NCBI GenBank assembly: GCA_022478985.1
Contig: JAKSZP010014859.1
Coordinates: 18,995 to 82,994 of the forward strand
Direction: 5' to 3'
DNA from: Massospora cicadina
Lineage: Eukaryota; Entomophthoromycota; Entomophthoromycetes; Entomophthorales; Entomophthoraceae
Length of the DNA: 64,000 bases
Part shown: piece by piece, positions 1 through 64,000 of the stretch
Numbering within the stretch: position 1 is the stretch's first letter
How the letters are laid out: the number at the start of each line of letters is the position of its first letter
Program-made: the position numbers and the translations under genes
Notes under the pieces: generated by a model
What the model was told of the DNA's origin: nothing
Database searches by the model: none
The model's input: the letters and a program-made list of their open reading frames with translations, nothing else

Positions 1-33
1 CCCACCTAGATTTCCTTTGTTTGAGGTGATCCA

Positions 34-1443
34 CTATGAAGGCTCCGATTTTGCATACAATTCAGCCTTCGCTGCGTAGTCAGATGCCCCCATGACTGCA
101 TCCTGCTTGCAGGTACTCTCAACATTCCTCTCCAAGGTTTTATACCTCAAAATCATGGGCCCTAGCTGCCTACCAAAGATTTCACATGCCGTCTTGAGAT
201 TAGCCTCCATCTTTAGCCATTTTATTGGCGCATCTGGCTTTCCCAATGTGGCTTCTCCATCGTCTCACCTTCTTCCTCCTGATCTCCTGGAGTGGAGACC
301 ACTTAAAGAGTTCAGGGTTCAGTTTACAGATCCCTTTCCCCTCAGAAGCAACCTGAGGGTCACTGATCTGCAGTCCAAGGGGCCTGTATACCAAAACACC
401 TGTATCATAATATCGAAGGATTAACTTGAAGTGACACAGGAGAGGTCTGGGCACTGACACAAGATCATGTGGAAGAAATGATCCCTCTGAACGTGATTTC
501 ACCCAGTCTCCCTCTCCTCACCACAGCCCACTCTCCATACATCCTGTAAACTAATGTCAATCATTAAACTGGCCAACTTGTGGGTTCCAGGATCAGAACT
601 TTAGTTGCCTGAAGCCCCAATCCTGTCATCCCTAAAGCAGATACAGCTTATGTCTCCTCCCAGTACTACCGGACTCCCCCAATGCCTTCCTCCTAGATTC
701 TCAGGCCAACTTTCTGGAAAAAGGCCTTTCTTTCAGACCCAGAATTAGGTACATATAAGTCAATAAACCAAATTGATTCCTCTCCAAAAAATGACAGCAC
801 TGCCACTGCTCTTTATAGAAACCAATATCCTTTTATCCAGCACCTTAGCTTTGTCCGCCCACCAGAACAAGACACCCCCCTTTGGTTTCCTCCTCCCTTT
901 TTCCCTCCCCTAAGGGTGAGTCTGAGTTTGGTTGATCCACAAAGTGAGAGTAAAATGACTGCTTCATAGGTAACTGCAAAACCAGTCCTCTTCCACCCCA
1001 GGTTTGGAATTAGTCTCAGTGAGGAAGCTGATATCTGCCCAGTGTTGTTGCAATTGGAGTTTCACTTGCTGCCGCTGCCTGAGGACATTCAGACCCCACA
1101 AGTTAGAAAATTCAACCCCTGATCGCCATAGGTTTAAAACCAAAGAGTCTTTGGTGTTAGGATATAGAGGTTTCATCCTCTTCCACCTCAGCTGGTTTAA
1201 CTGGACCACGTTTTTTCCTCCCTTTTCCAGTACTAGATGTGCCAGGAGTGGTGGCTGCTTGGTCACAGCAGTCTCCGGAATCTTACAATTGCCAGGGTCC
1301 TCAACAGACCCCTCTGCTTTGGTTGGAAAAATTGGGTTAGAAGGCCTTAGCCCACTATTGCTACCAGAAAGAACCTCCCTCACCTCTGCCTCTTCCCCTA
1401 CGGGCCAAGCGTGCTCTGTGCCACCCACATCCCTAATGGTCAC
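34..1443 (-). pseudogene. LINE-B ORF2, endonuclease (APE-like) region and spacer, decayed
   Basis: The block 1443-964 ends with an RQRQQVKLQLQQ segment followed by DISFLTETNSKPG. That is the N-terminal strand of an endonuclease/exonuclease/phosphatase fold with the catalytic Glu in the TE pair. The block 502-34 corresponds to the spacer between endonuclease and RT (KPDAPIKWLKM...). It lacks the 22-codon insert present in B2 at 36294-36376, so it preserves the pre-insertion state there. Stops interrupt all frames. Confidence 0.7.
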
Positions 1444-1575
1444 CCACCTCTTATGTGATCAAGTGATGGAGAGAACCACATCCATTTGTGAGGCAGCCTT
1501 TTTCAAAATATCCTTTGTGGAATGGAACAAAGCGCGACTTTGCTCTATTTGAAGTCTAACAGCTTCCCTCGACTT

Positions 1576-2380
1576 CTAGGACTGCTTCAACTCCTTTCTG
1601 ACCTTTCCTGCACTTTCCAGCACCTCAATCACCACCTCAACATTGGCGTTGCCAGCCGCTGCCACTTCCTTAGCCTTGGCTGACAACTTAACTAGATTAG
1701 CCAACACCTTCTTGACAGCTAGCTGCTCTTTCTCTGAGGGCACCACTGATGGCGTCCCTTCTATAGGCCCATTAGGATTGGCCACTGCCGCAGGAGTATA
1801 GCCTGGGGACATTTGGCTCTGACGTGTTCCTTTATGCAACACAAGGAGCACTTATCCAGCAGCACCACAGGGACCCTCCAGTCCACAGTGACTATATGAG
1901 GCAACTCCCCATATGATTTTGATTGTTTAACTTTCAAAACCAGTCTTCAGAACCTGCGGTTATCTTTTCAAGCTAACGTCCTTCTGCTTCTGTTTTTTAC
2001 CATCTTGTTTTTATTAAAGGATATCACTCTGCCAAAGCCTTTCAGCTGAGACATCATAGCCCCTCTGGTGACAACAGGTGGTATGTTCCTCAGAATGAAC
2101 CTTCTGATCTCAGTGCCAATGTCGAAAAATATAACCTCCTAATTCTTTATGCTCAATCTGGAAGCCAAAACTTGTTTTTTTGAAACTTAGACTGGAAACT
2201 CATAAGTTTTAACCCAGGAGCCAAATGTAAAATATGGAGTGGGGTGAACCTACACACCTCAATCATGCGGCCCATGAGAATTTCCTTAGACAACCCAGTC
2301 TTCAATTCCACAGCATGAGTTCTCATGAGGTTCTCCATCATGTTTGCCATCAAATCTTTTGAGGGGCCAGAGTTCCCCAC
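1576..2380 (-). pseudogene. LINE-B ORF1 (zinc-knuckle nucleic-acid-binding protein), decayed
   Basis: Remnant of the RNA-binding first protein of the LINE. An upstream block (2380-2153) contains a segment, residues like EILMGRMIEVC, that is also seen in B2 at about 34190-34230. Further on, near 1860-1820, a CCHC knuckle is readable with spacing C-x2-C-x4-H-x4-C. It is followed by a Lys/Ala-rich stretch (1851-1576) beginning near a conserved NPNGPIEG-like motif. ORF1 proteins of this type coat LINE RNA. Several stops and frame changes separate the blocks. Family identification rests on the parallel copy B2. Confidence 0.7.
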
Positions 2381-3107
2381 TTCAAAAATATATTAGTTTC
2401 GACCACAAATCCATTTGTGGCCACTGCTGTTGGTTTGTTAATTGAATTGGTCTCTCCAGTTTGATTCTTGTGACAAAGTATTCTCTCTGGGTCCTTTTTG
2501 TGTAGGAACCATTGCAGCCCTTTTGGGTCAGTCCATCAATTTGGTGCGTGAGTGCTCTCACCTTTTGCTGCACTAGTGTAAGCCCACGTAAGCTACTGGC
2601 CACTAACAGGTTTCAGGCCAACCTAAAACTGTGGTGATTATGGTAGACAGGTGGGCTGAAGCCCAACCAATCAGAATTTCCCCACCCTTTCCGCTGAGAC
2701 CTGCTTTTGCAGTGCCCTACCTCATAGGAAAATCGTGTGATAGATGATATTCCTGACTCTTGCCTCCCGTTCCTGGCCATATTCCCCAAAGGAGAGTAAA
2801 AGCACATTCAAGAACAGGTTAGATCACAGTCATTAGCTTCCATCCTACACCTCTTTCAGGCCAATACAGGACCCTTCCAAAGTGCCTTTCTGGGTTCTGG
2901 TGTTGTCTAATCACCCATGTTTCTACAGGCTTTCCTCAGTCATGTCATGAGAAGGTCCCAACATACCCTACCTAACTCCCATAGATTTCAATCTTAATCA
3001 ATATTAAAAATGAAATCATATAGTATTATAATAAACAATATATTGTTTAGAAAGTACAAGGGTATTTAAGGGAGGATTTTTTAAGTTAATACACAATTCA
3101 GTATCTA

Positions 3108-3372
3108 AAAATTATTTGAGGTGGGTCGATCTTGGGACAAATATACCACACCAAGAATGATTTCTAGCCAATACAGGTTTTGAACTCAAAACCTGCACTA
3201 GGGGTGGAAGCAGTTTTACCCGCTCAGCTAAACACCCTTTAAAAATTATTTGAGGTGGGTCAACCTTGGGACAAATATACCAAACTGAGAATCTTTCTTG
3301 CCAGTACAGGTTTTGAACTCAAAACCTGAACTTAGGGTGGAAGCAGTTTTACCTACTTGGCTAAACACCCTT
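3108..3372 (-). mobile_element. SINE-a head-to-tail dimer
   Basis: Two about 131-bp units lie in tandem on the minus strand. Each has a tRNA-like head with A box TAGCTGAGCGGGTA and a B box centred on GAGTTCAAA, followed by the tail GTGGTATATTTGTCCCAAG and GACCCACCTCAAATAATTTTT-like ends. The whole dimer is flanked by one 15-bp target duplication (acaattcagtatcta at 3093-3107 and acaactcagtatcta at 3373-3387). Confidence 0.85.
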
Positions 3373-3399
3373 ACAACTCAGTATCTAGTATACTCAAAT

Positions 3400-3618
3400 A
3401 AGATTTACGCTCACCTCATTATCACCTCTCTTGCAGCTTTGGTGGCGTCAGCACCTTCCAACCCAAAGCCTGCTGGTCAAGCTTTAAATAACAGTATTAC
3501 AAATACAAGATATGTTCTGCACCGTTGTGGATTTGGTTTTGGAGGTTATGGCGGTCCTGGTTTTGAAGGTTACAGTGTATTTGGTGGCTGCAAAGGCTGC
3601 GGAGGTTGTGGTGAGTGA
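3400..3618 (+). pseudogene. Gly/Cys-rich secreted peptide, copy 1 (start codon lost)
   Basis: Reading frame of 72 residues. It starts as KIYAHLIITSLAALVASA, a signal-peptide-like hydrophobic stretch with a likely cleavage after ASA. It continues through NPKPAG to a Gly/aromatic region (GFGFGGYGG...) and a Cys/Gly end (GGCKGCGGCGE). The initiator is AAG at 3400-3402, where copy 2 has ATG. The frame is otherwise open back to 3298, but that upstream part is SINE-derived. Small secreted Gly/Cys peptides occur in fungi and animals; I recognise no named family. The AG at the end of tcttgcag (about 3437) resembles a splice acceptor but is simply in the signal peptide. Confidence 0.6.
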
Positions 3619-3724
3619 GGTGGTTGTTGACTAAGCCATCATTGACAATGTATGTTGTACAATTAAGAGTGCTTCCAAAATGAATTTTGCAACCACAAAA
3701 CTGAAGTGAAAGCATTCTATAATA

Positions 3725-3832
3725 ATGAAAATGCCTAATAAGTTGATGCCAATTGCTGCAATAATTTTGATTGCAACCTCTTTTTCTGCTAAATCTAATG
3801 ATTCTTTCTGGAAAAGAATCCATTTTATTTAA
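3725..3832 (+). CDS. Short ORF with signal-peptide-like sequence, copy 1
   Basis: 35 codons from ATG at 3725 to TAA at 3830. A basic start (MKMPNK) precedes a hydrophobic core (PIAAIILIATSFSA) with a plausible cleavage after SFSA, leaving KSNDSFWKR plus a short tail. The same sequence is readable in copy 2 at about 41551-41672, where the core and the KSNDSFWKR segment are almost unchanged but the C-terminus is longer. It is too short to assign a family. It could be an exon or a fossil rather than a complete gene. Confidence 0.4.
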   Translation: MKMPNKLMPIAAIILIATSFSAKSNDSFWKRIHFI

Positions 3833-4279
3833 TAAATATGTTCTTTTACAGTTTTTAATCTTATGAATATTTGACATATATATAAGTGATGAGGTTAATT
3901 AATAATTAAGGCAATTTTGTAAAATATACCAGGTTTATTATGACATCTCTACTTTACTTATCAGATTAAGATCATCACATAAATCAGTCTAAAAGAAATA
4001 CAAGTTTTAAAAGACCATGTTTATAAAAGTCAAGTGAGGTGATTGCTAAAAACTTTTTTAGGTAAGTTTACTTTTAGAACTTTTAAAATGGACTACTTTA
4101 ATCCATTTACCATAGCATACATCAAATAGCTTGCTTTTATATGCTTTTTTATATATGATGTCATTAAACAAGTCATTATAAAAATTGACAGCCCTAAAGT
4201 CTAATGAGTCTAGTTTATCTCATTATGATAAAACACATTTTGAATAAATAAGTAAAGTTTTAAAACGGGAATTATATAA

Positions 4280-4309
4280 GGGGAATTAGCTCAAACTTGC
4301 CGAGCCTTC
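4280..4309 (+). repeat. tRNA-Ala-like sequence, 5' half (split by LINE A1)
   Basis: Starts ggggaattagctcaaa, closely matching the 5' side of an alanine tRNA. The 3' half resumes at 9018 (tggtagagccttc...) and ends near 9078 in a T-run. The duplicate word gagccttc at 4302-4309 and 9025-9032 marks the LINE target duplication. The equivalent uninterrupted sequence is at 42095-42167. Confidence 0.65.
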
Positions 4310-4327
4310 TACAATAGCTCAATGCCA

Positions 4328-4917
4328 TCATCAAGAGGGAAACACCCTCATGAGTATGAATATGACCCATTGGCGGGGACAAAAGAGTTTGGAATTAATT
4401 AATTCTTCAACCAAAAAGCCAAAGAATGGATCCTGCAAAACCTAACAGAGGTTTAAGACATGAAGCGCCAACTGGAAGAGTTGGACCTCGCCCATAGGGA
4501 AGCATGGGAGCAAGAAGCAGCCAAGCGACCTGAAGCAGATTACAAGCTCTTCATTAACTAAACCCTTAATCATACAAAATGGACTAAGGAACAAGCCCTG
4601 AACCATCAGTGCCATGCCCATCCCAAGCAGAATGGATGATTGCAAGGAAGAACTATGGCAGAAGATGAACCAAAAAATCCTCCAAGAAGGGATAGGCAGT
4701 GCAGGATGCCAACAAATTGAAACCAAAGCCTGAAAAGTCAAAAGCGAATAAAAAAGCAACTTATAAATCATTGGTGAACAAACCTGAGGAGACTAGCAAT
4801 CAAAAAGCTGAATTGGCAAAATTGGCAAAGTCAGTCGATCAGAAACTGACCAAAAAGTCCAAATCTGCTGAAAAATCTAACACAGTGGCAGGAATCCAAT
4901 CAATGGATGAAAGGTAA
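4328..4917 (+). pseudogene. LINE-A ORF1, C-terminal half, decayed
   Basis: Matches A2 17250-16690. It has an EYEYDP motif, then the helical segment ELDLAHREAWEQEAAKRPEAD, then a strongly Lys-rich tail (4699-4917, KPKPEKSKANKKATYKS...) typical of a basic RNA-binding terminus. Stops fall at several positions before the Lys-rich tail. The Lys-rich frame on its own looks like a small basic protein but is clearly the end of ORF1 by comparison with A2. Confidence 0.7.
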
Positions 4918-5237
4918 TCTGCCACACCGCTGGTAGGGACCAAGGAGCACCTGGAGCTGGTAATAAAACTGTCCCCATTGTCCATCAATAGGTAGATGGG
5001 GGTGGCAACTGAATTCCTGGTGCACAGAGCGCCCAGTAATATAATTCCAGTTCTGATCAACTGACCCTAGAAGCTGAACAATACTCCCGCACACCCTCAT
5101 TGACACTGACCACCAACAAGCAAACTTCAGTCCACAACTCTTTTCACAACCCAGAAAATATTAATCCCCAAACCCATGAGTAAGGCATCAGGAAATGAGG
5201 ATTGTTACCACAAATGCTCGAGAGAGTGAGCATATAA

Positions 5238-5995
5238 ATGAGAAGGTGGGAGATACACCATTTTAAAAAGAACAATAATATAGAAATAATTTTAATATCA
5301 GAAATGCAATCAGGTAGCAAAAAGGAAATAATGCTGAGCTCAAACTGCGATGTGATGAACCAACCGTGGTCCCGCCAAATAGGCTGTCAAGCCCTCTGGA
5401 TGGATCATGTGGTGATTGTAACACTGAACAAGAGCATAGACCTGGAATTCATGGAGGAAGTTCATTTTAAAAGGATCCTGGTAGTGACTGCTATGAATAG
5501 AGAAACTGGCAAGAGCCTTTGAATGGTGGCTGTCTGTGCTCCACCAAAGCCCAGCAAAAACAAAAATTATGGAATCTTTTATCATAAGTACCAGCCAAAC
5601 CAATGACAGTTATAACAGGAGACCTGAATTTCTGGACAAATGTGAGTTAGGATACGTTCCATACAAGTGAAAGTCCCAACTGAAAGGCTGATGAGATGCT
5701 AGAATACCTAGTCAAATTGGGGATGTGCCTCATGATTGATAAAGAGGATGACGACCTGGCCAACCCAATGGGATGGACATACAGCTCCACCAGAACTCCA
5801 CAGGCTGGTTTGCGCCTGGGTTATATACTGGTGCTGTATGCCCTCAAGCCGCTGACATCCAACAGAAAAGTCAATATAATTGCCAAAAGTGACCACATGA
5901 TTGTCCATGTGGATATTGATTTGGACAAACTCCCAAGGAACTACAAATGGCAGCTGGCACCAGCCACGCTGAGGGATGGGGAATGGCGCTGAACA
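5238..5995 (+). pseudogene. LINE-A ORF2, endonuclease domain, decayed
   Basis: APE-type endonuclease that would nick the target DNA. Readable blocks are ISEMQSGSKKE (catalytic Glu region), ALWMDHVVIV, LEFMEEVHFKRILVVTAMNRETG, then after frame changes LVKLGMCLMIDKEDDDLANP, an LGYILV motif and SDHMIVHVDIDLD, which holds the conserved SDH-type histidine. Stops and shifts between 5523 and 5696 destroy the frame. Confidence 0.75.
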
Positions 5996-6879
5996 ATTAA
6001 AGCCAGATGGGATTGACTGGTTGTGTATCTGGATTATCACCTGGAGATAGACCCTCTGGAATGATGGATCCAGATCAAAGAGAAGATGAAGCACAATAGA
6101 ATAACGTTTGAAAAAGCAACTACCTACAAGCAAACTGCTTCAGCAAAACAGCTGAAAACTGTACTGGAGAGGTTTAAGCTCACTCTACAGGACAGCAAAG
6201 AATGGTGGAGCAAGTACTGAACAATGCACTAATGGTATCAGGCCTTAATGGTGAAACAGGATTTGTAGTGATGGATCAACGCTACTTACCAATATCAGAG
6301 CTTAGTGGGGACAATGACCAATGAGGGCCTGGCACACCTCAGGGAATCTGAATCAAGGCTAAGATACAGGAAGTAGAGACAGCGGAAGGAGTTGTATCAA
6401 CAGACCCAGAAACTATCAAGTGAGAGATCAAATGCTTCTATGGTGATCTATTCTGTCAACGAGAAATGAGCAAATCAGCACTAGTGCCCTAATTAACTTA
6501 AGCAAGCTGACACTCGGGGGCTGTATGTTGGAAGATGTTGTTAACTTATCTGCTGAAATTTCATTTGATGAAGTTAATTGGACTCTAAAAGAGTCACTGA
6601 TGATGAAGACACCAGGCTCAACAACATGTGTGTGGAGGTGTACAGTGCATTCTGCAACTGTATTGCACTGTAACTCAAATATCTCTTCAATCACTGTTTT
6701 GTAAAATGGACAGCAAATCCTGGGAGGCCAGGAGACCCAAATTGTACTCTTGTACAAAAAGGACTCCAACGCCAACTAGGAACTGGTACCTGATTGCAAT
6801 ATTTAATGCCGATTATAAGCTGCTCACACGTTATTATTAAATTGGCTGATGGCAACGGCACCAAATATGCTCCATGAGG

Positions 6880-7310
6880 CCCAAAACATGTTCATTAAGA
6901 GCCGGAGCATTTGGGACAGCATCAGTGCAGTCCAAAGCGTACTCCAGGATGTGTGGGGAACCAAGAAGGGATATCTCATGTTTCTCAACATGGAAAAGCC
7001 TATGATTGAGTAGCGTGGTCATTCCTACATGAGGCGTTAAAGGCAGTTGATATCCCCAAAAACCTTTAGATCTTGGATAACAACACTGTAATCAAGCCTG
7101 GTAACCAAGGTGATCATCGCAGACAGTATAACTAATGACATTATTGTTGGGCAGGGCCTCCAACAAGGTGATCATATGTCACCAATTTTATTCAATTTTA
7201 CAGCTAAAATTTTATTAGTGGCAGCAGATGCGAAAATCTGGGGCATATTCCACCCAAATCAAAAGTCACTGAAGATGTTGACATTCGCCAATGACAGTAG
7301 TATATAATCT
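6880..7310 (+). pseudogene. LINE-A ORF2, reverse transcriptase core, decayed
   Basis: Contains the fragment LNMEKPMIE (from LDMEKAYD, the first catalytic Asp region) at about 6985. Next comes VGQGLQQGDHMSPILFNFTAK (about 7146-7205), the template-grip motif of LINE RTs. The fourth block is TFANDSS at about 7283-7303, where the second catalytic position reads ND instead of DD. It could not polymerise even if the frame were intact. Confidence 0.75.
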
Positions 7311-7539
7311 CGCCAACTAACCTCCAGGGCGCCGAGGAGCTACTAGACCTATACCAGTTAGCATTAAATGCAAAAATCAACTTGGCAAAAACCTTTGTAA
7401 TGAGGACGGCATCCTGAACTTTAGCCTACAAACTGACACAGAACTGATCATGAACTCCCAGACAATCTGATACCTCAGGATACTCTTTAATGATAAGGAG
7501 CCAGTAGTACTGGAAACTGAGAAATAGTAAAATTGAGTC

Positions 7540-8900
7540 TATTGGTCCAAACGGCGTGCTGGAAAAATGCCAGACTATACCTTGAGGAGAAAGTGTTGGC
7601 AATCAACATATTCATCTTCTTGAAGCTTTGGTATGTTTCTCATGTGCTGCCAATGATCCTGAACCTAGAGAAAAATTAGGATAATGCTCTGTACCTTCCT
7701 ATGGTTCAAGGTGAAAGAGGCACTAATAACACTAAAAACTCTGTTTAAACCAAAGGATAAAGGAGGCGAGGGCATCTTGGACTTTAAATCCCACAATTGG
7801 CGGATCTGGGCAAAGTCATTCCTTATATTGATGCAGATGCACATGCGCTGCCCAACCCCTAGCTTGAAGCATGAACTGGGCTAGAGTTCAGGGCCTTCAG
7901 GAGCCAGTTCACCCTTCTCACTATGTGAATGGATGGCAAACCACCCACAAATTCTATCCTGAAAAGGCACCCCATATTACTGGTCACTGTGCAATTGGGC
8001 AGTGCGCCAGGGTGGCTGGTTGTTTGAATTAGCAGATCGGGATTCCAACCAAATCCACACGGCTGTCAAGGCCTGTAATTCTGCAATGATTTACATGACA
8101 AATTGGGAAGAACAGAATTGAATCACCAACAAATGCGCTGCCAAGTCATTCATAATCAGCTACAAATTGACCCTGATTGAGTACAGGAATCCACTCATGA
8201 AACCTGGGTGCAAACCACCTGCTCAACCATGAATCCTGAATAACTGGGCAACTGAAAGCCATGACACCAACTACCAAATGAAGGAGTTGATCTCAGGCCT
8301 TAACTTCTGAAAAGTAATAGCCAAGCATCAGTTGATACTGGCAGATCCTACGCCATGCAATTAAATCTGGTAAGCATAGTGGACCAGATTACCGTACAAG
8401 GAGTACCTTGTATGCGCCAAACTGGAAGCAGATATCACTCACCAATATTATGAATGCGCCATGTTCAAAAAGTATTGGTCCACAATGTGATAAATTCTAT
8501 TGGGAGAATAATTTCTGATGGAAATGCATCTGTCACAGAGCCTTTTTTTATAAAAACACTGAGATTATCCCCAGTCCAATTATAAGCCTTCATCTATCAT
8601 TATTATGTATGGGTGATAAACCAGCTCTCATGGCCAAAAGATTGTCCAATGAGTGCCCCATCACAAAAGTTTTTGTGTTGAAGACTATTCAGATTATCTT
8701 CAATCAGCTCCAATAAATCTTAAAATTCTCATGCCTAATCCCTGGGTGCTTCAAAGCTGCACATTTGGCTTTACCCACTGGATCACTCATTGTATGCAAT
8801 AAAGCAACAAATATATTAAAGTTTGAATGGCCTATAAGCCTGCTGATGCTAGAACTGTGGCTAGTAATGCCAATTGCCAACCAGCAATGGTCAGAGGTGC
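7540..8900 (+). pseudogene. LINE-A ORF2, thumb and C-terminal zinc-finger region, decayed
   Basis: The frame 7684-7884 reads TFLWFKVKEALITLKTLFKPKDKGGEGILDF, the conserved segment after the RT thumb seen in L1/Tx1/Tad-type LINEs. Further down, near 8405-8470, lies a decayed version of the C-terminal zinc finger (compare CPICAELEADIAYHYYECAVF in A2). After about 8900 the sequence is the 3' UTR. Many stops. Confidence 0.65.
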
Positions 8901-9106
8901 TATGTTTCTAGTGGCCCAAATTCCCAGTCCTTTATCCTTGGCTAAATTGCTTGTGTTCCACCCTCCTCTCTTACTTTTTCGTTTAATTTTTTAAATAAAG
9001 TATGGAGTTTATAAAAAAATGGTAGAGCCTTCACTTATAGTGCAAAAGTCATGAGGACCAATATCCCAATTCTCTATTTTTATACACTTTTCTTTAACTC
9101 ACTGTC

Positions 9107-9199
9107 CACCCTAGTGCAGATTTTAAGCTCAAAATCTGTATTGGCTAGAAAAACCTCAGTGTGGTATATTTGTCCCAAGATCGACCCACCTTAAATATT
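9107..9199 (+). mobile_element. SINE-a, 5'-truncated
   Basis: A 93-bp fragment starting just before the B-box region and running into the shared SINE tail (gtgtggtatatttgtccc, gacccacct). It is flanked by a perfect 19-bp target duplication, ttttctttaactcactgtc, at 9088-9106 and 9200-9218. Confidence 0.9.
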
Positions 9200-9218
9200 T
9201 TTTCTTTAACTCACTGTC

Positions 9219-9582
9219 ACGTCTGTCTGTTCACTGGATCAACAATACAGTGTCTGGAAAAAAAAACTAAAAATGTTTTACTGTTTGTCTTTCTGTCTGT
9301 CTGTCCATAAATAAATAAATTTAATAGCTAAATCTTTTAGCCATTCATTTGGTGATTGGTTAACATTTTTATAAGTTCAGCTGTGTAAATATAATTTCAA
9401 GTTTCATTATTTTGGGTTATCCAAGCAGTTGGTACTAATAATTTACTGGGGTACCTGAGTAGTTGGTTGTAATAGTTTAATTCAATTCAATTGTTTTAAC
9501 TAATTTGTATTAATTCATCTAATCTTTATAAATTTACTAAATTTCTCACCCATGACTAAACAAAAATATTAACAGTAAACAA
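9219..9582. other. AT-rich spacer, no gene seen
   Basis: A stretch with tctgtctgtctgt microsatellite (about 9281-9304) and an ataaat run. No coding frame or element end is recognised. Confidence 0.6.
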
Positions 9583-9586
9583 TTAA

Positions 9587-9828
9587 CCCTTTGCACTCCG
9601 CTGTCCCCTCTCAGGGGACATTGTAGTTCTAGCATATCACTTGGATGTCCCCTCTCAGGGGACATATAAGTTTATTAATTCCCCATAATCACTAATAAAC
9701 TTTAATGTCCTCTGAGAGGGGACATCTGAGTGATATGCTAGAATTATGATGTCTTCTGAGAGGGGACAGGAGTGCAAAGGGCTAGAATTATGATTTCCCC
9801 CTGATAGGGGACAGCGGAGTGCAAAGGG
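9587..9828. mobile_element. piggyBac-like MITE 1
   Basis: A 242-bp inverted-repeat element flanked by TTAA on both sides (9583-9586 and 9829-9832). Terminal inverted repeats begin CCCTTTGCACTCCGCTGTCC. TTAA targets and CCY starts are piggyBac hallmarks. The interior carries several copies of the near-palindrome tgtcccct/agggga. The right arm contains an extra copy of the terminus (ggagtgcaaaggg at about 9769-9781). Confidence 0.8.
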
Positions 9829-10016
9829 TTAAGCTTAAGGTAAATTTAGAGTAGCAGTTTCAATTCTCATATTCCAATTTTTCCATTTAACTTTATCAAT
9901 CAATTCATTTCATTCACTTTATTAATCTAGTATAAAGTATATTTAGCCAACCAATTAAATTAACTATCATTTATAATTTTAACTTGCTCAATTAATTAAT
10001 TAACTAAAGATATTAA

Positions 10017-10245
10017 CACTTTGTTGACCGGCAATTTTACACAGAAACTATGTCATGTTACCGGCTTTTATTTTGTAATTGAACATGGAAGTAAAGTAAA
10101 ACATTATAAAGCCACAATAAATTTCATATATGCCAAATAAAATGACAAAAACTTTGGACATACTTTTTATATAATTTTTAAAATTTTTGTCTAGTATCAT
10201 ATTGTTGACTGATGATGAGATAACTCAGCACCAGTAAACAATGTG
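10017..10245. mobile_element. piggyBac-like MITE 2 (candidate)
   Basis: A 229-bp segment flanked by TTAA at 10013-10016 and 10246-10249. The ends CACTTTGTTGACCGG and, inverted, CACATTGTTTACTGG form imperfect terminal repeats. There is no coding capacity. Confidence 0.55.
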
Positions 10246-10249
10246 TTAA

Positions 10250-10533
10250 ATTAAAATAACCACCTACATTATACCCTAAAACACTTAACCTCTTTACGTC
10301 AACCAAATAGATGACAACACTGAGTTTAGTTTGCAACAAGCCAACCAAATCAATATCAACTAAAATAAGTTAATCAAAAATTAAAAATTAAATTAGCTAT
10401 CAACTTTATATTTAAAATCATTAGATAAATTAATCAAACCAGCTAAATAGATGAAGGCCAGCAAGTCGAATATATGGCTATAACTATAAGTTCTATAGCT
10501 ATTAATTTAATAATAAGGTTAATAAAACACTGT
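10250..10533. other. AT-rich spacer
   Basis: No coding frame, structured repeat end or RNA gene recognised. Confidence 0.5.
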
Positions 10534-11110
10534 ATCAGTGATCCAGTGCTATACCGCCCCACGTGGGGCTCTATTATGTCTGTAAGTCTGTCTGTAATCA
10601 AATCTTGCAATTTATTCTTTAACTACCTTCTAGACCAGCTGGAGGTTTATTAAATTTGGCACACTTATGTATCTCTGATGGCAATACAATAACCTATCAT
10701 AAAAATATAATTTTCATGTTCAAAATAATAAATTTTTGTTTTTAATCAAAAAACCACACATTTAATAATTTTTCTAGTAGATTATTATATTGTCATGTGG
10801 GAAACATAAATTTGCCAAATTTCAAAGCTTTAGCTAGCTTGGAAAGTAAATTTGAAAATTTTGAATCAACTGATTATCAAACTGCTCAGCTATAACAATA
10901 TGCCAAACACCATGAAATTATATAGCATTTTCACTTCTTACATATAAAAACTTTTTATTTTATTATAAAAATTAAAAATCTGGCTTTGAGGTTCAGATCC
11001 CTTCCCATCCACATATATCCAAATTTTCAAGACTCTACATGCTGTAGTTTCATCTGGGCATCGCACATACATACACACTTGCTTTTATTATAGATAAAAG
11101 TAATTATGCC
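10534..11110 (-). repeat. Interspersed repeat R, long copy
   Basis: Minus-strand copy of a repeat that begins ataataaaagcaagtgtg followed by a segment like gatgcccag...aaactacagcat (about 11095-11030). It runs through an AT-rich body and ends with tctg-type microsatellite and the 14-bp perfect palindrome gccccacgtggggc (10556-10569). Other copies lie at 22118-22450, 23605-23850, 55415-55660 and 56435-56690 (all plus). No ORF. The end palindrome recalls Helitron-type termini, but I cannot confirm that. Confidence 0.7.
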
Positions 11111-11127
11111 AGAATTTGAACAACTGA

Positions 11128-11719
11128 TTTTTTTAGCACTAGTGGTGCCCAACCCAAAAGGGGGAACTGCCACAAATCTTTATTTGCAAATAAGCAAAAC
11201 AAAGGGATTATCATAAATTAAAAAATTCTTAATATAGCCCCTTAGGTTATCACCCTAGAAAGCCATATCAGAAGGTGAGGAATCTTTGTAGAAACTTTTG
11301 TCTGGCACCCACTTTAGCTGGTGGACCATGGCAGACAACATAGGGGTAGGGGCATCAGCGACATGGGGCATGAGGAGGTATAGCTGTGGGTTTTCTTCAT
11401 TTATGAGGCTGGCGGTATCCATCACCTCAACGTATTGAGCAAGTTGATGCTCAGCGAAAGTGATGAGAGTCAGCACACAAGTGAAAGACTTGATGCGCTT
11501 TTGGGTTTGGGGGTAGTTGGGGTAAAAAGAGAGGTTTTTCATGTTGATGAAAGTGCAGCTTGTATCAAAAGCAAGCTCCTCAATTTCATATTTAGCATCT
11601 TCATTAAAATTGGAAGGGAAATTTGGGATGGGAATACCCTCAACTAGGGGTTCCATCATCCCATTGAGATGCTGGCGGAGAAGGGTGTTGGCAGGAGTAG
11701 CTGCGGCTTCCACTGCCAT
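11128..11719 (-). mobile_element. 592-bp coding retroposon (154-codon unit), copy 1
   Basis: The insertion is bounded by a 9-bp target duplication: aacaactga at 11119-11127 and aataactga at 11720-11728. A closely related empty site is readable at about 12172-12180 (aacaactga). On the minus strand the unit starts directly at the ATG of the ORF. It ends in a 3' tail finishing with ccactagtgctaaaaaaa. The last 49 bases recur as a separate insertion at 36311-36359, and the whole unit recurs at 56710-57293. These features indicate RNA-mediated mobility. Confidence 0.8.
11255..11719 (-). CDS. 154-residue protein of a small coding retroposon, unknown family
   Basis: Intact ORF of 154 codons, ATG at 11719 to TAG at 11255, starting exactly at the element boundary. 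It is a soluble-looking, mostly helical protein with no signal peptide. Its N-terminus is Ala/Thr/Pro-rich and contains MEPLVEGIPIP; blocks shared with the second copy include SFTCVL, FAEHQLAQYVE, ENPQLYLLMPH and DAPTPMLSAM. I recognise no family. Copy 2 (56710-57172) differs largely at third codon positions in these blocks, which suggests that the lineage copying itself was under protein-level constraint. It could be an amplified host retrogene or the product of a small autonomous element. Confidence 0.7.
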   Translation of the reverse strand: MAVEAAATPANTLLRQHLNGMMEPLVEGIPIPNFPSNFNEDAKYEIEELAFDTSCTFINMKNLSFYPNYPQTQKRIKSFTCVLTLITFAEHQLAQYVEVMDTASLINEENPQLYLLMPHVADAPTPMLSAMVHQLKWVPDKSFYKDSSPSDMAF

Positions 11720-11728
11720 AATAACTGA

Positions 11729-12217
11729 CTTTTTATAAAATTTAAGTTTAGAGCCAAAAGCTGAGTAGATTATTCTAGAGGAGGTACTTTTAAAATCAAT
11801 TGGACTTTTGATTCAAAGTTTTGATTTAGATTAATTTGCTAATTACCCAAATGACCACTAACCATTTAAAAAACCATTTAAAACCTTAAATCAACTGAAT
11901 TCTAATTGCTCAGACATAACTATACACTGACTACCATTGAAAATATATAGGATTTTTACTTGATACATGTAAACTTTACTTTAATTGAAATTTAAAATTT
12001 TTGATGAATTATTGTATTTTCATTAAAGATATATAAGTGTGCCAAATTTAAGAATTTTTATTGGCAATAAGTGTCTGGAATAGAGCTTGTAATATTTAAT
12101 TACAGACAGACAGAAAGACAGAATTGACAGTGAGTTTAAGAAAAGTGTATAAAAAGTGATTACGCCAGGATTTAAACAACTGACCTTTTATAGAGTTGAA
12201 GTTTAGAGCCAAAAGCT
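11729..12217. repeat. AT-rich repeat DNA that served as LINE A2 target
   Basis: Two related segments (about 11735-11950 and 12161-12217 joined to 20554-20760) share a track like gaagtttagagccaaaagctgag. The second one was split by LINE A2. A microsatellite cagacagacagaaagacag lies near 12105-12123. No gene seen. Confidence 0.6.
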
Positions 12218-12344
12218 GAGCCAATTATGCTAGATTTTTTTCATGAACTCCATACTTTATTAAAATAAATTTAAGAGAAAGTAAGAGGGAGGGCGGAATA
12301 TAAGCAATTTGGCCAAGGGTAAAAAGGACTGGGGGTTAGGGCCA

Positions 12345-12893
12345 CTAGAGTTTTAGTATCTCCGACCATTGCTGATCAGCAATTGCCATTGCTAGCCACA
12401 GTTCTAGCATTAGCGGGCTTACAGGCCATTTGATTCTCAGTTGATTAGTTGCCTCATTGCTTGCAATGAGCGATCTGATGGGGAAAGCAAAACATTTGGC
12501 TTTATAACACCCGGGGATTATATGCAAAAATTTTGAGATCTGAAGGAGCTGATTGGAAATAATTTGAATGGTCTTTAATATCAAACCTCTGTGATGGGGG
12601 CACTCGTTGCTCAAAACCTTGGTGATGAGCGCGAAGTGAATTACCCATGCACAATAATGGTAAATGAAGGCTTGTAGTTGGATCAGAGCCATTCTCAGGG
12701 TTTTTGTAAAGAAGAGGTCCTGCAATGGATGTATTCCCAGTGGCGATTGTTCGCCTGAAAGGATGTAACACATCATGGACCAGTGTTTTTTGAACACGGC
12801 GCATTCATAGTAATGGTATGCTATGTCTGCTTCCAGTTCAGCGCATATGGGGCATTCTTTGTGCTGGTAGTCTGTGCCGCTGTGCTTGCCCAA
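12345..12893 (-). pseudogene. LINE-A2 ORF2, C-terminal zinc-finger domain
   Basis: 182-codon open block near the end of ORF2. It begins with KHSGTDYQHKECPICAELEAD followed by YHYYECAVFKKHW: a Cys-x2-Cys...Cys arrangement like the zinc-binding domain that follows RT in many fungal, algal and plant LINEs. The remainder is hydrophobic/helical and ends just before the 3' UTR. The domain probably helps bind RNA or the target. This block is uninterrupted, but it is cut off from the upstream RT by stops (about 12900 and 13250). Confidence 0.7.
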
Positions 12894-13251
12894 TTTGAAA
12901 GCCTAATTTAGGATCTGCCAGGTTACCAAACTCTGTTTGGCCATTACCAAGTGGGAGTTCAGGCCCAATATCAACTCCTTCATTGGGTAGTTGGTGTCAT
13001 GGCCTTCAATAGTCCAGTCATTTAGGATTTGTGGACAGGTGGGCGGATTGCACCCCAGTTTTGGGAGCGGATCCCCATATTCTATCAGCATCAATTTGTA
13101 CCTTATTCTGATCAACTTGGTTGCAATCCTCCCAGCTTGTTGTAGAAATCATTGCAGAATTATATGCTTTGACATTCCTTTAAATTTGGTTGACCTCTCA
13201 GTCCAATCACTTAAATGACCATCCGCCCTGGCGCATGGCCCGATTGCATAG

Positions 13252-14420
13252 TCACTGGTAGTGTGGGGAACCTTTTTGGGAGGTAAAACACGGGTGGTTT
13301 GCCATCCATTCACATATTGATTGGGGAGACCAGCTCTTGGAGGCCTTGGGCTCTTCCCAGTTCACACCCCATGCTAGGGTCAGGCAGCGCATGTGCATCT
13401 GTGTTAGCTTCAGGAATGACTTCCCCCATATACACTGGGCGTGAGATTCAAAGTCCAAGAAGCCCATGCCTCCTTTGTTCTTTGGTTTTGACAGGGCTTC
13501 CAGTGGTATTGGTGCCACCTTCACCTTGATCCACAGGAAAGTTAGGAGCATTGACCTAATTTTCTTCTCTAAGTTCATGATCATTGGCAGCACATGAGCA
13601 ACATACCACAACTTTGAGAAGATGAAGACATTTATTGCCTGCACTTTCTCCTTGAGGCATAGTTTGGCGCTTTTCCAGCATGCCATTTGGATTGATAAAC
13701 TTGACAATACTTCCTGTTTGGTCTCCAGTACGGCTGGTCTCTCTTGTTGTTGAAGAGTATCCCAAGGTATCGGACTGTCTGGGAGTTCATAATTGGCGTT
13801 GTGTCAGTTGGCGGGCTGAAGCTTGGGTTGCCAACCCTCATCACTGAGGTTTTTGCCAAGTTGATTTTTGCGTTTGATGCTAGCTGATAGAGGTTTAATA
13901 GTTCCTCAGCGCCCTGGAGGTCAGTCAGTGAGCTTATTACTAATACCATATCATCCATGGAAGCTAGTATATTCAGTGTCATCTGGTTAGGGTGGACTAA
14001 ACCCCAGAGCTTTGCATCCGCTGCTGCCAGTAGAGTGTTGGCTGCAAAGTTGAAGAGTATTGGTGACATAGGGTCGCCTTGGCAGAGACCTTGCCCAACA
14101 GGGAATTTGTTGGTTATGCCATCTGCAACAATAACCTTCGTTATCAGGCCTGAGTTCAGTGTCGTTATCCATGCTCAAAACATGTTGGGGATACTGACTG
14201 CCTTTAGTGCCTTGTGAAGGAAAGACCACGCTACTCAGTCATATGCCTTTTCCATGTCAAGGAACATAAGGTACCCCTGTTTGATGCCCCTTGTATCCTG
14301 GATTACGCTCTGGACTGAGCCAATGCTGTCCCATATACTACAGCCTTTGATGAAGCCATTCTGGGCACTATGGAGTGAGCGCAGTGCTGTTGCCATCAGT
14401 TGATTAGATAGTATGTGCAT
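13252..14420 (-). pseudogene. LINE-A2 ORF2, reverse transcriptase and thumb
   Basis: Polymerase that would copy LINE RNA at the nicked target. Visible blocks are MFLDMEKAYD (about 14267-14238), then GQGLCQGDP-type sequence and MSPILFNFAANTLLAAADAK (from 14069), then ILASMDDMVLVISSL with the DD catalytic pair preserved, the INLAKT motif, and the thumb with SKLWYVAHVLPM, TFLWIKVKVAPI and KNKGGMGFLDF (13707-13252). Two frames are needed to read it, and an in-frame TGA lies between the LDMEKAYD block and the rest. L1/Tx1/Tad-like by architecture. Confidence 0.85.
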
Positions 14421-14516
14421 GAGCAGTTTATAATTGGCATCTGATAGTGCAATTGGGCGTCAGTTCTGAAGTTGGCGTCTGAGGCCTTTTTGTACAGAAG
14501 TACTATTCAGGTCTCA

Positions 14517-14817
14517 GGGGGTGGAAGGTGAGTTGGTAGGGTGTACGGCTACCAACCTGAAGGTTGTGGGTTCAATTCCCGCCCTTCATACATTGATCAG
14601 GGTGCCAGCCAAAGGAAACTATTGGCGTTTAGTAGGCCTAATAACATGTTAACCTTACCCATGATGTAACCAGAAAAATTTGAGTCCTGATCCGGAGGTG
14701 GAAAAGACTTTCTTTGATGGAGTTGACCCTGTTCAGGTTTCCTGTCATTTCTTTCTTTCATTTCTTTCTTTTGGTAATGCCTGTCCCCTGGTCAGCTTGC
14801 CTTGGTTAAATAGAAAA
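14517..14817 (+). mobile_element. SINE-d inside LINE A2 (antisense)
   Basis: A 301-bp insertion with a 16-bp target duplication, tactattcaggtctca, at 14501-14516 and 14818-14833. The head is tRNA-like, with A-box-like tgagttggtaggg and B box gggttcaattcc. The body has a tttctttctttc tract. The end ctgtcccctggtcagc followed by ttaaatagaaaa resembles the tail of the other SINE families. Younger than A2. Confidence 0.85.
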
Positions 14818-15101
14818 TACTATTCAGGTCTCATGGCCTCCTGGAATTTGCTTGCCATTGTGCAAACAGTGGTTAAAGAGGGCTTTGAGCTCCAGTGCGA
14901 TGCTGTCTCTGAATATGCTGTATATTTCTGCACACATATTGTCAGGGCCTGGTGCTTTCATTATTGGCGACTCCTTTAGCGCCTCTTAACTTCATCAATA
15001 GAGAATTTGGCGGATAGCTTGGTGACATCTTCAAGCGTACAGCCCCCCAGTGCCGGCTTGGCCAGGTCAATAAGGGTTTTTGTTGCCAATTCGCTCATTT
15101 C

Positions 15102-15485
15102 TCATTGTCGGAAAGAGATCACCATAAAAAGCACAACCTTGTATTTGATAATTTTGGGGTCTGTTGATAATTCCCCTTCTGCTGTCTCCACTTCCCATAC
15201 CCTAGCCTTAGTTTGGATTTCCTTGAGGCTTTTCAGGACATATTTGGTCATCGTCCCCGCTAGGCTCTGATATTGGTAAGTTACATTGGTTTGTCTCTCT
15301 GAGTCTTTCTTCATCATTATGGCCCGATACTTTTTGCGTGTTGTTTGGTACTCGCTCCACCAGTCTTTACTGTCCCAGCGGGTGAGCCTCAGCCTTTCAA
15401 ATTTAGACTTAAGTTGTTTCATAGCAGCAGTTCTCTTGTAGGATGTCTCTTTTTCAAACTTTATACTATTGTGTTTCATTTTCAC
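15102..15485 (-). pseudogene. LINE-A2 ORF2, linker between endonuclease and RT
   Basis: 127-codon open block, highly charged and helical (KFEKETSYKRTAAMKQLKSKFERL..., KDWWSEYQTTRKKYRA). It resembles the coiled linker found between endonuclease and RT in LINE ORF2 proteins. The same block is recognisable in A1 (about 6085-6440) and A4 (about 60680-60290). Confidence 0.7.
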
Positions 15486-15572
15486 TTTGATCCGGGTCCA
15501 TTGCTCTAGCAGGTTTAACTCTAGGCAGTTGTTCAGATACGCTACCAGTTAATCCAGACCAGCGTCAACCTT

Positions 15573-16166
15573 TCAGCTCCAATCCCCATCCCTCAGTGTG
15601 GCTGGTGCCAATTGCCACTTGTGGTTGCTTGGAGGTTCATCAAGGTCAATCTCCACCCAGATGACCATGTGGTCACTTTCAGAATTTATGCTAACCTCAC
15701 TGTTGGATGTCATTGGCCTGAGCTCTGATGAAACTAGGATGTAGTCTAAACGTGATCCTGACAGTGGGGATCCAGCGGCGTCATATGACCACCGCGTTAG
15801 GTTGGCCAGGTCGTCATCCTCTTCATCAATTGTTAGGCACATCCCCAATTTGACTAAGTAATCGCGAATCTTGTCAGCCTTACTGTTGGGATATTCTCTC
15901 ATCAGGAACATATCCCAGCTCACATTCGTCCAACAGTTCAGGTCACCTGCTATTACAATCGCCACTTTGGATGGCACTTCCACTAAGAATTCCCAAAAAA
16001 TACAGTTTTTGTGGAGCTTCAGTGGGGCGTAGACTGCTGCCACTTGTATGCTCCTGCCAGTTTCTCTGTTTGTAGCCGTCACTATAAAGATCCTACCAGC
16101 ATGAGTTTCTTCCATGAATTCCAGGTCTATTTTCTTGTCCATTGCAACTATCGCTACATGGTCCAT
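15573..16166 (-). pseudogene. LINE-A2 ORF2, APE-like endonuclease domain (near complete)
   Basis: 198-codon uninterrupted block. It starts at MDHVAIVAMDKKIDLEFMEE and contains RIFIVTATNRETG, VAAVYAP, the Asp/Asn motif IAGDLNCW, the SRLDYILVSSELRP block and the terminal catalytic histidine in SESDHMVIWVEIDLD. These are the hallmark motifs of endonuclease/exonuclease/phosphatase-fold LINE endonucleases. The N-terminal strand with the catalytic Glu lies upstream in another frame (about 16270-16200). Best endonuclease in the window. Confidence 0.85.
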
Positions 16167-16666
16167 CCATAGGGCTTAATAGCCTATCTGGTGGGACCAC
16201 AGGTGGTTTTTCGCATCACAGTTTGAACTTGGCACCATTTCCTTTTGGTTACCAGCTTGTGTTTCTGAAATAAAAATTAGGTGAATATTATTATTAGTTT
16301 TTAAATGGTGCATTTTTCCTCCTCCTCATTTGTATGCTTGCCATCCCCCAAGCATTTTTGGTCTTTATCCTCATTTCCAGCTGCCCGACCCATGGGTATG
16401 AGGTTTAGCGTTGTCTGGGTTGTGGATCAAGTCCCTTACTAAGGTCTGGTTGGTCGATAATGGTGGTGTTGATGGTTGGCGGGGTACCATATTTGGTTTT
16501 TGGGGTCAGTTGGATGGCACTGGGATTATATTACTGGGCATCCTGTGTACCAGGAATTTGGTCACAATCCCCATCTCCATGTTGATGGATAATGGGGATG
16601 GTTTTATGATCAGATCCAGGTGCCCCTTGTTCCCTGCTGGCAGAGCGGTGGATTCTCCCTCTTCCA

Positions 16667-17530
16667 TCAGTCATATTCGCACCCCTTTGTTTGATTTAAT
16701 GGCAGAACTTGATTTTTTAGTCGGTGATTGCCTGGCTGATTTTGTTGATTTCGTCGCTCCTGCTGCTTTTTCACCAGTTGCCTTAGTTTATTTGCTGATG
16801 ACTTCCAATTTAATTTTGTATTCACTTTCATCTTGTCAAGCTTCAATTTTGACTTGCTGGCATCCTGCATCCGCCCTTGCTTGGGAGAATTTTTTGGGTT
16901 CGCCTTCTGCCATATAGACCTCCTCCCAGACCATCCATTCCACTTGGGTTGGACGTTTCTCTGTTGGTCTGAGGTTGGTTCCCTCATCCATTGCGTAAGA
17001 TTTGGGGTTCAGATTTATAAACGGTTCATCATCTGCTTCAGGTCGCTTTGCCATTTCCCATTCCAATGCTTCTCTATGTGCCAGGTCCAATTCTTGTTGC
17101 TGGCATTTCATATCTGCTACCTCCATTAAGTTGCATGGGATCCATTCTCTGGCTTTTGGGTGGAGGAAAGTCTTGGTACCCACCTTGGTGATTCCCCCAA
17201 CGGGGTCATATTCATATTCCCGTGTAGTTTTACCTTTATGGTGGTGGCATTGAGCCATTGTGTGGCCATTCTGGTAGAAGAACGGCACACTTGTTTGTCA
17301 TCCTCCTGTTTGATGTATACTACTCTATCAAGGCCGGGCAGGCGGATGAATCTGGGTAGAGCAATTTTGTTTGGTTTCATCCAGGGTGCCAGTTTGTATA
17401 GCGCTTCCACCGTCCAAGGGCGGAGGCACTTTGCGATGTAATAGCCACCAGCTTGCCAGAATTCTTGTACTTCCCCATAGTATGATAATATGGTACAGAT
17501 CACTTCGTGCACCTACTCCTATTTGCAATC
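16667..17530 (-). pseudogene. LINE-A2 ORF1, C-terminal nucleic-acid-binding part with CCHC knuckle
   Basis: Reads VHEVICTILSYYGEVQEFWQAGG... (17512 down), a compact domain ending in LPRFIRLPGLDRVVYIKQEDD. A zinc knuckle follows, with its second half GHTMAQCHHHKGK at about 17260-17225. The first Cys pair is disturbed here by a shift but is present in A4 as CQFC. Then come EYEYDP, the ELDLAHREALEWEMAKRPEAD helix and a Lys/Gln-rich tail (16987-16667). Overall it resembles the RRM-like plus CCHC ends of other LINE ORF1 proteins. Confidence 0.7.
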
Positions 17531-17794
17531 AGTGGGGAGATTCTGGAAGGTTACCCACCTTGCAGTTTGGTTGGTGTATCTGGTCTGTTCCATTTGCAGA
17601 TAAATCCCCTGGTATTTGATGCCAATTTCGAGGAGTTTCTTGTGGTCCAACTTGCCTGGGATCGCTATATCTATATATCCTCATTTGGGTACTCAGTGGT
17701 GATCAAAGTCCCCTTCAGCTAGGACTTCTTCAAGTTCCTGATAAATTGACAATATCAGGTCAGACCATTCCTCCTCCTCCACTAGCTGCAGGAG

Positions 17795-19500
17795 GATTCA
17801 GATAGCATCTTTTAGGTATGATTTTGGTGCCTGGCGATCTGTAAAGCCCCTGTTGATCAACTGACAGATGTACTCAATGTGGCTCCCTGCTCCATTCCAG
17901 GTGTTGTCTTCGGTATGCGCCACCACGGTGCTGTAGGATTTGGTTTTTGCGCTTGGTTTGGGTACTTTGGTGGGGGTCTTTCCCTTCAAAATCCAACTTA
18001 CCAATTCATCGAGGCTGAATACCCAGTTGAGGAATGCTTTGATCTGGTGGATGCTGATACCTCAGTGGCTGATACTTATAGCCATTTGTGCTCCAATATC
18101 TAGGCTCTGCCAATCTAAGGCATCCGATGGTGAGAATCCCAGTTGGTACCAATTGAGGGCAGAATCTGGGCCACACGTTATGTGGATGTATTGTTGGAGG
18201 ACCTCCAGTGTAATTGAGCTACGCTGGCACCAGTCTCTTACTGTGACACTATTCCAGCCCCCATATGTAAATACACATGCCATGTCTTCTGGAACACCTG
18301 CTTCACTCCATTGTAACACTTTGGAGGGGGTGAAGCCTTCTGCGGCATATGGGGCCACTAGCATCAGTTTCGGGAAGAATTGCTTCCAATTCTGGATAGT
18401 TTTGATGTGGATCCCCGCTTTGAGCCATTCTCAGCCCAAGTCTGGGGTCATGACCCCTTTCATCACTGTTGCCACCTGTGGTGAAATCTCATGTTCCATC
18501 CACGGTTGGTCTGATTGGGGGGTGAACCCCACTGCGTCCCAGTCTGCAGCCTCGGTGAGAGTTGCAGCATCATGCCAGATTTTCCACTTTTTGATTGGGA
18601 AAGGTCAGCCTCTAAGAGTTTTGTAAATCGGTTTAGTCACCCCCAGCTCTGCCCATTTGCGCACTAGGTCCATACTGGCCCCCACTTGAAACCAGTATTT
18701 TATATCCATTGGTGTGAATCTGTTGGCGGACCAGTTGATGGCCTCTTCCAGTGACCAATCCTGAAAGGGTCCCCATTCCACCACTTTTTCCTTTGTCTAG
18801 CCCACTTTCATCAGGTCTGATGTGGTGGCTGGTGGAATTTGGGTGTATGACCAGTGTAAGGCCTCAGTGGCCTTGAATCCAGCTGTGATCCATGGTAGTG
18901 CCTCCTCTGGGGAGAAAGTAATACTATACTATCCAGTGCTGTGTCCACTGGAATGGAGTGTCAGGCCCATTTTAGGGCCATTGAGGCATTCAGGAATCAT
19001 TTCACATACTCAGCTAACTCTGTTGGGTTGAGGCCCGAGCTCCCAACAGCTTGGGCATATTGTGCTGTAATGCCTGCCTTGTTGTACTCCATCACATTCA
19101 ATAGGTCAATGCTGGCCTCCATCCAGGCTTTTGCATCCACCATTACTAAAATTTTTGCAGATTGTGGCCTCTATCACCTTGTACTCCACGGGGATCTTTA
19201 TCCATTTCAGGGCATTTTCAGTCCTAACTCATGATGCCTTGAATAGTACTACCATGTTGATTGAGATTTGGGTGTTGAGCCAGCATTTGGCTGCTCTGGC
19301 AGAAAATTTGTGGTCTCACCATATAGCTGCAATGACTGGTTTGATACCTTTGGAGACCCACTGAGTCACCATAGAGTACAGAAACTGGAGGGCCTCCCAT
19401 TGTTTGACCTCATGGGCAGACATGTCTCAGTGTGCAAACTTGTCTGACTAGATCAGTGTAAATTTAACTGGGGACTTGGCCACCAACTTGACCACTGTTG
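17795..19500 (-). pseudogene. LINE-A2 ORF1, Trp/Gly-Phe helical-repeat region
   Basis: Long low-interruption frame, clearest between 18930 and 17990, built of repeated short units of the type W-x(3)-G-F-[ST]-P-x(2)-A-[LI]-x-W. Examples read 5' to 3' are LPWITAGFKATEALHWS, LEEAINWSANRFTPMDIKYW, ADWDAVGFTP, LQWSEAGV and LNWYQLGFSPSDALDWQSL. The spacing of about 16-18 residues suggests a helical solenoid. The same order of units is readable in A3 (about 46240-48300) and A4 (about 64000-63000), so it belongs to the protein and not to one decayed copy. No known ORF1 domain comes to mind. Confidence 0.7.
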
Positions 19501-19829
19501 GGGTTTCCACCCCTTCCAGTAATATTTTTAGTTTTTTAGCCAAACTTTCTCAGGTGTCCAATCCCTCAGATTTGGTCCCTGATATAGTTTCACCCCCACC
19601 AAGGTTGGTCCCCAATAGATCATATTGGTCAGTGATTGGCTATTTGGGATCAGCTGTCAATTCATTGTTGAGTTAGAGTCCCTTGTCAGCATGACTTCAT
19701 CAGGGATTGTACCCGATGGTGTATTGGGGATCACGCCTGATAATTTTCTCATGTTGCCAAATCAATTTTGGTCAGGGGCCGTTTCACCCCCTGACTGGGC
19801 ATTTTCAGAATTGGAGCCTGACTTCTTCT

Positions 19830-20483
19830 TCACTCAAATACCCTGAGAAGATTTGGTAAGTTTCTCCATATCAGTAGAAAACTTTTTATAGCTTTGCTCA
19901 GTTGGTTTGAGCTACTTATTTTGTCAATCAAATCCAAGTCAGTTTCAGATCCTACCAATTCTTTATCCAAGTTCTTTGTTTTTTTGGCAAAAATTTTCTT
20001 GCCCTGCAAGGCCCCAATCCCCTCTGCTGATTGAGGTTCAATGGGGAATATTCCTGACTCTGCTGTTCTCAGCATTGGGCCTTGCTCCTGGAAGGTTTCT
20101 CTTGTCTGGTTGTCATCAGTCACTGATCCTAGGGAGTTGACCCTGTTATCCATGCTAGTTGCAAGGGCACCATGACCCATCGATGCAATCACATGTTTCA
20201 TCGTCGTTTGTGTCACCAGATCATTACTTGACGTACATGTGTTATATTACCCTTCCCCATTTCTAGTTATGTGGGGGCTTGGGCCCACAGGAAGTTCATT
20301 AGATGGTACTTCCATCATAGCATCCTTCATATTATTATTGTTGATTAATAGCGGTGCAGGCAAGACATCCATTTCTATGTGCTGTGCACAGACAGGTGGA
20401 TTGACTTCCCTACGCTTGGGTGGTTGGCCGTTGTTCACTGCTCTATAGTTGCAGTGCGCACTGGCAGTTGGTTGCTCTCTCAA
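19830..20483 (-). pseudogene. LINE-A2 ORF1, N-terminal region
   Basis: Two open blocks separated by one stop: 20483-20247 (78 codons, starting MREQPTASAHCNYRAV, about 55 bp inside the element start) and 20216-19830 (128 codons; polar, with NLDKELVGSETDLDLIDK). The composition is low-complexity and polar, as expected for a disordered ORF1 N-terminus. The start choice is only a guess. Confidence 0.5.
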
Positions 20484-20829
20484 TTCTTGTTCAGTTCACT
20501 TTTTGATTTAAAAAGTGATGTATATGAGAGAGAAAAAAGCCAATTATGCTAGAGGAGACATTTTTAAAAATAATTGGATTTTTGATTCAGTTTTGATTTA
20601 GATAAAATTGTTAAATACCTGAATGACCACTAACCACTTAACAAAACCATTTAAAATATCAAATCAGCTGAATATCAAACTACTCAGCTGTAACAATATA
20701 GTGAATACCATCAAAGTATATATTGGATTTTCACTTGTTACATATAAAACTTTTTATTTTACCATTAAAATAATATTTTTTAAAATTCATAAACCTTCTT
20801 AAGCATGCACACAACAACTCACTAAAGTT

Positions 20830-22110
20830 TCATCACAATTGGATGAATGGTATAGAATGCATTTGGGACATACAGACAGACAAAGATACAGATGGACATT
20901 CATTTTTAACCAACTTTGAAAAAGAAGGAGGTTATCAATTCGACCTGTATGTTTTTTTAGATGTTTATTCGCGCATAACTGAAAATACTGGGCCTATTTT
21001 GATCATCGTCTCCAAAATCGAGGATGCTCCAATTTAGGTCCCATTTTACTTTTGTAAGTATTGGGCAAGTATAAGCCTATTAATTTAGTAAATATATCAA
21101 ATTGGGCTCGGAAGCGATAGATACTTGTGGGACTAACACAACTCCGGATAAACGTTTTTCCGGCATCAGTCAAGTGATAGCTTCGAAGCACTTTTGATAT
21201 GTCCTATGGCTGGGGGGTATGTTCAAAATTCAGTCAGTATGAGCTCATAGCGGGATGAGCTTAAATCATTATAGAGGCTATCATTTTTGCATGATTTAAG
21301 CAATAAAATCATCTAAATTTAATAAAATGGATTATTTTAGATAACGATCAATAAATTTACTTAGCTTGACTATTAAAAGCAACCAAATCTAATAAAATGA
21401 ATTATTGTAAATGGTGATCAGTAAATTTGGCATACGTTGACCAATAAAGTCATCTAAATTTAATAAAATGAGTATTGTAGATGGTGATCTGTAACTTTAG
21501 TATAATTTGACCAATAAAATCAACTAAATTTAATAAAATGAGTTATTATAATATTTGTTTATAAGATACTATATATAAAATATATATAATGAGTTTTATT
21601 TTTAGAGAAAAAACAAGGGGCCAAAAAGGATATATATAGATAGTAATATTTAATAAAAGTAGGAAAAAGAGCCATTTTTAAAAATGCACTAATTTTTTAG
21701 GGGAAAAGAGCTAGGAATAAAGGTTTTTGGGAAAAAAGAACCTTCTCAAAAAAATTTTGGGAAAAAAAGAGCCTCCTTTAAAAAAAGCTCTAAAAAGTAT
21801 GCTATGATTGAGAAAATATACCTCCTCAATAAAACCCTTTTTTGAAGTTGGCGCCATATTTTGACAAACTTATAATAGCCATTTATAATTTATATACTCA
21901 GTACTATTTATATTAGGATGCTTATAGTTTACACTTGGACCCAATCCAGACATAAAATATAATTTGTATTTGTGAGCAAAATTCTATAATTAAATTTAAA
22001 ATATGGTGCCAACTTCAAAAAGGGTTTTATTGAGTAATCTTAATTTCTCAATTATTTCATAATTTTTAGAGCTTTTTTTAAATGAGGTTCTTTTTTCCCC
22101 AAAGTTTTTT
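20830..22110 (+). repeat. Mosaic repeat: S segment, about 70-bp tandem array, fold-back end
   Basis: S segment (about 20908-21140, with ggacc-like and gaggatgctccaat marks) is shared with 24140-24360 and 57575-57731. A degenerate tandem array follows, whose units include accaataaaatcatctaaat (21290-21560), then AT-rich DNA. A fold-back closes the element: arms at about 21756-21862 and 21998-22104 pair over about 105 bp around a 135-bp spacer. No gene. Confidence 0.7.
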
Positions 22111-22117
22111 TATATAT

Positions 22118-22450
22118 AAACATAATAAAAGCAAGTGTTTATGTATGTGCAATGCCCATCCAAAACTACAGCATGTAGAATCTTGAAAATTTGGATATAA
22201 GTGGATGGGATAAAGTCCTTATGAACCTCAAAGCCAGAATTTTAATTTTATAATAAAATAAAAAGCTTTATATGTAAGGAGTGAAAATGCTATATATTTC
22301 ATAGTATTTGGTATATTGTTACAGCTGAGCAGTTTAATATTTAGTTGGTTCAAAATTTTCAAATTTACCTTCCAGGCTAGCTAAAGCTTTGAAATCTGGC
22401 ACAATTATATATCTCCAATGACAGTACAATAATCTATTAGAAAAATTACA
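22118..22450 (+). repeat. Interspersed repeat R
   Basis: Starts ataataaaagcaagtgttt and then matches the reverse complement of 10780-11095 for over 300 bp, but lacks the microsatellite/palindrome end. No ORF. Confidence 0.75.
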
Positions 22451-22479
22451 AAAAGTATTGTTTTTTCAAAAAAGCTATT

Positions 22480-23600
22480 ATCTGACATAGATATGTCTTA
22501 TTACTGGGATAAGTTCAAAATATGAAGTATTAAATGATATCATAGTGTGAAAACCTTTAGTATTGTATAGTAATTAGTAAGTTTAGTATTTGATAATTGA
22601 ACCAATTAAATAAACTAAGTAAATAAAGTTAAATATAAGTATTATAAATGGCAATTAGTAAGTTTATTAAAGATAATCAAACCAATTAAATCACCAAAAT
22701 AAATAATTTAAATGAAGTAATATAGATGGCAAGGGGGTGTGGCATAGTCAGGAGGGCATCCCACTATCACCCCTCATGTCATGGGTTCAAATCCTGTCAT
22801 GACAAAAATTGCATTAATTGCATTTCTGTGCCAAGAGGATATCAATACATGTGGATTTGCACACCATGCCTCAGTCTGACCAAGCGAATCAGTGAAGTAA
22901 GATTCATGTAATCCTGGCCAATCAGAACATGTGCAGGAAAAGTTTTACCCCCAGTACTTGGGATTTGTCCTCCACTACTATATTGTCACTTCCTACTCCC
23001 TATCCTCTCTATTGGTGCGGTATATTTGTCCCAATGTCTGCCCACCTCAAATAAAATTAATATAGATTGCAATTAGTGTGTTTAGTGCTGGTAATTAAAC
23101 CAATTAAATAACCTAAATAAATAAATAAATAAGTAAATTAAATGAGGCATTATAGATGGTCATTAGAATGTTTAGTATTTATTTGAACCAATCAAATCAG
23201 CTAACTAAATAGATTAAATAAAGTATTATAGATGGCTATCTTTTTATTTAGTATAAGATTGGACCAATCAAATTCAGACAAATAAATAAAACCAAGTATT
23301 GTATATAGCCATAGTTAATTTAAGTATGAAATTGGACCAATCAAATCACAGAAATAACCATCAACCTCTTACTCAAAATCACTTAGCCTATCAAACAAAA
23401 AATAATATCAAACTGCTCAGTCAAAATAGTATATCAATTCTAATTTAGTCTTATATACCATTTTTATATATTATATTATTTATATTTGTCTTTCTATGAG
23501 TGAAAGATAAGGAAAACCACCCAGTGTTGATTCTCCATATTCATAATTTTTTTGTAATAAGTTTGGTTATTTTTGGTCATTTTTTAGGAGAAATTATGAA
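22480..23600 (+). repeat. Large interspersed repeat with about 70-75-bp tandem units
   Basis: Starts tgacatagatatgtcttatt and carries degenerate units containing attgaaccaattaaat and agtattatagatggc. It ends in a unique segment (ccaaactgctcag-like to taggagaaattatga). The same structure occurs at 42173-43030. Interrupted by SINE-b at 22733-23058. Confidence 0.7.
22733..23058 (+). mobile_element. SINE-b
   Basis: A 326-bp SINE flanked by a 15-bp target duplication (taatatagatggcaa at 22718-22732, taatatagattgcaa at 23059-23073). The tRNA-like head has A-box-like tggcatagtcagga and a B box gggttcaaatcc. The tail ggtgcggtatatttgtccca, then cccacctcaaataaaatta, is the tail common to the other SINE families. 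Confidence 0.88.
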
Positions 23601-23604
23601 ACAG

Positions 23605-25345
23605 ATATATATAATGATAAAAGCAAGTGTGTGTGCATATGCGCAATGCCCAGCCAAAACTATGGCATACAAAGCTTTAAATTTTGGTTATATATGGATG
23701 ATAAAGGGGTTTGTGTGCACCTCAAAGCTGGATCTTTAATATTCACAATAAACTAAAAAGTTTAATATGTAAGATGTACAATTTTAATATATTTTTGATA
23801 GAATTCAGTATATTGGTACAGCTAAACTTTTAGTATTTGGTTGATCAATAGGTTAAATAGTTTTGGCAAACGGTTGGTGGGTTTATTTGATTAATAAGCT
23901 TGATTGTTTTAGTAAGCAGTTATTGATTGGTTTATTCAATAAGTTGATTTGTTTTTATAAGTTGTTAATGTTTTTTGCATTTGGTTGATTTAAAGATACA
24001 ACAATTGGTTTTGGCTGGATGGGTGTTTGGTGGATTTAGAGTTGATTTAATAGGCTCAATGGTTTCAGGTAAATGGTTAATTTTTTAGTTAATTATGATA
24101 TGTTTAATTGGTTTTGGGTGATTGGTTGGTAATTAAACAACTTTGAAAAAAAGAAGGTTCTCAATTTGACCTGTATATATTTTTTCTATATTTTCACGCA
24201 TAACTCTGAAACTACTGGACCAATTCAGTTTGTTTCTTTCTCAAAAATAGAGGGTGCTCCATCTTAGATTCCACTTTACTTTTGTAAGTATTTTTTAGTA
24301 TATGCCCATTAATTTCAGTAAGTATATTAAAATGGACCATAAGCAATGGATTTTGATTGCGGGAATGTTCATTGCTAGGTAAGCTTGCTTCTTGCATTGG
24401 TGAAGCAGTAGTTTCAACTTAACTTTTGCTATAATATATGGCCTATAGTTGGGGATATGTTCAAAATCCAGGCAAGAATGATATCATAGTGCAACAAACA
24501 TAAATCATTATAGATGCATATCTATTCTGCATAGTTTGACCAAAAAAATAAATCTAATAAAATAAATTATTGTAGATGTCAATCAGTAAATTAGTTAGAT
24601 TTATTAATAAAAATTAACCAAATTTAATAGATTAAAGTATTAGTATTTGTTTATAAGAGGGTGGTTAGACTGGCAGGTAAAGCTGCATCCACCTTAGTGC
24701 AGGTTTCAAGTTTGAAACCTGTACTGGCTAGAAAAAATTCTCAGTGTGGTATATTTGTCCCAAGGTCGACCCACCTCTAATATAAAAGTATTAGTTTATA
24801 AGATACTATATATAATATATACACAATGATTTTTATTATTGCTGAAGTAGTGAATTACAAAAATGATATATAAAGATAGCGATGAATTAAATTAAATATT
24901 GGGAAAATACTGTTAAAAATGCACTAAATTTTTTTGGGGGAAAAAGAACTGGCTTTAAAGTTTTTTTTTTTGGGGGGGGGGAAACTGGCTTCAAAAAATT
25001 GGGAAAAATGAACCTCCTACAAAAAAGGGATCTAAAACTATGAAATAATTGAAAAACTTTGAATACTTAAGTATCCTTTTAGAAGTTGGTGCTTTCTTCC
25101 AACCTATCTTTTAGAATTTTGTCCACAGATATAAATTGAAGCTTATATAAAATTGGGTCTAAGTGTAAACTATATGCAACTTAGAATATATAGTGCTGAG
25201 TACACATATTTATAAATGCTTATCTAATGAAGTTTAAAATATAATGTTGAATTAAATATGGTTTTATTAAGTATTTATAATTTCTCAATTATTTTATACT
25301 TTTTAAAGATTTTTTAAAGGTGGTTCTTTTTTCCCAAAAAGTATT
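23605..25345 (+). repeat. Longest copy of the mosaic repeat (R head to fold-back)
   Basis: In order: R head (23605-23850); about 44-bp degenerate tandem array with ggttggtgg/gattcaatag-type units (23850-24135); S segment (24136-24360); about 70-bp array (24480-24657); SINE-a insertion; AT-rich part with a T-run/G-run (24960-24981); fold-back arms near 25000-25110 and 25230-25345. The array from 23850, the S segment and the later parts recur in the same order elsewhere. No gene. Confidence 0.65.
24658..24783 (+). mobile_element. SINE-a, full length
   Basis: Head gggtggttagactggcaggt, B box region ttcaagtttgaaacc, and tail gtgtggtatatttgtccc, gtcgacccacct. Flanking DNA repeats as aagtattagt...ttataag on both sides, giving a target duplication with a small indel. 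Confidence 0.8.
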
Positions 25346-25354
25346 TTAATTCTA

Positions 25355-25647
25355 AGGGAGGATACCCCAGTGGTAGAGTGTGGACCCTCTACCATTGCCT
25401 CCCGAGTTCAATCCCAGTAATGGACTTTAGGTAGGGGATGATTTTGACTGTGTTGGTTTTGCGTGCCAATGCCCCGAACTGAGATAGCAAATAGCAAAGG
25501 CGGTCCATGGAGTTCCTGGCCTATCATACGCCGCGCATGGAGGTTTTCCAGGTTTTATCCTCCTTTCCCATTTTCTTCACTTCCCTAATTGGTGCGGTAC
25601 TGTCCCCAGGTCAGCCCACCTCAAATAAAATTTAAAATTTAAAATTT
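25355..25647 (+). mobile_element. SINE-c, copy 1
   Basis: A 293-bp SINE with a perfect 19-bp target duplication, aaaaagtattttaattcta, at 25336-25354 and 25648-25666. The tRNA-like head (ccccagtggtagagtgtgg, gagttcaatccc) and a body with gtccatggagttcctggcct precede the common tail ggtgcggtactgtccccagg, cagcccacctcaaataaaa, then aatttaaa repeats. Confidence 0.92.
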
Positions 25648-25789
25648 AAAAAGTATTTTAATTCTAGTAATTGCAAATATTCTACTTTATAAGCTGATCA
25701 GTATTAAGCTACTAAAATTATTGGTGACTAAGTGTAAATCTGGGGGAGCGCCCCCTATGTTTGGATTAAGAGGTGTTCTTTTTCCCATC

Positions 25790-26560
25790 CAAGAAGGGGC
25801 TAAGAAGGGTCTAGTACTAAAAAAAAAGGGGGGGGGGGGCTAAGAAGGCCAGAGGCCCCCCTTGTCTCCCAGGGTAACCTCACTCATGTGGTTGACAAGC
25901 AGTGGGTCACCACTTACCCTTTAAACCCCCGCCATCCATTCCAGTATTTCTTTCAAATGAATTAATACTACAAATCAAGAAAATTTGTGCCAAGCTATTA
26001 GAGATTTGGCGTTCTCATGGGACAAAAGGTTCAAATGAAGTTGATGGTCACAAGCCTTCAGCATCAAGGCCAGATAGTCCTAAACAGTCAGCAACAGAGC
26101 CTAATGGGTGCATACTTTTGGTGGATAAAAAGTTCAGAGTTATATCTCTGGCAAAAACTCACTGATGGCATCAGGTTATTGGGAAATTCTGCCATGAGTT
26201 TGAAACCTCACTAGAAGCATCAAAAGTCACTTCTGACATACCTTGCTTGGCCAAACGGATGCTGGAGTGACTGGAAGCAGGCAAGCTGATCATCCTGAAC
26301 CCGTTCCTGACCTAAGGGGACTGCCCCTATGTGTAGTGGCCTTGGGAGATTCTGCTGCCCCTTGGGTGAGATTCCATCAATTCAGTCACTGAAATTAAAG
26401 TAAATTGGCAATTTTGGGCATTTGGACAAACTGACAGTGACTCAGCCTGCCACTGACACTTTCAATTTTGGTTCTAAGTAAAAAGTTCAGGTTTTCACCC
26501 CACTCACTCAAAGTTCTCTGAGTTAGATCAATTCTTGAGGACCCTAAATTTTGCGCTTTC
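25790..26560 (+). other. Coding-like segment of unknown family (U), copy 1
   Basis: More GC-rich than its surroundings and partly open (25902-26165). It aligns loosely with 44100-44600 (shared catgtggt[at]ga, atggncanaag and ctatgtg marks). It may be a piece of a LINE ORF1 N-terminus or another retroelement gag. It starts after an A-run/G-run (25818-25838). Not identified. Confidence 0.35.
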
Positions 26561-26798
26561 CTAAGCTATTTCTCAAATTTATTGTTTATTTAAGCAGTAG
26601 TAACAAACTTATATAATTAATGGTCAATTTTCTTATTCCAAATTAACAAAATTTATGCACCCTAAATTCAGTTTTATTTAACTATGACGAAATTCAAACC
26701 TCCCATTCCAATCTCACTTTTCCCAGTCCCTAAAGCCATGGGGCCTATAGCTGTGTCAGCCTAGTTTGTTGCCAGGTTGTTATTTACTATTATGGCCT

Positions 26799-27681
26799 TG
26801 TAAGGAGAGTGTCTGTAACTATTTCATTTCCAGCGAGGTGGTGTGAAATGAACAGCAAAACTGCCAGGGAACCAGTCATTAGGAGTATGGTAAACATGGC
26901 ACCGCAGAGGATGCTGAAGCCAAAGTAACCCAGGGCAAGGGTGTACAATGTGGTGTATAGTAATTGGTAACAATAAAAAGCAACACTTGGGTGGACCCCA
27001 AAGGGGAGTCCAAACCCAAGCGGAGATCTGTGCTGGAGTGCGTGGGTGCCTCATTCTGGTGGGGACCAAGGGGCCTAGCAGTGCACGAGATCTGGTGGAT
27101 AAATTTATGTAAATAAAATGGCTAACGTTGTTAGAGACCTCCCTGAGGAGGTCAACACACAATTTCACCCAGGAACCATATTTAAAAAGTGTAAACTAAT
27201 GGGAGATTTTCTAAGGAAATTGACCAACAAAGAAAGTTAGTCTCATAAAAAATACTAAACTAAGGGGCGAATATTCAATCAGGGGAAATGGTGCTATACC
27301 TAAGTGAACCAATAGCACACCCTAACATCAGCCAGGGTGCTGCAGCTTGATATTGACCAAACTTGAGTTATGGATTGCAGGCAAAGCTGCTCAAATTTTG
27401 AAATTTTGAAAAGCAAACAGGATTTGGAACATAGTTTTCTGGGCAACCAAATCAAACTATCATTATTGGTGATATAGCTGGTGCGTTTACCCCTTGCTGT
27501 AACTCAGGGGTGACGTTATGAACATCCCCAGGACCAACCTAGGCATATCTCACCTGCACCCATCGTTGATCCAGGGTACTTTTGAGTTAAGGAAGGCCTT
27601 TCAACATGACCTTTTTGGCCTCTTGATGACCAACTTTATCCTTACAATTAGTGCCCTCAATTATGTCATGGATCCATGACA
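26799..27681 (-). repeat. 3' LTR of the chromovirus
   Basis: 883 bp. It begins (minus strand) with the 18-bp perfect palindrome tgtcatggatccatgaca and ends cttaca. The last part of the pol frame reads into it (stop at 27587). Adjacent on the internal side is the polypurine tract aaaagaaggagaggg (27686-27700 on the opposite strand). Confidence 0.93.
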
Positions 27682-27990
27682 TTACCCTCTCCTTCTTTTG
27701 GGGATCCACCATCTCCTGGAGCTTTTTCCAAAGAAAAGTTTTGTGAGCTGGGGCCAACTTCATGGCAGCAATGGCTTGCTTTAGCTTGGATCCTGCAGCC
27801 TCAGGGAAACGCTCATGGAAAATTTTCAATAAGATCTTGGGCATGGGTGCAGTCATGCGCTGGTACCCAACTGTTCTCTGCTGCATCAAATAACTTTTAG
27901 AATACAAGATACTCAAGTATTCTTCTTACACAATTTGAGGCTACAATTTCCTCCACTTTCCACTCTGGTGCATCATCAATGAGATAAGAC
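27587..27990 (-). pseudogene. Chromovirus integrase C-terminus with chromodomain
   Basis: Reads EWKVEEIVAS...RRILEYLV, one stop, then FDAAENSWVPAHDC and AQDLIENF: a chromodomain (aromatic cage region and W-V-P turn visible), which in chromoviruses directs integration to marked chromatin. After a frame change a basic extension (27916-27587) crosses the polypurine tract and continues about 31 codons into the 3' LTR. The same extension is open in the other LTR copy, so it is probably genuine coding sequence. Confidence 0.8.
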
Positions 27991-28089
27991 TCTGGATTCT
28001 CTGTTGGGGGCCCTTAAACAACGTAAGCTTACTTTCATGGAAGACAGCAAAAATTTGGAATGGAGGGGGTAGATATAACTTATATTAGG

Positions 28090-29380
28090 CGTGGCCCACC
28101 TTTCTGACAATGCGGTATGGCCCTATCCTCTTTGGTCCCAGTTTTTTATATGGTTGCTTTATTGAGATGTTTTTAGCACCCTTTCATCACAAGTCCTGCT
28201 TCATAGTACGCTGGACCAGCTTGTCTCTTACCGTCCACATTATCCTTGTAAGCTTTCATGGCTGCATCCAAAATTGGTGTTCACCATTTGGTGTACTTTC
28301 TTGATTGTTTTGCAAAGTCCACCACCGCTTCCACAATGGATCCACAATTGGGCTCCATGTTGAAGGTGGGATTAAAGACATAGTTGGAGAAGAAGGGAGA
28401 ACAACCAATGGATGCATGTTGGGCGTTGGTATAACTAAATTGAGCCAGGGAGAGATGAAAACCCAATATGAATTATCCGTGGCATTGTAACACAGCAGAA
28501 ACTGTTCCACGAACTGATTCACTCGTTCAGTCTGCCCGTCTAATTGGGAATGATAGGCAGTTGAATGGCAAGAGATAATCTGAAGAGTCTTACACAACTC
28601 TTCTCAGGAGACCAAGGTAATCTGGGGTCCACAATCGCTGATTATTTCTTGGGGAACCCCATGAAGGGCAAAAACTTGTGAAACAAAAAGCCTAGCCATC
28701 TCAGCTGTGGTTAAGGTGGTCCTGAAGGGAATAAAGTAAGCGAACTTTAAAACTGGTCTACTACTAACATGATGGCATCGTAGCCTTCAGATGCAGGAAG
28801 ATTCACAATGAAATCCACCATTAAGGAAGTCCAAGAACCTTCAGCATTTTGGACTGGTACCAATAACCCTGCGAGGGGCTGGAAACTCAGCTTCATTTGA
28901 TTTCAGACCAAGAACTCCTTACAATACCTGACCACCTGCATGGTATATCCCTTACAATTGTATGTGTGGCAAATTAGCTACAGAGACTTTTCCTTTCAAG
29001 GATGGTCAACATTGATTCTGTCATGATGGTCCAGGATGATTTTCAGGAGAAGTGGTCCAGCAGGAACCCATAGGCGCCCCAAGAACCGCACCATCTCATC
29101 CTTCACATGGCGACCTCTAATAATGTCCTCATGAATCAACTCACTTTTGGAAAATACTATAGTATCAGCAGCTAACAAAGGCTGTGAAAGGACTACCTTT
29201 CTGAACATACCATATTCCTCCACATTTTCCAGAGGAGCAAGCGCTGGCCCATGGGCCAAAGGAGAATGGAGTTGAAGCACAATTTTACATAGCAGAGTAA
29301 CCAAGTGGGTGTTATGTACTTCTATCTCTTTAGGATTGGGAGCTAGTGCAGGATTTTGGCTCAATGAATCCACCAAACCA
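28090..29380 (-). pseudogene. Chromovirus integrase
   Basis: From the N-terminal side: the end of an RNase H/spacer segment (VDSLSQNPAL), a decayed HHCC zinc region (LLKIILDHHDRINVDHP, about 29050-28996), the first catalytic Asp block with GYDAIMLVVDQF (about 28790-28755), a second Asp block near IVDPRLPWSPE, and the Glu block HSQLDGQTERVNQFVEQFL (about 28550-28500). Then comes the YTNAQHASIGCSPFF-type segment and a GPYRIV-like module near 28120. At least eight stops or shifts. Confidence 0.85.
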
Positions 29381-29399
29381 TTCTCCTTACCCTTTGTAA

Positions 29400-29829
29400 A
29401 CTTATTTGAAAATGAAAATTGGGCCAGGGTTTCATACCAGCGGGTCTGCTATGGGGTCAAGACATGAGGTTCGTGGTAATACAACAAGGAACGTGATCTG
29501 TACATACACAGAAGGGTTAGAGAGAATGCAAGTGATAACGCCAATAAATCAGCGCCTCAACTGCTGCTAATAACTCTTTATCATATATGGCGTATTTAAC
29601 TCAGGCATAGACATCTTCTTGGAAAATATTCCACTGAATGCTCTAATCCGTCTTTACCTACTTGTAATAGGGCTGCCGCTATGGTGAATTTGGAGGCATA
29701 AGAAGCAACAATAAACTCCTTTTTGGAGCCTACATGGTGAAGGACGGGCATGAACAACAGGGTGCACTTTACCACTTGGAAGGCATCCTGAAAAGATGGG
29801 GACCACTGGAGCACTTTTACCCCACCCAC
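29400..29829 (-). pseudogene. Chromovirus RNase H
   Basis: 29829-29596 reads VLQWSPSFQDAF...PVLHHVGSKKEFIVASYASKFTIAAALLQ. The position that normally holds the first catalytic Asp (ETDAS) reads ASYAS, so activity would be lost. Downstream, near 29510-29400, is a YTDH...TPQQTRWYETLAQF segment typical of the end of RNase H in this group. Confidence 0.75.
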
Positions 29830-30560
29830 CTTAGATAAGGGATACCACTTCAGAAAGATTTGGTGTGAATTTCTTAAGAAACGTACACGTCACCAAAAAA
29901 ACTCCTCAATTCCTTGACTGAAGTTGAGGTGGGCCACTCGCAAATTGCCTTCTACTTGTTTGGAGTTATCATGTGGCCTTGGAAAAACACAACGTCACCT
30001 AGGAAGGTGATCTGGGACTTAAAGAACTCACACTTAATGATTTTTAGCGTAAGGTTGGCCGCCCTCAAACTCTCCACCACTTGCTGTAGTGTATAGCATG
30101 GGACTCTTGATTGGGGGAAAACACTAGAATATCATCCATGTAGGCTACCTTTCAAACACCCAGTAGGCCCCCAAGGCCGCATCAATACGGCGTTAAAAGA
30201 TAGCTGCCACATTCTTATGCCCAAAGGGTCTAATCTGGAACTTAAAGATTCCTTTTCAGGTACGGGTTGCAGTTAGCCACTCTTAGCTCTTCTTGATCCT
30301 AATCTGATTGAACGTGTTTAAACAGTCCATTTTGTAGAAGACTTTTGATTCTCCACATAGCAAGCAATCTGAAAATCTAACGGGATGGTATGCAAGTCTG
30401 GTACTGTGAAGTTGTTGAGATTCCCATAGTCTACACATGGGCATAAAGTACCATCTGACTTTTCCACAAAGAGAAGTGGAGAGCATAACAGGGAGGTACG
30501 CTGAAACATCATGCCTCTAGCTAAATACTCTGTAAACTACACATCTAATGCCGCTTCCTC
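29830..30560 (-). pseudogene. Chromovirus reverse transcriptase
   Basis: SPLLFVEKSDGTLCPCVDYGNLNNFTV (about 30480-30400) is the fingers/palm start, and the catalytic YMDD lies at 30142-30131 followed by ILVFSPNQE. Then comes the connection segment with KCEFFKSQITFLGD-like residues. Stops at several points. The YMDD box itself is intact. Confidence 0.88.
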
Positions 30561-30814
30561 TCATACAGTCAAAGGGTAAATGGGAGAAGATATATGCACC
30601 AGATCAATGGTGATCTTGAACTTACAATCAAAAACTCTTAATTAGATGTAGTACATTGGCTGACGCCGCATCAACAAAGCTTCCAACCCTCCAGATAGGA
30701 AGGTAAGGGTACCTCCAAAGAGGGCTTCAGCAGTGGGGCAAGACTGAGAGTGTGTATATTGGTCCAGTGGGGCAGAACTCCCTGAGAGTTCTCTTTAAAC
30801 AAATGGACAACTAA

Positions 30815-31159
30815 TTAATGACTATCCTTCAAATTTAAGTAAAAGGTATTGTATTTCAAGTTGGTTCTGATATCAAACTTTTGCACCACTCTACACCCAA
30901 AATATTGGCACAGAAGGTTTTTAATGGCTTGGAATCGGTCCACCAAATGATATTTGCAAATTTGATAATACACTAACCCAAGAACCTTCAGTGTAGGAAT
31001 ACTTTGAGAAGCCCCTCCCCTAACAATACCACCTGGCAAGTAATTCAACTCAAGGTAGTCAGCTAGGTATTGGTCAATAAAATTCTCAGAGGCGCTTGTA
31101 TCCACCAAAATAGTTGTGCGGATTTTTTCTAAAGGACTTAAAAGGGTAGCAGTCAACAA
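30815..31159 (-). pseudogene. Chromovirus protease region
   Basis: 115-codon open block with TTILVDTSASENFIDQYLADY. This is the retropepsin active-site loop, where DSGA has become DTSA. It continues with a VLGLVYYQI-like beta strand. Upstream, 31160-31913 should hold gag, but no gag or zinc knuckle can be seen there. Confidence 0.75.
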
Positions 31160-31913
31160 AAATATCTTGAATTATTTTTATTCAAAGACGAAAAACGCCA
31201 GCACCTCCCCAGAAAACTCTTGATCAGGAATAAGCCTGCCTTAGGGTACAATACACATCATAGAATAGAGTGGGATAGTGTATATCTTACTACTGAGGTC
31301 AAATATCACACCTTAACTTCAGCAGTTGCTTAAACATCTTATATTAAAGAAGTAACTACTTTTCCACCGCCTGTGTTCTGCGGATCATGGTTGGGGTCAA
31401 GAGCGAGTCTCTGGGGTGATTTGGTATACTGAAATGGATTCCAGTTTAGAGCTACAAGAGTAATAGTAGGCTCATTTCTATATAAGAAATTAGCATTACA
31501 AAGTGCGCTTTGAAATGTGAATAACCCATACCCATTTTGGCAGCAGATTATGCTTTGTTATCCAAGACCATACCCACCAGGACTTTTGTCAATGACCCCA
31601 CCTGCTAATCCAAACGTGAGGCTGAGAAAATTCATTTTCATTATATAGTTTTTATTAATTTTTGGGGAAAGTTGGGAAATCACAACACTCAGATTGAAAA
31701 ACACCCAAATTCACCAGATATTAGCAAGAAAAATGAATTCTTCCTAATTGGAGGTAGCAGGGATAACGCCAGGATGTAACAACCATTGGCAAAATGAGAA
31801 AATGGTGGTGTGCTCCACTGCGGCCATGACCAACAGCTGGCACACCCAATATACACTTTTCAAAAGCCCCACATGGATAATTTTTGGACATAAAAAGTTG
31901 ATTGGTCAACCAA

Positions 31914-32796
31914 TGTAAGAAGAGTGTCTGCAACTCTCCCATTTCAAGCTAGGTGATGTGAGATGCACAGAAAAACTTCCAGGGAATCACACATTAGGAG
32001 TATGGTAAACATGGCACCGCAGAGGATGCTGAAGCCAAAGTAACCCAGGGCAAGGGTGTATAATGTGGCATTTATTAATTGGCAACAATAAAAAACAACA
32101 ATTGGGTGGACCCCAAAGGGGAGTCCAAACCCAAGCGGAGATCTTTACTGGAGTGTGTGGGTACCTCAGTCTGGAAAGGCCAGGGGGCCCAGCAGTGCAC
32201 CAGATCTGGTGGATAAATTTATGTAAATAAAACGGCCAACATTGTTAGAGACTCCTCAAGGAGGTATACACAGGTTCGCCCAAGGAATCATATTAAAAAT
32301 GTAAATTAAATATGAAATTTTATTAAGGAAGTTGACCAATAAGGAAAGTTGGTCTCAAAAAATACTTAAACTAAGGGGCGAATATTCAATCAGGGGAAAT
32401 GGTGCTATGCCTAAGTGACCCAATAGCACACCCTACCATCAGCTAGGGTGCTGCAACTTGAGATCAACCAAACTTGAGTTATGAATTGCAGGCAAAGATG
32501 CCCAAATTTTGAAATTTTGAAAAGCAAACAGCTTTTGAAACACCGTTTGCTGAGCAACCATATCAAACTATCATTATTGGTGATATAGCTGGTGCATTTT
32601 AACATTCTTGCTGTAACTTGGGGGCAAGCATCATGCACATCCCCAGTACCAACCTGGGTATATCTCACCTTCACTCAGCGTTGATACAGGATATGTTTGA
32701 GGTCAAGCAGGCCTTGCAATTTTTCCTTTTTAACCTCCCAAAGACCAGCTTTATCCTTGCAATTAGCGCCCTCAAATATGTCATGGAGCCATGACA
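31914..32796 (-). repeat. 5' LTR of the chromovirus
   Basis: 883 bp, aligned end to end with 26799-27681. The start palindrome has one central mismatch (tgtcatggctccatgaca). One base after the LTR end comes tggttgaccaatcaac, a plausible tRNA primer site. That tract can itself form a small hairpin, so the primer is uncertain. Confidence 0.93.
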
Positions 32797-33009
32797 GGCC
32801 TACTAGCGCTTGCTAATGAAATCATTAAGCACAATTCAACGTCATTTGAGCAGCAGCGCCCCTGGAATTTGGGTTTACCATTAGGGTGTTTTTGCATCAA
32901 GAATGACAGGACGTTCTAAACTTCACTTGCCTCATTCATGAAACTAAGTCAATAATATATAAGAGTTGACTGTTTTAAAAAGTATCAATTTAATTAAAAA
33001 GCTTTGTGA

Positions 33010-33450
33010 TATTTTAAATACACTGAATAGATTATAAAAACAATCTTAATCAATATTCAATTAAATTAATCATATGATATTAAAATTATCACTAAATCGA
33101 TTAAAATTTACAAGTGTAATTAAGGGAAATTTTTTTGAATTATTACAAACTTTTAATATCTGGTATACTCATACATGATTTACGCTCACCTCAGTATCAC
33201 CTCTTTTGCAGCTTTGGTGGCGTCAGCACCTTCCAACCCAAAGCCTGCTGGCTGGGATTTAAGTAACAATATTTCAAATACAAAATATGTTCTGCACCGT
33301 TATGGATTTAGTTTTAAGGTTACGGTGATCCTGCTTTTGAAGGTTACAGTGGATTTGGTGGCTGCAGTGGCTGCGGAGGTTGTGGTGAGTGAGGTGGTTG
33401 TTGACTAACCATCATTGACAATGTATGTTAAAACAATTAAGAGTGCTTTC
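33010..33450 (+). repeat. Duplicated small-gene locus, copy 2 (left part)
   Basis: Aligns with 2983-3107 and 3388-3680 of copy 1. The shared track starts around caatcttaatcaatatt (33043 here, 2987 there). It is interrupted at 33451 by LINE B2 and resumes at 41483. The spacer 32802-33010 has no recognisable gene. Confidence 0.85.
33175..33392 (+). pseudogene. Gly/Cys-rich secreted peptide, copy 2 (one-base deletion)
   Basis: ATG at 33175 is followed by IYAHLSITSFAALVASA, a textbook signal-peptide-like N-terminus with likely cleavage after ASA, then PSNPKPAG. After GFSF one base is missing relative to copy 1 (near 33315), which shifts the Gly/Cys region out of frame. In the other frame it reads GYG, FEGYSGFGGCSGCGGCGE and TGA at 33390-33392. 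Together the two copies define a secreted peptide of about 72 residues, but neither copy is intact. Confidence 0.6.
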
Positions 33451-33926
33451 ATGAGAGCTAGGTAGTGTAAGCTGGGGCCTTCTCATGGTGTGACCAAGGA
33501 AAGCCCATAAAATACAGGTGAGTAGTCATCACCAGAACCCAGTGAGGTACTTTGGAAGGGTCCTGTATTAGCCTGAAAAAGGTGTGGGATGGAAGCTAAT
33601 GACTGTGACCCAACCCATTATTGCAGGTGCTTCCACCCTTTTTTGGGGGGGGATATGGCCAGGAAAGGGGAGGCAAGAGTCAGGCATATCAACTGTCACA
33701 TTACTTTCCTATGAGGTGGGGCACTGCAAAAGCAGGTCTTAGCGACAAGGGTGGGGAAATCCTGATTGGTTGGGCTTCAGCCCATCTATCTACAAAATTC
33801 ACCGCAGTTTTTTAGGTTGGTCTAAAACCTTGGTAGCAGCCCGTAGCTTACATGGTCCTACACTGGTGCAGTGAAAGGCAAGAGCACCCACTTACCAAAT
33901 TGACAGACTGACCCAAAAGGATTGCA

Positions 33927-34860
33927 ATGTTCCCGCACAAAAAGGGCCTGGAGAGCAAACTCCATTACAAAAAACTGGAAAGTCCAATTTCATTGAAATC
34001 AACAGCGTGGGTGGTCCCTTCTTCACAGAAGGCTCCAGTCTCCTTTGCAGTGATGGCCACTAATATATTGGGGTTCAGAACCAAGATTTTCAAAGTGGGT
34101 AACTCCAGCCCCTCAAAAGGTTAGATGGAAAGCATGGTGGAGAGCCTCAAGAGGGTTCACGCTGTGGAAGTGAAGACTGGGTGGTCTAATGAAATTCTCA
34201 TGGGCCGCATGATTGAGGTGTGTGGGTTCACCCCACTCGATATTTCGCGTTTGGCTCATGATTGAGTTTTATGACTTTCCAGTTTAAGCTTCAAAAGAAA
34301 AGGTTTTAGCTGCCATTTTGAGCACAAAGAATAAGGAGGCCGTATGTCTTAACATTGGCACTGAGATTGGAAGGTTCATTTTGTGGGACGTAATACTTGA
34401 GTCACAAGAGGGATCATTATGTCTCAGCTGTAAGGCTTTGGCAAAGTGATATCTTTTAATGAGAACAAGTTGGTAAAGAACTTGAAGTAGAAGGACGGTA
34501 GTTTGAAAAGTTCACCATAGGCTCTGGGGTCTATTTTTGAAGTTGAACTTTCAGAGTCATATGAAGAGCTGCCTCGTTCAGTTACTGTGGGGACCTGGAG
34601 TGTCCCTGTGGTGCCGCTGGATAGGTGCTTCTTGTGTTGCATAAAGGGGCACGTCAAAACCAAATGTCCTCAGAATAAACCTCCTGTGGCAGCGGCCAAT
34701 CCCAATAAGCCTATAGAGGGGGCGCCATCCATGGTGACCTCAGAAAAAAAGAAGCTAGTTGTCAAAAAGGTGTTGGATAAGCTAGCTGAGTTGTCAGCCA
34801 AGGCAAAGGAGGCAATGCGAATGGCAGCGCCAAATTTATATATGGTAACTGAGTGCTGAG
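33927..34860 (+). pseudogene. LINE-B2 ORF1 with CCHC zinc knuckle
   Basis: Blocks: 33927-34124 (LHYKKLESPISLKSTAWVVPSS...), the EILMGRMIEVCGFTP motif (about 34190-34235) shared with B1, and 34587-34859 holding CFLCCIKGHVKTKC at 34626-34667, a perfect C-x2-C-x4-H-x4-C knuckle. The knuckle is followed by a NPNKPIEGAPS linker and a Lys/Ala-rich helix. A typical RNA-binding first ORF. Stops between blocks. Confidence 0.78.
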
Positions 34861-35359
34861 AAGCACCAGTAAGGTTAGGAAGGATTTGAAGCAGTCCCAG
34901 AAGGCGAGGGAAGCTGTTAGACTCCAAATAGAGCTAAGTAACGCTTTGTTTTTTATTCCACAAAGGATTTTTGAAAACGGCTGCATCTCAAATGGATGGG
35001 GTTCTCTTCATCACTCAATTGCATAAGAGGTGGGTGACCATTAGGGATGTGGGTGTGACAGAGCGCGTGAGGAATGTAGTGGAAGAGGCGGAGGTGAAAG
35101 AGTTGCTGTCTTGTATTTTAGTGGTCTAGGGCCTTCTAGCCCAATGCCTCCAACTGAACTAGAGGGGTCTATTGAAGACCCTAGAAATGAAAGATTCTGG
35201 TGGCTGCTGTGACCAAGCAGCCACCACCCCTGGCCCAGTCAAGTACTGGAAAGGGGAGGAAGAAATGTGGTCCCACTAAACCAGCTGAGGTAGAAGAATA
35301 TGGATTACCCCGGATCCTAACATCAAAGCCTCTTTAGCTTCTAACCTATGGTGATCTGG

Positions 35360-36536
35360 GTTGAATTCACTCATGCGTGAGCCTGAATGCCCTCAGGCAA
35401 TGGCAGTGAGTGAAACTCAGATTGCAACAACTAAGGATAGATATCAGCTTGCTCACTGAGACTACGTTTAAACCTGGGGTGGAAGAGAACTGGTCTTGCA
35501 GTTACCTCGGAAGCAATCATTTTACTCTCACTTGGTGGATCACTAAACTCAGATTCGCCCTTATGGGAGGGAAAGAGGGAGGGGGAAACCAAAGGGGGTA
35601 TCTTGGTCTGGTGGGCGGACAGAGCTAATGTGATAATAAAAGAATATTGGTTCATGGAAGAGCAGTGGCGGTAATGTCATTGTTTGGAGAGGAAATTAAA
35701 ATTATATTATAGACATATATGAGCCCAATTGTGGGTCTGAAAGGAATGCCTTATTCCAGAAGGTCAGCCTGAGAAACTAAGAGAAGGCATTGGAGGGTCC
35801 AGTAGTGCTGGGGGAGATATGCACGGTGTCTGCTTTAGAGATGGCAGGATTAGCGCAGGCACTGGAGTTCTGATCCTAGAGCTCACAAGTTGGCCAGTTT
35901 AATGATTGACCTTAGCCTACTGGATGTGTGGAGAGCGGGCTGTGATGAGGAGGGGGAGACTGGGTGGACTCACGTTCAGGGGGATCATTTCTCCCACACT
36001 GACCTTGTGTCAGTGCCCTAACTTCTCCTGTGCCACTTCAAGTTGATCACTCTTAATCATGATACAGGTGTTTTGGTATACAGGCCCCTTGAACTACAGA
36101 TCATGACCCTCAGGTTGCTTCTGCGGGGAAAAGGATCAGGAAACTGAACCCTGAACTATTTAAGTGGTATCCACTCCAGGAGAACATGAGGAAGAAGGTG
36201 AGACGATGGAGAAGCCAGATTGTGGGAAATCCAGATGCTCCAATAAAATGGTTAAAGATGAAGGCTGAACTCAAGATGGCATATGAAATCTTTGGGAGGC
36301 AGCAAGGGGCATTCGTGGCGGCTTCCCCTTTTGGGTTGGGTACCACTAGTGCTAAAAAAGGGAGGCAGCTAGGGGCCATGTATTTGAGGTATCAAACCGT
36401 GGAAAAAAGCTTTGAGAGTACCTGCAAGCAGGCTTCAGTTATAGGGGCATCTTCCTACACAGCCAATGCTGACTTGTATGCGAAATCAATGGGAGCCTTC
36501 ATGGTAGATCACCTCAAATAAAGGAAATCTAGGTGG
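35360..36536 (+). pseudogene. LINE-B2 ORF2, endonuclease and spacer
   Basis: 35410-35628 reads KLRLQQLRIDISLLTETTFKPGVEENW, the N-terminal strand of the APE-like endonuclease with its Glu. Downstream frames are heavily interrupted. The spacer block 36186-36521 (RKKVRRWRSQIVGNPDAPIKWLKM...) is open and includes 22 codons contributed by a small insertion (36294-36376). Confidence 0.7.
36311..36359 (+). mobile_element. 49-bp 5'-truncated copy of the 154-codon retroposon
   Basis: Matches the last 49 bases of the unit at 11128-11719, including gggttgggtaccactagtgc and the A-run. It is flanked by a 17-bp duplication, gggaggcagcaaggggc (36294-36310) and gggaggcagctaggggc (36360-36376). Insert plus one duplication is 66 bp, so the host LINE frame is kept. 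B1 has the uninserted sequence at about 160-180. Confidence 0.88.
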
Positions 36537-37350
36537 TGAGCTAGTTAGGGTAAGCTGGGGCCTCTGTATGGTGTAACCGGAGCTTGCCCAAGGAAACATA
36601 GGTAAGTAGCTAACACCAGAACCCAGAGGTGCTTTGGTCAGGTCCTGTAGTGGCCTGAAAGAGGTGCGGGATGGTAGTGATGACTTTGTTAACCTGTTCT
36701 TGCAGGTGTCTACCACTCCCTAAATGGAGAATATAGGAAGGAAAGGAGGGGGGTACAAGCCAGGAATGGCGCCCTTTAAATGGACTCACCACAATTTGGG
36801 GTTGTGTAAGTGTGGACCCAGGCAAGGGAGGGGTAATCCTGGTTGGCTGCACTTTGGTGCACCTTCCTACAAAAATGTTGCAGTTTGCCAATTTTGGCCT
36901 GAAACTTGGCTAGCTGCTGTTTGGTTGGCATAAGCCGGCTGGTGGCAATACGGATTATGCAAGGAAGTGATAGAAGATCCAAAAGGACTCTAAGGCTTCC
37001 TGGGAAAAAGGGGTCAGAGGGCATAACTCCGCTAATAAAGCAGGTGACAAAGGAGAGGACTTAGACTTTCCACCCTCAGGGACCTTAAACCTGAGGGTCA
37101 TTGGTCTTACCTCCATTAAGAGGGATGAGAGTCATATAGATTGTCCTGGCTGGGAAGACGGTCTGGCAAGTACTTAAACAGGGCGGGCGTATGTTTGTTT
37201 AGGGGGTAGCATGAGCTACTCCCAATAACTGTCAGCCAACATTTGGTGGTGCTTTGGTTCTCGAAGCCCTAGTATAGTGGGGACAGTACCCCATGTCCTC
37301 ATCCTGCAATAGTTGCTGCACTAGGAGCCCCTCAGGGCTTTTTAAAACTC
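36537..37350 (+). mobile_element. Internally deleted derivative of LINE B (about 0.8 kb)
   Basis: The left part (36537 to about 36900) repeats the LINE-B leader (gtaagctggggcc, accagaacccag, cctgaaagaggtg). The right part (about 37220-37350) repeats the LINE-B 3' UTR (ggtgctt..ggttc, gcagtacccc). The coding body is missing. Duplications aaaggaaatctaggtgg (36520-36536) and aaaggatatctaggtgg (37351-37367) flank it, so it moved as a unit into B2. Confidence 0.85.
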
Positions 37351-37379
37351 AAAGGATATCTAGGTGGGATGAGGACTTT

Positions 37380-37944
37380 AACATTGATGTGGCTCTACTC
37401 TGCAAGGAGTAGGGGCATTCAGACCCTCAGCAATAATCTTATTACTTTGTGATGAGGGAATTGAGGTGAAGGATGCAGCTCACATGGCTGAAGTGGCCAA
37501 GTCTACTATGAGAACCTTTATGGTCCCATGGAGAATGACCCAGAGGCATCCAAAGTACTCATAAGCGGACTGGGAGTACTGCCAAAGGAGACTCAGAAAC
37601 TATGTAGCAAAATGAACAAGTCAGAGGTTATAGACGCCATCTGCAAAGGAAAGAATGGCAAGGCTTCTGTATAGGAAAGGTTGATCCTTGAGCTCTACTA
37701 GTTATTATGAGCTGAAATGTGCAAGGTGCTTACTGAGCTCTACAATTAACTCCTAGTCTCCAATGCAATCAATCCAGTGTTTTTGAAAGGCGTAGTGGTG
37801 TTGTATAAGAAGGGCTATCCCTCACTCATGGAGAACTATTGGCCTTTGACTCTAATTAACTAACTATAGGATCTTAATTAAGATCCAAACCAATTGACTA
37901 AAGGGGGTTGTGGTGGATGTTGTCAGGAAAGATCAGAGTATGTG
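37380..37944 (+). pseudogene. LINE-B2 ORF2, start of reverse transcriptase
   Basis: Near 37650-37860 the decayed fragments NGKAS, LELYxLL, FLKGVVVLLYKKGYPSLMENYWPLTL can be read: the fingers region of LINE RTs (consensus-like GPDG...LP, SLLENYRPITL). It ends at VVRKDQ around 37944, where a 1.1-kb insertion cuts the domain. Confidence 0.75.
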
Positions 37945-39030
37945 TTAAATTTAGGGGCTTTCACCGATTGTTCAAGACTGATAACCCCTAATTGATTATC
38001 TGCACAGGTTTAGTATGTGAACAATTCACGTTGTCTGATAATAGATAATATTCAATTTAAAATAGTATGAAGACTATTATCTATAGTTTAATAGATAACC
38101 GTTTATGGCCCAACTCTTGACCTGTATTTCTCCAAAATACTTTTGATGACTTCAGTAGGGATTTATACCCTTATCCGCCTAACTTGTTCCACGCTCATAT
38201 CTCTAAGTTTAAAGCCCTTCCTCTGGTCTTGCGGATTCTAAAGCAATTCCCATCTAAGCTCAGCTTCTCTTCTTAAAGATCCTCAATTCTTACTCTTTAT
38301 TCTACTGAAGAGTCCCCAATTAAAGCACACAAGCTTTAATTTCCTGAAGATAAATAGAACTAAGGCAAATATTGAATTCTGCTAAAAATAAATCTTTTCT
38401 TTAGTAAATTATGAGGGGAATTTATATAGGGAATTTGGCGCCCAACCCTCAGTTGGCGCCTCAGCTATGAAACAGCAGCCGTTGCCATTATACTTCCCTT
38501 TGTCATCTCACCAGCAATGGTCTTTTCCATATGGTTAGGATTTCTTCATCGGAAATCCTTGAGACCTAAAACAGAAAGAGTCAGAAAACGTGTCCCTAAC
38601 ATTTTCCACTTGATCCCAGTGAACCAAATATATTTAGCGAGCAACCTGCTTAGGTAATGGGACTTGCTACCCATTATGGCAGGTCACAAAACAACTGATA
38701 AATACACTAGTTGTAGGTGACATCACTCGCCTTGCAACTTGCTCCCTAAATTCTTAATTAGTCAGTGATGAAACCCAACCAATTCCAATCAGTACACCTG
38801 ATAGCTAATCATCAATCAACTACCAGATGCCTCATTTTTGTTAGCAACTCTGCCCGATGAGATCTTAATTATTCACCCAGATTGATCCCTGATGGATCTG
38901 ATCCTGGAGAATTTCCTAAAATCCCCCAAACATTATTAACATGAAATTGGGTTAACTAATATCAAATTTACTTGCCATAGGGAATTATCACCTAGTGACC
39001 CATGGTAATCTAGACATCTGAAAAGGTGGG
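37945..39030. mobile_element. About 1.1-kb insertion in LINE-B2 RT, possibly a solo LTR
   Basis: It separates VVRKDQ from LFIPGRSIIDI, which are adjacent in LINE RTs. No ORF. It starts near tgtgttaaatttaggggc and has a tggcgcccaac...gttggcgcc inverted pair near 38438-38463. Exact ends and target duplication are not clear, so its class is a guess. Confidence 0.5.
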
Positions 39031-41000
39031 TAAAACTCCCAGAAAATTTGTTTATCCCAGGACGCTCAATTATTGACATTTTTGATTCTGCTTCACCTGA
39101 TAGAAGAGTGTGAAAATAAACTGTATGATTAAAGGGGTGTCTACTGTTTCTTGATCAAGAGAAGGCATATGATTGGGTGAATCCTGAGTTTCTTTGGAAA
39201 GTGTTAAGTAGGGTGAAATAAAAGGACGCTTGTTGAGACTGCCTAAAGTGATTTTATGAGGAAGCGTCATTGGTCGTCATTATCAATGGGGTCCTCTCCC
39301 ACCTTTTAAGATGTGTAGGGAAGTGCGTCAGGGAAACTCTCTATCTCCCTTGTTTTTGTTCTTGCAATAGAGACCCTTTTGGTGGCTCTCAGGAAGTCAG
39401 ACTGGAGGAAACTTACCATCAACAGCGAGGAGTACTTCACTCAATATTTGTAGACGATATTAGGATTTATTTTTCTTCAGAGGAGGAGGAAAAGTTGTGA
39501 TGAGCATTTTGAAGATGTCTAAAACGCAAGCAACGTGAAGGTTAATCTGAAAAAATCCAGGGCTTGGCCCTCTGGAAGAACGGTAACGTTGGATGTGGCA
39601 CCAAAGATATCAATTCCCTGGATGGCTACTGGGGAAGAGTTTCTGCACCTTGGGTGCCCCTTCCCTGAACGGCTGTCACCGCAAGAAATCTGGCTTAAAC
39701 TTGAAGCAACTGATAAATTTGGCTTAGAAGTGACAATAGCTCAATTTTTATTGGGACAGGGCCATTGTCATGAACAATTTATTCTTTTAGATTATGATAC
39801 ATTGCTAGATTTGTTCTACTGCTGACATCTTCCATAAAAAGGATACAGAGTTCAGTATTCCAGTTCATCTAGCAGGGGCGAGAATCAAAACCCAGTTATT
39901 CTAACTTGTTTCAGGAGGTGAAAAAGGGCATTTGTCTGATAATTGTTAGAATGATAAAGCACTTCAGCTGAAGTGGATCACGTGGGTCTCTCAGGAGGGA
40001 AAGTCGATTTGTTGGGCTCTAATAGTGTGGGACTACCTTTCTAAGGCTTGCAAGGACAAATTAAACAAGTATCTTGGTGTCATCTGGGGCATCATTTTTG
40101 GGGTCATTCCAAGCGCGGGGAGCCTACTAGGCTACTGGAAGGATTACTTTAGAGCTTGGACAGGCAACAAGGGTAGATTGGAGGGTGATATTGGACCATT
40201 TAAAGGATCCGGGCAATTCCCTCTTTAAATGGAGCTTGGGGACTGGAGATGAACCTTGTATGAGCAAAACCTTCAAGCACTTTTTTGGGATGGTTCACTG
40301 GAGAACCTCCTTGGTGGCGATGGCTAAAGAGTGCTTAGGTTGGAAGCAGATAATAATGTTGCAAGTGCCTACAAGGTGCTTGTAAGGAAGGCATGGGACA
40401 TTGTGAAAGCAATTGAACTGCCCTCTTTCTGGATGGAAGCAATTCCTTCTCAGCTGCATTAGAGAGTGTGGAAGCCTGTTCAGAAAGTTGTAGAGCATGA
40501 TTGAAGCGTGTTCCCATGAGGAAAAGAAGTTTAGAGATACCACAGGCGGATAAGTCTCTTTGTCCTTTAGGACTGGCTAAAGGTGGAAGGTGGTGATAGT
40601 ATATGCCTCTCAGATTTCACAACCACCAGGTTCTGGAAGTTACAAGACATAGAGCTATGCTTGACGTACTTATCCCAGATCACTTGTAAAATGAGACCTG
40701 GCCTGATGGACCTGTGGGGGAGAAGAGTTAAGGGATGCTGGTCTATACCAAGTCAGAACTTTCTCTTCAAAATTCTCAGCAACATCTTGGTCATTGGGGC
40801 AACTCTACATAAGTGGAGAAAGCATAAGGAGAATGACCTTATGTTTGCTTGTAAGGTGTGCGGAGGGGAGGAGGTGGCAAAGCACATCTTCACAGAGTGT
40901 CCAGCAGCGGATGCTGTGTGAACAAGTGTTCTCATATGGTATGAAGCATACCAATAAGGGTTTAAGTTATCCTCTGGGCATCTTTAATGGCCTAAGATCC
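39031..41000 (+). pseudogene. LINE-B2 ORF2, RT palm to C-terminal zinc finger
   Basis: FIPGRSIIDI, then FLDQEKAYDWVNPEFLWKVL (about 39145-39200, first catalytic Asp), a decayed QGD/PLS region (about 39310-39350), and IFVDDIRIYFSS (about 39440-39475) with the catalytic DD intact. The end block 40583-40921 has FLFKILSNI...HKWRKHKENDLMFACKVCGGEEVAKHIFTECPAAD, the Cys/His zinc domain that follows RT in many fungal and plant LINEs. Stops occur throughout. Confidence 0.82.
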
Positions 41001-41550
41001 TAGCTGCATATGCCACTCCAAGTCTGATTGCAGCTCAAGGAGGTCTTCTGGGTCTAGTTCATGATATGGGAGGAGGTGATTTATGGTCTATAGCTTGCCA
41101 GAAACCAGCGTTGCTTCCTTTCAAAAGGAAAATCATGCAACAAGCTCCCTGGCCATAGTCAAGCAAAAGCTTGAAAAAGCTGTGGAAAGCTATTGAAAGC
41201 CTCTTTCCTCAAGTAAGTCCAACTTGGGGATCAGTCTGGTCTCATTCCTCGCAGTAAGGAATGGGAGGCATAACTCTAGATTAGCTTGGTAGTCTTTGCT
41301 GCCTGGTATACCAAGCAGTGAGGAATGTGTCAGTTTTCGGTGGTGTGAGCCATTCTACCTACAATTGGCCCTCATCTGTGGTGCTTAGGTTCGCGCAGCC
41401 CCAGTGCAGCGGGGGCAGTACCCCAGCTTTCATCCTGTAAAGTTGCCTGCACTGGGTGCTCTAATGGGCACACAAAAACCCAAAGAGTGCTCTACAATGA
41501 ATGTTGCTGCTACAACACTGAAAGGCAGCATTTTGTAGTATTAAAACCTA

Positions 41551-41672
41551 ATAAGTTGATGCCAATTGCTGCAATAATTTTGATTGCAACATCTTTTTAT
41601 GCTAAATCTAATGATTCTTTCTGGAAAAGAGCCCATTTGAATTTACCAAATATGTTTGATTACATTTTTTAA
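41551..41672 (+). CDS. Short ORF with signal-peptide-like sequence, copy 2
   Basis: From the conserved KPNKLMPIAAIILIATSFYA (Met codon at about 41559) through KSNDSFWKRAHLNLP to TAA at 41672. The frame is open upstream to 41487. It corresponds to 3725-3832 in copy 1, with a longer C-terminus here (NMFDYIF). Hydrophobic core and cleavage-like site are conserved. It lies just beyond the LINE B2 insertion that separates it from the Gly/Cys peptide. Coding status unproven. Confidence 0.4.
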
Positions 41673-42094
41673 ATCTATTAATACTTAAACATATTTATTA
41701 GTGATGAGTTTAATTAAAAATGAAGCAATTATTGTAAAATATACCAGGTTTATTATGACATCTCTAATTTATTTATTAGATTATGATCACCATTATAAAT
41801 TATTCTAAAAGTAATACAATTTAAAAGACCTTGTTTATAAAAGTCAATTAAGATGATTGCTACAAATCTTAATTGAGATGGGTTTACTTTTAGAACTTTT
41901 AGAAAATGGACTACTTTAATCCATTCACTATAGCATACATCAAATATCTTGTTTTATATGCTTTTTGTACATATAATTTTATTAAACAAGTCAATATAAA
42001 AATTGGCAGCCCTAAAGTCCAATGAGACTAATTATTTCACTATGATCAAACACATTTAAAAAAACTATTAAAGTTTTAAAACGGGAATTATATA
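41673..42094. repeat. Non-coding part of duplicated locus copy 2
   Basis: AT-rich; aligns with 3833-4279 nearly throughout (for example taaaatataccaggtttatt). No gene. Confidence 0.75.
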
Positions 42095-42167
42095 GAGGAA
42101 TTAGCTCAAATGGTAAAGCCTTTTCTTAATGTGTGAAAGTCATGGGGATCAATACCCTGATTCCCCA
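42095..42167 (+). repeat. tRNA-Ala-like sequence (intact copy)
   Basis: gaggaattagctcaaatggt leads into tcatggggatcaatacccgn-like T-arm DNA and attccccattttttg with a T-run terminator. The acceptor stem pairs roughly, but the anticodon stem and T loop are degenerate, so it is a tRNA pseudogene or SINE head rather than a working tRNA. Similarity of the two locus copies ends here. Confidence 0.6.
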
Positions 42168-42172
42168 TTTTT

Positions 42173-43030
42173 TGACATGGATATGTCTTATCACTGGGTA
42201 AGTTCAAAATCTGATTTATTAGATGATATCATAGCATGACGAGCCTTTAGTATTGTATGGTAATTAGTAAGTTATGTATGTGATATTTAAACCAATTAAA
42301 TTAACTAATTAAATAAATTTAATTTAGGTATTATAGACGTCAATTAGTATGTTTAGTATAGAAACGAAAACAATCAATTCAGCTACTAAATAGATTAAAT
42401 GAAGTATTTTAGATGCAATTGTAATTTAAAATGTGAAAATTGAATTAATTATATCAACTATTTTGGATAATAAAAAAATGAAGTATTGTAGATGGTGATT
42501 AGTATGTTTAATATTTAATTGAACCAATTAAATTAGATAACTAAATAGATTAAATAATTTAGTGTAGATGTCAATTAGTATATTTATTATGTAATGACTG
42601 AACCAATTAAATCAACTAAATAGAATGATCCAGTTAAGTATTGTTGATGGCTTTCATTAATTTCTAGTATGAGATTGGACCAAACTAAATTCAGCCAAAT
42701 AAATAAAATCAAGTATTGTATATAGTCAATGTTAATTTTTGTATAAGATTGGACCAATCAATCACAGAAATAACCATCAACCTCTTACACAAAATCATTT
42801 AGCCTATTGAATAAAAAACAATATCAAACTGCTCTGCCAAAATGATACATTAATTCTAATTATGGTCTTCTATACCATATTTATCTTATGTAATAGTTAT
42901 ATTTGTTTTTCTATATGTGAAAGATTAAGAAAACCATTCTGTGTTAATTATCCATATTCATAGATTTTTTGTAATAAGTGTGGTTATTCTTTGTTCTTAT
43001 GTTTAGGATGAATTATGAACAAACAAACTT
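42173..43030 (+). repeat. Large interspersed repeat with about 70-75-bp units, copy 2
   Basis: Starts tgacatggatatgtcttatc and parallels 22484-23600, with fewer internal units. Ends in the same unique segment (gaaaccattctgtg...aattatga). No gene. Confidence 0.7.
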
Positions 43031-43474
43031 ATATATATAGTAATTTTATAAATAAAATGATTTCTTAAATCTCTTTCATCTTATTACTAACTAATTTATA
43101 AATTAATTCAACTTGATTTTGAATTTATTTCTAACAGCTATTTGGTTACTGTTGCTCACAGCTTCAATATAGGAAAATTCAATAATCAATTAAGTAAAAT
43201 AACTATCTATGTTGTCTTCTTTTAAAAGATTAAAATGATAAAACACAATGATGATATCACAGCATTACAGTAGAAGAAAAAGTACAGAAAATTTTGAAAG
43301 ATACTCATCTAAGGCATATATTTGCTCTTTAGCTTTTACATAAGATAAAAGTTATACCATTTTTAGACATAAGTATGCACTTTTAAGTTTTTTAATTAGA
43401 AATTCAGCTAAAATTTCCATTACATTATATTTTTTATTTTATTTTAAATTTTATATATTTTCAATAATTAGGCA

Positions 43475-43760
43475 TGAGGGGGGTACACAGCGGTAGAGTA
43501 TGGACTCAATGACCACTGTTTCCCATTTTCAATCCCTGTAGTTGAACTTAAGGAGGGGACATTTATGAATATGTTGGAGTTGTGCACCAATACCACAAAC
43601 TAAGATAGTATATAGCAAGGCTGTCCATGGAGTTCCTGGCCTATTATAAAACACATGTGAAAGTTTTTAGGTTTTATCCTCCTTTTCCATTAATTTAATC
43701 CCCTTAATTGGTGCAGTATCATCCCATATCAGCCTACCACAAATAAAATTTAAAATTTAA
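43475..43760 (+). mobile_element. SINE-c, copy 2
   Basis: Aligns with 25355-25647: tRNA-like head (cacagcggtagagtatgg), body with gtccatggagttcctggcct, tail ggtgcagtatcatcccat and aaataaaatttaaaattta. No clear target duplication. More decayed than copy 1. Confidence 0.75.
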
Positions 43761-44100
43761 ATCTATAAAAGTAAGTACATTACTTAGTATTATAAATACT
43801 CTCTTACTCTTAAGCACCACTTTAGTAATTAAAAGGGATACAGAAAAATTTTAAAGAGAAATTTATCAGCTAGCATTCTACTGCATTTATAGAATAGTAA
43901 ACTATAACTATGAAAGCACATACTTACAGTAGAGATCACTGCCTTGTAGAGCTTGAATTATATAGATAGATTGCCTATCATAACAGACTTGATTTTTACT
44001 CAAAGTACTCTACTGTATAGATTTATCATATGATTTGGGTTTACATGCCAACTTTAAGTCTAGGGGATGCCTCCTGAACCTAATCCACTAGAACTTCTCA
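43761..44100. other. AT-rich spacer
   Basis: No gene or element end recognised. Confidence 0.5.
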
Positions 44101-46239
44101 TTATGCACAAAAAAGGGGTGAATAAGGTGGCCATTACTTTTATTTCCCATGAAGATTTAGCCCATGTGGTAGATGAGAGTTGGTTGATGGCATACCCCTC
44201 ATAGTTGCCCCCTTTCCCCCTATCTTAACAATCAAGAGTTGGTGTAGCAATTGGAGTGTGTGTTTGGAGGTGATGGACATAAGAGGCTACCACCAGCAGG
44301 GTATTGGTTGGCATTCCTCTCTTCTTATAATTGAGGGTCCCAAGGAGGGGGCTATTAATATTAATAATTTGGTGTCTAGCAGAATTGAGCCATCCACAGT
44401 ACCCTTGGGTTCAAAGCCCTGCCAGTGAGTTTCTCTTCCTCTTAAAAAGGTGGACCCACCCCAGCATATTTGGGTGCATCAGATCTGTTTGATACTATCT
44501 GGGACCTTCCCTATGTGGCATAGCCTTGGGTGCATCTAGTTGCCCGCCAATTGAAGAATCACTGATACATCAAACATAATAATGCCAGTAGGGGAAATTT
44601 AGTGGAAAAGTATGAGTGTGAGTTGGATGGCCAGGAGGAAATAAATCTAGCATCATAAAATTTGGAATTTTTATGTGCCAGAATCAAATGTGATTACGCT
44701 ACCCTTGGTTTATGAAAATTTTGTTATTCCCAAGACCCCAGCACCTAAGACAACTGTCCCCACAGGAACAGTTGTTGCCAGTTTTACTTTTATGTTTTAA
44801 TAACAATTCTACTTGCGGAATTTTTTCCAATTAAACTACACCTTTAACCAGCTGCTGCCAATAGGTGTCATGTTCCCCAGATATGTAATGATTGGGCCCT
44901 AGTGGTCATAATCACAATGTTGATGCCTTCTCTCATCATCTGGAGCTATCATTATAGTGGCTTCCTGGGATTGTCCCCAATTGTAGATTCCATCTGACAT
45001 CAGGATATGACATTTCTTCAAGAGATTATTTCTCCCCAATGGAAAAGTTTAGTGACTTTTCCACATGATCAGAAAATCATGTCACTAGAGCATATTTGGG
45101 GCTTTCATAAGGTCCCAAAAGAACAAACAGCGGTGGAATCTGCAGCCACAATTGCAGACATGGCATTTTTTTGATGGGGATGATTGTAAATGTGATTGTT
45201 AGTTGCCACCCCTCAATCATTTCTCTCCCTGTCAAGTATCAGATTGTATGTATGGCTATGGCCTTTGGCACACTGGTTTGCATTCTGGGTGTTTACTCAC
45301 CCTGACTGGTAGGACAGTATCACCTTAATTGTCTGGCTTTATGACATCAACCCTTAATCCAAAGCTATCAGTGCTGAGTCTTAAGCAAATCTAAATGACT
45401 TGGCTGACATTATTGTATTTAATGCAGAGCTAACTCTCTTCTTTGACTTTGGGACACTAAAGCCTAACAATTATTACCAAAGCTGAATTGGGATGAAATA
45501 CCAACGCTGCTATAGTGGAGTCAGCATCCTCTTTCACTAGATCAACCTAAGCAAGGCAACCAGAGGGCCTGTTTCAGGGCCCTGATCAATATAAACCCCA
45601 GAGTAGCATAATAAATTTTGGATATGCCAACAAGAATATTCCTATGGGGCGCCATCTTTTTTGAAATTGATTTTAAATACTTCAATCCTCATACAGGGTG
45701 ATGGTTGCACCAAACTTACCGAAGATATGGCGCACTTTGACGTCAACAATTATCAAAAAACTTTAAGAACTAACCCAACTGCATTTTATTTCAACCATCA
45801 ATTAACAGCTCATCAAAATGAACTTTAATAATTTTACTATTGTGTCTAGATCAGAGATATATTTAGTTGATTAACAGAAAAATAAACTATTTGAAAAAAA
45901 ACCTAAAATTGGTGAATGGTAATATACCTGCCAATGTGAAACAATAAGAAAGCGGTACGACTAGAACAATGTGACTGAAAAGTATATTTCAGTTCAGTAA
46001 AAACTTTCTCATAGAGGCGTCTCTGCTGCAACTTCATGAAATAAAACATTACAGTTTCCTTAATTAGACAAAAAATAAATTTTAAAAGTCACAGCCCCAA
46101 TGATAGCTTAAATTTGGCATAAGAACAAGTTCTCCACTAGTGCCACAAAGAGGTGTTTGAACACACAGCCTCAATAGAGTTGGTAATCTTTTGATTCTAT
46201 GTGAGTATTCACCAAGGAATACCTTCAGTGGATGAAGTT

Positions 46240-49200
46240 TCTTGTCAACCACCAAGGCCTGGCTTGAAGCAGATATTGACCTCCATGATGACATGAAATT
46301 TAAAAAAGTGGGGATCTTTGCAAAGATGCCACACTTTGCAAAAGATCAAGACTGCCATTGATGGAGATTGACACCATCAAGAGTTACCAATACCTCAATC
46401 ACACATGATTGGACGTGCTACAATATTACCACCAATATTGCACTTGAGTGATATTATAATATCTTCCCCCTTGAAGAGGTGATGCCATTGATTGCGTCCA
46501 GATTTAAGGTTACCAACCCTACATTGATCATATATATATATGGATATCATGAAACTGTGTATGACTAGTTAAATCGTTATAGACGGAAGAGAAGGTAATA
46601 GAATAGGAGCCCTTTTGGTACTGGTCCTTGGATGACAAAATCTATTGGAACACAGATGGCTTCACATCCACATAAATTAGATACTGGGTTCACAATGGAA
46701 CCAGTACAAATCAGTTCCACAATCGGGAAAGTTTGGGTATAACTAAGAAGATTCATGAGACCCTGCATGAATTCTATTTCCCACTGGAAAATTGGATGAT
46801 ATGGAGGGACCATGATCCCCTGGATGAAGTGGCAGACTGGGATGCGTTGGGATTTAACCCCAAGACCAATCACACTTGAATTTAGAATTAGATCCTACCC
46901 CAGACAGCAGATGTGATTCATGAGGTTATAGCCCTGAACTCAGGCAGAACTGGCTCCAGGTGAGCATCCAATTGGAATAAATTAAGAACTGGAAACATTC
47001 ATTTCTCAAACCCTCCCTTGCAGTCCCTTATACCATTGAAGGTTTTACTCCATTGGAAGTCTCCCAAAGTGTGTGTAGGTCCTTAGGAGCAACCCATATA
47101 CTAAACAGGGAGAAATTCCCCTATTAAACCAAGAAGGGCTCAAAGAATGTGGCTGTTCCTCTCACCAATGGCGATTTGCCCAAGTGGTGGATGAAAAGGT
47201 GGGTCACAGACACTTTGAAGGTTTCTTCCCCTATAGTACTTCCCACAACTAAGAAATTGTTAGTAAAAAAGATATTTCAATTGTTGATAAGGCAAGAAAA
47301 GCCAATTTATGAATGACAACCATTCCCACTCTTTCAGCATCTAGGTTAGTGGAACAAAGATGTCTTCAATAGGTTTGAGCTTCATATAATTAATTATTTG
47401 TAATAAAATCAAAACTATAAACACTGCCCTTGGGTATGATCAGTTCACCTTGCCAAATGGCACATCCAGATACCAAGCCATGATTAGCTTATAATCTTTT
47501 TAGTAGAAATTTGATAGAAAATTCAAATGAGGGTAGGAATGATCTGAACTAAAAACTTGATCCTCATTGTTTGAAGATAATCAGAGTGTTAATCTTTAGA
47601 TCATGTTGCATTAGAACTTATTGACCTTAATGCACCCCATTTATTCCTTAAGAAGATTAAAAGGCAGCAGGCTCCAATAGGTCCTGTGGTTAGTCTATTA
47701 TTTCTTTATTTTCTTTATATAAAAATTCCTAAAAATCCATTTGTTTTTTAATTATACCTGGTTCTTATACTAATTATCAATTATAGTTTCCAGTTTATGG
47801 AAGTAGCATCACATAGTATTATCTTTCACCATCAATTAGGCAAAATCCTGTGAATGTCTGTATGAATAAAATTTCTAGGTGGCGTTCAGGGTGGTTATTC
47901 ACCTGGAATGGCTGCTCAGTCTTATTTTCATCAACACAATTCACGACATTTCAAGATGAGGTACCTGTATAAATGGCATAACTGTTTACTAACTCCAGTT
48001 AAAATAGTGTAACCATGAAGGACTGGTGCCAGTAGAGCTCAATTACTCTTTAAATACTATAACAATACTTGCACTTGGTGTGTGGTAACAAAGCTGCCAT
48101 CTTTTTGTATCACCTTGGATTCTCTCCTACTGAAGAACAAGGATAGAAAGATCAAATGATTACAATGATAAATGGTCTGCAACATCTGCAAGAGAAGCTT
48201 TTATGTGAATTAAATTAAACCTTCATGAGCAGCGGCCTCAACCCTGACAAGATGATAAGCTGGATTATGAAAGGGAGAACGCCCTCTTAGTCTCCAAATT
48301 TTTATCAAAATAGACATTCAGCGCTGCAGCTGTCCAATAAGAGAAGAAATCGTGGATTGGCGCTGGCAGCTACAGTGATTTCATCCACATATTTATCAAT
48401 ACCAGAATTTCTGAATGACAGGCATTGACGTCCTACTTCAAATATGCAATCTACATCCACCTCCAATGGGTTAAAGAGGAGGATTGATCAGATCTCATAG
48501 TTATGATCCTTTAAGAACTGGACAAAGGCCTTCATGGTTGTGAATATTACACCACTTAAAGTTGGAACATAGATATTAATATTTAGATCCCTGGTGAGCT
48601 CATTTGAAAATGCCTTATGGAGGCGGGCATCAAAAAAACTCCCACCTGTTAAATGAGCTAACCTGCTAAGATAAACAAACAGCAAAAAGGTTAACATTTC
48701 AAAATTTACTTATTAATTAAGGGCGCAAAATGGTTCACAAGGCAAAAATATTGGGTTATCTTACTAAGGCAAGGTACACGAATTCTTGCAACCTGGTTGA
48801 CTATATCATCAAGTGCCTTTGCCCACATACAGTGGAGGCACTATATGAACTGGTTCCCTGATGAAGGAAAATAAAATCGCCCTCTCAATCTTCATATGGA
48901 TCCCAGGCCTCTAACATGTAATATACATCAAACATGTGGATGAAAAACAGGTAGTATGCTTCTGTTATCAAATTGGGTCATACAATGGCTCAATGCCATC
49001 ACAAAAAAGGGGAAAATTACCCTACAAATAAAAATATAATTTCATCAATAAGATCACAAAAGTAAGGAATAAAGTCTTCTTCTAACCCAAGGACAACGAA
49101 AGGCCGCTGTGAAAACAAACAGAAATTGCAGAAATGAAGTACCAGCAACAGGAGCTGGATGTTACCCACAAAAGGTGTGGGAACATGAAATGGGGATGTG

Positions 49201-49300
49201 CCCTGAGGCTGAGGAGGAATCATTTATGAACCTCAATCTGGAGACACATAAAGGGGATGAGGGTATGAACTTACATCCCAAAGCACCTTACAACACTTAG
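46240..49300 (+). pseudogene. LINE-A3 ORF1 (helical repeats and basic end), decayed
   Basis: Recognisable units: TKAWLEADIDLHDDMKF (about 46240-46290), LENWMIWRDHDPLDEVADWDALGFNP (about 46785-46865), PYTIEGFTPLEV (about 47030-47070), then after an interruption the continuation near 48010-48300 ending ISWIMKGRTP. The ORF1 C-terminal part (GCYPQKVWEHEMGMCPEAEEESFMNL) is at 49150-49260. Order and spacing follow A2, which confirms that the repeats are ancestral to the family. Confidence 0.65.
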
Positions 49301-49989
49301 GCAAAACGGGCTAATAAAGATAAGGAGTATTGAAAAAAAGGTGGGTACCAAAAAATTTACCAAAAATGACAAGGACAAAAGCTTCCATAAAATTGGCAAA
49401 CACCAAAAAGCACCCACTAACTTATCAAGAAAATTGAGCAATAAAAGCAAGGGCAATAAGTCCTGAAACACTTGAGAAATTAGGCAACAACTCAAGAAGT
49501 CAATTGGCAGTGATTAAAGGCATGGAAGCGTGACTAACCTCCTTTAAGGAGAAGCTTGGGTCTTTGTTTTAACTGATACCCTCTTGATCAATAGATATAT
49601 GGTGATGGAAACAGAGTTCCCAGTGCACAATATGACCAGTAACAAAATTCTGGTTCCAAGAACTTTTACTACTTCTTTACACTAATTCATGACCAGCTTA
49701 ATTAAAGCTGTAACCAAAAACCAAACTCTTGTTTGTGGCTCAGTCCACAATATTTTCAAGCCTCATACTTATGTGCTGGTAAGCCAGGAATAATTATTAC
49801 GTTGACATATGCTAGAGAGATGGCTAGCATGCAAACAAGTGCAAGAAAGACGCATCACTTAAATAAATAATTATAATTTAGTTTAATCTATAAATTTTAG
49901 GACTTAATCCCATAGCCAACAGAAAATGGTTCCTGAGCTCAACTGCAATCCCAGGAACACCTGTGACCTCTCCACATAAAATGACACGC

Positions 49990-50570
49990 AATATGGAAAG
50001 ACCACGGTGTGATATACGTGTTAAACAAGAATATAGACATGGAACTTAAGGAAGATTGCATACCATAAGGATCCTAGTGCCATAGCCCAAAACAAGGACA
50101 CCAGTAGAAACCATCAAGTGATTTCAGTGTATGCATTACTGAAGCCCCAAAAAAACAAGAGTTTTGGAAGTTCCTGTCATAAGTACAAGCCATTGAAGAT
50201 ATGGTTTTTAATGAGACACGAATTGTTTGTCAAACACTAGCTGGAATACCTTCCTGACGCATAATTAAAAGTACAGCTAATGATATGCTAGAACACTTAA
50301 AGACCTTCGGATGTGTCTAACAATAGATGAAGAGGGCTTCAACCCTACAAGCCTTATGAGTTGGACATATGGCAGCAATGATGATCTATTGAAAAGTTCT
50401 GGCTGGATTAAGTCCTGGTCTCATCTGACCTTAAACCACTAAATTCAAACATTAAGATTAGCATTTGTGCAAAAAGTGACCACTTGATCATCCAGGTTTC
50501 TATTGATCTGGAGAAACCCCAAAGAAACAATAATGGTAGATCTTTCTGTCAATGCTAAGGGACACTTATT
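49990..50570 (+). pseudogene. LINE-A3 ORF2 endonuclease, decayed
   Basis: Fragments include GLNPTSLMSWTYGS-like sequence, LRMCLTIDEEGF (about 50305-50340), then KSDHLIIQVSIDLEKP (about 50475-50525) with the SDH histidine preserved. Frame broken repeatedly. Confidence 0.6.
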
Positions 50571-51225
50571 GTGCTGAGACATTAAAACTAATTTTATCTG
50601 TATTGTCACAATTTGAACCATCAAACCTGGATTATCTTTTTGACTGCTGGACTACATTAAAGAAGAAGCCCAAACATGATAGCATTAAGTGCAAAATTTG
50701 ATGGCCTACAAGCAAACTTACGCCACAAAAAAGATGAAGGATGCCGTTACCCTAAATCTCACATTGTGATAAAAAAGTGGTGGCATGACTATTAGAAGAC
50801 GCACAAATGGTACTGAGCCCTCCACAACAAAAAGACAACGAACTATACAAATGAAACTTACCACCATTAGAGAATGCTAGGGACAATGACCAAGGAGAGC
50901 ATGGAAAGTCTAAAGATTAAGCCTGGGCTAATATACAGCAGGTTAAAAATCAAACTGTAAGGTTTTTAAAGATCATTAAATCTGCTAAAAATGAAATTAA
51001 GCAATTCCACAGTGAGCTATTTCACTATCACAAGACATCATATTGACAACTAGAATCATACTTGGCCTGGTTAAGTTGGCGCTACAGGTGTGCTCAGACA
51101 AGGATAAGCGGATTCTTACCACTGAAATCACAATCACAAAAGTAAAGTAAACACTAAAGGAAGTGTCAAAGGTCAAGGTACCCATCCCCAACAACATATG
51201 CATAAAAATGTAATGTGATCAGCAA

Positions 51226-52340
51226 TTGTATTGTTCTAAAATAGCCAATTTATTTAACCAATGCCTGCAAACTGGGCGTCAAATCACATGGGAGCACAAG
51301 ACCTTAATTGATGTTATACAAGAAAGGTGCTCAATAAACCTTCAGAACTGGCACCCAATAGCACTTTTATACTCCAACAGAAAAATACTTACATTGTTAC
51401 CAAATAATTGATTCTTAAAGCAACATAAATTTACACAAAGCCCAGAAAAGGTTTATTAAGGGGAGCATCATATGATACAGAATCAGCTCTGTACAAAACA
51501 CCATTCAGGACATTTAAAGATCCAAATATGGTATTCTCATATTCTTGGACATGGGAAACGTCTACAATTGAGTAAAGTGGTTGTTCCTGCATGTAACAAT
51601 GAGAGCGGCTGGAATCCTTTAATATAATTACTCGGGTATTAACCTTTACTTGGAACTCACAACTATAGTTATTGTAACTTACAACTTAACAAATACAATT
51701 TCTGTCAGTCAGGGCCTCTGCCAAGGCGATCCCATGTCCCCTATCTTATTCAATTTTTCTGCTAACATCATGTTGGCAGCAGCGAAGTTGAATATCTGGG
51801 GGATAGTCCACCACAACTAAAGGCCATCAAGATACAAGACTTTAGAGATGACACCATGGTGGGGATTATCTAAAACTTTTTAAGGTGCTAAAGAGCTCCT
51901 CAGCCTCAATCATTTTGGCTTTATATGAAAAAATCAATATTGACAAGACTGTCATAATAAAGATTGGATGTCCATAATTCTGCCTGCCAACTGGCCTGAC
52001 CCCCTAAAACATAAACAAACTTTCTGATACCTAAAGATCTTAATCAATGAGAAGAGACCGGCGGTCAATGAGATAGAACAAGCAGTGTTGTCCAGTATGC
52101 TGGCATTAATGACATACTGGAAGTACATTTACTCAACCTCAAAGGGAAAATGCAGGCGATCAACATCTTTATCCTCTTGAAGCTCCAATTGTGGTTCATG
52201 TGCTGCTAATGAGCCTGACGCTGGAATATAAGTCAAAGTCGCTCATACAGACTTTCTTATAGTATAAAGATAAAGCAGCTCAGATTACCCTAGAGACGTA
52301 TTATGGCTCAAACGTGAAGGCAGCATGGGCCTAATTATTT
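51226..52340 (+). pseudogene. LINE-A3 ORF2 reverse transcriptase, decayed
   Basis: NLFNQCLQTGRQI...LQNWHPIALLYSNRKILT (51240-51400) is the fingers region. ILILGHGKRLQLSKV is the LDMEKAYD block in a shifted frame (about 51540). QGLCQGDPMSPILFNFSANIM (about 51710-51770) is the best-preserved motif. The DD region near 51850 is lost. Thumb remnants follow to about 52340. Confidence 0.7.
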
Positions 52341-53219
52341 CCAATTTTACGCATGGATGATATAGGAAAAGTTGTTTGTCCAAATGCTGCAGACAAACAT
52401 CTACTGCCCAAACTTTACATGGAGAATCAACTGATCTCAGATACAAGGAATACCAGTAGCCATCCAATCACAATCCCTACAGGGATGGATGGCAATCAAA
52501 CCAAGGCTAATCTCCCAGCCAAAAAAGCTCCTTCTATGGTAACTGTGCAACTGGACGGTTTGGCTAGGCAGTTGGTAACTAAAAACCATGTCTTAAGGTG
52601 CATACCAAATTTGACGGGATATCTATGCCCAAAACTCAGCAATGAGTCAGGCCACAGCCTTGGAGGAGCGGAATCAAATTAGAAACAATTTTTCCAACAA
52701 GCCGATTAGAAGACTTTTCAAGAGCTCACTGATCAAAGTCAGGAAAGAACCCAAAGCCACCAGTGAACCCCCCAACATGACCACAGCTACTAAATGACTT
52801 GGAAGAGGAGGGACACAACACCAATTATAAACTCAAGGAGCTGGTAGTGAGTCTTAACAGAAACTTGGTAACCTCAAACTGACAATAAATTACTTGACAT
52901 ATATTACATTGGGCTATTTAGATGGGCAAGAACTGCAACCCATATTATCCCTGCAAGATTGCATATTGTGCGCCAAACCTGTATAATATTGACCACCGCT
53001 ATTTTAAGTGTTTTGTGTTTAAAAAATACTGGTCATTTAAAATTAATATTGTTTAGAAGACAAGCCCCAGATCTACATACTTCACTGTAAACTTTTGGGT
53101 AGTTTGATTCACAGGTTTGAACTTGTAAGATAAAAAGGCCACTGGCTGATTGCAACAACTAGTGTGTGAGTCTTCAGCACAAATGGCTTTAACCCCACTC
53201 TAAATATATAGTTTTAGAT

Positions 53220-54050
53220 ATAACTAGTTAAATTTTTTCCTTCAACTCACAAATTTGAAGTCAAAGTTAAATAATATTTAGTAATTGGATTCTGCTCTTT
53301 ATTAAGAAAAACTAGAGGTTATTATAGAGCTAAAGTTGCACAACTTTTCAGCTGGCTCACTGAGGATAATTTAATTATACTTTACAAACTTTAACCTTGG
53401 AGAAAACTTCTGAACATATCAGATCTCATCTCCTTAGTCAATCCCCTATAGCGTAACCTCCATGGTTTGGAAGCAATCAATTAGTGTTAGGAACAAGACA
53501 TCAATTGTACAGGGGCTTCGTTGCTAGGTTACATCTTCAAATACTGCCAGAAAAAGCATTAAAAACGCTTTAGTAGTTTCAAAAAATGACCCTAATTGTT
53601 CAACACCTCTGCTTGAACGATTCACCATAGTATTCTGACTATCAGCTATCAAACCCTCATCAGGAAAACTGTTAATATTATCAGGATGAGTCCACAACAA
53701 AATATTAATCAAAACCAATCATCAGATTTTCATCCTTTGTTTAAAGTGAGTAATTGTATATAAAGCAACCCTTGCTAAACAAAAAGTGTTAATTTACAAT
53801 CTTCAAAAACTTAATATATAAGCTAAATAATTGTACCATAATTAGAATAAATTTAAATTTATTCTAATCCAAGTGGATAATGTGGGCAATTATAAAAATT
53901 TAACACTCAAAAGACCTTTTCTTTGTAGAGACACTTAAAATGAGATGATCCAGCTCTGGGAATTATTATACCACTGCTGTATATGGGTATTTCACTCAAA
54001 AATATGGCCAAGCAATTGATTCATGAACGCCCCCATTTAAAAGCGTTAGT
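53220..54050. other. AT-rich block inside LINE A3, nature unresolved
   Basis: No similarity to other family-A copies at this position and no coding frame of note. Possibly an old non-coding insertion. Confidence 0.35.
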
Positions 54051-54425
54051 TCTTAGAACAGTCTGGGCACTCTCTAATCAGCCACACATATTAAAGTTCT
54101 TGCACCTAATCCTAGAGTTCTTTTTTTAGTACTAGATAATCCTAGAGTTCTTTATAGCTGCACTTTTAGCATTTACCCCTGGATTTATTTCCAATGTGAC
54201 TAGGCAACTTTATAGACTCCAGATCTGACATCTAGTAAGCTTGCTGATGCTAGAACCATGGCTTTGAATGGTGAACACTAGCCAATTCTGGTTGGTAATT
54301 CTAACTGATTAGTGGCACCCATTGCTGATCTTTTTATCCCAGAAAAAGCTCCTGTTTTCACCATTCCCTCTTGTCAAACTTTTGTATTTTTTTAATTATT
54401 ATATAAATGTAAAGATCTTAAAAAA

Positions 54426-55410
54426 TACCTATTATGTGTAAAAATATATTATAAGAAGCTAAAAATGAACTAGGTTTCCTGCCAGCCATGATTTATAAGA
54501 AGTGAAAAGCTCATTTATTGTATGTATGCATATATAACTATTGCTGCATATGCACCTAAAAGAAAGATTATAGGAAAGCAAGTTAAAAATGATCAATGCA
54601 TCTTATAAATGCTATGCATTTTTTATTTTAATTTTGTAATAATAGTAAATCCAACTATTGAAGAGACATAATAATTTATCTTTAGTATCATTAAGTATCA
54701 TTCATAGATCATGCATTTATATGGCATATAGCATCACTACAAAACAATGTGCTATATGATTATCTAACACATATTCCATGTCATTATACTTATAAGGCAA
54801 CAAAAAATTTACCGTAGATTTTTATATGCTTTACCAAAACACAACCAGCTTTACACACTTCATTATAATCACTTTAAATAGCGCCTGTCAGATATCAAAA
54901 TATGTGACATGAAGGTAAGTATATCAACTAGTTGACTTCAATATCATTATTGAAACCTAGACCTAAGAAGGGGTTAATAAAGTTACAACGGCTAATCATA
55001 CAACAAAAATCATTAGTTGGTAAGGCTCAAATTGACCTTAAGTAAAATCTGGCAGACAAAATTGAGATTAAGTTACCTTAAATGTTTTCTGCCTAATAGA
55101 AATGAAAAATCATTGGAATGGCATGCAACCAGTACACTAGGTGACAAATGAGGCAATAAATAAGACAAACCCACAAAAGGTAAGAATCAAGAATCCTCCT
55201 AACAATCGCCTAAGTGATATTAAGTCTCATCTGACTTGGTACATTCAACATATTCTTGCCCTAACAAAAATATGCTACAAAGGCATTATACCATTTGGAA
55301 TGCATCACCTGATAAAGAGCCTCCCATCCGGATTTCCCTCCTTAATACTTTTTATTAATCCTTTTCCATAGGGGTTTTTTATTTTTGAATGTGATATAAA
55401 GCCCCTTCTT
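54426..55410. other. AT-rich intergenic DNA
   Basis: No element ends, RNA genes or credible ORFs seen. The 76-codon frame at 55141-55371 has no recognisable similarity. Confidence 0.5.
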
Positions 55411-55414
55411 TTAT

Positions 55415-55660
55415 CTATAAAAATACAAGCAAGTGTTTGTGTGTGTGAATATGCATGTACCCAGCCAGAAATATGGCATATAATATTTTTTAAGAATTTG
55501 GATATAGTTTGATGGGAGGGGGTCTGTGCACTTCTAAGTAAAAGTTTTGATTTTAATATTAAAAGATAAAGTTTTTTATGTAAGAAAAAACTTTATATTT
55601 TTTAATAAAAATTAGTATATAGTTATGGCTGAGAAGGTTGATATTTAGTTGATTCAATAG
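55415..55660 (+). repeat. Interspersed repeat R
   Basis: acaagcaagtgtttgtgtgt start and the same body order as 23605-23850, followed by about 44-bp tandem units to about 55880. No gene. Confidence 0.65.
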
Positions 55661-55974
55661 TTTAAACTGGGTTTGTCAAGAAGTTGTTAGTCATTTGGCT
55701 AAATATCAAGTTAATCTTTTTAATAAGTAGTAAGTAATTGGCTGATTTGATAGAATAGAAAAGTTTTGTTAAAAGGTTGGTGGTTTTAGGTTGATTCAAT
55801 AGATTCAACTTGTTTTGTGCAAATGGTTAGTAGTTTTTAAGCTAATTAATAGGTTTGAGTACTTCTAAACTTATCAATAGCCATCTAACAATTTATATGA
55901 ACTAGTAAATAATATTATTTGTTAAATCAAACCCAAAACAATGCTGGGTAAAACGGGGTATCAACATGATATAA

Positions 55975-56100
55975 AATTTTATGGGGTGAGTCAAACTTGG
56001 GACAATTATACCACACCAAGTTTTTAAATTTAACCTGTGCTGGTTTCGAATTTATATCAAAATAAAACCTAAACCAGAGTGGAGCAGGAACCACCCTGCT
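55975..56100 (-). mobile_element. SINE-a, decayed
   Basis: Minus-strand copy: tail gggtgagtcaaacttgggac on the plus strand, head at the right end (ggagcaggaaccaccc). Flanked by atgatata at 55967-55974 and 56101-56108. Confidence 0.7.
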
Positions 56101-56434
56101 ATGATATACTCCTCTATCATCATGATAAAAATTTAATTAATCATTATAAATTGTTTGTTTATTAATCCTGTGAAGCGCCAGGTAACACCATTATTATTTG
56201 GTAGATCAAATAATTTTAGTTGGATTAATTATGACTGAGTAGTTAGTGTTTTTTGGTTAATTTGTAGGTCAATTGGTTCTAGCTGAGTGGCCAATTACAT
56301 TTGGTTAAATTGAGAAGTCAATAGTTTTAGCTAAGTGGTTAATGTTATCTATAATCCAAAATCTAAAATACTTATTTAAATCATCTTTAAACTTTGAACA
56401 ATTTATTAAAGCACGGGTACCTGGAGGTTAGTAT

Positions 56435-56690
56435 ATAATAATAAAAGCAAGTGTTTGTGTGCGTGTATGCAATGCCTAGACAAAACTACAGCATTTAGAT
56501 TTTTGAAATTTGGGTTTAGGAAGATGTAGGGGGCTCATGTGCACCTCAAAGCCAGAATTTTAATTTTTATAAGTAGTAAATCTTTACATGTAGGAAGTAA
56601 ACTTTTATATGTTTCTATTGGTTTTTGGTATATTGTTATGGCTGAAAAATTTGATTTTAGTTGATTCAATAGTTTAGTGGGTGTATCCCA
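56435..56690 (+). repeat. Interspersed repeat R
   Basis: Starts ataataaaagcaagtgtttg and ends near gattcaatagtttagtgggt, where the second coding retroposon is inserted. No gene. Confidence 0.7.
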
Positions 56691-56709
56691 TTTATAAGAT
56701 ATATATAAA

Positions 56710-57172
56710 ATGGCAGTCAAAGCCACTTCAGCTCCTGCTAACACCCTACTCCACCAGCAACTCCATGGGGCAATGGAACCCCTGGTTGAGGGTATTCCTA
56801 TTCCCTTTTCCTCATGATTTTGAGGAAGATGCAAAATATAAAATTGAGCTCACTTTTGGTGCAAGCTGCGCTTGCATAAATATGGCAAAAACTTCTCTTT
56901 TTAACCTCAATTATCCTGAAACCCAACGCTTCATCAAGTCTTTCACTTGTGTGCTGGCTCTCATCACTTTTGCTGAGCATCAACTTGCTCAATATGTTGA
57001 GGCGATTGACACCGCTAGCCTCATGTATGAAGAAAACCCACAACTATACCTTCTTATGCCCCATATCACTGATGCTCCTACCCCAATGCTGTCCGCCATG
57101 TTCCACCAGCTAAAGCTGACAATGGACAAAAGATTCTCTAAAACTTTCTCCCCTTCTGATATGGCTTCCTAG
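56710..57172 (+). pseudogene. 154-residue retroposon protein, copy 2 (frameshifted)
   Basis: Starts MAVKATSAPANTLLHQQLHG...PLVEGIPIP, which parallels the intact copy. A one-base indel near 56808-56820 then shifts the frame. The rest (from about DFEEDAKYKIE) is open to TAG at 57170-57172. Conserved blocks: SFTCVL, FAEHQLAQYVE, NPQLYLLMPH, DAPTPMLSAM, SPSDMA. Many differences from copy 1 are third-position changes, for example in the LLMPH and PTPMLS regions. Confidence 0.7.
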
Positions 57173-57293
57173 GCTGTTAGCTGCGGTGCCACATACAAAA
57201 TTCTTTTATTTCTAATAAACCCTTTGTTCAGCTCATTTGCAAATAAAGATGCAAGGCTCCCCCTTTTGAGTTGGGAACACTAGTGCTAAAAAA
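56710..57293 (+). mobile_element. Coding retroposon (154-codon unit), copy 2
   Basis: Aligned with 11128-11719 from the ATG to the terminal cactagtgctaaaaaa. Its 5' side may include a few more bases (tttataagatatatataaa) before the ATG. No clear target duplication was found around it. Confidence 0.75.
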
Positions 57294-57309
57294 GGTTTAA
57301 AAGGAGCTT

Positions 57310-57735
57310 GAAAGCGGTTGGTGGTTTTGGGTTGCCTAATAAGCTTAATGGTTTTAATAAGCAGTTAGTGCTTAGTTGATTAAGTATGCTAATTAGTTTT
57401 GGTAAGCTATTCTTTTTTTGATTGTTGGTAGATTTATAAGTTCTACAATTGGGTTTGTTGGGTGGTGGTTGGTGGAATTAAATTAGATTTTTTTAGTCTC
57501 AAAGGTTTCAGGTAAATGGTTGACGTTTTAGTTGTATATGATAGGGCTAATAGGTTCTTACTGTGTGATTGGTAATCAACAAACTTTGAAAAAGGAGAAG
57601 GTTCTCAATTTGAACAGTATATTTTTTTACTGTTTGCTTATGCATAACTCTGAAACTACTGGATCAGCTTTGAATGATCTTCATTTCAAAAAAAGAGGAT
57701 GCTCGAACTTAGATTCCACTTTACTTTTGTAAGTT
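57310..57735 (+). repeat. Mosaic repeat: about 44-bp array and S segment
   Basis: Array of ggttggtgg and gcttaatggttttaat-type units (57310-57570), then S segment (57575-57731: tttgaaaaaggagaaggttc, ggatcagc, cttagattccactttac). Interrupted at 57736 by the 3' end of LINE A4. Confidence 0.65.
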
Positions 57736-57879
57736 TTTTATAAAATCCAAACATTATTTAAAAATTTAACTTAAATGAGAAAGTAAGGGGGTTGAACACA
57801 GTTGATTCAGATGAAAAATAAAGGACCAGGAAGATGGGCCAATAGTTCACTAGTATCTCCAAACATTGGTGGTGGGCAA

Positions 57880-59910
57880 TTCCCATCACTAGCCACGCTT
57901 CTAGTAATGATGAGCTTACAGGTCATTAAATCTGAAGCCAATTCAATGCTTTGTCACATATTATAAGCGAACCAGTGGAGAAATACAAGCGCATGACTTA
58001 TAGGCCCTGGGTTTAAGCGCAAGAATTTTGTGATCTGATGGAGCTTATTGGAAAGAATCCAAATGGTTTCAGTTCCAAACTTTTGTGATGGGGACGCTCA
58101 TTGCTAAGGCTTTTGGCAACGAGGGCTGAGTGTATTACCCATACACAATAATGTTAAAATAAGGCTCATAGTTGGATTGAGGCTGTTCTCAGGGTCATAG
58201 TAAAAAATAGGTCCTGCAACGGACGCATCTCCAGCAACTCTACGCCTAAAAGGAGGTATCTCATTGTGGACCAATATTTTTGGAAAACAACACATTTGTA
58301 ATATTGTTGGCCAATATATGCTTCTGGTTTGGCGCAGATGGGGCAGTATTTGAATGGGGTAGTCTAGTCTGCTATTCTTACCAGATTTAAATGCATGGTG
58401 TAAGATCTGTCAAGTGACAAAACGTTGTTTTGCCATTACCAGTTGGGAATTGAGGCCTGAGATTAACTCCTTCATTTTGGTAGTTAGTATCATGACCTTC
58501 TGCTGCTCAGTCATTAAGAATTCGTGGTCAGGCAAGTGGGTTGCATCTGGTTTTTGGAAGTGAATCCCTATATATGATTGAGTCTGATGTGAAGAAAATC
58601 TTAATTGCTTTAGAGTCATACACACGGCAAATTTAATTGCACTACTCCCAGTATGTTGTGGAAACGATTGCAAAATTTACAGTATTTGACATCCTTTTGA
58701 ATTTGTTCAGCATCCCGATCTAATGCTTTAAATGACCAGCCACCTAGGGGCACTGCCCAATTGCGCAATCACCATTAGTATAAGCTGCATTTCTGGGAGG
58801 GCATATGCAGGTGATTCGCCATCCAAATGCAGTGAGCGTGGGGAGACCAGCTCCTGAAGGCCCTGGTCTCTTGCCCAATTCACATTCCATGCGAGGGTTG
58901 GGCAGCGCATGTTCATCTGCATCAACTTGAGGAACAACTTTTCCCAGATCCTCTGCGTGTGGGATTTGAAGTCCAATAGGACTTGCCACCTTTGCTCCTC
59001 AGCTTTAACAGGGTCTTAATGGAAATTTGCGCTGCTTTTGTCTTGAACCATATGAAAGTGCGTAGCATTTTTTTGATCTTTTTCTCTAGGTTTGGGATCA
59101 TTGGCAGAACATGGGCATTATATTATAGCTTTGAAAAGATGAAGTACATTAACAGCCAACACTATCTCCTCGAGGCTTAGTCTTGTAATTTTCCAGCAGG
59201 CCATTCTGACTAACAGACTTGATAGTACCTCTTGCTTGGCTTTAAGTATTACTGGACCTTTGTCATTGAAGTCTATACTAAGGTATTAAATCATCTGTAA
59301 GTTCTGGATCAGTGTTGTGTCAGATGGTAGGCTAAATTTTGAAATGCTGATCCTCATCACGGAGGTTTTTTCCAAGTTAATCTTTGCATTTGATGCTGAC
59401 TGGCATAGGTCAGGTGCTCCTTGGCGCCCTGAAGGTTGGTTGGAGAGCTGATGCCCACTACTATATTGTTGGCAAAGGGTAGCATTTCAGTGGACATTGG
59501 CTGGGGTGGAATAATCACCAGAGTTTCGCGTTAGCTGCAGACAAGAGAATGTTAGCTGTAAAGTTAAAAATGGATCAGTGAAATGGGATTGCCTTGGCAG
59601 AGACCCTGAATAACTGGGTTATCTTTGTAAGTCCATCTGTAATGATCACCTTTGTGCTCAGGCCTGAGTACAGCGTTGAGATCCATGATCAGAAGGATGT
59701 GGGCATGTTTACCGACTTTAATGCCGCTTGAAAGAATGACCATGCTATTTGGTTGTAGGCTTTCTCCATGTTGAGAAACATGAGATTGCCCTGTTCATAT
59801 CCCCACATGTCCTGTAGCACGTTCTGGACTTTACCAATACTATCCCAGATGTTGCAGCCCTTGATAAAGCCACATTGGGCCTTATGGAGCGTATTTGGTA
59901 CCATTTACAT
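57880..59910 (-). pseudogene. LINE-A4 ORF2, RT to C-terminal zinc finger, decayed
   Basis: 59904-59689 reads FIKGCNIWDSIGKVQNVLQD...LMFLNMEKAYNQIAWSFFQAALK, the palm start with the Asp after KAY replaced by Asn. A QGD/SPI-LF-like region is near 59600-59560. The thumb block MDFKSHTQRIWEKLFLKLMQM is at 58976 and below. The Cys/His zinc domain is near 58370-58270. Several stops. Confidence 0.75.
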
Positions 59911-60289
59911 TAGCTGATTTGATAAGATGCGTGTGAGCAGCTTGTAGTCATCGTTGGATAGGGCTTTTGAGCGCCAGCTCCAGAGTTGGCGTTGAAGTCC
60001 CTTCTTGTAAAAAAGTACAATTAGGTCTTCTGGCCTCCCAGGGTTTGTTGTCTGGTTTGCAGGCAGTAGTTGAAGAGGGTACCAAGTTCCAGTACAATGC
60101 AGTCATGGAAGGCGTTGTAGACTTTTACGCACATGTTGTCAGGTACTGTTGATTTCTTCTTCAGCAATTTCTTTAGTGCTCATTTAATTTCTTTATTTAG
60201 ATTTTGGTGGTCAAGCTAGCAACATCCTCCGATGAGCTGACCTCAAGTGCCAGCTTAGACAGGTCAATTAAGGCTTCTGTTGCCATTTT

Positions 60290-61440
60290 GCTCATCTCAA
60301 GCTGACAGAATAGTTTATCATAAAATTATCTGATCTCACGTTTGATTGATTATGGGTCCGCTGTCACTTCTCCCATCAGAGTATGTACCTCTCATATTTT
60401 GGCCTTGGTTCAGATTTCCGTGAGGTGCGCCAGGCCTTCTTTGGCCATAGTCCCCACCAGGCTCTGATATTGGTAGGTAGCATTGACCCAACGCTCTGAG
60501 TCCTGTTTGGATATAAAGGCCCAATATCGCTTTTGAGTCATTTGGTATTTGCTCCACCATTCTTTGCTGTCTACTGAGAAAGTTTTAGACTCTCCAGTGC
60601 ATCTTTCATGTGCTTCACGGCAGCATATGTTTGTAGGTTTTCACTTTCTCAAGCTTCATACTATCATGTTAGATTTTTTCTTTGATATGAACCCATTTTT
60701 CCAGGGGATCTAGTTTCTGGGTGGTGACCAGATATGCAACCAGTTGATCAAGTCCCGTTTCAATTGTTTAGCGCCACTCCCCATCCCTCAGCATGGCTGG
60801 TGACAACTGCCATTATTGGTTCTTTGGGTGATCGTACAGATAGATGTCCACCTGGACGATCATATGGTTACTCTCAGAATTTATGATAACCTCGCTTTTA
60901 GACGTCAGTAGTTTGAGTTGAAATGACACCAGTATGTAATACATGCGCGAACCTATCTGAGGTGCCCTGGTAGAGTCATACGACCACCTCATAAGGTTGG
61001 TGGGGTCATCCTACTCCTCATCAGCTGTAAGGCACATCCCCAATTTGACCATGTATTCCAGATTATCATCAGCCTTACATTTGGGACTTTCACTTGTCAG
61101 GAATATAACCCAACTCATGTTCATCCAAAAGTTCAGATCTCCTGCTATAACCATGGTCGCCTCAGTTTGTACCTTTAATAAGAATTTCCAAAAACTCGGT
61201 TTTTGTGGAGCTTTGGTGGGGCGTAGACAGATGCCACATGGAAGTGTTTGCTTGGAACTTAATTTGTAGCAGTCACTACCAGAATCCATCAGCGTGGGTC
61301 CCCTCCATGAATACCAGATCTATGATCTTGTTTAGTGTGACAATTGCCATATGATCTGTCCAGAGGGCTTGACAACATAAATGGCGGGACCAAGGGTTGT
61401 TTGTTGCATCACAGGGTAAGTTTGGCACCATCACCTTTTG
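60290..61440 (-). pseudogene. LINE-A4 ORF2, endonuclease and linker, decayed
   Basis: 61289-61011 holds FLLKVQTEATMVIAGDLNFWMN and LEYMVKLGMCLTADEE. The GDLN motif is intact. The region near 60850-60890 holds an SDH-type motif (NSESNHMIV-like, altered). The linker lies at about 60680-60290, including QSLVGTMAKEGLAHL. Interrupted by stops. Confidence 0.72.
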
Positions 61441-62178
61441 GTGCCTGCTTGGGTTTCTAAATTAACTTAAGTTTATAATATTATATGTTTTCAGGTGCTG
61501 CATCTTCCGCCTTCTTGTTTGCATGCTCACCATCTCCCTGAGCATTTGTTTGCTATCCTCATTTCTGGCTTCCTGACCCACAGGTATGAGGCTTAGTGTT
61601 TTTGTCTGGGTTATGTATAGAATTGCAAATGGATGTGAGGTTAGTGGCAGCTGGTGTCGCTGAGGGTGGTTGTGAGGTAGTAGGCGGCTTACAAGGTTAG
61701 TTAGTTGGCACAGGTATAATGTTGCCAGGGTTTTTTGTGAACCGGAAATTCTGTTTTCATCCCCGTCTCCTATTGATAGACAATGAAGACAGTTTTAGCA
61801 CCAGCTCTGGGGTTGCCTTCATCCCTTCTGGTTACGGAGGATGGCACATCACCTGGAAATTTTTTTCAGCCCTATTATTAGATTTGTCAGCAGGGCGGGT
61901 GTTTTTCTTTGGGGTTCAATTAGTTAACTTTACCAACTTTTTCAATTTGGCTGGATGGTTGGTAAGCAACATTTGGTTTGTGTGCCGAAAATTCCCATGT
62001 TAATTTTTTGTTTGTTTTTGGCTTGTCAGGCTTGGAGGTCAATTTATTTCAATCCTGAGCTGAACATCCCTTTTTGGGGTATTTTTGGGGCCTACCTTCT
62101 GCCATCATTCCTCCTTATATAATCATCCATTCTGCCTAGGATGGGCGGGGCGCAACTGGGTCAGTACCCATTCCTCAT

Positions 62179-64000
62179 TCATTTTAAAGGTCTTGGGAGT
62201 GGGTTTATGAAGGGCTTGTCAACCGCTTTGGGCTTATTGGCAGCTTCTTGCTCCCATGCTTCCCTATGAGCGATGTCCAACTCCTGCTGTTGGTGCTTCA
62301 TATCCGCGACCATCATAAGATTGCATAGTATCCAATACTTGGCCTTGGGACTGAGGAAGCTTTTTGTCCCAACTTTGGAGAATCCACTGACTGGGTCATA
62401 GTCATATTCGTGAGGGGTCTTTCCTTTTCTGTGGTGACATTGGGCCATCATGTGGCCAGTAGGGTGCAAAACTGGCACATATGCTTTGCGTCCTCCTGCT
62501 CCATGTATATTACTCTGCTAAGTCTGGGTAGGCGGATGAATTGAGGTAGGGCGATATTGTTTGCTTTCATCCACTGCGCTAGTTTGTAGAGCGCTTCACA
62601 GTTTGAGGGCGAAGGCACCTTATGATATAATTACCGCTGGATTGCCAATTTTTCGTACTTCTCTGTAGTACATTAATCAAGTCTGGATCACTTTGTGCAA
62701 ACATTTCCTCTCTGATCCGTCAGTAAGTTTTGGAACGTTACCCATTGGGCAGTCTTACTCACATATTAAGTCAGTTCCATTATTAAATAAAAACCCTTGT
62801 ATTCAATCCCGATTTTAAGGAGCTTTTTATGATCAAGTTCGCCTTGAATCACTATGTAGATGTACCCACATTTGGGTACCCAGTGATGGTCAAAATCCCC
62901 CTTGTTAGCTCCTCGTTGAGTTCTTGGTATATAAACATAACAGGTTGGACCACTCATCTTCCTCCACCAGCTGCAAGTGGATTTGGATAGAATACTTCAA
63001 ATATGACTTTGGCGCCTGGAAGTCAGTGAAGCCGAACCTGATTAGCTGTTAGATATATTTAATGTGGCTGCCCATACTGTTCCACATATTTCTGTCAGCT
63101 TGGGCTGCCACAGCACTATACGACTTGGATTTCTGGTTGGGTTTAGGTACTTTGGCAGGTGTCTTCCCTTTCATTATCCAACTGACTAATTTGTTGAGGC
63201 TGAAACCCCAGTTTAGGAATGCCTCTACCTGACATATGTTAATTCATTATTGGTTGATAATTCTTGTCATTTGAGCCCCATTTTCTAAATTTCCATTCAA
63301 AGGGCATCAATTGGAGAGAATCCCAGTTGGTACCAGAGGAGCGCGGCTTCCAGTCCGCACGTTGGGAGTAGGTACTTCTGGAGAGCTTCCAGCGTCATCA
63401 AGCTATATATTGATACCAGTCACTAACCATTATGCTATTACACCCCATTGTTAAAGATCTGTGCCATTGCAGATGGTACCCCCACTTCACACCTATGGAA
63501 TATCTATGTGGAAGATACTTTGGCAGAGTATGGGGTGGCTACTAATGGTTCTAAGTGGGATTATTTTAGTCTCAGATAATTTTGATATGAAAGCCCGTCT
63601 TGAGCCATTTGTAGCCTAAAATTGGGGTCAGGACCCCTTTGATTGCCGCTGCTGCCTGCGGTGCAATTTCATGCTCCATATAAGGTTGGGTTAACTCGAG
63701 AGTGAATCCCACCACGTCTCAGTTGGCCCCCTCAGCGAGTGTATGATGTTTTGCCAGAGTTTCCATTTCACTAGGGGAACGCTTGGCCATGGAGAATCTC
63801 ACGGATCAGTTTTGTCACTTCAGGCACACCCACTCAAAAATGTGGTCAATATTGGCTCCAGCATGGAACCAATACTTCATTTCTAACAGGGTAAACCAAT
63901 TTGCTGACGAGTTAATGGTCTCCTCTGGTGACCAATCCTGGAAGGCCCCCCAATCCACTGCCTTCTCTTTCGTCCAACCTGCCTACATCAAGTCATATGA
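62179..64000 (-). pseudogene. LINE-A4 ORF1 (partial), with CCHC and helical repeats
   Basis: 62957-62766 has GYIYIVIQGELDHKKLLKIGIEYKGFYLIMEL. Near 62505-62440 the knuckle reads CQFC and, after a shift, GHMMAQCHHRKGK, so C-x2-C-x4-H-x4-C is reconstructed by eye only. It continues with EYDYDPVSG and QQQELDIAHREAWEQEAANKP. The 63000-64000 stretch repeats the A2 helical units, for example KEKAVDWGAFQDWSPEE near the edge. Confidence 0.7.

Follow-up and report, generated by a model that had tools for sequence, protein, structure and literature searches.

What kind of element begins exactly at the start codon of an intact reading frame? The question is raised by a 592-bp unit at 11128-11719 of the stretch of Massospora cicadina DNA analysed here, which is 64,000 nucleotides long and is referred to below as the window. 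A sequence-only reading had described the unit as mobile DNA that encodes its own protein of 154 residues, and had proposed either a very small LINE-dependent coding retroposon or a host retrogene amplified as a repeat. Searches of the window, of the genome and of protein and structure databases lead us to a different view: the unit is very probably a 5'-truncated copy of a 1.9-kb, HAL1-like, non-autonomous retroposon whose sole coding content is a LINE-type ORF1.

The unit and its relatives in the window

The insertion lies on the minus strand, a strand that the sequence-only reading had not given, and its 5' end is at 11719. Its parts and its surroundings are as follows:

11128..11719, minus strand: very probably a 5'-truncated copy of the 1.9-kb ORF1-only retroposon, corresponding to reference positions 1317-1910
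11255..11719, minus strand: open frame of 154 codons plus stop, the ORF1 C-terminal domain read from an internal Met codon, recognised by its homology to the corresponding domain of P0002-type proteins
11128..11254, minus strand: 3' noncoding end of 127 bp, with AATAAA and A7
11119..11127, plus strand: target duplication AACAACTGA, 3' side of the insertion
11720..11728, plus strand: target duplication AATAACTGA, 5' side of the insertion
12175..12183, plus strand: empty paralogous site AACAACTGA, with the site present once

The insertion itself is real, and several of its described features hold. The uninterrupted frame starts at the inner edge of the 9-bp duplication, whose two sides agree at 8 of 9 bases; an equally good match was found in 0.155% of 20,000 trials with random pairs of places in the window. 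The terminal A-run is present as A7, and the empty site, previously placed at about 12172, is found near 12175-12183, with an 85% match between 11720-11779 and 12175-12234.

Two further copies occur in the window, one of them absent from the earlier description:

56682..57293, plus strand: copy 2, with its ATG at 56710 and a possible but weakly indicated 5' end about 28 bp upstream
23845..23870, plus strand: empty paralogous site of copy 2, with flanks aligning up to 23855 and from 23853
36311..36359, plus strand: copy 3, the final 49 bp of the element, heavily 5'-truncated
36294..36310, plus strand: target duplication of copy 3, GGGAGGCAGCAAGGGGC
36360..36376, plus strand: target duplication of copy 3, GGGAGGCAGCTAGGGGC, identical to GGGAGGCAGCAAGGGGC at 16 of 17 bases
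158..174, minus strand: empty paralogous site of copy 3

The second copy was known from 56710-57293, where it is 80% identical to the unit and its frame is disrupted by a 2-bp loss near codon 32. Its presence is confirmed, but its start at the ATG is less certain: no clear target duplication is seen there (5 of 10 bases, a level reached by 42% of random pairs), and the 28 bp or so before the ATG weakly resemble the upstream sequence of the element, with 1% of 3,000 random 28-mers of the window scoring equally. Copy 3, the newly found one, sits inside another repeat, and its 17-bp duplication was matched equally well by none of 20,000 random pairs of window places. The insertion of one 3' end with differing flanks and lengths is a mark of LINE-type retroposition.

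Among other features of the window, direct repeats at 26799-27681 and 31914-32796, 85% alike and 5.1 kb apart, are probably the LTRs of a Ty3-type element, and we take a stretch near 28403-28576 to be integrase-like. An imperfect palindrome of about 200 bp at 9584-9784 is 82% self-complementary, and tandem units of about 70-76 bp occupy 21278-21550 and 23121-23344.

The full element in the genome

LINE expansion in M. cicadina is noted in a published survey (PMC10515909), and the published assembly of this fungus is given as 1.49 Gb (PMC9584336); the assembly searched here comprises 1.47 Gb in 16,968 contigs. When the best 40 of 8,811 loose candidates for the unit were scored, all 40 proved to be copies, 88-90% identical to the unit (the window itself apart); of the 592 bases, 39 of them cover 584 or more and the remaining one covers 559. 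Most extend beyond the unit's ATG: 31 of the 39 copies fetched continue to the limit of 300 bp taken, and the remaining eight start at reference positions 1057 to 1350. The sequence-only reading had named a nesting of all copies inside one larger transposon as evidence against itself, and this is largely what is observed, since those 31 copies continue upstream in a 1.9-kb element.

The extent of this element is given by two sets of loci. Four larger loci hold collinear copies of 1,906-1,920 bp with 86-88% identity, and duplications are visible in their flanks. A second sample was obtained with the 127-bp tail, for which the best 40 of 1,307 candidates were scored and 30 loci were read: 12 copies extend as far as the locus does, and the other 18, the window copy included, are 5'-truncated at scattered points. 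Once extended, all 12 edge-reaching copies converge on a single 5' end at a distance of about 1.9 kb: 11 start at reference base 1 and the other at base 6. A thirteenth stretch, a truncated control, showed no extension. Candidate target duplications accompany all 12 full-length copies, the shortest (8-12 bp; L078, L085, L087 and L088) being unconvincing taken singly; among the truncated copies of both samples, 16 of 26 have a duplication scoring at least 20. The unit and tail samples share at least three loci, and both consist of best-scoring matches, not random draws.

In all 30 tail loci, the sequence 5' of the tail is either the ORF1-only element or flank. The element consists of an N-part, a C-terminal domain and a short 3' UTR with an A6-7 tail, and its 3' ends read ...CACTAGTGCTAAAAAA, or ...AATAAATC followed by A. 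Duplications of variable length, an A-rich 3' end and 5' truncation are together what is expected of a retroposon mobilised by a LINE. As to its kind, the idea of a LINE-dependent coding retroposon fits well with the scattered truncation, the variable duplications, the A tail and the coding constraint described below; 'very small' does not fit an element whose full length is 1.9 kb, with one common 5' end. The unit is not a whole element and corresponds to the 3' third of the longer one, with its Met codon at reference position 1317, within ORF1. The 154-residue frame observed in it is a survivor of truncation and no gene in its own right.

The encoded protein and a sister subfamily

A search with the 154-residue protein returned one relative among 13 candidates, P0001 of M. 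cicadina (75% over 65 residues). An alignment-based search reached P0002 (37% over 101 residues), and further searching brought the relatives to 39, all of them M. cicadina gene models. At E 1e-4, the C-terminal domain of P0002 is matched by 31 of these, its N-terminal part by 15 and both by seven, which covers all 39. The domain order comprises an N-terminal part with an RRM-like region, a CCHC zinc knuckle, a linker and the C-terminal domain. The exact CCHC spacing occurs in three of the 39 gene models (P0032, P0034 and P0035), which may splice pieces across supposed introns and so do not prove a single reading frame. In the genomic copies, the upstream part of four full-length elements is 38-55% identical, by piece, to the ORF1-like P0035, and the N-part profile matches full-length copies with E down to 1.6e-53. 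Type I ORF1 proteins are defined by one or more RRMs directly followed by a CCHC knuckle (PMC4120745), and the present layout looks like theirs, the RRM-like region being assigned by resemblance. The ORF1 identity of the element rests on layout, CCHC motif and a weak profile match to one ORF1 piece of the LINE in the window.

One relative combines two sources. The first part of P0001 (L0F63_004011) is sister-subfamily ORF1, residues 1 to 43-46 being 74-86% like eight sister proteins; its second part is the unit-type C-terminal domain, and for residues 50-114 no match at E 1e-4 was obtained among the other 38 proteins. The gene model may be two insertions joined by the gene finder. P0001 had been considered as a LINE carrying the unit-type domain, an idea that was dropped.

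The sister subfamily has the same layout as the unit's element, with younger copies and a C-terminal domain 37% identical to that of the unit's subfamily. A genome search with P0035 gave 104,225 loose candidates, which are not confirmed copies; the best 112 were scored, all with E below 1e-200. Two sister stretches (L091 and L092) are 98.2% identical over 1,904 bp, one of them ending early at a contig end. L091 holds one open frame of 648 codons that spans all domains and extends beyond the 3' end of the element. In L092, the main frame ends after 476 codons, shortly past the beginning of the C-terminal domain, and the domain continues in another frame (626-2053 against 1876-2370), the change falling at a C-run just before that domain. 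For this copy taken by itself, programmed frameshifting, a second small ORF or an assembly error are the options. Exactly 476 open codons are found in 22 of the 112 sister matches listed, so the frame shift is common, and either inherited or systematic (programmed, or a systematic assembly error at the C-run).

ORF1 without ORF2

The full-length copies bounded by duplications contain ORF1-like sequence and a 3' UTR only, that is, ORF1 without ORF2. The same holds for the two sister copies, which end after ORF1, as they are flanked by duplications of 16 and 18 bp that lie immediately beyond the 1,904 bp. In the unit's subfamily, a whole ORF1 is absent from all 15 full-length copies examined. 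Their longest plus-strand frames have 110-317 codons; minus-strand frames reach 84-222, hence frame length alone is little evidence.

The 1.9-kb copies could instead be repeated internal-deletion products of an unseen autonomous LINE with ORF1 and ORF2, with no self-renewing family behind them. The ORF1 layout is indeed a LINE layout, and HAL1s are described as having arisen independently several times in mammals (PMC5753468). However, the copies read have both ends and the ORF1/3' UTR junction in common, and in the sister subfamily, whose C-terminal domain is 37% identical, the two copies read likewise stop after ORF1. We regard such deletion products as improbable, although they are the most serious competitor to a retroposon family that encodes only ORF1.

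Among the 30 tail loci read, none showed a partner LINE that shares the 3' end of the element. The window has its own LINE with endonuclease and reverse transcriptase (EN/RT), in three copies that are about 67-73% alike and have short A6-7 tails:

4311-9019, plus strand: EN/RT LINE
12236-18817, minus strand: EN/RT LINE
57734-64000, minus strand: EN/RT LINE

Its reverse-transcriptase match is above the Pfam cut-off, and its endonuclease matches are just below. This LINE is a candidate for the partner machinery, with a 3' end unlike that of the unit. It shares with the element the genome, the A6-7 tails and a weakly similar RRM-like ORF1 region, but differs from it in its ORF1 and 3' end, and no unit-type C-terminal domain was detected in it above threshold. 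The ORF1 similarity is weak: the N-part profile matched one ORF1 piece of this LINE with an hhalign probability of 9.5% (P 0.0034), where 30 shuffles reached 0.9% at best, the LINE's CCHC piece gave no hhalign match to the element profile, and a plain profile search of the 64-kb window with the N-part returned nothing above threshold. The 144-residue reverse-transcriptase piece of the LINE had no match in L001-L008. By eye, the N-part of its ORF1 (about 17700-18900, minus strand) shows repeated W..aGF.p..A..W motifs of about 35-40 residues.

Host gene or repeat protein

A host RNA-binding retrogene amplified by LINEs, its resemblance to ORF1 being convergent, would account for a protein to which Pfam assigns no family, and whose link to the ORF1 of the window's LINE is weak. 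In the unit protein and its scanned relatives (eight proteins), no Pfam family scored above cut-off; zf-CCHC_4 appeared below cut-off, at E 0.14, in one of five proteins. Set against this, an RRM upstream of a CCHC knuckle is the defining order of type I ORF1 (PMC4120745), and all 39 relatives fall in one repeat family. We consider the retrogene unlikely, and the earlier suggestion of one found no support, the 39 relatives being pieces of a repeat-family protein with LINE ORF1 layout.

Structure prediction, which had been proposed as a check together with profile searches, yielded no confident fold. AlphaFold gave a pLDDT of 42 with three sequences, and with 30 sequences a pLDDT of 64 for an all-helical model with a pTM of 0.38; Foldseek against PDB returned nothing at E<=0.001. 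Given these low scores and the empty search, we make no claim of fold. A PDB sequence profile reached E 4.3e-6 with entries that carry the name immunoglobulin G-binding protein A, in a match confined to profile positions 59-96 and with no stretch passing alone in the best two, and 0.052 with a designed helical repeat protein; these matches are probably due to helix composition and were rejected as homology. An origin from a viral capsid or endogenous virus was also rejected: three pattern matches were seen in viral contigs and none was confirmed. Phage records contained no match, and viral structures gave nothing at E<=0.001.

Coding constraint

The differences between the unit and copy 2 had been described as rich in third positions and as a sign of constraint on the protein, and the counts agree: 38 of 153 third positions differ, against 27 of 153 and 17 of 154 at the other positions. 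With codons at and near indels left out, dN/dS for this pair is 0.33 over 144 of the 154 codons, against 0.74 +/- 0.21 for a null of shuffled differences, and as low a ratio was reached in 4 of 3,000 shuffles. Over 39 copies and 741 pairs, from which the incomplete L030 was left out, dN/dS is 0.47 at a mean dS of 0.17. Twenty sister copies (190 pairs) give 0.57 at a mean dS of 0.04, a ratio biased downwards by the choice of the best protein matches; split by depth, the 142 closest pairs give 0.70 and the 48 deeper pairs 0.39. The null covers the unit and copy 2 only, and neither the 0.47 nor the 0.57.

Over all sites, codon positions 1, 2 and 3 differ by 0.098, 0.075 and 0.114, and the noncoding 3' part by 0.082, less than the first positions. 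Away from CpG, the values are 0.057, 0.043 and 0.071, with 0.072 for the 3' part, as constraint predicts. A frame of 154-155 codons is kept in 10 of the 39 copies examined, two copies that do not start at the ATG being left unjudged. In its coding constraint and protein homology the element is unlike a SINE, which would be noncoding and of tRNA, 5S or 7SL origin.

Recurrent 5' ends

The start of the unit at an ATG is not unique to the window. A 5' end at 1317-1318 is found in four copies (the window, L011, L033 and L069), and other ends recur at 1385-1386, at 1527 and at about 1561. Among 15 ends, nine pairs fall within 2 bp of each other where 1.3 are expected (P 0.0002); with the window copy removed, 14 ends give six pairs where 1.1 are expected (P 0.003). 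The count uses 14 of the 25 other truncated copies, the remaining 11 having been dropped for lack of a clear duplication or for unclear placing, and the two samples behind it partly overlap. Three ends were handled individually: L076, which satisfied the stated rule, was removed manually because the script had plainly misplaced its start; the 5' end of the window copy, whose duplication the script missed, was entered by hand; and L050 was entered as 1560 where the output was 1561, with no pair affected.

Recurrent ends could arise from RNA structure, reverse-transcriptase stops or microhomology, and transcription starting at the ATG is weakened as a cause of the unit's start, since 5' ends recur elsewhere. 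That the unit forms a small coding retroposon of its own, with the ATG as its start, perhaps as a sub-element arising from an internal start in the 1.9-kb element, is accordingly very unlikely. In its favour, four copies do begin no more than one base from the ATG and have a duplication each, three of them (the window copy, L011 and L033) do not group as sisters in a tree that is poorly resolved, and the 154-155-codon frame survives in the ten copies counted above. Against it, 31 copies of 39 continue upstream, and the other recurrent stops make the ATG one among several.

A possible mechanism and its relation to known elements

From what is known of LINE biology, RNA of the 1.9-kb element would be taken up by the endonuclease and reverse transcriptase of a separate LINE, with priming at the nicked target in target-primed reverse transcription. 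Copying would often halt early, leaving 3' fragments, some of them with an open remnant frame like that of the unit. The ORF1 protein may favour the RNA that encodes it, as ORF1 constraint without ORF2 suggests, and this would explain why a non-autonomous element has kept its frame. It is a tentative reading that the element derives from a LINE, has discarded the reverse transcriptase and is under selection for a cis-acting ORF1, while ranking, with at least two subfamilies, among the commonest repeats of a giant fungal genome; we think it somewhat less likely than its opposite. The frame shift in many sister copies lowers our confidence both in this cis-acting reading and in the truncated ORF1-only retroposon as such.

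The closest parallel is HAL1 (half-L1) of mammals, a non-autonomous LINE derivative described as coding only ORF1p (PMC5753468). HAL1 derives from L1, whose ORF1 is of type II (coiled coil, RRM and CTD; PMC4120745), whereas the element described here has a type I-looking ORF1 with a further C-terminal domain, and is fungal; no parent LINE of it was found. PF02994, the type II ORF1 family, is absent from the matches of the eight proteins scanned, and with the CCHC spacing in three of 39 models this separates the element from HAL1 proper (L1 clade). RIME and NARTc of trypanosomes are likewise short retroposons deleted from a LINE and paired with it, but are called noncoding in the same source (PMC2323293), whereas the present element keeps most of ORF1 under constraint. 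The RRM upstream of a CCHC knuckle is shared with LINEs having a type I ORF1 (I, Jockey, R1, Tad1, plant L1 and L2 clades; PMC4120745), from which the element differs in that no endonuclease or reverse transcriptase is seen.

Our literature searches found no paper combining Massospora with LINE and ORF1, and no fungal ORF1-only LINE, which does not prove that none has been described. Mammals are known to have ORF1-only LINE derivatives; an abundant element of this sort in a fungus, with another type of ORF1, would show that ORF2 has been lost more than once while ORF1 was kept, and points to an ORF1p that serves its own RNA. An immediate consequence concerns annotation: for M. cicadina, 39 entries or clusters that GenBank labels 'hypothetical protein' represent fragments of a retroposon. 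If the cis-acting reading is true, the element, itself a parasite of LINEs, bears the cost of a protein whose only benefit is that the element's own RNA is selected, and the cis-preference of ORF1p would be measurable from genome data alone.
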